A stretch of 47,402 nt of DNA. Source: Saccoglossus kowalevskii. Taxonomy: Eukaryota > Hemichordata > Enteropneusta > Harrimaniidae. The stretch is from positions 40,135 to 87,536 of the forward strand of contig NW_003148274.1 in assembly GCF_000003605.2 (NCBI RefSeq), read 5' to 3'. The notes beneath the pieces are model-generated. The model saw nothing but the letters and a program-made list of their open reading frames with translations, ran no database searches and was not told where the DNA came from. How positions within the stretch are numbered: the stretch's first letter is position 1; the number at the start of each line of letters is the position of its first letter. Shown here piece after piece: positions 1 through 47,402 of this stretch. The position numbers and the translations under genes are program-made.

Positions 1-3000
1 ATCGGACCGGAAGTATAGTTATGTGCTATCACATTCTTTCACAAATACCAATCGCATAAGAAATGTATTTTCTAATGGATAAACTATAAAATGATTACGT
101 TCTTACTCTATGTAGATTGCTGCTCACGTTCTTCTCTCGCCCGTCTCACGATTAAGGTGACATTATTTCAGCACCGGGTCTTGTGATTCCGCTTACGTTA
201 CTTCTGACCGGTTCTGATGTACATGCCCCTCATCATCGTTATATCATATTCGCCAATCACGACGTTCGTGAGAAACTGAGAAACTGAGTGGCACGCCACA
301 CATAATCACCCACTACCGACTCTCGCGGTATACTTTGGGAGCATTTTGATTCACACACACACACGCAATCACAACTTTCAAAAACCGGTGTATTAAACAC
401 GATCAACACACAAGAAAATTAATGGCCAGTAAACCTCAAATCAATTACCCATATCGGTAACCGGGATTGGACCGATAGGTGACTTCATATTTCAAGAGAG
501 GCAGTTCAAAATGTTAGTTCGACAGTTCATGGTCAAGAGATTTAAACTGCACCCCCTTATCTGTTTATCTGAGATTACGCCTCCAAGATTCACTCTGATT
601 TGATTACAGTTTTAGAACTCCTAGCAATTTAATGGCACCGCCTTATAAATCGATCGATTTACCGTAGCGGGTCGTGCACACTTCACCGGTATGCCAATAG
701 TCCATCTATTACTACGCTCTCCAGTCGTTTTGTTGTGTACAGGTGTTACAGCGCTATTAAAACATGCCTGTTTTATTATGCGGTTCAAGAACCCCCTACT
801 TGCACGTTTCCCGGGGTCACGTTCTTCTCCTAAATCATCCACTTGGGCAGTTGCAGAAATATAATCGTTTTTTTTAGTCGGTTTATTTGAAAACCACACT
901 TAATAAAGCAAGCTTCCCATCATATACAATCATGCGTAAGAAAATACGCTTTTATGCGTCAATTAAGCCCTATATTATTATTTCTGCCGTTCAAGTTACT
1001 AATACCTCACTTCATGTCAACTACTGAGGTAGACAATTTACTGAATCCGCAGTCGCCGCTTTGCATTAAGGTCAATCCGGGACATCCGCGAGTGTCTGGC
1101 GGTACAGCCCGCGGTACAGTCGCCACGAAACACGCGATTAAATAGCCACGAAATATATTAACCGATATAAATTACCACGCACGTGTACAACGACGCGTAC
1201 CGTTCATGTGAGCCCGTGAGCGTAGCGGAGTGTCCTTGAAAAGGTGTCTCATCTTGACATTCACGAAGAGTAAAACGTGTCGCGTTAAAACATATACTGT
1301 CTATGTTTGGTATACTTTGTTGACAACCGACAACTTAGGGCTAAACGTACCCACCCCGCTGCCACACAAGGAATAATCCCCAATTGCGGTTAATTATACT
1401 GTTTGAATCCGGGAACCGGACAACGTAACCCCGACTTGTACTTTGAAGCTCGGCTTTTAGTTTTCCACCATTATAGCGGCATGTCAAAAACGGCGTCCAT
1501 TTTGTGAAAACCAGAGTATGTGTAGAGTTTGGCAGAGTTGTGTATATTATATTATATTAACTAAAAAAAAAAAAAAAAAAACTGCCTGCGAACGAGCCTA
1601 CACTTTCCATAAGTTGACATAATATCACGTTCGAGGTTATTAGTTATAGCATACACCTGAGTTCGCCAGGTAATGTGCACATGTAGTAGTGGTTGCTGAA
1701 TCGAACTCATTGATTGAAACCATGATAATAATAGACTTCGATCCTGGATGAGTGTGCCACAATTTTTATAAGAAGGTCAAAACCACTTGCCGAGACTCAT
1801 TCATTCGTAGGCAAACAAATAAAATATGGTTTCTGTAGAAAAATCAAGTGTTACGTCAGAACTCGTACAAACTTGCAAATTGCACAAACAAAAATAGCGA
1901 GGACAAACAACAGTCATGTCCAATGTGCGAAACAATTGCCTGACACAACAATATTCGGAACTTTCTAGGAAGACGTCAATCCGCCGTAATCGGCACGCAG
2001 TACGCGCCCGAATTTAACGTATAAACAAACGCGGTTTGCGTACATTGGCATCGTGTCAGACGCCTTGTACTAAACGAGAACAATTTCGCGAGGTAGAAGA
2101 ACGTGTTGAAAAACACCCACTGATTTGGTATATCTATACATTGTACTTTTTTTCTTTTGATTTTCCCTCATAAAGAAGTATATAATTCCGTGAAAGAATG
2201 CGTTTACTCGTGTGTTTATTCAGATTAATCCGACACATATATTCAGGTCAGTCTTGCTATCTGTGAAGAATATAGCCGGAGCTCTCAATGACGACAACAC
2301 AAACACGTCACTGAGGGGAGGGACCAGTCTGTACTACACTGGAATCCGGGCGTGGAATACTTTTTGGAGGTGCCGCTATACTACTAAAACAGGCCTGTAA
2401 ATTCGGCGTTTTGGTTGTTTAAATACCATTTGGGGTATTTTTGTCACGGTGTTGTTAATGTATCAATACCTACTGGGAAAGCAGGTAACGCTGATGTGTG
2501 TAGACTACGTCACGTGCAGTGCGAATAATTCAGAATTCACATAAGATAAATATTGAGAAACCCTACTCGATGTAGATTGAGTGAATTAGCAGGCATGTTA
2601 CCCTACGCACAGTGTGGTACTCATTTTTTGGTCAGAAAACGTGTACATATGTTTTTGTTTTGATTAACAATGTGTATATTGACCCGACGTGAACTAAGTA
2701 TATGCTGGTATGCTATGCTGTTGTCAGATTGCTCGGTGTCATTTCTATGTGTAGGTGTTCTTGTTGCTGTAAGGATTGGAATTCACTGATTAATAATATC
2801 GCTGGAATAATATCTGACAAAACGTTTTGGCAATAGTACTCACGTTTCAATTAATGGAACAGTTATCGGAATTCGTTCACTCCGACTCGGACAAGATCGC
2901 TAACTGCAACTTGAATTTTCAACCAATTCACGAGGAGCCCGTCCACTGATGTACGCTGTTGACACACACTTAAATACGATCACACGGAAAGGCGTGTTGG

Positions 3001-3437
3001 CAACAGACGAGACCTTTTTGTGACCAGAAATACCGCATTATTTTTTTACGACTTTTTCTGATTGTCTACTTTCTTTCAACAACCAAATACCAGCATTGTG
3101 CCCCATTTAAGCAGAAAACAAGGTAGAGTGGGTGGATGACATTGTCCAGCGTGTTTCCTCTGAACCGTGACAACTACCCCACTAAATCAGTGAGCATCTA
3201 TCGCATACCATAACACTATTCTCGTGAGTAAAGACACAACGACACGTAACGAGCAAAGAATGAGGACTACTATCAACAAATTCTCTGTCCCAATGTGCGT
3301 AACAAACTGTAAATTGGCATATAACACTCCTCTGAACGAGACTCTTTTACAAATAATAGTTTATTAAATCTTGGATTTCCGCGCAGTGGTTAAATTAATC
3401 AGTAAAATGATTGATTGAATAGATTTGTTATCCACCA
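1..3437. other. No gene identified
   Basis: Only short ORFs without recognisable domains or paired splice sites. Contains a short CA run (353-364) and an 18-19 base poly-A (about 1563-1581), perhaps a retroposed tail, though no element body is evident upstream. Confidence 0.6.
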
Positions 3438-3607
3438 CAGAAGCGGTGGCACAACATTTTGCACGATGGGACGAGGTCTGAAACCTAGATCCTCTGAAAC
3501 GCTATTTCCTACATTTTGAGGGGCAAATTTTGCTGACACAATAGGTTTCAGCTTGATTTTAGGGGAGCAACGCCCCGCCGGACTTTTTTGTTGTGTCACC
3601 GCCACTG
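3438..3607. mobile_element. hAT-like non-autonomous element, copy 1
   Basis: Ends are CAGAAGCGGTGGCACAAC on the left and, reading inward on the minus strand from 3607, CAGTGGCGGTGACACAAC: 15 of 18 match. The CAGTGGCGG terminus is typical of hAT superfamily elements. The interior includes GGGGAGCAACGCCCC. A clear 8-base target duplication is not visible. A second copy of the same family is at 22597-22706. No coding capacity. Confidence 0.55.
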
Positions 3608-6600
3608 CATCATATATTTACCATATACAGAAGGACAATTAATATACTAGTATGACATATTAGCGGATGGTCAAATCTGCATGTTTGTTCATTTTCTATA
3701 CTGGTCTCTACGCTAACATTTTAAAGCCACATTCCCCATATTTATAAGCGACGCTTACAATGCCAAAACATTTCGAATACACGTGGCTCTTTGATCAAGT
3801 CAAACCCGTTTTGTTTATATATTCATTTTGCCACCTTTGTTAACAAATTGCCAAATTTGGTAAAGTATCTTTGTAATAATAGCCACACCTTCTCTTGACG
3901 ATTTTTTTTTATTTTGTATGTCGGAGTGAGCGTTGAAAGTTTATGCGGGATCAGGCGGGTTTTCGTAAACTAATTATTAATTTATCTAGTATTCACTACC
4001 CTTGTTAACAACGGCACCCATAAGAACTTTTAGGCCTAGTTATTAGGCTTGGTTATATGTGATATCCGCCAAAAAGTATATAATAACTAAATCAGATAGC
4101 CGTATGCGAAGTGACAAGTTAAATCGTAGTCGTCGCACAGCCCGCGTTTCAATTTAATTACGACGTATATGTGAGACCCACAAAAACATTTGCCACGCTG
4201 AAATTGGCAGCTCTTAATGGTGGATGTGAATTATTTTATGATTCTAGTATTCCCTTTACCAAGATAGCATCAGCACATAACTCTTGACAAAATTAACATC
4301 ACCGTGCAACAATCCGACTACTTGGTCGGAAGCTCGCCCAATTAACTCCAGTCTGTATACTAAACAACTTCTTTGTATTTTACAGAAAACCGAATAAAAT
4401 AAAGAAAAATTCCAGCAATCTCCCGTTTCAATTTATATTTTTTCCGCCAACGGGTAAAACAAAGAACTCGTGGTTCTGTAGTCCGTGTGTGTGGCCAGTT
4501 ACTAATAAATGGATAACGTGATTTGTAACAAGACATGGACCACCGACTTAGTCAAGACTCAGTGTTTTAAATTGAAAGTTCATATTGAGTTGGTCATATG
4601 CAAACTCAGTAAGAAACACGTGTTTTGGTTATGTTATTGAACAAGCACGATTGAGTATTTATAGGATAAGCGTACGAAAATACGAGCCTATTTGAAGTTA
4701 ATCGCAAATGGCAAATCGCGACGGCGATGGTCACAGCGCACGCAGAATGGGGTCTTTGTCTTATATGGCTATGAAGGTTGCATAAACTTATTTTATAAAT
4801 AATTACATGCAGTCGGATGTGTTACTTCGCACACAATTTGCAATAAATTTGTCTTAAAGTCAGGCGAAGTGAGATTTGTTCTCAATGTGGATGGATATAA
4901 AAGAGATTGTGTTATTAACCTACATATGAGCTCATACCACAAACTAGCATATCAGCTGTTGAATATTGTTAATCGATTAATACCCTACTTACAGGCACCG
5001 GAAGTCGAAAGTAAGATTTTAAAATAGATGAATATGGACGAGATTGTTCGATGGCACTATAGACGCATTGTAGGGTTTTTACAAATATAAGTCAGACTAC
5101 TTCCTGTTTACTGCTGAGGCATGAAAGCATTTTATTTTCATCTCGATGTTATCACAGTGACCAAATAACTTAAAAACAAAAGAGTCACATTGTGTGGTCT
5201 ACTAGTGAATAATGATAGCATGACAAACACAAACTTGAAAAAGAGAAAATATTTGAATGATATTGTTGTACGTCGGATGTCAAAGTGTTGATGTTTAAAA
5301 GCTAGCAGCGGACATGAATGGTAAACTCCACCTGGGCCATCGTCGGAATCGCACAGTTTCGCTAAAGCCGACCATTCATAACCGGCCCATGTTGAGGCTT
5401 CGGCCGAATAAATGCTCCTTGGCTGGCGAAAATGCACCTGGGCGTAAGACTCTTTCTATCGGTTTCACGTTCATTGGCGGGGTGGCAACTAATTGATATT
5501 GCCAACAATTAGTAAACTCGCCTTTTAGCGTCACCATAACTAAACTATTACAGAAATTCATTACTCCATAGTAAAAACGGGGATGGAAACAGCACGCGTA
5601 AATGCCAGTACTCGGTATGTATTCGATACGCACTTCTGAGTGAATTCGGGTCATCAACTGCATTTGAGTGCCAAGACCAACTGTACTCACATTTAACCCT
5701 GTTATCAGTGTGTGATCATAATATATATGCAAATATTTTCGGTTGCTGTATAGACATATATATATTGTTAAATTTGAGCGTTTTTATTAGTACGATATTA
5801 GCAGTGTTAAACATTGTCTATTAGTATATCGAGACTCGGTTGCATCGATGCCATAAATAAATATATAAGTACATGTAAATAAATATAATTTAAAATGTTA
5901 CTGTACACTAGTTGCGAATTAAATTAATACGGCAAACGGTTTATGCAAACCAGACCACCGATGATTCTCGAAGGCGTGAACTACGCCCTCTAACGTCAGT
6001 CGTATTCTGATAACACGTGGGTTTCACAACTACTGTAGAATATTCTATTTTAGCTGGAATTAATTTTCGCTGAAAAATCTTTCTCAGTGTTTTGTATGGA
6101 ATTTATGTTCACTTATTTATTTCTTGCTGATTGGTTGAATGTAAAATATAAGAAAAAATATATTCGCTGATTTGTATTTTCACTGTTTCATCCCTTCAGC
6201 TAAAATAGCGTAAGTAAATTCCAAGCGAAAATAAAGTATTTTACAATATATCATGGATCTTTCGTTTTCAGATAGCAACATCTAACAACATATTGTAGAC
6301 GTCACCTGCTTATAAATGCAAACATAGTCGACATAAATTACTGCGTGCAACTTCGACAACACAATTGAAATATTGAAGCAATTCCATTCGGTTCAACAGC
6401 AGTGTAGTCGAAACATTCAATGGACGTTTGCTTGACAGAGACATTACTCTGCATGGTTGGATAATGATTGTAAACATCTGAAATATGTTAAATATATGTT
6501 GTTGAGGCAGTTTTGTAATAGCGTAGATACAGATCGCATAATTTCACTGGTTAATATGAATGAGAATATAGATTTTGACCTTGTAGATGATCCTATCACG

Positions 6601-7040
6601 AATTTACAGAAAACCTGATAAATCAGATTGAATCATTGATATTGTTTAAAAGCAACGTGTGAGCATTTGGTTTTCTGTCTAAAAATCTCTTTTAATAGAG
6701 TATTTTCTGAGAATTGACTCAGATTTATTATTAGTGCTGTATGTAAGAATGTACCCCATATACGGCAAGTAATTATAGAGGACTACTCAACTGTTAACAT
6801 TTTTATTTTACAATCCTTAATTCCAAAAAAATATCTCACTAAATCAATTTCTCGTGTCGTAAAAGGTGAGCAGAGTTGTCTCTTGAAACAAATTACTTAG
6901 GACTTAACTGTTAAAAATAAAGGGGATCCTTTCCTATTGCGCATACATACGAACATGAAATATACTATTGAAAGTCACGAACGTGTGTGTTTGCAAGATA
7001 TTTGATAAGAATATTATTTTAATTTGTTAATTGTGTTAAT
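3608..7040. other. No gene identified
   Basis: AT-rich with no supported exon. A less AT-rich patch at 5280-5500 is open in three or more frames on both strands, including a 118-codon minus-strand frame (5376-5732), but shows no known motif; it may be an element relic. The inverted repeat at 6045-6209 is listed separately. Confidence 0.55.
6045..6209. repeat. Short inverted repeat
   Basis: CTATTTTAGCTG at 6045-6056 is exactly inverted at 6198-6209 (CAGCTAAAATAG), and TTTTCGCT near 6065 has an inverted match near 6220. It may be a small MITE, but the order of the two motifs is not strictly mirrored. Confidence 0.35.
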
Positions 7041-8330
7041 TTGTCCATTCTTCGACACTTCTAGAGCAAAGACATCCAACCTCTTGTTTTAGCCCTCTTT
7101 TTTTGTTTGTCATCTTCACTACACCACCTTTCTTAAAAGATTGTTTGTTTAAATTACTTCTTACTTTTTGCCATTGCCATGTTTTGTTTATATATTAAAT
7201 TTTCGTGTATTTTTGGACACAGTACAGTACAAACTATATATATATATATGTTCTAAACAGTACAATCTATATATATATAATGTGTGAGGGAATGTATTTG
7301 GGTGATAACTGGTTTATAAAGTGGCCGTTGGTGGCGCGTGTATGGTGGATTCATGGATCGTTTAGTTCTCATATTGAGGATCTCGCACTAGCACTCTGAA
7401 GCCAAAGCGTGTTCTATTTAAATAATTACGCATATCTCAAACGATTGAAGCTGGCGTCTGCAAGCAGAGCGGTTTGCTCATGTAGCTTAAACGTGCGACT
7501 GTACGACAGTTTGTTTCCCTACATGCCAATGTGTACTTTGATACATTGTGTTTAGTTTGATAGAAAGATGGTACATTGTATTGCAGATTGCAGAGATTGA
7601 TTGATTCGTTTCTAACCCAGTGCGAGCGATCTTCCGGGCCACATCTGATAATTCATTTTGACAAAACTACCCAAAGCAATAGGAACACAGTCAATGTTTC
7701 CATGAGTCATGTCCACGAGTACAGTCTACTAATCGGCGCTGGCAATTTTAGATTTTAAAATATCAACTTTTCCTCAGTTCAAACTGCGAGTACTGTTCAT
7801 GATTTGAACAAAAACATTATGGTACACAAGAAGATAAGTTGTCAATACTCGATGCACCCTGACTTCAACAACCTACATTGATTAAAATCGAGCGTAGTCT
7901 CGGTGATACACACCGCTGTACACATTGATTCACGTGCAAGAACAGCATTGGACCAGACGAGAAGCATTGTGATATAGATCAAAGCTGATCTTGCGATATG
8001 TGGACGAAGATGTTCGTGCAACGACACCGCACTGACATAGCCGAGCGCCAGGGAAACAATTGAAAAACGGTATTGATTTTCCGGGGGTTGTGTACCTATA
8101 CACTAAACATGTTGTACATTTCCCTGGCCTAACTCATAGAGACAGAAGAAATCTGTACAAGGTTAATTGTACTGTATATATGATCAAATGAATATTTATG
8201 TATTTGAGCCAGAAGTAGGCTGTCTACAGGGGTTATGCATTCTAGACATCTAGTTACGCTAATGTTCAAGACCACATAAGTCTGTGTGACATTGTGAATG
8301 TTGTATTGATTACGGACTTCCCAGATTGCG
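7041..8330. repeat. Segmental duplication block A (copy 1)
   Basis: Non-coding sequence that recurs in diverged form at about 13720-14690 in the same orientation. Shared landmarks include CATTGCCATGTTTTGTTTAT, GAGTCATGTC, TGCGAGTACTGTTCATG, CAACCTACATTGATT, TTCGTGCAACGACA and the CATTCTA/ATCTAGTTACG end. Copy 1 is longer by about 300 bases. A (TA)n-rich pair of short repeats lies near 7236-7281. ORFs here are not conserved between copies, so I call none. Confidence 0.75.
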
Positions 8331-8461
8331 TAAAAGCGGATAGTTTCCTCATTTTGACACGGAAAATGCCTTGGTAAATCATTTTCTGAGGAACGACCGA
8401 TCAGGTATGTGCGCTCTATCTTGCAGCACATGAACCTAAAAGCTAAGGCAATCAAACAAAA

Positions 8462-8540
8462 AATGACTTTGCGCTAAAGTTCGTTCAAGGTCTTGTTATT
8501 TTTTGATGGCATAAACAAGGTTTTCACCGCCGCTTGTTAT
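8462..8540. repeat. Dispersed repeat R, copy 1
   Basis: Begins ACTTTGCGCTAAAGTTCGTT and ends GGTTTTCACCGCCGCTT. A diverged direct copy is at 10011-10090. Both lie in the extra DNA between blocks A and B of the first duplication copy. Confidence 0.6.
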
Positions 8541-9753
8541 AAAACCCTCAAAAAACGAGTAATTTCAGTTCCCCTCGAGGATAAACAATGTTCAAACCCC
8601 ATATTTTATACTACGATTTGAAACATTTTCTCTTTGCTTAGGGACAACGTCAAAAGATCTATGTCGGATAAAAAACTTATTTGCTTTAGTTTAGGGGTGG
8701 GGGTTTTGACCTCAAAAAGTTTTCATCCTACAAAAACGATTTTTTTTAATGAAGTCAAAAAAATCATGGAGTATTTGTAGTTCGTATTTTTTCTATCCAA
8801 TCATGGAAAAAAATAACAGAAAATGAAAAACCAAACATCCAAGACGAGAAAATGGTGTTGCCCGAGTGAAAATAATTGCGTCAAATGAGGTCAATTTCAG
8901 GGCATGGACCTAGAACCAACTGCTATGCCATACTATTGTCATGAATTTGTTTTTGCGTATCTGTTAATCGACTTAATTAGTTGATTACGAGCGAATTGCT
9001 GTGTTATGTCTGTCATCGTTCAGGCCTATTTGAAGTTTTGGACGGAACTTGGCTCAGTGATTTGGAACTAATTACCAGATAACCGTCGCGATTCTGACAG
9101 TTGGTATCCATAGTTATTAATGTAGTGAACGATTAATCAAAATATATGACGTATTCAGTACTTAGTGTGATTGGCTTTATGATTGAAGGTTACGCCCTAG
9201 AGTCTTTTTACTGTTTTGTAATTGGTTAGAGTTTTGAAAATGAATAAAGAGAGTTTGAGTTGGTCTTGGGGAGCACAGCACGATAGACGCAATCGAGAGC
9301 AGTCCTGGAGAGTCTTGGGGCGAGTGTTGACGCAGTCTAAGAGAGTCTTGGGTCAGCCTTGTGATAGTCTTGGGGATTTTTTCCCCAGGGCGCTGTGTCT
9401 TATAGAGTGCTCGATTGACCGACTAAGACGAGAGCTGAAACGTATTTCGTTGTGCTTGTCTTACTTGACTGTAAAGTATAAGTGACTTTCCCGACCCCGT
9501 ACCTCAAAGGGGACGCGATAGAGAGACGAGACGATATTTCCCCCCTGATAAGTGTGGAGAACCCAGAGAGAGAAGATTTACACCCTGATACTATTATCCG
9601 ATTATTAATTTGTATTTAATGGCGCCATGATCAATATTTATCCATTAAGTTTCAGTGGTGGGGGGGGGGGGGAACTAAAGGAATTAAGTTTTTTATCCTA
9701 CATTGAACTTTTGATGTTGTCCCTTAGCGTGTTTATTTGCCTTCAATTACATT

Positions 9754-9834
9754 TCGGTGGTTGTCACTGTCGTCCCTGCAATCTTGCCGATAACGTTTTG
9801 ATCTCAACTTACGTAGCTGTCGCTGAGGAAATTA
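9754..9834. repeat. Dispersed repeat S, copy 1
   Basis: Shares GTCCCTGCAATCTTGCCGAT and TGTAGCT-type blocks with 10421-10496 in direct orientation (copy 2 has GTCCCTGGAATCTTGCCGAT). A poly-G run lies upstream of each copy (9660-9672 and 10412-10422). R-S order is the same in both, suggesting a nested duplication. Confidence 0.55.
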
Positions 9835-10010
9835 AAAAACACAATAATTTGTTTTCAACTATTATGGCTGAAATGTTAACAATGTTTTTTACCTTTGTCG
9901 CCATTTTTATTTATCCCCGAGTTTTCCCACACCACAGATATCTAGAACATTTAAACATTGGTCGGGAAATTCACGTGAATTAAATTGCGTTCACCATGTT
10001 GGGCAATAAA

Positions 10011-10090
10011 AAATTACTTTGCGCTAAAGTACGTTCCATGTCTTCACTTTCTCATTGCATGAACACGGTTTTCACCCCCGCTTACTGAAA
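10011..10090. repeat. Dispersed repeat R, copy 2
   Basis: Begins ACTTTGCGCTAAAGTACGTT and ends GGTTTTCACCCCCGCTT. Direct copy of 8462-8540, about 1.55 kb downstream. Confidence 0.6.
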
Positions 10091-10228
10091 TATGTTTAGA
10101 GTCGCAATCACCGTAGCTATCACCGATGTAAATAGTCTCGCATCTCTTGGTTATTATCACTGATTCACGTTCCGGGTGTCTCTAATAAATAACCTATCTA
10201 ACAGCTGGGTTTAAGAAATACTGAATTG

Positions 10229-10288
10229 TTCGAGTTACGGACATTGAGTTACGAACATCGAGTTACGAAAACATCGAGTTACAGAAAT
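10229..10288. repeat. Short tandem repeat, about 15-base unit, four copies
   Basis: Four consecutive imperfect copies of the type CGAGTTACGAACAT (10230, 10244, 10259 and 10275 approximately), with small indels between them. Confidence 0.7.
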
Positions 10289-10420
10289 GATCGCGCCATA
10301 TTTTAGAAACCACGCCCATTTCTGAGAAGCCATGCCCATCCGTAACCCGAACGATTCAGCATCTCTGGACTGAAAGGCATTCACGTGTTGCCTTAAATAA
10401 CGTGTTTTTTTGGGGGGGGG

Positions 10421-10496
10421 GGTCGTAACTGCCGTCCCTGGAATCTTGCCGATAGTTATTTGGTCATAATTTCTGTAGCTATCGCCATGATAATTC
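10421..10496. repeat. Dispersed repeat S, copy 2
   Basis: Diverged direct copy of 9754-9834, directly after a poly-G run and ending near ATAATTCACGTG. Confidence 0.55.
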
Positions 10497-11544
10497 ACGT
10501 GCCATAAATCAAAATGTCAAAATTTTCGCATTTATATTCGTTGTAACTTTACATTTACCAAAGACATTATTGTCTTTGCATTTACGAAGCATTTATTTAT
10601 GACCCCTTAGAAACACGATTGCATGCCACGTGTTCATTACTATTTTCATTGGTCTACTGGAAAGTTTACATCACGTGACACAAACCAGTGTCCATTTCTA
10701 TCACTCTTTATTGATTGAAATCATTGATTGATAGACAAAATGCACATTCCTCATTCCTAAGACAGTGATAAAACGTGAATTTCTTTCGATGCATTCGGCT
10801 GATATTAATATCAACTGGATGCACGCCACATTACTCTCTTTTGAGACATTTTAACACCGACTGCAGAGCAATGTCAAGTTTTTTCTGTCATTGCAGGTAA
10901 GTTGTCATCCTTTGTAGTATACAAGTTTATACTTAAAAAAACATTTCGGGAACAATTCATAATCACCAGATGGCAAGTAGAGGCCGAAATGCATGTTCAC
11001 CAGACGAAGAAATGCCTGTTTTAAGCCCCTTTAAGGGTTAAGCACAAGACGAACACTATATGTCGGGCACTGCCCCGGCCATTGTGATTAACACATCCAT
11101 ACATTACATAAACTATTAATTTAAGTCATGTACAGCGGGAATTTCTCACAGTATCCCGCCCAAAATAATCGCGTGAAAACGTTGATTTCATTCGTTCAGT
11201 CATTTATATGATTCAACGTGCAACAGCCAAATAAATATCATAGCTGTGAACGCTCCAATCAAACTGAAATGCTTGCCATATTTCTCAATTTATCAAAAAA
11301 AATTTCACATTTTCTGATCTAATATCATCTTTCATTGTTTACAGATTCAAGCAAATGTCAGCAGAACATTCACAGCACTGAAGTGTCACAGATGGGATAT
11401 ATATGCTTCTTTATTTCATCTGGAAATGTGTTGTACATTTGTTTATACTGTAATTAATAATGCGAAGTATACTTTATTAAATATAATTTATAATATGTAA
11501 TATTTATTGCCATGTAATATTTATTTATGTAATATTTATTTTGA

Positions 11545-12400
11545 TTGATCAGCAGATGACGTTATGGTTACAACGAAGGCAGTGTTTTTTTTGTGCGTTC
11601 GTTATCTGTTTAGGGTATTTCCATCTCACACAAACATAAGTCATTTATTATTTTCTCGTAATTTCCCATTTCACAGCAATAGAGTTTGTCTTGGATGCGC
11701 GAAACAAAACGTTCCATATCAATACTATTATGCGTAGGACATATTTTGATGTATAAAACAATTACTCTCAGAGGATTTGACGGGTTATTACAAACAATGT
11801 TCAATAATTTCATTAATTTATTACGACATGAATACAAATACCGATGGAGACAATAAAGTCAATTATCCAGTTGACAGATGACAAAAACACCCTATTATCT
11901 GTCTTTAGTATTTATCCGAGCGTGTTTGATAATTTTACTAACTACACGGGCATCTGGATGAATGAAAAACGTAAATGATTCGGTTATCCTGCATTCAACT
12001 TACCATTTGATAATATATTCACTCGAATCGAATCCGATGTCAGCATTTTCCTAGACAATAAAACCTAAACCTTGTGAGTTGTTCTAAGAATAATCAGCAA
12101 ACAGATTAAACTATGTATATTATAGGTTTATATTGTTGTATAGATGGTCCACGATTAGTATACGATGATTCACCACTGAGTTTGTCCTCGTAACCGCATT
12201 ACAAGACGAGGACCCTATCATGAAGAGTTAAAGATCACAGCTGACACAGTACATTATATATTATTAGTTTTGTATTGTTTTCATAAAGCCTGCACACGTG
12301 TGATAACAAATGAAATTCGTTCTCATAACACAAAATATTATATAGTCGTGGACACACATAAGCGCTGGAGTGTGACGGATTTGTTTCTAACGATCACATA
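11545..12400. repeat. Segmental duplication block B (copy 1)
   Basis: Direct copy of about 15391-16330. Similarity begins at GATCAGCAGATGACGTTATG and includes TATTTCCATCTCACACAAAC, TCGAATCCGATGTCAGCATT and CCTATCATGAAGAGTTAA. Divergence is moderate in the first 700 bases and almost absent in 12236-12384. No coding signal is shared. Confidence 0.85.
12236..12384. repeat. 149-base near-identical core (copy 1)
   Basis: From CACAGCTGACACAG to GACGGATTTGT this segment aligns without gaps to 16170-16318, with two differences by eye, both C/T. It contains the palindrome CACACGTGTG (an E-box) and AGCGCT. One plus-strand frame is open over about 40 codons, but both differences would change amino acids, so protein conservation is not indicated. 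A regulatory element, a non-coding RNA, or recent gene conversion are the options. Confidence 0.85.
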
Positions 12401-13719
12401 GTTTTGTAATTAGCTTCTAAACCATGCTTCTGTTTCCTGTCGAAATTGGTTTATGTGTACATCTGTTTACTATGAAGATAGTGCCGTCTTGAAAACTGTC
12501 TACCAGTTGTCAATTTTGTAGGGCAGCAGCTCAAATTTCACTACTTCAAGTTTTTGCATAAATTAACACCCAGGCTAGTTGTCTGTACGATTGCTGTAAC
12601 AGTATTCAACCAAAAACAATGCCCCAACGGCGTATTGAAGATATACACATTTTCAATCATTTGTGAAAATTTCAAACCAAAAGGTCAAAGCGTCTAGGAG
12701 CTATTTTTTTTTAAGTTCTGGACTGTGCACTAAAAAGAAGCTGAGATAATTACTAATTTCCATAACAATTCACTCAGTAAGAAGTTTGCTAATGCTCATA
12801 ATAACAATAGCTGTTACAGTTTCAAATTTAAATGTATTATCGGTGTTTTTTTATTATTATTTATGTACAGCCTTGGTAAATCTTGCTAAGCATTCAAAAG
12901 AGATAATGTTTGCACCTGTTATCTATATTTTATTCACAATTCTACAAAATTTCAACAGTCTATAGCAAAGACTTTTTGGATAATAAAAAGCAAAAAACAA
13001 GAATTTCACTCCCAAGTGAATTAATTAATGTACAATTGAATTGGTTGTTATTTATTTAATTAATTGGAACGCGAGTTGTATTTCGATTATACAGTGTACC
13101 ATTAGTTATGAACATCGAACTGGTATTGAGCAATTATGATTGATGTTGAATATCCAAAGATTCAGTTGGGGAGGGATAACAGTGTTCAATCTGAACATAT
13201 TGTTAACAATAAAATCAGTTTGTCATCAAAGTAGTAGCCTGTCATGCAACTTGCAATGTCTTGTAACACAATTATAACAACGGGCTGTCAGTAAGACGCC
13301 TGTGTAGTACATGTTAAAGCTGGTAGTCGAGTGACATATCTGAATAACCAAACCCACAAGGGAACCTATAAGTAAATGCATTAGACCAGAAACGTTTTTT
13401 AAGCAACAGAGATGTGAATTCAACATGGTTGCCAAGGCCTCGAAAAGCTAAACACACTACTGAATGTACTGAGAACGGTAATCCATCCCCCTTAGCTGTC
13501 ATTCAAATATTGGTCACGCTTATAATTGCCACTTAAGTGTAATCAAACAACTCTAATGATTCAGATGTCTTAACTACTATTATGATTACCTAGGATACCT
13601 CGCTGAATAGTTTATACACTTACCATTTGAAGTAGAATAACTATTTCTACACATGCAAGGTCCAATTGAAACTCGATATATTGTACGTTGAGTCGGATTT
13701 GTATTTACTATCTCAATCA
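12401..13719. other. No gene identified
   Basis: AT-rich spacer between the two duplication copies. No domain-like ORF, element end or RNA gene was seen. Confidence 0.55.
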
Positions 13720-14690
13720 TTTGCCATCCTTTGACACTTCCAGAGCAAACACATTGTTATAACCCAACTTATTGTTAAAACCTTTTTTGTGTGTGTGTCA
13801 TCTGAAACACCTCCTTACTTGATTGTATACGTTTGTTTACCATGTTTTAAAATTAAGAAATAATTAAAACAATGATTCAGTTTGCCATTGCTATGTTTTG
13901 TTTATATATTATACCCTTTTGTTTATTGGGCCACAGGCTAAATAGTACAATAATAACCATGTATAATGTTTGAGGTGATGTTTTATTTGGGTGTGAAGAG
14001 GTTGCAAACAAGTAAACTTTGTAAAGTTGCCATGGATGGTGTTTGTATGAAACAGTAATGGTCACGATATTTGTATAAATGGGGTAAATATGTGCCTGTC
14101 AAAAGGCACATTCATCTGTATTCCGTCATTCTAAACAATAAAACACAACCAATGTTTTCAAGAGTCATGTCAATGGGCACAATTCCATTCATCGGAGCTG
14201 ACAGTCTATGATTTCAAAATATCAAGTTCAACCTGTGAGTACTGTTCATGAAATGTTCTACAATAGCCGATGTACGGCACCTTCAATAACCTACATTGAT
14301 TCACATACATACAGCATTAGATCATATGCGAAGGATTGTGTCATTGATCAAACCTGATCTTCTGATTTGTGGACAAAATCTTCGTGCAACGACATCGCAT
14401 TGACATGGCTGTGCGAAGTTTCGATGCTAGGGGAGCAATATAGAAACGGTATTAATTTTCCGTGGGTTGTAACAATGGTGTACACGGCCATGACCTAACT
14501 CTGATATACAGTACTGTATATGGTAAATTATTCATTGATCACCATAATCTGTTCCTACAATTGTTTTTGATTTGTTGAACCCATAAACTGTGCATTCTAT
14601 ATATCTAGTTACGTTACTGCCCAAGAACGTGTATGCATATGTATGCTGCACTGATTAGAAACCACTGACAAGTCCCCACATCTGGGCCTA
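13720..14690. repeat. Segmental duplication block A' (copy 2)
   Basis: Diverged direct copy of 7041-8330. Many small indels separate the two, and reading frames do not survive, so the duplication is old and the sequence probably non-coding. It is followed after about 700 bases by B', in the same order as A and B. Confidence 0.75.
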
Positions 14691-15390
14691 CAATGTGGTG
14701 CACCTCATATCATGTTTGAGTAAGTAAAGGAATCATACACAGTAAAAATAGATATAGTACAGAGACTAAGAGATGCCTCTCTCAATAAGTGTGACCATGA
14801 ACTTGTACCTTTTCATAATTCTTCTTTATTCTTTTAATTTATTTTTCTCTTACGTAACAATCTTGCTGTTTAAAAAAAACATCTTGACCGTTTGACTGAC
14901 CGTTTACACAAACTCAATGCAATTGATACGAGGGGATATTGGGTGAGCGCCCTCTAATGATGAACCCTGTAGGCTCCATCCTAACATGACGTCATCCAAT
15001 GATGCCTAGTAGCTAAAATGCACTGGAATGCAGGCTTTGTATGTCGAAACTATGATTTTGAGTCAATTTTTTTGACCATTATATACAAGCATATTTGCAG
15101 TGCATGGCATATTATTGTTTATGTATTTTTCTGTAATTTTATTTTCCATCCCAATATGACGTCATGCTATGCAGAATCTGCAATTGGTGCTGTCACAAGT
15201 CAATAAAGACCGTCCATTACTTTCAGAACACTTGAAGCCCTGTCTCCGTTATCTTTATCATGTGATCGTAGTAACAAAACATGCGTCAAATAAAAATATC
15301 AGGGCAGGAAGCAATTCGCCAGACCAACGCCTCAATCTAAATGTTCTCATATATTTTTTTTGGCACAGCGTGATTAAAATTTATTGCCAA

Positions 15391-16330
15391 TTGACTGGTC
15401 AGCAGATGATGTTATGAATACATTGAAGGCAGTAATTCCTTAATTGTGTGTTCGCTATCAGTACCGGTGATTTGTATCGTATTTCCACCTCACACAAACA
15501 TAACTTATTTATTATTTTTTCGTAATTTCCAATTTCAACTGATCGCATCAAAAAGATGTTGTCTTGAATGCCGATGGAAACAATAAGGTCAATTATCCAG
15601 ATGGCAGATGACAAAAACGCAAATAGTGTTTAGTATTCATCCGAGGGTGTTTTTTTACATCCTGATATTTGTACTAGGTACCTGAGCATCTGGCTGAAAA
15701 CGTAGATGACCCGGTTATCCTGCATCCAACTTTGATATTATATTTACTTATACAATGTTTGTAGTTATTGTTGAATATCAATGCGTGACATTTGCTAGAT
15801 TCGATATGTTCAACAGCTTACAGGTTTGCTAACATTTTTATAGTATGTGTTCTTCAAATGCGTCTCCAGTTAACAGAAACTAACTATAATAAATTAATTG
15901 AACGTTCACTTCATTTTGTCACATATAATGTACTTCCGTGGTGTACACATTGACATACACACTAAAAATACTATTCTTGTCTTTTGAGTTGAATGAATCG
16001 AATCCGATGTCAACATTTTCCTAGACAATAGAGCCTAAACTACGCTGGGCTGTGCTAAGAATAATCGGCAAACATATTAAACTATGTACATTAGATATAT
16101 TAGTATACGATGAGTTTGTCCTCATAGTCGCATTACAAGAAGAGGAACCTATCATGAAGAGTTAACGAGCACAGCTGACACAGTACATTATATATTATTA
16201 GTTTTGTATTGTTTTCATAAAGCCTGCACACGTGTGATAACAAATGAAATTTGTTCTCATAACACAAAATATCATATAGTCGTGGACACACATAAGCGCT
16301 GGAGTGTGACGGATTTGTATTTTAACAAAT
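15391..16330. repeat. Segmental duplication block B' (copy 2)
   Basis: Second copy of block B, with indels relative to the first. It contains about 130 extra bases around 15850-15980. Its last part, 16170-16318, is nearly identical to 12236-12384. Similarity stops abruptly after GACGGATTTGT in both copies. Confidence 0.85.
16170..16318. repeat. 149-base near-identical core (copy 2)
   Basis: Partner of 12236-12384: same length, no indels, about 147 of 149 identical by eye. It ends about 600 bases before the candidate first exon at 16925. Confidence 0.85.
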
Positions 16331-16859
16331 ATATAGTTTTAATATTTGACAAGATACTGTACATACAGCATTGTTATACAGTTTTTACCCAACTGGGAAG
16401 AACACCGCAGATAATGATGGAACTTTATTTCGGAAACAGTGTCGTCCCATTGCGCAATATCACATTGTATTTTCTGTAACGATTGTTCCATATCAACGAG
16501 CAAAACTCAACTATAGATGGCACTATATCTGTTCCTCTCTCATACCACCAATTTGTGATTGCAGATTGCTATATGATAATGATAAACAAAGTCGGCAACA
16601 TTATTCTAAAATGGGAAATCAACATGCCCGTAATCAACCGCATGAACGAAACGCACATGTTGGCCAGCTTAACCTCTGACACAACTGAGGTAAACTGTAA
16701 AACACCACGATTAGAACACACATATAGACACAGAATAAACCTACAGCCGATATGCAGTAAACAAAAGATCACATGCTTGCTCACCTATGATCCAAATGAT
16801 GAACGCCATCAAACGGAGCTCACCTGAAAACAACTAAAAAAATGGTTGTTGCAAGCTAT
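16331..16859. other. Open on both strands but unassigned
   Basis: A plus-strand frame of 114 codons (16483-16827) and overlapping frames on both strands have no recognisable domain. On the minus strand two GTGAG donors (near 16785 and 16822) and a TTTTACAG acceptor (near 16699) occur, so a minus-strand gene start is conceivable. I see no confirming exon. Confidence 0.3.
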
Positions 16860-17023
16860 TTAAAGCGGGGGAGTCGTCACCTGCCTATGCGTCAGACGGC
16901 CATAGCGTGTCATTGTTTACAAACATGCATCTACCCATGAGCCTTTGCGTTTTAGCGTGTGTTGTTATCATAGCTTGGGACTCAATTACCGCGCGTGCGC
17001 AGGTGACGACCCTCCCGCTTTAA
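16860..17023. mobile_element. TTAA-flanked inverted-repeat element (MITE-like)
   Basis: Bases 16864-16884 (AGCGGGGGAGTCGTCACCTG and one more) are an inverted copy of 16999-17019 (arm read in reverse: AGCGGGAGGGTCGTCACCTG), matching at 19 of 21 positions with weaker similarity further inward. Both arms are bordered by TTAA (16860-16863 and 17020-17023), and the symmetry continues a few bases outside (AGCTA on both sides). TTAA duplication is typical of piggyBac-type elements. The interior of about 110 bases has no transposase and contains the signal-peptide-like ORF. Alternatively it is a promoter hairpin. Confidence 0.55.
16925..17002 (+). CDS. Candidate signal-peptide exon 1 of the mosaic gene
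   Basis: An ATG at 16925 opens a 26-codon stretch that looks like a strong signal peptide: short start, hydrophobic core LCVLACVVIIAW, and an ARA-Q cleavage site of the A-x-A type. It ends at a splice donor (CAG|GTGACG) in phase 0. That phase fits the PAN exon if the acceptor before 19479 is used. Upstream lies a TATA-like TATTTAAA (16857-16864), about 60 bases before the ATG. Odd point: the whole exon lies inside a TTAA-flanked inverted repeat (16864-17019) and the donor lies in the right arm, so the exon is either element-derived or coincidental. Competing starts are at 18000 and 19430. No exon is visible between this one and the PAN exon 2.5 kb downstream. The frame, cleavage site and donor are seen; use as exon 1 is inferred. 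Confidence 0.4.
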
Positions 17024-17520
17024 ATTAGCTGATTAGTGGCATGAGACCGAAACGAAATAAGCTCGTTATATGGTTCTTGCATATAAGTTATTTTGGCAAG
17101 ACGTTTGTCACATTATAAACTAGTATGCATAATTAGATACCTGAAGTGCACACCATCTTTTAAATGGTATTGTTTTAAACAAGGAACTAGTTAGGTGTGA
17201 CAGGGGTTAGGTTGAGGACATATCGCCCAACTGTACTAATTATTATGCAAATTCCTTTCTGTTTCCTCGTGTTGAACACTGAAAGCAAATTCAAGTTAGT
17301 CTCACCCTGGCCAGATCACTATCCTGGAAGATTGTTCTTAGACTAACTCTTGCTGGGCTCTTGTGACGAGCTACGTTTTGCTTTTTGTATGGGGCGCTAG
17401 AGAAGTGGCTTTATCTCTAGTATAAGCCTGGGCCAGCTTTAGTAAATGCATGGAATTCGAAGATACTAACGGAATGAGTCACGACGCTATTGTTTTAGCT
17501 TTACCCTATGATGACTTGCC

Positions 17521-17540
17521 AATGTTTGTTCACAAACATT
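17521..17540. other. Short perfect palindrome
   Basis: AATGTTTGT and ACAAACATT face each other across two bases, a 9-base-pair hairpin in non-coding DNA. Confidence 0.7.
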
Positions 17541-17768
17541 GGTTCTTGTTAGCTCTTGTCACTTTCTTACAATGGGTTACGCTAATCTCGAGCATTCGGT
17601 AATATTTGGAGCGTGTTCGGTAGCAATAGACGAACTGCGCATGTACAAGATTGAAAATGAAGTCTAGTTGAAACGTTGTTCTTTCCGAAGATCTTGGCGA
17701 ATTTTTAATGAAAAATTGGCAAATATAACATCGATTGAAGAAAACTGATAAACTAGCATGAATCTTTT

Positions 17769-17984
17769 TGTAATTGTAATGGTGATGAGACGTAATCAAT
17801 GATTGTCTGTGACAATAATGATTGCATTATTCAATGGTACCATTGTCAGTGCGTGGGTTTGACGCCCGAAACTATTGAAATTTTCGACCAGCGGACATCG
17901 GCGAACACCACCAGAAAAGATAGTATCGAAAGAAGGGCATGCCTAGACACTTTCTCTGTGATAATATTGTTTAGGAGTTCTTAG
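17769..17984 (+). pseudogene. Broken PHD-finger fragment
   Basis: In one frame the sequence reads CNCNGDET, stop (TAA at 17793-17795), then SMIVCDNNDC, IIQWYHCQCVGLTPE. This reproduces the first six zinc ligands of a PHD finger: C-x-C, C-x4-C, H-x2-C, with the W before the His and the CVGL that follow in ING-like and transposon-associated PHD fingers. An in-frame stop separates the first two ligands from the rest, and no closing C-x2-C appears before the stop at 17984. PHD fingers normally bind histone tails. Here the fragment is isolated, with no neighbouring exon, and is probably a relic of a retrocopy or of a mobile element that carried a PHD finger. An ATG after the stop gives a 61-residue ORF that I do not consider a gene. 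Confidence 0.65.
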
Positions 17985-17999
17985 GAATATTTGTTGTAG

Positions 18000-18045
18000 A
18001 TGCTCGAAATTTTGTTCTTGTTACTATTGCTAATAATAAAAACAG
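18000..18045 (+). CDS. Alternative candidate signal-peptide exon
   Basis: An ATG at 18000 begins a very hydrophobic peptide (LEILFLLLLLIIKT) that runs into a strong donor, ACAG|GTGAAA, leaving one base (phase 1). Signal-peptide exons ending in phase 1 are common in shuffled extracellular genes. However, the PAN exon cannot be entered in phase 1, so an additional phase 1-to-0 or 1-to-2 exon would be required between 18045 and 19475, and I did not find one. It may be an alternative first exon that joins directly to a later phase 1 cassette, or a chance hydrophobic ORF in AT-rich DNA. Confidence 0.2.
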
Positions 18046-18180
18046 GTGAAATAGACAATAGTTTTAACTAGCTATTTGGGTACTTAGGGCCAACACATCA
18101 GAGATGTCTTGTTGTGTACATACAACATCACAGATTAAATGCAGTGAAGTCATTTGCATTCTTGAATTTATTAAGCAGTT

Positions 18181-18315
18181 AGTGCTACATTACTAGAAGC
18201 TACGTGTTGCCTCACTTGGAACTCCGTGCCACATTACTGGGAGTTACGTTACATTATTGGACGCTCTGTGATGTATTAGTCAAAGCTACAAGTTACATTA
18301 TGGGGAACTTTGTGT
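18181..18315. repeat. Degenerate tandem repeat, about 22-base unit
   Basis: About six imperfect units of the type GTTACATTATTGGGAGCTAC, each with a GTG or GTT start, a CATTA core and a GGAACT/GGAGTT/GAAGCT end. Units vary from 20 to 24 bases. Confidence 0.5.
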
Positions 18316-19478
18316 GTATAAATGTGTAAATTAAGGCTACCATATTGCATATTTGAGTGACTTTCTAGTTATAGCCTACATCAATTCTGAAATCACTTTT
18401 TCTGCGATTTTCTCGTACGTTGTGCATCTAATAGTCTAGTGATTCGCTAATAGACAGAATATCTTAATTCATACACAGATTATATTTAATCTATTTTGTT
18501 CCTTTTTGTGCGATTAAAGTTATTCTTTCCTCATTACTTAACTAATGCATTTGTGGTCTTACTGACTGGTAGTCTGTAGATGGGCTGATCACTAGGAAAC
18601 AAAGTCACAAGTGTTGGTATCTCGTATGCGTGGCAACGTTACATCAATTCTTGTCACGTCCGAGTTATTCTCTGAAACGCATGCACACATACATTCAGTA
18701 AAATGAACCACGTATTAAAAACATCAAAATTAATATCAACCGCGTCAATTTTATGTACACTTTTTTTCAAGAAAGCACATATTGCTCAGATACTGCATTG
18801 TTGTAATTTATAAAAAGAAACGATTGTTATTAAAATGTTGACATCTATAAACCAAATATTTAGTAATTATAATGGTCAAATTATTTTAATATTTTAGCAA
18901 TTTAATGTAGTTTACATACTAACAAATCATCATGTATCTAAACAGGAATGATTCTTTACGATATAATTAATGTTGTGATAGCAGGCTACACACTCCGTTG
19001 ATTTGAAACAATTATATATCTATGGCATTCAATTGTGATAAAATTAAATTACAGCAACACACTCTTGCATTAGTAAATAAATTATGCAAACAATTGAACC
19101 AGTAATTACTACTTACTGTAATGCGTTTCAATGGAGACTCATTAATAATTTAAGTTGTTTCAGCACGGACGTTTTTCTTTAACAAATTCCTTTGGCAATA
19201 GATGTTTTGATAACAATGCAGCATGTTTTTCAATATTGCACAATAATAAGTATTTAATAATTTCATGCAACGATTTATTTTGAAGTTATGCATAAGGTCA
19301 CGCTTCTACACATCTCTGACGGTGTGACCAATAGTGCATATAAGTTTAGTATTTACTAATATCAATAATTCATGACCCCATCACTCGAAATAACTACTTT
19401 ACTTAGCTTCAGTATATGTACATGTGAACATGTTGGTTTTTGTGTTGGCGTTACAAATAATGTTGACATTACAGCAAG

Positions 19479-19754
19479 TACGTCATTGCATCTACCGTTT
19501 TTGATGTACAACCATCACAAATCCACTATGATACTGCGGAAGGTGGAGTAGATGATAAAGTGTTCCTAGGCAACAGTCCACTGCTTTGCCTTGACGAGTG
19601 CCTTAAACTAGGGAAGGAATGTGAGGTTTTCAGTTATCATGCATTAGGAAGACTATGCTATATTCACAATAGGAACAAGGAATACCAACCCATCACACGA
19701 CGGGGATGGCTGTTTGCGTCCAAAACGAATATTCAGAATGTCACAAAAGAACAG
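19479..19754 (+). CDS. PAN/apple-domain exon
   Basis: This open exon encodes about 92 residues with a PAN/apple pattern: an aromatic N-terminal strand (VFDVQPSQIHY), then CLDEC, a third cysteine in KECEVFSYH and a fourth in GRLCYIHNRN, followed by a WLFASK strand. This is the four-cysteine core of PAN modules, which bind protein or carbohydrate in secreted proteins. An N-glycosylation sequon NVT lies near the end. The donor is CAG|GTATGA at 19755 in phase 0, matching the next exon. Two acceptors compete: ACAG before 19475 (phase 2) and CAAG before 19479 (phase 0). An in-frame TGA at 19464-19466 proves the exon cannot extend further 5' in this frame. The phase 0 acceptor matches the 16925 exon. 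A second signal-like ORF (ATG 19430) overlaps in another frame. Confidence 0.75.
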
Positions 19755-20095
19755 GTATGAGAGTTTAATTGTCTTATTTTTGGTGTGAATTTCTCATTAG
19801 TGGAGTGGAAGTTAATAAATGTACAAATAGGAACTTTAGAATCATTACTTATCGATAACTGTATTCCGTATGACAACAGTATTGAATGATCATTTACCAG
19901 ACTGGCATGTTGATATTTAAAGAATAACACAGTTGTTGCCTGCCCAAGTGATCGTGTTCATGAGCAAAATCTTGATGATTGCACAAGCAAAATCTTTTTC
20001 TTGAAATCTACTAGCCCAACTAATCGGGAATAAATGGCAACTAATATATTCCACATCAATAAAGTCTATGATATAATTCTGATTTTTTTAATCAG

Positions 20096-20231
20096 ATTGC
20101 AATAGAATTGTCTGCCTGTTCGACGAACCCGTGCATGGCACATACGTGGTGTGTAACAAATCATGTAGATTTCCAGTGCGTCTGTCGAGCTGAGGAACAC
20201 TACTTAGGCGACAGCTGTAGTAGCAACAATG
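20096..20231 (+). CDS. EGF-like domain exon
   Basis: The acceptor TTTTTTAATCAG precedes 20096 and the exon enters in phase 0, matching the PAN exon. It encodes one EGF-like module with all six cysteines in canonical spacing: C-x4-C-x5-C-x8-C-x-C-x10-C, in the segment from ACSTNPC to LGDSC. It lacks the D-x-D/N-E calcium motif before the first cysteine, so it is a non-calcium EGF. The donor is AATG|GTATTT, leaving phase 1. From here on the gene changes to phase 1 introns, the usual phase for shuffled extracellular modules. The next cassette is either 20914 (weak) or TSR1 at 23750, and both are entered in phase 1. Confidence 0.8.
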
Positions 20232-20913
20232 GTATTTCAGACATAAAATAAATACCGTATTTTATATTGCCTTGTATTAAATCTGTGTCTAGGTGATGTA
20301 TATTAGTTAATCTTTACAGTTAACCTTGGCCGCATAATTTCTGGAAACATACACCTAATATATAATTGTAAAAGCCCGTCCAGTATTTTTCAAATATTAT
20401 CATTTTAACCAGAGTTGTTAACATTTTACATAAACAATCATCAGCTTTAAAATGACTTAGAATTACGCTACATATATATTTTATATAAATGTATTTTTGT
20501 CTATTCAGAGTTCCAAGTATAATTTCCTTTTGAATTATTAGATATTCCAATTTAAATTGTTATTCCAATTTGAAATTGTAATTTTACATCATTAATATTT
20601 CTGAAACCGCTATAGATACAGATACATTTTTTTGAGGTGTTAGCAAGAACATTGACAATTTTTTTTAAATAAAACTTTAAATAGCTACACAACGACTGCT
20701 ACGCATGCGGATCTATAAAATTGATCGCACAGCAGCGACTATTAGTTTCTGGATTTTACACTAGAAGTTGAGCGCAGATGAGTGGATTCCGTTTTTTATA
20801 TAACTAGCACCGTGTGTCCCTTGTTTTATAATTGTTTAAAAAATAGAACGAGCATTGAACGACAATTAATGATCACATGTTTTATATGTCGAGCATCTAT
20901 TGGCCAACGTCAG

Positions 20914-21084
20914 ACGTATCCGACCCTGTCTATTTATTGCGAAGATTGGGTTTAAAGCGTTTCACATTCGAATGTTTACCCGCTACAAGTACATATTCTA
21001 AAACTGAATGTGTAGATTATGCAGATTGCATACCAGTATACATGGCATGTATAGATGGCTTCACAATGTCCTTAAACAAAACAT
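20914..21084 (+). CDS. Possible degenerate EGF-like cassette
   Basis: This open stretch is bounded by GTCAG|AC and ACAT|GTATAA. It is exactly 171 bases, phase 1 in and phase 1 out, so it could sit between the EGF and TSR1 exons without shifting frame. The C-terminal half reads ECVDYADC, then ACIDGFTMSLNKT with a last cysteine split at the donor. The C-x-x-G-F element is typical of EGF modules; the fourth cysteine expected just before it (C-x-C) appears replaced by Met. The acceptor has a poor pyrimidine tract. The ORF itself continues to a stop at 21104. Alternatively it is a decayed or unspliced pseudo-exon. Cysteines, frame and length are seen; exon use is inferred. Confidence 0.35.
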
Positions 21085-22596
21085 GTATAAGGAATATATT
21101 GTAAATAGTTTGTAATTGGGTTGTAAAAATGTAGTGAAAGGTCAAACAACGTTTATGTTGTTGGAGGTGATGTGGTACATGGCCATGTTTTTCCATGTTT
21201 TCAACTCGTTTCTCAAATACGCTTCACATACTTTGAACAATGTAATTATGATAGAATTTAGTACTCTATTTTTAGATATGTGCCATTAAATTAATTATTG
21301 TGTGATAAGAGTAAATATGATAGTGTAAGATACACATAATGCTGTGACATTGTCAATCTTTGGCGGCGACTGGTGAACCAATAACCTGACAACAGCCCGC
21401 CTGTGTTGATTGATGCTACAAGGGGAAATCACTGAACCCCTTAAAATATTGTGTTGAATGGTGGTTAAGAAAATTATATTGAAACAATGCTAAACAAAGA
21501 AGCTGCAAGACGTCATCATGTCAACTAGTAAGAATCCTTCTTTGCAGAAAACGGCATGTCGGGAAGGTCTTCAGTGAATAATATTACACCAATAACAAAA
21601 CGTGGCGTGGCCCACGTGGTATTGTTGCAAAGCGCGACGCTCAACTTTTACGTCACTACTGTACTAAAACAAACATATGAATAAGATACTGTGAAAGCTT
21701 CTATGTTAGCCCAAGGCAGGAAACCTTTTATCGAATACAAAAACGTGTATAAACGTGAATTGATAGAAGCGGATATATCCATTCGGTGTTACATTGGTTA
21801 TATACGGGCACATACACGTGTAAAAGTCATTGGATGCGTGAGAAAAATCTAATTTACACTCAGTTTTATGTCGACACATTGCACAAAGTTTATCCTATCT
21901 TTTTAACGCTCTGCCTTTCAAGTGCAACGATATGTGAAAAAGCAACATTAGACGATAAATTAACTAATTTTGCTTTTCTTAGTGTACATGATATATATAC
22001 TACGCCAATGTTATTAATTACCCCTTAAACGCTGAGATTGTGAAATCGGTTATACTTTAAGGCAAACCTTGTGCCCGACTATAATGCAGCTGAATATGCA
22101 TTTGAACATGTCAATTCAATATTCAATCAATCGTTTTACACGGCAAACTCTAAAAAGTAGAATTCCGGTCAGGAAATGATTTGCCCTTTACAGAGAGTTG
22201 GTGGCCAAAAACAAGGCTTATGGAATATTACATGGGGTTTTCAAAAGGATTGTGTACCTCATTTTGAGATTATCAGACCTTGATGAAAAGAAATACTAGA
22301 ACTGGTCTCTATTGACTAATATTAGGCACTTTGAGTTTGTTTTTTATCTTGTATTCAGTAAATGTTTACTTTATTGCAACTTTAGTGGATGGGCTCCGCA
22401 CGTCAGATGCCCAGGGGTGATTTTGTATGGAGTGTTTTAAGTATGTACCTGGGTTGGAACGGCAGAGAAAAATGAACATCTGTAAATGACAGCCAGTATT
22501 GCATGACAGTGATAGGCCAGCACAATAAGGATTGTCCATTCTTTCTTTATTTTTTAACTGTGTTATAGTCGTACATAATTGTAACGGAAGTGATCA

Positions 22597-22706
22597 AAGA
22601 GGCGGTGGCGTGAAATTTTGCATTGTGGGGGTCTGCTCACTATCCCTTGCGCATTTTCTTTTCGGGAGCGACGCACCCCCCCCCCCTCCCGGTGCCGCCG
22701 CCACTG
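22597..22706. mobile_element. hAT-like non-autonomous element, copy 2
   Basis: Left end AGAGGCGGTGGCGTG; right end, read inward on the minus strand, CAGTGGCGGCGGCACC. It shares with copy 1 the left-end GCGGTGGC plus ATTTTGCA, the GGGAGCGACGC block and the CCGCCACTG terminus. A run of about 12 C interrupts the right half. Possible diverged target duplication: GATCAAAG (22592-22599) and GATCATAA (22707-22714). It lies in the long intron before TSR1. Confidence 0.5.
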
Positions 22707-23749
22707 GATCATAATCATTGTTAAGTCTCAAGCATAAAGTGAGTTTACAATTTAATCCCTATGCGTGCTAAGTATATGGATTTTGATCGCGAATTATTTG
22801 TTTGTCACAGGATAAAGTGCATATTGTATTTTTCAAGTTGATGCTTACCTGCAATTTCAAAACTTAAACCAAAATAAATATATTTTTCGAAACCTCCGCA
22901 ACAATATTATATAGCCTAACAATCCCACATTGTTGTAGTAGCAATACTGTTTGTACTGTTTTCAACTATTGTATTATGCTGATCACAACAGCGTTGATGT
23001 TTGGTATATAAGTACCACAGTGCGATCACCGTCAAAGATGTTAATTTCATGATAGTATTTGCAGCACATTTGTTTGTGTAATTTCAATTTATTAAAAAAC
23101 GAAGTTATTAACCTACTGAATTGTTACAAAAGTCTTACTCAAATCCGGTAGTAATTGTGACAAATTAAAGCACCACGTACCGTTTCCTTCTACCGGGTTT
23201 CATTTCACGAAAAAACAGAATAATTGAATTAATTCTTTCATGTCATTCTACTATGAGTTCGGTTCTAAATTAGATAATTTGCTTGTTGTTAGTAATAAAT
23301 AGTAACTCAACATTTAGTAATAAATTCGACACATATAAAATATAACACTATTTAGTTTATTCTTTGATATGTTTTCATTTAATATATTCACAAAATTTGC
23401 AATAACACTTTATTAAATATAACAACATATCCTTAGTACTGAAAGATGAATATTTGTGTTTGTCACTATATTTATGGACTGTTGTGCTGTCCTGTTTCAT
23501 GAAAATCTAGGACTACTAGTGTCTCAATGTTTATCAACGGTGATACCCAAGTCGTAGTAATGGAACAGTTCAAACGGCATTATTTTTAACGTTTGATAAA
23601 TCATATAATTACTTATATTATATATGGGATCGTATATTCTGGGTCTTTTAAAACCGCAATTCAACATTTTCGTAGACGACATGTTAATGAGATGCTTATA
23701 GTTTTCCCCCATAACGCGTCTAATTTATCATGCTTCTTTTGTTTTCAAG

Positions 23750-23923
23750 TGGTACAGTCACACTGGGAAACATGGGAATCGTGGTCATACTGCACAGTTT
23801 CATGTGGAACTGAATATCAACATCGGTCACGATCATGTGATAAGACAATTGCTGTTCCTGATAATATTCACAGTGAAGGCCATAGTGTCGATTACAGACG
23901 ATGTAATCAGATGGCGTGCTCAG
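23750..23923 (+). CDS. Thrombospondin type 1 repeat exon (TSR1)
   Basis: The acceptor is excellent (a pyrimidine-rich run ending TTTTCAAG) and the donor is TCAG|GTATTG. The exon is phase 1-1 and 174 bases long. It encodes a TSR: WETWESWSYC (W-x-x-W-x-x-W, the C-mannosylation pattern), CTVSCG (matches the O-fucosylation consensus C-x-x-S/T-C-G), the RSRSC strand, then YRRCNQMAC. TSRs bind glycosaminoglycans and protein partners in the extracellular space. Odd point: five cysteines instead of six. The fourth canonical cysteine is missing, which leaves the third without its usual partner. Domain identity is clear; glycosylation is predicted from motifs only. Confidence 0.88.
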
Positions 23924-24212
23924 GTATTGTTTTTTATATTATCTATATACAATACGATGTATTTGGTATAGTGATAAGACCAGCAATACTGTGTATTGAA
24001 AATTGTAAATGCCAAAATGCTTTCAGTGGAGCCTATGACATAAGCATCGTAGGAAACAACTAATCAAATAACACAGATAATGCGTTTCCACAGATTTTTG
24101 AAGTGCACCATTAAAGTGTTCATTATGGCAATTACGATTAATTATTTGTAATGTTAGCTATAGTGAACCAAACATGTACGACTACATTAATATAGTTGAA
24201 TATTCTTTGTAG

Positions 24213-24362
24213 TGTGGTCGATGTGGAGTGAACTATCGTCGCCCCTGTCATTTGAGAGCACTGTGACCCGGAGTAGAGTATGCTTGAACGAAGGGATGGT
24301 GAATGTTGATAATGGTTGTATGGGTGAGACGGTGGAATCAAAAAATGTTGTCATACACTCAT
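24213..24362 (+). CDS. Degenerate thrombospondin type 1 repeat exon (TSR2)
   Basis: The exon has good splice sites (TCTTTGTAG| and T|GTGAGT), is phase 1-1 and 150 bases long, and directly follows TSR1 by about 290 bases. It keeps the TSR framework WSMWSE, then VTRSRVC and DNGCMGE, but the first, second and fifth canonical cysteines are absent. The sixth could be restored only if the next exon supplies the last two bases of a Cys codon (the exon ends with T). The retained pair corresponds to C3-C4, a known TSR disulfide, whereas both C1 and C5, which pair with each other, are gone together. The open frame over 49 codons argues for a maintained, structurally altered module rather than random decay. 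The CSVTCG-type fucosylation site is also gone. Confidence 0.7.
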
Positions 24363-24811
24363 GTGAGTAAAGGAAATGTCATTAAACTGCATAAAAATGT
24401 TCATAATGCATATTAAGAAAATATAGATATGGGTTAGTTGTAAATAAAGCGTCAAAAAGTTCAGCTACGGACACATAAACGTGTGTTGCCTCTATGTGCG
24501 TGTTGAGCTTAAGCATTTATCAAACAAATTCAAATTCCAAAAATGATGAATATAATATTGAGTCCATAAACGTGCAGTTGAAATAGCACATGTCCAATGT
24601 TAAATCTGTCTTAGTAGTCTGGAAATCATATATACTTTGCACTTACTTCCCAAATGTTATACCTACAACAATGTACCGCATTTAACAACATTCTTTTTTA
24701 TGCTAACTCTAGATTCGGTTCCAAGTAGAATAAACATGAATGAAAAATATATCGAATTATTCATTTCACAGGGTAACCTTACATAGTGACAGCAGAACAC
24801 AGACAATGCCA

Positions 24812-24859
24812 ACGTGGTATTCAGACAAAGTGGATTTCTTTATGTCACAGGTAATCGCC
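24812..24859 (+). CDS. Weak exon candidate between TSR2 and TSR3
   Basis: After several AG acceptors in a row (including GTGACAG before 24812), a short segment reads RQCQRGIQTKWISLC up to a donor CACAG|GTAATC. Read this way it enters in phase 1 but leaves in phase 2, and no following exon accepts phase 2. Read in another frame it leaves in phase 0, which would suit 25262 or 25533, but then it cannot be entered from TSR2. It may be the remnant of a further TSR-like or CCP-like module. I list it because the donor is good and the peptide has two cysteines and a tryptophan. Confidence 0.15.
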
Positions 24860-25261
24860 GTATACTCTTATTACACTTATCACTGACGATTAATTGGCAT
24901 TTGAATCGATACGGTTACGTAATGTTGATCTGAGTGAAATGTTTTCTTCTCGATACATAATTAATTTTAGCAAAGCAGATTTTAGCAAAGATAATTTGTC
25001 AGGACACGATATGAGTTTAATTACAGTCTATACATTAAATTCACCTGTTATATAGCATATCCAAGTCAACATTCTGTAGTGTCCAAAATCAAAAATATAT
25101 TTTTGAAGAAAAACAAAAATCGTACCTCAAAGTACTGTCTCTTGTAGCACTAAAGCACACAATGATCTGTCGTGACGTCATCTAGACTCGAATATGCATT
25201 CCAAGAAAGAATATTCCTTTGGTTTATCATCGCGTTTGTAGTTTTATTTTCTTCTTTCAAG

Positions 25262-25465
25262 GGAAGTAGACAATCTGACATTTGCGATGAGTGTATGAAT
25301 ATTTGTAGGTCTAATCATGTAATAGTTATTTCTCATTTTATGGATTATGGCGAGTACTGTAGAGTACGTCAGTGCTGTGTGTATGCTTATTCTCCATACA
25401 GTAATGATACAGAAATTTATTATAATAAATGTACATTTAGATACTGGTATGTCCAACTCAAGTAA
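25262..25465 (+). CDS. Cysteine-rich exon candidate with its own stop
   Basis: A near-ideal acceptor, TTTTCTTCTTTCAAG, precedes 25262 and opens a phase 0 frame that runs to a TAA at 25463-25465. The peptide has seven cysteines in a compact pattern, DICDECMNIC followed by GEYCRVRQCC and a last one in YYNKC, unlike EGF, TSR or CCP spacing. AATAAA-type signals occur about 150 bases after the stop, so it could be an alternative terminal exon giving a shorter soluble isoform. The frame also extends upstream through a hydrophobic run (FLWFIIAFVVLF) starting from GTG at 25172, so a tiny secreted peptide is another reading. I do not recognise the cysteine pattern. It is not needed for the main chain, since TSR2 joins TSR3 in phase 1. 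Confidence 0.3.
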   Translation, partial: GSRQSDICDECMNICRSNHVIVISHFMDYGEYCRVRQCCVYAYSPYSNDTEIYYNKCTFRYWYVQLK

Positions 25466-25532
25466 TTTCCCCGTGATGCAGGCTGTAATAAGTGGCCTAA
25501 ATTGTAATGGCGATTAAGAATCTTTTTTTCAG

Positions 25533-25599
25533 TGTTCACGACAAAAACTTGCAATCAGCTCGCCGTATGATCATTATGTAACGGTCACGTTTAAAGTAG
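25533..25599 (+). CDS. Short exon candidate resembling the first half of a CCP
   Basis: The acceptor is strong (TCTTTTTTTCAG) and the donor is GTAG|GTATGT, with phase 0 in and phase 1 out. The peptide starts CSRQKLAISS and ends YVTVTFKV. Its V-x-F strand resembles the middle of a sushi/CCP module, with the second cysteine replaced by Val. If TSR3 were skipped, its phase 1 end would join 26359, which encodes the second half of a CCP. No upstream exon with a convincing phase 0 donor was found except possibly 25262 or the 24.8 kb segment, so inclusion is uncertain. Confidence 0.25.
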
Positions 25600-25818
25600 G
25601 TATGTCTCATTGACGCAAATAAACGCCCTTTTCATTCTTTAAATAAATACATCAGCCATATTTCTTTTTTTTTTAGTTTTGCTGTATTTAGTTCAGACAA
25701 ATCGTGTTATATTGCCAATAGATACAAAATACGATAATAAATCATTAATCACGTTTAATGAGGAAATGTGTTCGATTTGTACTGACGTCATCACAGCTTC
25801 ACGTTTTAATTTTTACAG

Positions 25819-25995
25819 ATAATAGTTTTGGTGAATGGAACGCTTGGAGTTCCTGTTCTGTAACGTGTGGATGGGGATTCCAAACGAGGTCACGACCTTG
25901 TGCTAATTCCTCTAACCTTGCCTATGTGGAATATAATGGTTGTTCACCAGGAGACTTACATGAACGGAAAGGATGCGTGCGTGTCAAGGCATGTG
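25819..25995 (+). CDS. Thrombospondin type 1 repeat exon (TSR3), canonical
   Basis: Acceptor AATTTTTACAG and donor TGTG|GTGAGC; phase 1-1; 177 bases, 59 codon equivalents. This is a textbook TSR: EWNAWSSC (W-x-x-W, C-mannosylation pattern), CSVTCGWG (O-fucosylation consensus), the QTRSRPC strand, then NGC, KGC and KAC. All six cysteines are present, so C1-C5, C2-C6 and C3-C4 can form. It is the best preserved of the three TSRs. The phase 1 flanks allow it to be skipped without a frameshift. Its join from TSR2 gives a Tyr codon and its join to the half-CCP exon gives Ala, with no stop created. Confidence 0.92.
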
Positions 25996-26101
25996 GTGAG
26001 CACAATCTGAATACTTTGTCATTCCGCATTGATTTTACTTAGATAACAATTAAATAAAGACAATATGTTTACATAACATATCCCCTTAATCTCCTTACGA
26101 T

Positions 26102-26104
<3 letters not shown>

Positions 26105-26152
<48 letters not shown>
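26105..26152. repeat. (TA)n microsatellite
   Basis: A pure run of about 24 TA dinucleotides in the intron between TSR3 and the half-CCP exon. Confidence 0.95.
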
Positions 26153-26155
<3 letters not shown>

Positions 26156-26358
26156 CTCAAACCATTTATTGTTACAAGCAATGTATTATGTGTGTGTATG
26201 TGGATAACATTTGGAAATGCATTTAGTAAATTCACATACTAATGCCACTCACAACTCTCCTTATTTATTTTGAGAATGTTCAATACCAATCATCGATAAC
26301 GGTTTTTCTGAGCACAATTTAACTTAACACGTTATGTGTTATCCTGGGTTTTCCTTAG

Positions 26359-26418
26359 CTGGGAATGATGTAATTAAATGTATCAATGGCAAATGGACTT
26401 CACTGCCGACATGTGAAG
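26359..26418 (+). CDS. C-terminal half of a CCP/sushi domain
   Basis: A 60-base phase 1-1 exon with acceptor TTTTCCTTAG and donor GAAG|GTGGGA. The peptide GNDVIKCINGKWTSLPTC matches the second half of a CCP module: the Gly-Asn turn, the third cysteine, G-x-W, the proline and the fourth cysteine. CCP modules mediate protein binding in complement-like and adhesion proteins. The first half, with cysteines one and two, is not present between TSR3 and this exon. Either it lies in an unrecognised exon (25533 is a weak candidate), or the half module is retained as is, leaving two cysteines that may pair with each other. Confidence 0.75.
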
Positions 26419-26790
26419 GTGGGACAGAAATGATTTATTGGTTAAGGATGATGACACATTTTCCCTATTCCCAAAACAGATCTGTGTAAAAATATAGATT
26501 GTTGAAAAATTACAAAATAATATAAAATTATAGGCTTAACACTGACAAATATCTTTAGTGGCGGTGGAGTGTGTAGTAATTAACTGTAGATTGAATTTAA
26601 TTACTGTTATAAATTATCCTTGTAGCCTTGGGGTTACGCTCTGATACTGATAGTCATACCAAAGTTTAGTCAATTTGATGGAACTTTTGAATATGATCAT
26701 TGATTAGTTAAGAAGTTGTTAACTTCAATTTTAGCAGTTCATACAAATGAGTTTGAATATGTAGTACATGTCATATGTGATTACTATGTT

Positions 26791-26850
26791 AATATGTGTT
26801 AATATGTGTTAATATATGTTAATATATGTTAATATATGTTAATATATGTT
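26791..26850. repeat. 10-base tandem array, six copies
   Basis: Two copies of AATATGTGTT followed by four copies of AATATATGTT, and then AATATATTTACAG, the acceptor of the EGF exon at 26864. The array replaces the usual pyrimidine-rich and branch-point region of this 3' splice site. Confidence 0.95.
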
Positions 26851-26863
26851 AATATATTTACAG

Positions 26864-26980
26864 CTATTGACGAATGTCTGATTGATAATGGTGGTTGTAT
26901 TGATCCGTGCACTAATGGCATTGGTAATTTTACTTGTAGCTGTTTTAATGGACGAGTTATGAGACCAGGGGGATGCTATT
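26864..26980 (+). CDS. EGF-like domain exon with hydroxylation motif
   Basis: Acceptor ATATATTTACAG and donor CTATT|GTAAGT; phase 1-1; 117 bases. It encodes an EGF-CA type module: IDECLIDNGGC, then DPC, FTCSC and a final RPGGC, six cysteines in all. The segment CTNGIGNFTCSC satisfies the Asp/Asn beta-hydroxylation consensus C-x-D/N-x4-F/Y-x-C-x-C. The first calcium ligand position is Ala (from the split codon) rather than Asp or Asn, so calcium affinity may be weakened. An N-glycosylation sequon NFT lies in the same strand. The acceptor sits 13 bases after a six-copy 10-base tandem array. Confidence 0.9.
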
Positions 26981-28099
26981 GTAAGTACCAGAAATCGATT
27001 TTATAATTGCATAATTTTACCTGAACTGCTCGTACATATTTTTTGAGGTACTCATTGTGTCGTGTCAAAACAATCTTGTATGTTTTATATGGAGCATTCA
27101 CATACACAAATATATACATAATCTGCTGACAATAAACTTAATGAATACTAAATTTAATCCATAAAGTAAGGTGTGACATAATGTTTCAAGTTAATGACCA
27201 ACTGTACCTTTTTGTTTTACATACTGGTATATATGTACCTATTTGACAGATGTGTTTTAAATGATAATATTATATGCGACCATCACAAGTAAACGCTTTC
27301 TCGCCATTGCTTTGTCCATTCATGACTTTTTTTGTGAAACTAGTAGTGTGGATCTATAGAATTGTAACATCGTGGTAACTATTTATTGTTAAAACAAATT
27401 TTATTTCATATTATTATTAATAAAACACTAAAATTTAACAAGAAATGATATTTAAAATGAGACAATTATGGTAATCTGTTTAAGCTGTTCATTTATTTCA
27501 TTCTTCATTGCAACGTTTGATTTTGCTTGCACTTGTAAACGATTGCAGAAATTTATTCTCCGCAATAGTCCGACAATAATTATTTACTTGGCAATTGAAC
27601 ATATGAGCATCCACTTGCATAAATATTGCTGCAAGTAGATAGAACTTCAGGGTTAGGTTTACTGTACGGAATTGGGTACATCTACCAGTGGCGTTTTTCT
27701 GTAAATAATTGTACGACAACGCCTTCTCCTTCAAGCGGCTCATGTATATTAGTGAGACATTCCAGCTAAATTTTCCAAGCACTGTCCTCAATTAACATTA
27801 GAACATTAACTCACTACTTGAAATAAAAATAATCACTACCATTCGCTGGTTTGATGTACACAAGACTGCACACAATTACATGCAGTATTGAGATGGGCAC
27901 CCACAGAATTCACACTGGACAGGGGGGGTCTTTCACTGCTAGAATAGGGTAGACAAGGCAATAGTACTGGAAATGGAATACACACACCAATATATAAAAT
28001 TAAAGCTTCTGGCTTTAATACCTTTCAAAATAATTTCAAGAAAAAAAGCACAGAAATGTACAATAAATAAATTCACCGAAACGGGGGATTGCCTAGGGA

Positions 28100-28560
28100 A
28101 GTGTGCATCGGTAATAGGATGTATAAATAGATGACAGTCAATGGCTTCTGCGACGCAATGACGAAGAAATACAGGAGTCTTGCTTGCAGAGGAACTGATG
28201 ATAGCAGGAGATCGCAGAGCAGTTCATACAAGTTTCACAAAACAATGATTGAAGCATGTATCACTTGTATCACTCGCAGCAGCAACAACAAGTGCCCAGT
28301 CCAGCCTATATATAGGCATAAATGGCCAAGATTCAGGTACATCACCAGGGTTTGCACACGAGCCAACCAGATTGTGGTCTTCCTAGCAGCTGTCTCACAT
28401 ACGCAAGTCCGTTGATCGTAAATACCTTTGTTATGTAAATCATAAGCCCACCTGGTAGATTCCAATATTCTATCCAGAGTTGTAAACAAATATGACCTGT
28501 CAATCACCTGTATGACAGTTATCACACTACGATGCACACCGTTTCTTTCCATGATTTCAT
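28100..28560. other. Intron segment with long overlapping ORFs on both strands, possible element relic
   Basis: Within the intron between the EGF and lectin exons, this segment is less AT-rich than its surroundings and is open on both strands for about 95-105 codons. It is preceded by polyadenylation-like CAATAAATAAA. No motif of a transposase or reverse transcriptase is visible. A decayed mobile element is the simplest reading. Confidence 0.3.
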
Positions 28561-28703
28561 TTGCAGGATTTGAGATATTATGACATAGAAATTAATAACT
28601 AATAAATAAAGTAATCAAACAGTAATTATTGCAGACCAGGTTTTCACTGATAATTTATTCTTGTTGCATCATTATTAAAATAAAAAATTGCTATACTTTC
28701 TAG

Positions 28704-28977
28704 ATGTGGGACCCACTGTAGGATGTTCAAGATATTTAATGTCATCCAAAGGTGCATCATGGCAAGACGCAAAGACAAAGTGTACTGAATTAAATGGGAC
28801 ACTGGCAATCTTTAACTCTGAAGCAAAGGGCTCCGCAATAAACGCATACATCTCGCCTGTTCAGACAGGTGAAAACTGGATTGGTATGCAGAAAGTTTTA
28901 GGCCAGTATCAATGGATAGATGGTACACCAGATAGCATTACCGGGCATTGGTGGCCTTATTACCCTAAAGGCAAGGA
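28704..28977 (+). CDS. C-type lectin-like domain, N-terminal exon
   Basis: Acceptor ACTTTCTAG, entered in phase 1. The peptide contains CTLD landmarks in order: VGCSRYL, the helix WQDAKTKC with the first core cysteine, NGTLAIFNS, then NWIGM, QWIDGTPD and a GHWWPYYP loop. The end is uncertain. A donor GA|GTGTGT after 28977 leaves phase 2 and joins the 29884 exon to give K-E-Y-C, matching the usual E-x-C of CTLDs. A second phase 2 donor after 28989 is also possible. Unspliced, the frame stops at 29003. The calcium-site loop lacks EPN or QPD, so classical mannose- or galactose-type binding is not predicted; the ligand could be a protein or a non-canonical glycan. Confidence 0.85.
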
Positions 28978-29146
28978 GTGTGTCTGTGGGTCAGCGAACC
29001 AATGAAAAAAGTAATATAGTATCTATTAAATTACTCCAGACAGACACATAGACACATGTCCGGGATATAAACTTATATAAATGTAATACTTATTATCAGT
29101 GAAACCATGACATTACGTCACCGTGTTTATTATGCTTATTTACCAG

Positions 29147-29190
29147 TGAAGTGTGGATTGGCGTCACCCACAGACAAGATCGCAATGATG
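29147..29190 (+). pseudogene. Orphan CTLD middle-exon fragment
   Basis: Acceptor TTTACCAG and donor GATG|GTAGTA bound a 44-base segment reading EVWIGVTHRQDRND. This is the conserved WIG strand of a C-type lectin domain, already present in the 28704 exon. It would be entered in phase 2 but leaves in phase 1, so it cannot be inserted between 28704 and 29884 without breaking the frame. A second short piece, YDGNPVYRS at 29294-29320, looks like the following W-x-D-G-x-P strand. Together they look like remnants of another lectin domain copy within this intron. An alternative exon is possible but not supported by phase. Confidence 0.45.
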
Positions 29191-29883
29191 GTAGTACTGA
29201 TTTGACGTTCTGAGAAATTACTCTCTGTCAACCATACATTAAATTATTTATTATTTTTGTTGTTATATCATAAACCTGTCTTTTTAAATTAGATATGATG
29301 GTAATCCTGTGTATAGATCTCAAATTAGACATACAAAATAGCAGTACCCTTATACATGCTACAGTAACTTCCCATAAATTGTCAGTGTTAATTACTCCTT
29401 ACATATACAGTTGGGAAATTCCACATACCAATGTCATGTATGGTCGACTAGACATGGACATTCACTTGCTTTCATCGTGACTACACTTTGCTATATAATT
29501 CACGGTAATTTATAGACCATGGCTAGATTTTTTAAATGTATATACAGCTTTACGGTAAACGAGCCATTTAAGTGAAGAGCCGTACAAGCGCACCCAAATT
29601 CATAACATATAATCCAAGTCACAGTTTGCATTTTTTCGAACACTCCGTGGAATACTGGTAGTTGTTGTCTCGACATATGTGTAAACATACAATTCTGTAT
29701 CAAAATATCAAACATATCATTACAAGTTAAATTGAATTGATATTTCGTCTTACTCACTGATGTAAAGAATTATAACTATGACAATAGCATTAGCTTCCTT
29801 TGTGTCAATTGTCTTTCCCTACAGAAACGGGAATGTACTTGAAGATAATAGTAACTAACTATTTTATTCGTTCCACTTGCTAG

Positions 29884-29957
29884 ATACTGCAAACAAATGA
29901 TTCCATTTTGGGATGCATTATGTGGCTTACAATACCATTACCTGTGTGAAAAAAACG
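29884..29957 (+). CDS. C-type lectin-like domain, C-terminal exon
   Basis: Acceptor CACTTGCTAG, entered in phase 2, with donor AACG|GTAAAT leaving phase 1. The peptide YCKQMIPFWDALC then YLCEKN is the closing part of a CTLD: a second-core cysteine, the W-x-D/N-x-x-C motif (here FWDALC) and the terminal C-E-K. Joined to 28704-28977 it gives a domain with all four core cysteines. The phase 2 intron inside the lectin domain is the only non-phase 1 junction in the distal part of the gene. The phase 1 donor implies at least one more exon, unless the intron is retained and the frame ends shortly downstream. Confidence 0.85.
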
Positions 29958-30484
29958 GTAAATATCAATCATTAAAAATCATCACTCCTTTTTGGGAAGT
30001 AATAATTCACTTCAACAATTATTTGATATAAATAACTCTCTAACATAGGGTAATTCTTATTTGCCCTGGTAAATGATTTTAATTTATCATGGCCTTAATT
30101 TGCTTGGCAAAATAATTACTGCAAAGTAAGACAGTACAGTCGGAGTGCATACTTTGGAATATCCTCGTAATAACCGTATTATTGTACATTTGTGTGGGGT
30201 CCGGTCAAACCATGGGAGCAGTCATGTTTGTTTTTTATTATTAGAAGACTCTTACGCGCGTAATCGTTCCATACTTGGAATTCGCGTTTCCTAATATGGT
30301 TTGATAAAAATACCCAGTAGCGCAAAACTTATGGCACCCTGTAACTTATGGCGTTACGGTGAAAACAATACTCATGCAAAATGAATGCATGTGTTAATGT
30401 TCTAAATCTAATAATCGAATTTATTTAATTTCCATTCCTTTTTTACTTACAATATTATATCAAAACGTTGTTTGTTGCTACAAG

Positions 30485-30729
30485 AAGGTGGAGACAACAG
30501 TTTTCTGGCCGATAATGATGTGAAAGTTACAAATATTATTTATAACATTTCAAATCATGGTAATTTTAAGGTGGAATCAATTATATTCAAGAAACATGAG
30601 CTTGGGTGTGATCTACTTGATATTCTGTTATTATCTCTTTATTTTAACAGTATGTTAAGCCAAGAAGTGCAGACAAAATCGTGGTTTGTATATAATGAAG
30701 ACGATTTCAGCCAATATGGTCGTGTGTGA
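30485..30729 (+). CDS. Candidate 3' terminal exon
   Basis: A phase 1 entry after GCTACAAG continues an open frame of about 80 codons to a TGA at 30727-30729. The peptide begins GGDNSFLADNDVK, contains a single cysteine and a moderately hydrophobic run (LLDILLLSLYF), and ends acidic (YNEDDFSQYGRV). It matches no domain I know. An AATAAA at 30995-31000 lies about 270 bases beyond the stop. The acceptor is mediocre: its pyrimidine tract is interrupted. The phase and position after the lectin domain suit a terminal exon, but a chance ORF is equally possible. Confidence 0.25.
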
Positions 30730-30994
30730 AAAAATGATGACATTACCTATTACTTGACTTAAATAATACTAAAACACCCGGTAACGTGACAGTGTACCAC
30801 ACACGCAAACATCACCAACTATCCCAGTTCAGGGGATTTATTGTAACATTTTTGAATTTTGTTAGAATTCTTTTTAATTTTACATACTATTATTTTGATC
30901 TATTATGGTTACTTTAAGTTGTCAACCAGCATCAGCAGTTATCACTCTGTTTAATGATTGGTGGATTTTGTGTATTTTGCATATATTTATGCAA

Positions 30995-31000
30995 AATAAA
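30995..31000 (+). promoter_or_regulatory. Candidate polyadenylation signal AATAAA
   Basis: A canonical AATAAA lies about 270 bases after the candidate stop at 30729 and is followed by T-rich sequence (TGTTTGTATAATTTATTTG). AATAAA is frequent by chance in AT-rich DNA, so this depends on the terminal exon being right. Confidence 0.25.
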
Positions 31001-34000
31001 TGTTTGTATAATTTATTTGAACGAGTTCCTTGCATTTGTGTGTGAACTGCTCTATGTAATAATACAATATAACACTTATTGTACATTGTGAGTCACCACT
31101 GAATATAGTAAAGTTATGCCGGGTCTCGTGGTAGCCGTAACCCACACAAGGGGATGAAAGTACGTTTTTGGTGGTTTATATTTTGGAACCTGTTGACAAT
31201 ATTTGAAAAACATCCTAACTACATCTAATTTACCAAAGATGGGCACATTATTAATGACTGGGAAGCAGAGATTTTAGTTTATACTAAAAAAAATTTTGCT
31301 CTTGGACGGCAAATAATAAATGAAAGACATATACACCAATTCAATAAACTAGTCGCCAGATGCAAGCAGCAGTAGTATAAGCCATTCCCATGATGCAATA
31401 TTCCCAAACTTATATCGCCAAACTTATATAGTCAATTTCGACTGGGCAGAGAACCCCTTCTTACCAGTTTATTGCTCGACAATACATCTGATGATCCGAG
31501 GATTATCCATTGCAAGCAGTATTTTCCATGTGACACCCATGCTTTTTGGGTTGTCTTGGCAACCATGGTCTATAATTATTACACATACAAAGTAATTATG
31601 AATTGTTTCAATATGCTGAACACATCCATTTCGTTAAACCTCATGGTAAACACGGTAGTTTAGTTATGAACTTTGTTATAACTGACTTGGGTTGCTAGGA
31701 AGTGCTGATAGTTAATTAAAGCATCCTGTTGACAATTCCTATAATTCAATCACATCGACACCGGAAATTGTCATCAATGTTTTGACAGCGGTAGTCTTTC
31801 ACTGATGTGGAAATAACAAACCCTAACCATTGTCGTATGGGGAAAGTCCAAGAAGACAAAACAGATGACTGATAACGATTAAGAGTGAGTACATCCTGTT
31901 CCACGTGTGGTGCCTGCAATATATCCTTCAAACAGTCAAATGGTTTCTGTGTGAAACCTGAGTTCTACATTACACTTATTGCTTATTGTATCTGCAAAAG
32001 AATTTGCCGTTTGTATGTTCATTGCAGTATAAAACTAATAATTGTGAAACAAAGTAAAGAATCTTCCAAAGCGCCAGATTTCCCTTTTATTTACATCCAC
32101 ATATTGAACGTGGAAATAAAATAAACAAACCATTGTGCGAATGAAACGGTGGTAGATTTGCAAATTAGAGGGGTTAAACAGGAAGTAACATGTGCTAACC
32201 TCTGATTAGTCAAGTATCTTAATTCGATGCCGATATGATAAATGTATAGAATCCAGGGAATTATACTTTTCAACACACGTTAAACCATATTTTTCTTTCA
32301 ATGAAACACATGTATTAGCATTTAAATCGTCTTTCACTTGCAAAGTTTACACATATGACTGAAGTGTAATTTGCAATATTGTCGAACAATATAGTAAATG
32401 TGTTTCTTATCTGAAGTTGATAACGTTGAACATTAACACATTATGTCTGCGTTGTCAAATATAGAGGGCGACATTGGCTTTAAAATAACATAACTGTGTC
32501 CAATGCATAATTTTCAAAATCTGGTCTGAACGCTTTGGTATATATGCTGATACACTGTTTAACCTCATGTACGCAGCTGGAGGTAAATTCCGGTGTATGT
32601 AAATACCGGTATGCTGTGATATACCCATAACAAGAATCAGAAGAACGCCTCCACCTATTGTGAAACGTCAGTTTACCTATAAATAGTAACATTCCGTAAA
32701 TATGAGGTATACATTGCTACAACTAAATATCTTAAACTTCACGATGCACGATCATGAAAATCCAGAAACATGTGTCCATTATATAACTCAAGTCTGTAAA
32801 TAAAAACAACAGTTAAGGTGAAAATGTGTACACTGATTTTCGTAGGGTAGTATTTTAATGATTGCCTTTAAAATATTGAATCTCAGCAGTCTCAGCAACT
32901 CTTGTAGAACTCCAGAGTTTCCTGATTGACTCATTGTTATAACAGCAGTGCATGTCGTTATTTGGATCTTTATTACACAATACTGCTAAATACACCTTGA
33001 ATAAGGCCGCCGTCACCCACTGTATCTCAGTAATTGACGGACAGTAGGTGTTAAGTTGTCTCTTTAACGGTTAGTTAAATACACTATGCCACGAAACATT
33101 AGTCTTTGTACTTCAAAACTGCCGTCAAAACACAATACACTTGGCCGAATCGCGACTTACCGAGGGGTCACTGTACTTATTGATTCTATGTGTGAGTGTA
33201 GCTGTAGATGCATATTGATACGGCACAGTAAATAAATAAATAATATTAAATCCTACGATTCAGTTGTTGGTAGTGAGTTTGCAAAAATGTAATATTAAAT
33301 CAGAGTTGTTTTTAATACTATACTAACATTTTAAACAAGTCCGATGCGAACATTTCTCAAGACAATGGCGCAAAAAACTGCTTTAATGTGCTACGAATTG
33401 TCAATAAACATATAAAATTCTGTCTATTATTATTACATTGGTAAACATAGGCAGTTGACGCAATACACCGTATGTTATTAGATTTGACTTATATTCGTAA
33501 AGTCAACACATGTGCGGTATACAAATAAAATCAGACTTCATAAAACGGATTTTGTTATGCTGCTTGACAATAAATTCAGAGCACGTCCACATTTTTTATT
33601 AAATAAATACTCTTTGGAAATGAGTGAAATCATATCAGCAGGACAGATGACGGGGCCCAATGAAATAAAACATACATTTACAACTCACAATTGGGTTTAC
33701 ATACACTTGACATCACCCGTACTACATTACTGTGAATTACTTGTTCAATTTAGAGATGAATAATACTTCTCAGTTTGTTTTGCTTTGTTTTCAACCTAGA
33801 AAATTGAATTTCAAGCAACTTTCACTGACCTTAAATATTCCAGCAAAAAATATAGTTAGTGTTTGCATCTGCTACCATCGACCAGTATACTAGACTGTTG
33901 TGTTGTGTCTGTTTATCGAAGTACGAGAAAGTTCCCCGTATTGACGAGATGGAAAACAGAATTAACCATTTAATTGTAACATCAGTATCTTTGGCTTTGC

Positions 34001-34297
34001 GTGTGATGCTGTGCTTTTATTTTCCGTGATCCTATTTTATCCTATTATTTATGGGTATGATATTTTGATTTCACATGTAAAACATTCGATTTTATTATAA
34101 TCGGTATACAGCCAAACACATTACAGAGATGTAATTGACAATTAAAGTTAAATAGTCAACATTTTACCAGCATTTTAAAGATGCAATATGGACGAGAATT
34201 GACAATTTTTTTCACTCTGTAATAAAGTGAATTAATCACACATAATCGTAGCTTACCTATTCAATCTAAGAATCATGTATTCAAAATGCCGATATCT
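31001..34297. other. No gene identified
   Basis: AT-rich intergenic DNA downstream of the mosaic gene. ORFs are short and without motifs. No element ends were recognised. Confidence 0.55.
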
Positions 34298-34344
34298 TCA
34301 ATCATGGCAACATGACAGCGCTGTTAAAAGTTTGTTTGTAAACA

Positions 34345-34480
34345 TAGTTTGAATCCGCCGCCATTCCTGGAGACAAGGGTCACGTGATTCCGAACGCAGA
34401 AAATGATGTCGTCGTAGCGGTAATGATATGTCATCTAATGGCGGAGTCCGCCGCTTCCAGAACTGCAGCGAATTCCTGTT
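34345..34480. promoter_or_regulatory. CpG-rich promoter-like patch
   Basis: In otherwise AT-rich DNA this stretch has clustered CpG, an E-box CACGTG (34381-34386), a YY1-like GCCGCCATT (34357-34365) and a mirrored AATGGCGG (34438-34445). Open frames on both strands here match nothing I know. A promoter or a GC-rich repeat are both possible. Confidence 0.3.
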
Positions 34481-34677
34481 GGGACTGTTCGTGGCAACAT
34501 TCTTTAAAACTGTAAAATGGACACTAAAAAGTTTCACAAAGAAATGCTTTTACACAGGTGTAAACACCGCTAACATCGGCAAACACGTCTGGCACAATAC
34601 AGGTGCCATCGGTGCTGATTCACTGTTATTCCCGGTGTGAAATGTATAAAGGGACACAAATATGAAATGAACAATAG

Positions 34678-34745
34678 GCGTGGAGGATAGCCAGTTGGTT
34701 AAATGCTGGGTTCTTTTGTCACCGTCCTGAATACCGGTAAGTAAT
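34678..34745 (+). mobile_element. Possible tRNA-derived SINE head
   Basis: ATAGCCAGTTGGTTAAATGC resembles a tRNA A box plus D-loop (one base short of TRGCNNAGYNGG), and GTCCTGAATACCGG about 30 bases later resembles a B box. No cloverleaf closes, so it is not a functional tRNA. Pol III-type SINE origin is a guess from the box spacing. Confidence 0.3.
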
Positions 34746-36020
34746 GAATAATGTTTTTCTATCCAAACTTTGCTATGCAACTGTATGGTTTTTAAAGAAA
34801 AGTATCTCTACGGTAGATCATTTAGTACAAGACATTGTTTTCATTACCGTGGGGCAAAGTTGGTTAGCGTCCGGGGAGGGGGTTCTTTGAATAAAATATG
34901 GTACGCACGCATGTACAGTAATAAAGTGTGAAAAAAGAAATCTCATGAATTCATGTTACCTCAACTTGGAAACAATATGATTTTAGTAAGTATACAGGGT
35001 GTCTATTTTAAGTTTCTGCACTTGAAAAGGGGTATAATTTCACAAAAATAAGTATATGTTCAGAGGGCTTTTTTGAAAAGCTATACTCCAGTGTGGGTAC
35101 CAGGTTGGACTTTGAGTACCCCCCCCCCCTGGAGTTAGCATTGTGAGAAAAATTGTGGGAAGGGGGGACAATTCTTAGGTCTTAGAATTGAACTTACTCA
35201 TTGTCTCCCCGGTTTACAGACATTTCGAGAACGCAGTAAATTGAATTATTTCTTTATGGTACAAGATTGTGTATTCTTATTGTAAGGGCAGTTTCTTCGT
35301 TTTATGATGTCCGACAAGCATCAGATTTATTGCCACCCCAGAGTTGAATTAAACAAAATGTTGCTATGTACGTTCGTTTCTGTAACTAGATATGTGCAAG
35401 TATATCAATTCTAAAGTGTTTCTTGATGTTTATTTTCCATTTCTGTTGATGACATACTTTTAAATGACCATTTTCACAGAATTCATGGTTCAAAACTAAT
35501 TTATCATTGGAGACTGGCAAAGAATTATCAGAAGTCCTCCTTCTTTAGTCCATAGCTTCCGGAGGCCGTTGGTGCACCCATGACCAGACGCACCTCCTCC
35601 AGCTCTTTCTGTTATCAGCAAGATGATCTCCACTCTCTGTCCATTCTTTTATGTCATCTTCCTTTTCTCTTCTTGGCCGTCCTCTGTTTCTGTATCCTTC
35701 AACCTTCCCTTGCAATATACGTTTTGTTCGACTGTTTTTCTTCGATTGGTGTCCAACAAATTTCAATTTTCTTTAATTGTTTCAATTAAATGCTCTATTT
35801 TTTGTCCTTCTTTCAGCTAGTCTTTTAGTTTCATCCATACCTCTTCGTTACAAATTTGTTGTCGCCATGTGATACCAAGGAGTCTTCTATAACATTTCAT
35901 TTCGAATGCATTTATTTTCTTCGTTATTTTCGTTGTCATAGTCCAGTTTTCGCATCCGCAGAGCATCGCAGACGTTACTACTGCTATCATTAGGTTAATC
36001 ATGTTTGCCATGGAAATATT

Positions 36021-36760
36021 CTATATTATAAGTCGTGCCAAGGCACTAGTTGCCATTCCAATTTTGTTCTTTTTTGCTGGAAACATCTTCTGGTACTGTT
36101 GATCCAAGCTGTGTACTTGTTCGAGTTGTTCACTATTTACTTTTGCTGATATTGTTTGTGTATTCTTATCATTTGTAACCATTGTGACCATTGCTTTGCT
36201 CTTTTCAGCACTGTTTTCCATACCGTAACTTCTTGATTTCTTGTCTAATCTTTCTGTTAGATCTTCAAGATCTTTGGCATTATCTGCTATTAGGTCGATA
36301 TCATCTGCAAAGCACAAGTTGTTGATAACCAATTCTCCAATTTTTACACCTCTGTGGAACCCTTCAAGTGCATCCAACATAATTCTTCCCAAAAAAGATT
36401 GAAAAGTGAGGGTGAAAGAATGCAGCCCTGTCGAACTCCGATGTTGGTTTGGAAGCAATCACTATACGTGTTGCCAATCAATAATGTAGTCTTCGCATGT
36501 GTATACAGTTGTTGGGTCATATTCGTCATTGTTTTTCCAATGTTATACTTCTTTAGTGTGTGCCACAGGCCTTCATGCCATACTCGGTCAAAAGCTTTTC
36601 TGAAGTCGATGAAGTTATGGAATAGATAAGATTGGTGGTTGCGATGTTTTTCACGCAGTATTCTTAGACTCGTTATTTGTTCGACCATGCTTCTGCCTTT
36701 CCTAAAGCCAGCTTGGGCATCACATTCTGATGCACTGAGAACTTTTTCAATTCTAGGTGT
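36021..36760 (-). pseudogene. Reverse transcriptase domain of the RTE element
   Basis: Two overlapping minus-strand frames cover the RT core. The first holds the fingers/palm segment from QAGFRKGRSM through FIDFRKAFDRVWHEG to the GVRQGCILSP motif. The second holds NNLCFADDIDLIADNAKDL and LDKKSRSYG. A frameshift lies between about 36344 and 36458, where both are open. The catalytic Asp pair is intact in FADD, but the frame change and the breaks on either side prevent an intact product. Codon positions are otherwise well conserved, so the insertion is not extremely old. Confidence 0.88.
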
Positions 36761-37659
36761 AATTCTGTTTTGAATTACTATGAGAAGAACTAGCGTGACT
36801 TATGTGGCTGATGGTGCGGTTGTCAGCACATTTCATGCTTGTTGATTTTTTTCAGGATGGGAATTAAAATTGACTCGGCCCATTGTGTTGGCCATTCTTC
36901 TTCAATATCTCGTTGAATAGGAGCAGCAAAATATCTACCATGGGCTCACCACCATTTTGTTATCAGTTCGCCAGTAATGTTGTCAGCACCTGTAGCCTTG
37001 TTTGGTTTCAGTTTCAATTTCTGAACGTAGAATGATTAATTCTTCATCTTCTGGTTTGCTATCAATATCTTCGCTTAGCAGGGTTTTGTCTACTGGAGCT
37101 TTTTGTTGATATAAATCACATGAATACTCTTTCCATCTTTCTGCAACTTCTGTAGTGTTAGTCAGTAACTCACCATTAGCACTTTCAACTATATTCATCT
37201 TGGGTATCTTTGGTTTGGTTAGATTATTCACTAGTTGGAAGACTGCTCTGGTGTTGTTGGTGCAGAGGTTCTTCTCTATTTTGTTAGTCTGTTCTTCGAT
37301 CTACTTGTTCTTTGCTATAATAATTTTCTTTTGTACTTTCTTATTTGCTGTTCTATAATATATAAGTGTTTTTCTCCCATAAAGCGCTGCTTCTTAAGTT
37401 CTCTTCTTTCATTAAAGGCGTTCAAAATTTCTTGTGAGATCTAAGGCTTCTTGGTGGTGTTATTTTCCCAAGGACCTTGTTTGCAGCTTCATTGGTAAGC
37501 TTATCACTTAGTGTTTGGAGAAAAAGCAGGAGTGGTGTACATTTCCGATTGATAGTCCTTGCAGATGTTGCTATTTTGTAATTTCTGTAAGTCGAATCTT
37601 GTTCGGTTCATATCTTTGTTCTTTTTTTTGTCGATAGTCTTGAATAATCTTGAAAGTCA

Positions 37660-38010
37660 TCATAAACAGATCGTGCTCACTACCGATGTCTGGTTTCTTG
37701 AAGCTGCGGGTTCTTGGTCTGTTTAATCCGGATTGAAGTCTTTTTGATACTAGTATAAAGTCCAGTTGGTTCTTAGTGATGCCATTAGGAGAGTGCCAGG
37801 TTATCCTTTGGAAGAGTTTATGGTTTTATAGTGTATTAGCAATAATAAGATTATGAGTTTTTTGCAAATGGTAGTAGCCTTTGTCCTCGTTCATTTGTCT
37901 TTCCAACTCCAAATTCTCCAGCTGTGCCACGCCAATCTGTGTTCATCTTGTAGCCAATCTTTGCATTCCAGTCACCTTGTACTATACACACATCAGAAGC
38001 TCAGTTGTTA
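37660..38010 (-). pseudogene. Partial endonuclease domain of the RTE element
   Basis: The minus-strand reading gives DVCIVQGDWNAKIG, then NERGQRLL, an interrupted NLIIANTL stretch, and WHSPNGITKNQLDFILVSKR. These match the second half of an apurinic-type endonuclease of RTE elements. The first half is missing at the 5' truncation near 38020. At least one stop lies inside the segment. Confidence 0.8.
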
Positions 38011-38108
38011 ATATAAACCAAATGATTTTTTTGTTGAGTGGTTTTGTAACTAAAATAAAATGTTACATCCTTTCTGATGCATTTTGTGTACTTTTTCATG
38101 ATACACCA

Positions 38109-38259
38109 ATGCCATCATCAAGTGATGAGATTCAAAGTAGTGTACAGGTTGTACAGGTTGGAAAAGATGTGGAGGAGACAGAAATACAGTCAGAGGTGGT
38201 GAGGAAGTCAGAAGAAAATCATGTAAAGAGAGGGAGAATGAAAGGCACATTGAGAAATA
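38109..38259 (+). CDS. Candidate 5' exon of an unknown gene
   Basis: An ATG at 38109 in a reasonable context opens a hydrophilic, coding-like peptide (MPSSSDEIQSS, then EETEIQSEVVRKSEE and KRGRMKGT) that ends at a consensus donor, AATA|GTGAGT, in phase 1. KRGRM resembles an AT-hook core with Met in place of Pro, a feature of nuclear proteins and of some transposon-encoded proteins. It lies just upstream of the RTE fragment on the other strand. Possible next exons near 38.6 kb carry short Cys pairs (RCQHCQ in one frame, KCICCGW in another) before a GTAAGT donor at 38671. I cannot link these into one frame to a stop, so this may be a gene fragment or a mobile-element relic. Confidence 0.25.
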
Positions 38260-39344
38260 GTGAGTAATGCAATCATTTATAATTTATTTTAAATATACAA
38301 AAACGTATAAAATATAGGTCTCTAGTAAAAATGACCAGAATAGTGCACGTTGTTAAAGAAACATACAACTTTAATTCTCAACAATGATGAAAGGACCGTT
38401 ACTGCACAAATCCCTAAGCCCCACGAGACCCACCAAATACGAAAGCCACTCACCACGAAAGCCACTTACCACAAAGCTACCAGTAACAAATGAACATATA
38501 TGTAAATAAATTTGTTTTATTTTTTACAATGGTAGACGACCTGTGAAGCCATGACAAGAGCAACTATTGACTTTAGTGAAGTGATTATTTAGTCGTTAAC
38601 CAATCACGAAGTCGACAGATGCCAACACTGCCAAAATGCATCTGTTGTGGATGGCACAAACAAGAGTAAGTTCAAATTCTTATTTCACACTCTCAGGGAT
38701 TGATTATTAGTGAACAGAAAATGTAACAGAAAATAAAATATGCACATCCAGGAAAAATATTAAACACAGTGGAAATACAAACTAGAAAAATGGTGCACAG
38801 TTTTTTTTCACCACTGCCCCACCCAGAATTTCTAATGATCTATCCCTAATCATTTAAAAATACATTGTAAAAATAAAACCCTTCAGAAACATTGGTACTG
38901 TATTACATTTAGTAGTGCGTAACATTACAGGTACAGGTCATAAAAGTTGTATTTTTATGATCAGAATACAATAAATTCATTTTTTTGTTTAAACTTGATT
39001 CTACAATAGAGTAACTACACATCTGCAAATGTGTACCCTAGTATTTTTTGTTAGCTAACCATTGGTTTTCTTGGCAACAATATATCTGAATGTTAACTGC
39101 TTTAAGAACGGAATAATTTATGAGAGTGTGGTGTAATTTAAATACTACAGGTTGAAGGTAAATATTGCAGTTCATATGATTTATGCAGGATAATTTTATT
39201 GTTGCATTTCTGTTCTGGAGGTAAGTTCCTTATAGTATAATAGTGTGATGACCTTTTAAAATAAAATTAGTGTAACTAAATGTAGTACATTAATCATTTC
39301 TATGGGTATCAAATAAAAAGATCATTTCTATTTTTGTATTACAG

Positions 39345-39431
39345 GAATTTAGAGAGATGATTATGCACAAGGGTATCCTGGCCATTGCAAGGGCATTCAG
39401 AAATGACCTTATGATCATGGATGAAGACTAA
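39345..39431 (+). CDS. Candidate terminal exon of an unknown gene
   Basis: A very good acceptor (TTCTATTTTTGTATTACAG) precedes 28 codons ending at TAA (39429-39431): EFREMIMHKGILAIARAF through DLMIMDED. It is open only in phase 0. No partner exon with a phase 0 donor was identified between 38675 and 39345, so the link to 38109-38259 is unproven. Confidence 0.22.
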   Translation, partial: EFREMIMHKGILAIARAFRNDLMIMDED

Positions 39432-41499
39432 GATATAAGCAAAACTAACCACCATGATGTGCAATCATGTGTATACATGTAGGCAATTCATTTTATGGCA
39501 GCATGGTCATTTAGAGGCTGGCTTCAGTTCCCTAATTCTTATGACCAATACAACAGTTTTTGTTTTATTCCTTCCCGCCTGGGATATGATGTAATACAAC
39601 TACAACAACAGAACAATTTGAATGAAAATGTATGATTTGTGTGCATAATGCCCTAGGATGTTTCTGTTCTACATAACACTTGCTCCTCTACCAATGTAGC
39701 TATTGCAGGTGGTGGTATAAGAGCAATGTCAGCAGAAATGTGTATCTGGTCATCAGGCTAATTCATCCCCTATCTGTCAGCCATTCTGAGATCCAGACTG
39801 TAGGTTTTTAATTGTGCAATATGAGAATAGGTCTTGTAAGTTTTGATTGGTGCCACCAACCAGATTCTTCTTTTGTACCTAGATATAATAAAAATACATT
39901 TTATATCTGGCACTGTAACCACATCAACATACATATTTTGTAATATTCTAATATTAAAGTTTTGGTTCAAATCATAATATTTATATCTATACAAGATTTA
40001 TGCATTAAGATACAACATTCTTAGAAAATAAAGCTAATTTTGTACTCACCATTTCTCTATTACCGGTATAATGTACATGTCGGTCTATTGCTGCAAGACG
40101 GTTCCTAGCTTTATAAACTGGCAGGATGTATACATGCAAACCATTTACATTCAGGTGTAATGTATGTGTGTAATATGCACAGAAACAAGAGTTGAAGTTA
40201 TCCATGCTGTTTATTTAAATTGAATGATCTGGCCTATTCACATTTTAATATTTACATTTTTTTATTTTTTCATTTGTCAAAATTATCGTGAATTTGTACT
40301 ACACAAATAAACTACAACAAATTTTCCTAATCAATCTGATGAGACTACTCGAAATTATGACTGCACATTCCTCAGTTACAATCCTCAGTTTGCTGAATTA
40401 TTTAGTTCTAATTAATACCAGTATTGTCTCTTTAATATGGTAAAACAAGCAAACATTTCTAATATATATTTGTTATTAAATTCATATGCCAGCTGCTGAT
40501 AAAGGTGCTCAAACATCGCTCTACTCAAACAAAGAAAAGTGTTTTATCTATTTTACCAACACAACAATCTCAAAATAAATAGATTGTAAATTGATGTACT
40601 ATGACTTTGAAAATGAAAACTCAAAATAGAACAAAAATACAACACCAGCAAATGCCTACATGATTATGTGGCATTTAAATCGCCTACACACTCATGGACG
40701 GGCAGACAGACAGACACAGCAGTATGTCATATGTCTAAGAACTGTTTCATTTCTGAATACATATTGTTTTCAAAAAGTAAATGAAGATGTGATTAGGCCA
40801 ACATTCAAACCCTCTATTAATAACAAAGTAGGATTTAAAAATAAGTTGTATAGGAAAATATAGTCCGAGAAAAGCAATGTGCCTTAAAAGCAATACTATT
40901 TTTCATAATAATGTCACCAGGTAACAACAGCATACATACTATGGCTTGCCAGTTCATTTATTCAGCTTTGACTAGATTGATTTGAATCTGGACAGAATTT
41001 AAACTTACTCATCTCAGCTCCAATTTGTGGATGAGCATCAGTCACAATCAAGTACAAAAAACAAAAACAGAAACATTGACATCTCAAACACCGAAATTAA
41101 CACATGCTTTAAACTTCAAAAGCATGTCAGTCTACGTTCAATAGACAGCTACTGGTCTGTCCTGTCGGTGTGCATATTTCGGTGACGATTGGCAACTGGC
41201 TGACGACTAACTGTTGCCACTGAATTGTCATCAGTAACGATAAATGTAAACAACGAATTATTAAAGTGAATGTGAAATACCAATGAGTGGTGGTCTGCAA
41301 CCACCAAGAGTCCTAGTCCAAATTAAACAAAACAAATGTATAGTATGTGTATCGGTCAACTTTTCCACTACCACATTGGTTTGCCATTCACTTCTGACTT
41401 ATTCGTGGTCCACCGGTCTATGTCCCCCCAAAAATTCATTTTCCTGGCATTTCTTCTCACGATGGTGCGTTCTTTAACGGAGTGTGTAACGTAAGGTCA

Positions 41500-41600
41500 T
41501 CCTTTACTTTTCTGCAGCGCGGCCACATTTGCTCCGAATTTGTACTGACGCATGCGCAGTATCAACCTATGACGTTGCAATTTCTGTGTTTACATTGATT
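41500..41600. promoter_or_regulatory. Promoter-like patch with NRF1-like and CRE-like motifs
   Basis: ACGCATGCGCAG at 41549-41560 is one base from the NRF-1 palindrome, and TGACGT follows about 20 bases later. The surrounding 100 bases are enriched in CpG compared with the neighbourhood. No first exon could be identified on either side. Confidence 0.3.
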
Positions 41601-41899
41601 TTGCCTGTACATACAATAACAAATTGTAGAAGCGTGTTTTGTTGTTTAACTGAACAAATATTATTTAGTGCGTTACAAAAGTTATGCTTTTAGATTCTGA
41701 TAAATCACATTACAATCTCTTTTATAGAATGTAGTATCAAACGACTGTGATTAAAATTGCAATTCCTCGTCCATATTGCATCTTTAAATCTTTTAGTAAA
41801 CAAAACATAAATCAAAAGCCGTTCAAGGTTGTGGTCTACATACAATGATTTTATATTGCAGAATTACCAAAAAAGACGTGCTAAAGCCGTTTCTGTAAG

Positions 41900-42025
41900 A
41901 ACGGGGTGCCGGCCGATACTAAATCGGCGTGGCGCCAGCATATCATGTTCACACGTGTTTCAACGCCGGCTTCACTATAAGGCTGGGCTCCCACCGGCCT
42001 TTGTCACATGTGTGAACACAGTATT
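41900..42025. other. GC-rich, strongly self-complementary patch
   Basis: GCCGAT/ATCGGC arms (41912-41917 and 41923-41928) with outer GGTGCC/GGCGCC arms form one hairpin. TGTTCACAC (41946-41954) pairs with GTGTGAACA (about 42010-42018) enclosing GCCGGC and ACCGGCC. It stands out against AT-rich flanks. It may be a MITE, a structured RNA or a regulatory palindrome. Confidence 0.4.
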
Positions 42026-43794
42026 AGACGTTCGTTCAAAAATAGTTTCACTCGACAATTTTGAATGCAATATTACAGTGCTGAAATTATCTTGAGTACT
42101 AAACATCATATTAGCTAAATCAAGTACATCTTTCAAACATATGCACAACTTAAAATGGCTTGATACCAACTTACTTGATTGTGTGATCACTGGTCTCTTA
42201 CAAGCATAGTATATACATCAGCATATACTAGTATTATGTATACTATTAAATACTATTACATTAGGTAACTTGCAATGTATCACACGCATACTCCCAAGAA
42301 TCGTTCACAAATGGTAGGTTGCAATGCCGTTATTACATCTAGGTGTTTAGGGCAATATTTTTGATGTGACAATGAGGTAACATAAGGTTTACTTTTATCA
42401 GCTGTGTTCAACGGAATCATTCTTTTGTTATCTGAAAGCGTGAGCAAAGAAGTGCCAGGATTTTTTAAACATCATTGTTCAAGCACGATACCCGGATAAG
42501 CTGAGCGAGAGTATTTGAGAATAGCCTGACATCATGTATTCAAATATTGTAAATTATCTTGATAACTCACAGAGTGCATATATATTGGATGCATTCAAGA
42601 TCCTGCAATCGTTACTCATATATTTGTTGACAACAAATCTTTCACGTGGGCCAGGGTTGGTTAATCACAACAGTTGTGCGAGTCACTGTTGCGTCCGTGG
42701 TTGATTGTTGAGGTACAGTTCTCAATGCAAATTATACTTGTATGGTAGGGGTTGGTGAGGTATGTAGTCATGTTGATTCAGTGTCTTTTCGATGCAGCTA
42801 TTGCTGGTTGTGCAAGCAAAAATATTCCCTGCAGTTCTAGCACCCATATGAAATGAACTATGCCAGTAATTTTACAGCCTGCATACATCTTAATTAAATC
42901 CATCTATTCTATCACTTATACCTGGTTATCCCGATTCCGTGTTCCTGACAATATCCATTATTTTATAAGAGCTGAGGGATGATAACTTTATCTATATGGC
43001 CAGGGATGACTTATAAAATCATTGCAATGAGGTGTTTAAAATGATAGAAGTGGAATGTGGAAACCGTCACGTGTGCACAGTCATTTTAGAACAGTGAGAG
43101 TAACTGCAGTCAAAGAAGTAGTTTGTTTATTGGCATCTGATATCGGTTGATAATTGGGACTCAAAAGATTTTGATTTTTACAATTGCACCTATTGAGCAT
43201 TGAGACTTCACCGTCAGGACAAATGTTTACTTCAATAGTGAAACAGTTGGTAATTCGGAAGTCAAATATATGCTTTGTAAATTCAATATTGTCAGAACTG
43301 GCTAATCATGTTCATTAATACATCGGACAAGAGTACATATGAACAATCAGCCATTGACACTGCTTGTTTGCAGTATGGTGTATAAACACCATCAATACTA
43401 ATATTAGCTAGTGAGAACAAGCTGATCATTTGCATCTGTCAAAAATGTCTGTGATGAGATGTGAAAATAAACATTTTCTTTATGGATGGCTGCATTAGTA
43501 CCGGGAGAACTGTTACTGCCCACATAAACACGACCCGTTCCAGGACCACCATATGCTTCAAAAAGAAAAGCACAATTAAAACTAAACCTAAGCACAAAAC
43601 ACTTGCACATCACCACAAACGCACAATAGAAAAAATATATAGCAAATACAGGACAAAATCAACACGTATGAAGCATGTACAGATTTAAAATAACTATTTG
43701 TAATAGTTGGTAGAACAAGTATCTAAATAATAAATAGTGTGATTATCGAGGATATAATTCCTATATACAACAAATTTGTTTGGTGTTTTTACTG

Positions 43795-43938
43795 AATTTG
43801 TACTTATAATTGAGACATTACAGTAAATGTAATTTGTACTTATAATTGAGACATTACAGTAAATGTAATTTGTACTTATAATTGAGACATTACAGTAAAT
43901 GTAATTTGTACTTATAATTTAGACATTACAGTAAATGT
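43795..43938. repeat. 36-base minisatellite, four copies
   Basis: Four exact-length 36-base units starting AATTTGTACTTATAATTGAG and ending CATTACAGTAAATGT. The fourth has one substitution (TTTAG for TTGAG). Very low divergence implies recent expansion. Confidence 0.97.
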
Positions 43939-44100
43939 AATTTTTAGTTTATGTGCATTTGTATTAAAAATGTGCTTGTGATAAATTAAGTAATAATTAT
44001 AATGCAGAATCCAGATTATATTTCCTGGACACTGAATTCAATAATCATATTTCCTTTTTAATGGTTTTGCCTAAAAACATTCTTGGATTTTTAGGTAGAT

Positions 44101-44266
44101 AAACATGCAAATCTCTCATAAGTTGTTAACATATTTTTTTACAAACATGCAAATCTCTCATAAGTTGTTAGCATATTTTTTACAAACATGCAAACCACTC
44201 ATAAGTTGTTAACGTATTGTTTTACAAACATGCAAACCTCTCATAAGTTGCTAACATATTTTTTAC
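44101..44266. repeat. 41/42-base minisatellite, four copies
   Basis: Four units starting AAACATGCAAATCTCTCATA and continuing AGTTGTTAACATATTTTTTAC at 44101, 44143, 44184 and 44226, differing by a few substitutions and the length of the T run. The array lies 163 bases after an unrelated 36-base array. Confidence 0.97.
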
Positions 44267-46872
44267 AAGTGAATAAGTATAAGTCGTATTGGGCACAGGA
44301 CATATTTTGTACATGTCAGCTGAATGTGAAATTGAATCGCAATAACAAGTGCAATTTATTTATTTTTTGTTCAGAAACCAATTTGACAGAGAGGTCTGTA
44401 TTATCAGTTTGGAGGAACTAATTCTTCGCAATATTATGTATTTCTCATCACCACATTTATTCGTAGATGAGCTATTTTTCTTGTTGATTCAACTTCAAAA
44501 GGAAAAAGCTGTTGTTTACAATAGTACACATCAATCAAACATATTTCGCTATGTCACAACTTCTAATATAAAGCATAACGTATTTCATCAGCAGACCGTT
44601 TTGGATACTTTCGCATACTCTTGGAATAGTTAACGAATTAAATGATTTAAAATTTAATTTAGGTTTCTTTTGTACTTGAAATGCCCGACGAGAACAAAGT
44701 ATTACTTATTCAAGCGCTGGGACAGTAAAGTACATGTATTCGTTCGAGATACTACGTAACATATGGCTAACTTAAATTAATGGAATTATAGTTAGTTTTC
44801 ATAACTGGCTTTGTACTACCAAGTTAGAATGTAATATATATATAGGAATTTCGTTGTCTATTTTTTCCTGGGAAACCTTATTCTTCTCTTTATTGTGTTT
44901 GTGTTATAGTATTGTATATTCGGTTATCAAACTGAAAATTATCTATAATTCACCTCTTGTCATAAAATAGATATGTTTCAGGATATGCCTCCTATATGCA
45001 ATTGGTATCAAATAAACCTTGCATAAATACGATAACATGATATACAGAATATGACATTATGTCAAGTAAACTATCAAATTCAAACAGTCACATTATCAAT
45101 CTTGTTGAACTTCCTGTCCAAATGGAAGTTCGAATAGTTATTAATAATTATTGATATTAAGTTAGATTGTCTCTCACTAATTTAAAAAATTTGAATATTT
45201 TTTGCATGGAAATGCATTTCAGAAATCTACGTAAAAACATGGATTATTTGTAAAACGCTTGGTCAAATGTGTAATAAGATAAAAAAATGATCTAAGGTTG
45301 AACCATATTGAGTATTAAATATTGATGATTACAATTTAACAAATAATTTTCAATCAAAAGGTACTCCCTTGAAACCGTTGTTACTGCTAAATAACATTTT
45401 TCGAAACAAAACAGTGTCTTAAAGTGATAATGACTATTAAATCAATAAAGTTACCAAGATCAAATCATACGCATGTCGAAATTTATATTAAATATGCTTT
45501 ACTGAACCGGAGTCTTGCATTCTTCTCAGGAAGTAACATAAATTGCTGCCACTACATTCTCAATAAACTATATTGAAATATTAATTTATTTACTTTATTA
45601 TATGCGTGAGCGGGCGCCAAGAGTATATAGCCAAGTAAATAATAAGTTCTCTGTGAATACTACATTTAGATTAGCTAAACACATGAAAATATATTCGCGT
45701 GGGTGTGCGTGACAAGCTGTGAATTTCCGCTGCCCACTGGCTCAGTATTTTTCAATGTATAACCCCAGTGTCATAATCCTCATTACGCATGAAATCGAAT
45801 GACATATATAACATCGTGACTATATTACGTATGACACAGATGCAATCAACGTGTGTCAATCGTGATTCTAGTAGTATATGATGGATCATGTAAAGATATA
45901 CAAAGCTTATATAATTGCAAATGTATGCGGATCTTGAATTGAAACAGTGCTGCGTTTGCAGCTTGCAAAATGGGAAATCAAAATAACTATGTGAGACATA
46001 TTTAACATGGTACAAACTCGTGATTTAATTAATATTATATCAGTTTTGACATTCACGATCTCTATATGAGTATACTTTTATGTATACATCCATACTATGT
46101 GGCAATTGCCCAACACATTACCTGCATACTTTCATCCTTTTCTGGTCGACCACAAGTTTAAACGACCTCTATTCGACTTGCACGATGTGATGTTCAATTT
46201 CACTTAATAATTTTCTACATCCTAGTATATAACTCGGGGTATATGCGCCATACAGCACTGACATTAGATGATCAATTTGAAAATTTGGCCATTCATAGAA
46301 AGCTTTAAATTAGCATCCAACCACGTGGTATTGACAGAAGTGTCAACAAATCAAATAAAATTCTGAAATTCCAAACGCCTCTGAATTTCGCTGCAAGTAA
46401 TGAGAACAGTTTCAATTTAGTGAAGAGTTTTCGTCGACCGAAACCCGTCATTGGACTTGAGACGAATAATAACGGCGCCTTAATAAAGGTAGCTATAGTA
46501 CATCGCTTGTCACGTGTATATTACAGTCGATCACTTGAGATTGAAAATAATGATAAATTGAATTCAAAAGAGAAACATGAAAAGCTTAGAACAATAAGTG
46601 AAAGTTTGTGTCATGTGTTGTAGTAGTGGTCAACGGCAAGTTTAAGTCGATGCTTCTATGTGGCTATTTGGCATTACTATCCAACCCAAAGTAATTAATA
46701 TCATGTAAAATTGCTTCATATAACTATCATGGATTCACATTAAAAATAAGGCACTGACTCTGCAATGGCTTACCTTTGTTGTCGAATATCAATTTTTATT
46801 TGATTTACAGTATTACGTTAATGAATTACGGCCATGAATTGAGACTTGTACACTGTATGGAGGAATTGTATA
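44267..46872. other. No gene identified
   Basis: A 94-codon plus-strand frame (44349-44633) follows an acceptor-like TTTTTTGTTCAG near 44371 but has no domain, donor or partner exon. The remainder is AT-rich with nothing recognisable. Confidence 0.5.
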
Positions 46873-47230
46873 AAACGTGCTGATCATCAGAATACTTTTA
46901 AAAGTGCTTTTACTAGACACACATTTGTAATGTGTTCCCACCAGGAACATGCATAAAAAGTGTTTATTATCACAACACTTTTAAAAGTGCTTTTACTAGA
47001 CACACATATGTAAAGTATTTATAATCACGACACGTAGAAAAATGTCTCAACCGAAGACATGTTTTAATAAAGTAATTTCACTCGCCACACATTGAAAAGT
47101 TTCCATCAGAAATATGTATTGAAAAAGTGTTCATCATCGCATCATTTTGAGAAGTAAAACACAAACTGAATATTGACAAGTGCTCGTAACAGAGACACAT
47201 TTTAAAATGTGTTTACACTGATAACATGGT
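46873..47230. repeat. Degenerate array of about 28-base units
   Basis: About thirteen consecutive units of 25-29 bases of the type AAAGTGTTT-n-ATCAC-n-ACACATTT begin at 46873, 46901, 46929, 46957, 46984, 47012, 47040, 47069, 47096, 47123, 47152 and onward. Units at 46901 and 46984 match at 27 of 28 positions, revealing an 83-84 base higher-order period of three units. Each unit has short GTG/CAC self-complementarity. The array fades out near 47230. Confidence 0.8.
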
Positions 47231-47402
47231 AACAAACCATTAACATTATTATTTTTGAAAACAAAATATATCAAATGATGCGTTTCATGATGAGGTACTT
47301 TGCACAATTGTACAGTAATCATAACAAACGATAAACAAATCACATAATCAAGTAAGAATGTATTCATAAATATAAACATTATTAAGGTAAGTTCGAGTTT
47401 AC

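Follow-up and report, generated by a model that had tools for sequence, protein, structure and literature searches.

The analyzed window comprises 47,402 nucleotides of the Saccoglossus kowalevskii genome (assembly GCF_000003605.2, contig NW_003148274.1, positions 40,135 to 87,536 of the forward strand). The mitochondrial COX1 frame stays open when TGA is read as Trp, and Lys for AAA suits a conserved site, by which an echinoderm or tunicate source appears unlikely. Within positions 19479..29957, nine exons are found on the plus strand, which are bounded by GT/AG sites, match in phase, and remain stop-free over 483 codons when spliced; the exons and matching phases of the preliminary description are thus confirmed. 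An open frame of this kind would be expected by chance with p ~1e-17 (tentative exons S and J included; measured random stop rate 0.064). The PAN exon (19479..19754), which has a phase 0 donor, is followed by EGF1 (20096..20231; phase 0 in, phase 1 out) and three TSR exons with phase 1 on either side, i.e., TSR1 (23750..23923), TSR2 (24213..24362), and TSR3 (25819..25995). The 3′ part of a CCP exon (26359..26418), a calcium-binding-like EGF2 exon (26864..26980; phase 1/1), and two CTLD exons (28704..28989, phase 1/2, and 29884..29957, phase 2/1) complete the series. A possible terminal exon with a stop codon, exon J, is located at 30485..30729 on the same strand, with AATAAA at 30995; it has no counterpart in the paralogues described below and is regarded as tentative, because both open paralogues carry a different tail.

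A recognizable module had been claimed for each exon. PAN, TSR1, TSR3, and the CTLD score above their Pfam cut-offs, EGF1 and EGF2 stay below, and TSR2 is unmatched. The PAN exon alone contains the four core cysteines and reaches 21.6 bits to PAN_1 (cut-off 21.4); in a longer construct the score is 19.3 bits, below the cut-off, and in paralogues it is 21.7 and 17.5 bits. As single exons, TSR1 and TSR3, the latter with six cysteines, match TSP_1 with 29.2 and 33.8 bits, respectively (cut-off 21.6), and are classified as TSP1 repeats. The CTLD of the window is matched by Lectin_C with 46.2 bits over positions 3-107 of 107 (cut-off 22.6), that of the paralogue C4306 with 42.3 bits. Both EGF exons show the right cysteine pattern at scores below cut-off, namely 14.5 bits to EGF_3 for EGF1 and 28.8 bits to FXa_inhibition (cut-off 33.4) for EGF2. 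The TSR2 exon, when scanned alone, gave no TSP_1 match and contains two cysteines; it is not a decay product of the window copy, because the same two cysteines are present in four of the five paralogues, with one more in C4171. In TSR1 of the window, Ser replaces one cysteine present in all five paralogues. As a contrary result, TSR and EGF-type families were the only ones returned for the whole spliced protein, with PAN_1, Lectin_C, and Sushi absent; a scan of the whole frame yielded 35.9 bits for Lectin_C and 18.8 bits, below cut-off, for Sushi.

Five paralogous loci in the same genome share the module order and the phases with the window, and N runs adjoin four of them. The copies at C4306 and on the minus strand of C2266 have the order TSR-TSR-SRCR-TSR-CCP-EGF-CTLD and are open from TSR1 to CTLD, comprising nine exons with 484 and 480 codons and no stop; all of their junctions are of phase 1 except for a phase 2 junction within the CTLD. 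Their SRCR domains score 49.4-57.5 bits (cut-off 26.1), which places a genuine SRCR in the family design. C1657 contains PAN-EGF-TSR-TSR-SRCR, with a stop in TSR1 and an open SRCR, while C4171 contains PAN-EGF-TSR-TSR, with three cysteines in TSR2. C1210 gives a weak fourth PAN match. Combining the window with the overlapping paralogues would yield signal peptide-PAN-EGF-TSR-TSR(cysteine-poor)-SRCR-TSR-CCP-EGF-CTLD as the design of the family. Only the window carries all modules from PAN to CTLD at one locus, in damaged form, and no gene that is intact from end to end was found among the window and the paralogous loci.

The assignment of PAN-EGF and TSR-CTLD to two separate genes, which would have overturned the single gene initially drawn, draws on two observations. 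In C4306 and on the minus strand of C2266, the readable sequence upstream of TSR1, which extends over 3.8 and 3.9 kb, respectively, before turning into N, revealed neither EGF1 nor PAN, although the EGF1-TSR1 intron measures 2.4-3.6 kb in the window, C1657, and C4171; in C1657, TSR3 was not found in the 3.7 kb from SRCR to the contig end. Against it, PAN, EGF1, TSR1, and TSR2 are consecutive in all three loci where PAN is strongly matched, namely the window, C1657, and C4171, SRCR follows in C1657, and EGF1 and TSR1 join by phase. As judged from this arrangement, one gene is favored, and a division into two is very unlikely.

Between TSR2 and TSR3 of the window, two-exon remnants of an SRCR domain with three stop codons are located. 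They had been missed in the order PAN-EGF-TSR x3-half CCP-EGF-CTLD of the preliminary description, the modules of which are otherwise real. SRCR exon 1 (24713..24850, plus strand) carries the stops TAG TGA at 24784-24789 and has lost a cysteine; SRCR exon 2 (25447..25599, plus strand) carries a TAA at 25515-25517, its acceptor has changed from AG to TG, and the last cysteine is lost. With X at the stops, the remnant scores 21.2 bits, below the cut-off of 26.1. An exon-like piece at 24772, without Pfam match and unflagged by the frame scan, had been taken for a chance feature, which was overturned when SRCR emerged from the paralogue comparison. The "half CCP" is neither a normal nor a new module; it represents the 3′ part of a complete CCP exon (26275..26418, plus strand; 28.7 bits), set off by a TTAG acceptor that lies within the exon and in frame. 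The 5′ part of this exon contains an in-frame TAA at 26325-26327. The full exon is open in both paralogues showing CCP, whereas the window lacks an open four-cysteine exon; its acceptor is GAG in the window versus CAG in both paralogues.

Substitution rates were estimated according to NG86, a simple method applied here to small codon counts, and stops were counted from the translations. For the pair window-C4306, the two SRCR exons have dN values of 0.44 and 0.43, as compared with 0.17 for EGF2, TSR1-3, and the 3′ part of CCP (Fisher p 6e-8); the CTLD, with a dN of 0.44-0.82 as high as SRCR, was left out of this contrast, since it is fast in the family as well. The rates give a mixed picture: because dS is also raised in the SRCR remnants (0.86-0.92 versus 0.53, p 0.06), their dN/dS amounts to 0.47-0.75 and is not near 1, which speaks against their early release from selection. 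Within the CCP exon, dN to C4306 is 0.09 in the 3′ part versus 0.31 in the 5′ part (p 0.026). Changes specific to the window in TSR1-2 comprise 9 nonsynonymous and 9 synonymous ones, as under constraint. Stops occur at three places, all of them in the 125 released codons, i.e., SRCR and the CCP 5′ part, and none in the 483 kept codons (p 0.009, grouping post hoc). In 300 runs of simulated neutral decay, 483 codons stayed stop-free in 19% at 0.02 substitutions/site and in 1% at 0.05. An old pseudogene with neutral decay in every part would be in line with several lesions of differing kinds and with pooled dN/dS values that are not strongly different between the released parts (0.37 for C4306, 0.57 for C2266) and all kept parts (0.41). 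It is, however, extremely improbable in view of the stop-free kept codons and a dN/dS of ~0.3 in TSR1-3, the CCP 3′ part, and EGF2 (0.30-0.32 for the kept parts without CTLD); the introns are kept, which does not conform to a processed pseudogene either.

Position 19479, where the interval first described begins, is not the start of the gene. On the plus strand, a homologous ATG and a signal-peptide-like stretch, MLVFVLALQIMLTLQQ, lie at 19430..19478, out of frame with PAN; an acceptor at 19413, upstream of this ATG, scores in the 97.5th percentile. The distance from ATG to PAN is 49 nt in the window versus 54 nt in the two paralogues showing the region. In both of these, the signal peptide is encoded in frame in the PAN exon; as judged by eye, the window copy as assembled does not possess the in-frame signal peptide of a secreted protein, and an intact protein is not supported for it. 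The ancestral ATG-to-PAN length is taken from only two signal-peptide sequences. Joining of the 19430 signal peptide to PAN via a T run near 19500 was discarded, because the paralogues align from the first residue of PAN and the gap precedes PAN. Farther upstream, the ORF 16925-17002 mimics a phase-0 signal-peptide exon and is the sole candidate of this phase with a good donor in the upstream search of the window. It is part of an inverted-repeat element (16858..17025), two further copies of which occur among the fetched loci, both lacking the first ATG of the ORF. Considering the repeat and the location of the signal peptide within the PAN exon of both paralogues, the ORF was rejected as signal peptide of the main model.

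The ORF also bears on the view of a living gene as first drawn, in which SRCR would be spliced out, CCP halved by the internal acceptor, and an in-frame signal peptide supplied by an upstream exon. The stop-free kept exons, the balanced changes in TSR1-2, the low dN of the CCP 3′ part, and the good donor of the ORF are compatible with this view; the copying of the repeat elsewhere, the single exon for signal peptide and PAN in the paralogues, and the score of the required PAN acceptor, which lies in the 40th percentile, are not, and a gene of this kind appears unlikely. In usual CCP domains the cysteines are paired such that a half CCP would strand two of them without partners, because of which a shortened protein, as also assumed in the favored reading below, is less likely to be sound. 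Alternatively, the signal-peptide offset could be an assembly error or the null allele of one individual in an otherwise functional, SRCR-less gene. The N runs beside the paralogues and the lack of stops in the kept exons would agree with that, but a 5-nt difference is an unusual kind of error, and no second near-identical copy of the window locus was seen in protein searches among the best candidates scored; this explanation is rated as quite unlikely.

With somewhat better than even chances, the locus would instead be a reduced, probably disabled copy of a gene from a small family encoding secreted mosaic proteins. Since no stops occur outside SRCR and the 5′ part of CCP and SRCR diverged faster, SRCR was probably lost first, with the other modules still under selection. 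The modules from TSR1 on start in phase 1, and loss of SRCR or CCP therefore keeps the frame. Freed from selection first, SRCR would have accumulated stops and lost cysteines and an acceptor; the CCP 5′ part would have decayed alike, probably via use of the internal acceptor, by which the 3′ part was spared. Owing to the constraint on the remaining modules, the gene is most likely to have encoded a functional, shortened protein for a period. At present, since the signal-peptide stretch differs in length by 5 nt, the start codon would be cut off from the rest, and the main reading is that the window copy is dead, or null in this haplotype; the start lesion itself would be of recent origin or bypassed, or would represent an allele or an error of assembly. 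The locus would thus exemplify a module-by-module reduction, in which phase-1 exons let SRCR and half of CCP go while the others stay open.

Between the two open paralogues, C4306 and C2266 minus, divergence is greater in the CTLD exons than in the adjacent non-coding DNA, which suggests that the CTLD is the variable recognition head of the family and would mark its likely recognition surface. The donor of CTLD exon 1 is GTCAGC in the window versus GTAAGC in three paralogues. Canonical Ca2+-dependent C-type lectins are characterized by the motifs EPN or QPD plus WND. None of these is present in the four CTLDs compared (window, C4306, and both C2266 copies), and a canonical calcium-dependent lectin is not supported. 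The recognition role initially suggested is compatible with the fast-changing CTLD; the predicted ligands would probably be proteins or bound independently of calcium. The family members would be secreted and would combine a conserved TSR/SRCR/CCP/EGF stalk with a fast-changing CTLD for foreign or other changing ligands, by which an immune use may be implied. That the window copy itself is alive and rebuilt by splicing, with SRCR dropped, CCP halved, and the signal peptide taken from the repeat 2.5 kb upstream (16925-17002), in a family keeping a constant stalk and diversifying its CTLD head faster than the adjoining introns, is as a whole highly improbable. With regard to the favored reduced copy, it should be borne in mind that a domain order derived from one locus may belong to a damaged copy.

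Selectins and lecticans carry a CTLD beside EGF and CCP, and TSR stalks are found in properdin and thrombospondin. The orders in these proteins are different and, to our knowledge, none of them joins PAN or SRCR with TSR and CTLD. PAN, TSR, SRCR, CCP, EGF, and CTLD in the order of the family have no match in the literature found. In Elysia sea slugs, TSP1 domains are newly arranged and many CTLD proteins contain other domains; in the parts of that report consulted, CTLD and TSP1 are in separate proteins, unlike in the window family (PMC7663992). The main text on mosaic CTLDcps of bivalves contains neither "thrombospondin" nor "EGF", and "pan" twice, once as "pan-genome"; figures aside, the domain order of the window family is not described in that text (PMC10140915). 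According to the same text, these bivalve proteins are mostly uncharacterized, with suspected immune roles, and they resemble the window family in being lineage-specific CTLD mosaics with sushi and scavenger-receptor domains, among others (PMC10140915). In Mnemiopsis, the PAN-EGF-TSR-SRCR-CCP-EGF-CTLD order is not described in the consulted part of the report; like the window family, however, its proteins mix SRCR and CTLD, here newly combined, with CCP, EGF, and others, and include one SRCR-CTLD protein (PMC11797021).

The nine exons recognised on the plus strand of the window encode PAN (19479-19754), EGF1 (20096-20231), TSR1 (23750-23923), TSR2 (24213-24362), TSR3 (25819-25995), a 60-nt piece of a CCP module (26359-26418), EGF2 (26864-26980), and a CTLD divided over two exons (28704-28989 and 29884-29957). 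As claimed in the preliminary description, they join in frame, with phases agreeing at every junction. By a simple score, all nine donors rank from the 86th to the 99.8th percentile among all GT of the window; the weakest acceptor, that of PAN at 19479, lies at the 40th percentile among all AG, as would be expected if 19479 is not an acceptor. When single exons were compared with Pfam, PAN (barely), TSR1, TSR3, and CTLD scored above the cut-off, EGF1 and EGF2 both fell below it, and TSR2 alone gave no match; PAN_1, Lectin_C, and Sushi were all absent from the list for the whole spliced protein. Whole-frame scans of the plus strand gave TSP_1, Sushi, FXa_inhibition, and Lectin_C within 19761-29702 and no domain matches within 9601-19471 and 29800-39792. 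A weak F-box match on the same strand, at about 2720-2797, reaches 18.3 bits against a cut-off of 20.5. The minus strand of 36300-36520 reads GVRQGCILSPSLFNLF, which we take, from its motif, to resemble a non-LTR retrotransposon reverse transcriptase.

Comparisons were made within one animal genome (572 Mb, 4830 contigs), in which the window is positions 40135-87536 of contig C3850, and with profile libraries, solved structures, and the literature. The spliced protein gave at least 57 genomic matches, the window's own among them, with the best 88 of 222 candidates scored. After merging of overlapping loci and exon-by-exon comparison, the same order of several exons is found at five loci, namely, C1657 (PAN, EGF1, TSR1, TSR2, and both SRCR exons), C4171 (PAN, EGF1, TSR1, TSR2), C4306 and the minus-strand copy of C2266 (each TSR1 to CTLD), and the plus-strand copy of C2266 (TSR1, TSR2, a broken EGF2, CTLD). 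C4657, as a sixth place, matches in TSR1 and TSR2 only (38 and 44% identity). C4306 and the C2266 minus copy are open, their nine exons being stop-free over 484 and 480 codons, respectively, with GT/AG at every junction. In C1657, both SRCR exons are open but TSR1 contains a stop, and TSR3 was not found in the remaining 3.7 kb of the contig; the C2266 plus copy has stops in TSR1 and EGF2. The two C2266 copies diverge in orientation, that at 54-59 kb lying on the minus strand and the damaged one at 76-80 kb on the plus strand. A query of signal peptide, PAN, and EGF1 found these together in C1657, C4171, and the window's own contig, with one further, weak PAN match in C1210. Both open copies have runs of N upstream, and such runs also follow CTLD2 in the C2266 plus copy and TSR2 in C4171. 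Since EGF1 was not found in the readable 3.8 kb (C4306) and 3.9 kb (C2266 minus) before TSR1, the open copies may be devoid of PAN-EGF or may possess a longer intron than those between EGF1 and TSR1 in the window (3.5 kb), C1657 (3.6 kb), and C4171 (2.4 kb).

The modules of the preliminary description are present, but its order omits an SRCR domain. Between TSR2 and TSR3, the window and its paralogues share two conserved stretches; these are the exons of the SRCR domain, which in the open copies scores 49.4-57.5 bits, over a cut-off of 26.1. The window version contains stops (TAG TGA at 24784-24789, TAA at 25515-25517) and has lost two conserved cysteines as well as the second exon's acceptor; scored with X in place of the stops, this remnant reaches 21.2 bits, under the cut-off, and it went undetected in the plus-strand whole-frame scans. 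The half CCP is not a module of its own. It follows an in-frame acceptor internal to a full exon, of which it forms the 3' part. In both open copies that exon measures 159 nt, starts after CAG, and is open; the window exon has 144 nt, starts after GAG, and contains TAA at 26325-26327. Sushi cysteines pair 1-3 and 2-4, so two cysteines would lack their normal partners if the 60-nt piece stood alone.

The likeliest reading of these comparisons is that SRCR was free to decay while the remaining modules were kept. Measured between window and C4306, the SRCR exons have a dN of 0.44 and 0.43 versus 0.17 in TSR1-3, the CCP 3' part, and EGF2 taken together, the CTLD being excluded for being fast in the family as well; Fisher p for the SRCR excess is 6e-8 (versus C4306) and 4e-9 (versus C2266). 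In the comparison of the open copies with each other, SRCR is conserved (13/242 nonsynonymous sites), with no difference from TSR1-3 and EGF2 (p 0.14). Stops occur at three places in the window, all within the 125 codons that make up SRCR and the CCP 5' part and none in the other 483 (p 0.009, the grouping having been chosen after the stops were known); under simulated neutral drift at 0.05 substitutions per site, 483 codons stayed stop-free in 1% of 300 runs. Against release from selection count the dN/dS of the SRCR remnants (0.47-0.75) and their likewise raised dS (p 0.06), and the pooled dN/dS of SRCR plus CCP 5' part (0.37 and 0.57) does not clearly exceed that of the kept parts, which is 0.41 with and 0.30-0.32 without the CTLD.

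The start of the gene is also affected. C1657 and C4171 both have a signal peptide continuous with PAN, its ATG lying 54 nt ahead of the first PAN codon; in the window the homologous ATG, at 19430, lies 49 nt ahead, which places this start out of frame with everything downstream. An acceptor at 19413, in the 97.5th percentile, is consistent with an intron within the 5' untranslated part. Most likely, the lesion at the start arose recently, is bypassed, or is not real. Farther upstream, at 16858-17025, lies a short MITE-like inverted-repeat element with 34-nt arms, whose inner ORF and 5' splice site in the arm mimic a signal-peptide exon; copies are found at two further loci (L004 2797-2962 and L014 7296-7454; 89% and 79% alike).

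The CTLD is the variable part. Between the open copies its exons are 71.8% and 61.5% identical, versus 78.5-80.4% for the three surrounding stretches and 90.6-97.7% for the other seven exons; pooled, 103/342 CTLD sites differ versus 160/775 in the flanks (p 0.0007) and 69/1092 in the other exons. The excess over the flanks holds for nonsynonymous (76/267; p 0.011) and, likewise, synonymous sites (28/69; p 0.0004), so that diversifying selection and an exchange or conversion of CTLD exons are equally possible. Two pairs involving the damaged C2266 plus copy back the pattern only in part: CTLD1 and CTLD2 are 76.3 and 69.0% identical versus 85.6% for the intron between them in one pair, and 67.1 and 56.9% versus 68.1% in the other, but the intron before CTLD1 (53-54%) is below CTLD1, as is the sequence following CTLD2 (67.4%) in one of the pairs. 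Elsewhere in the genome, C4110 (37.8 kb) contains opposite-strand pairs of CTLD matches repeating every ~8 kb (five minus-strand, four plus-strand, scores nearly equal), and a Lectin_C match at C4613:481026-481202 lies inside a 5929-aa open frame, possibly a giant single-exon protein.

Modules of these types are characteristic of secreted proteins that serve in recognition or in the matrix. Read by eye, TSR1 and TSR3 keep WxxW and CxxS/TCG, the motifs for C-mannosylation and O-fucosylation. The recognition role proposed in the preliminary description would fit the combination of conserved stalk and changing head in a family of open and damaged members, be it immune or other; the usual calcium-dependent binding of sugars is unlikely, judged from the absence of EPN, QPD, and WND in all four CTLD sequences. 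Among solved structures, the CTLD is best matched in sequence by the CTLDs of the phospholipase A2 receptor, the mannose receptor, and CLEC/CD209 proteins. This module order was not encountered in the papers found by literature search and may be new. According to passages in PMC10140915, PMC11797021, and PMC7663992, new combinations of CTLD, SRCR, and TSR are common among invertebrates; the kind of protein is, therefore, already known, even if the order is new.
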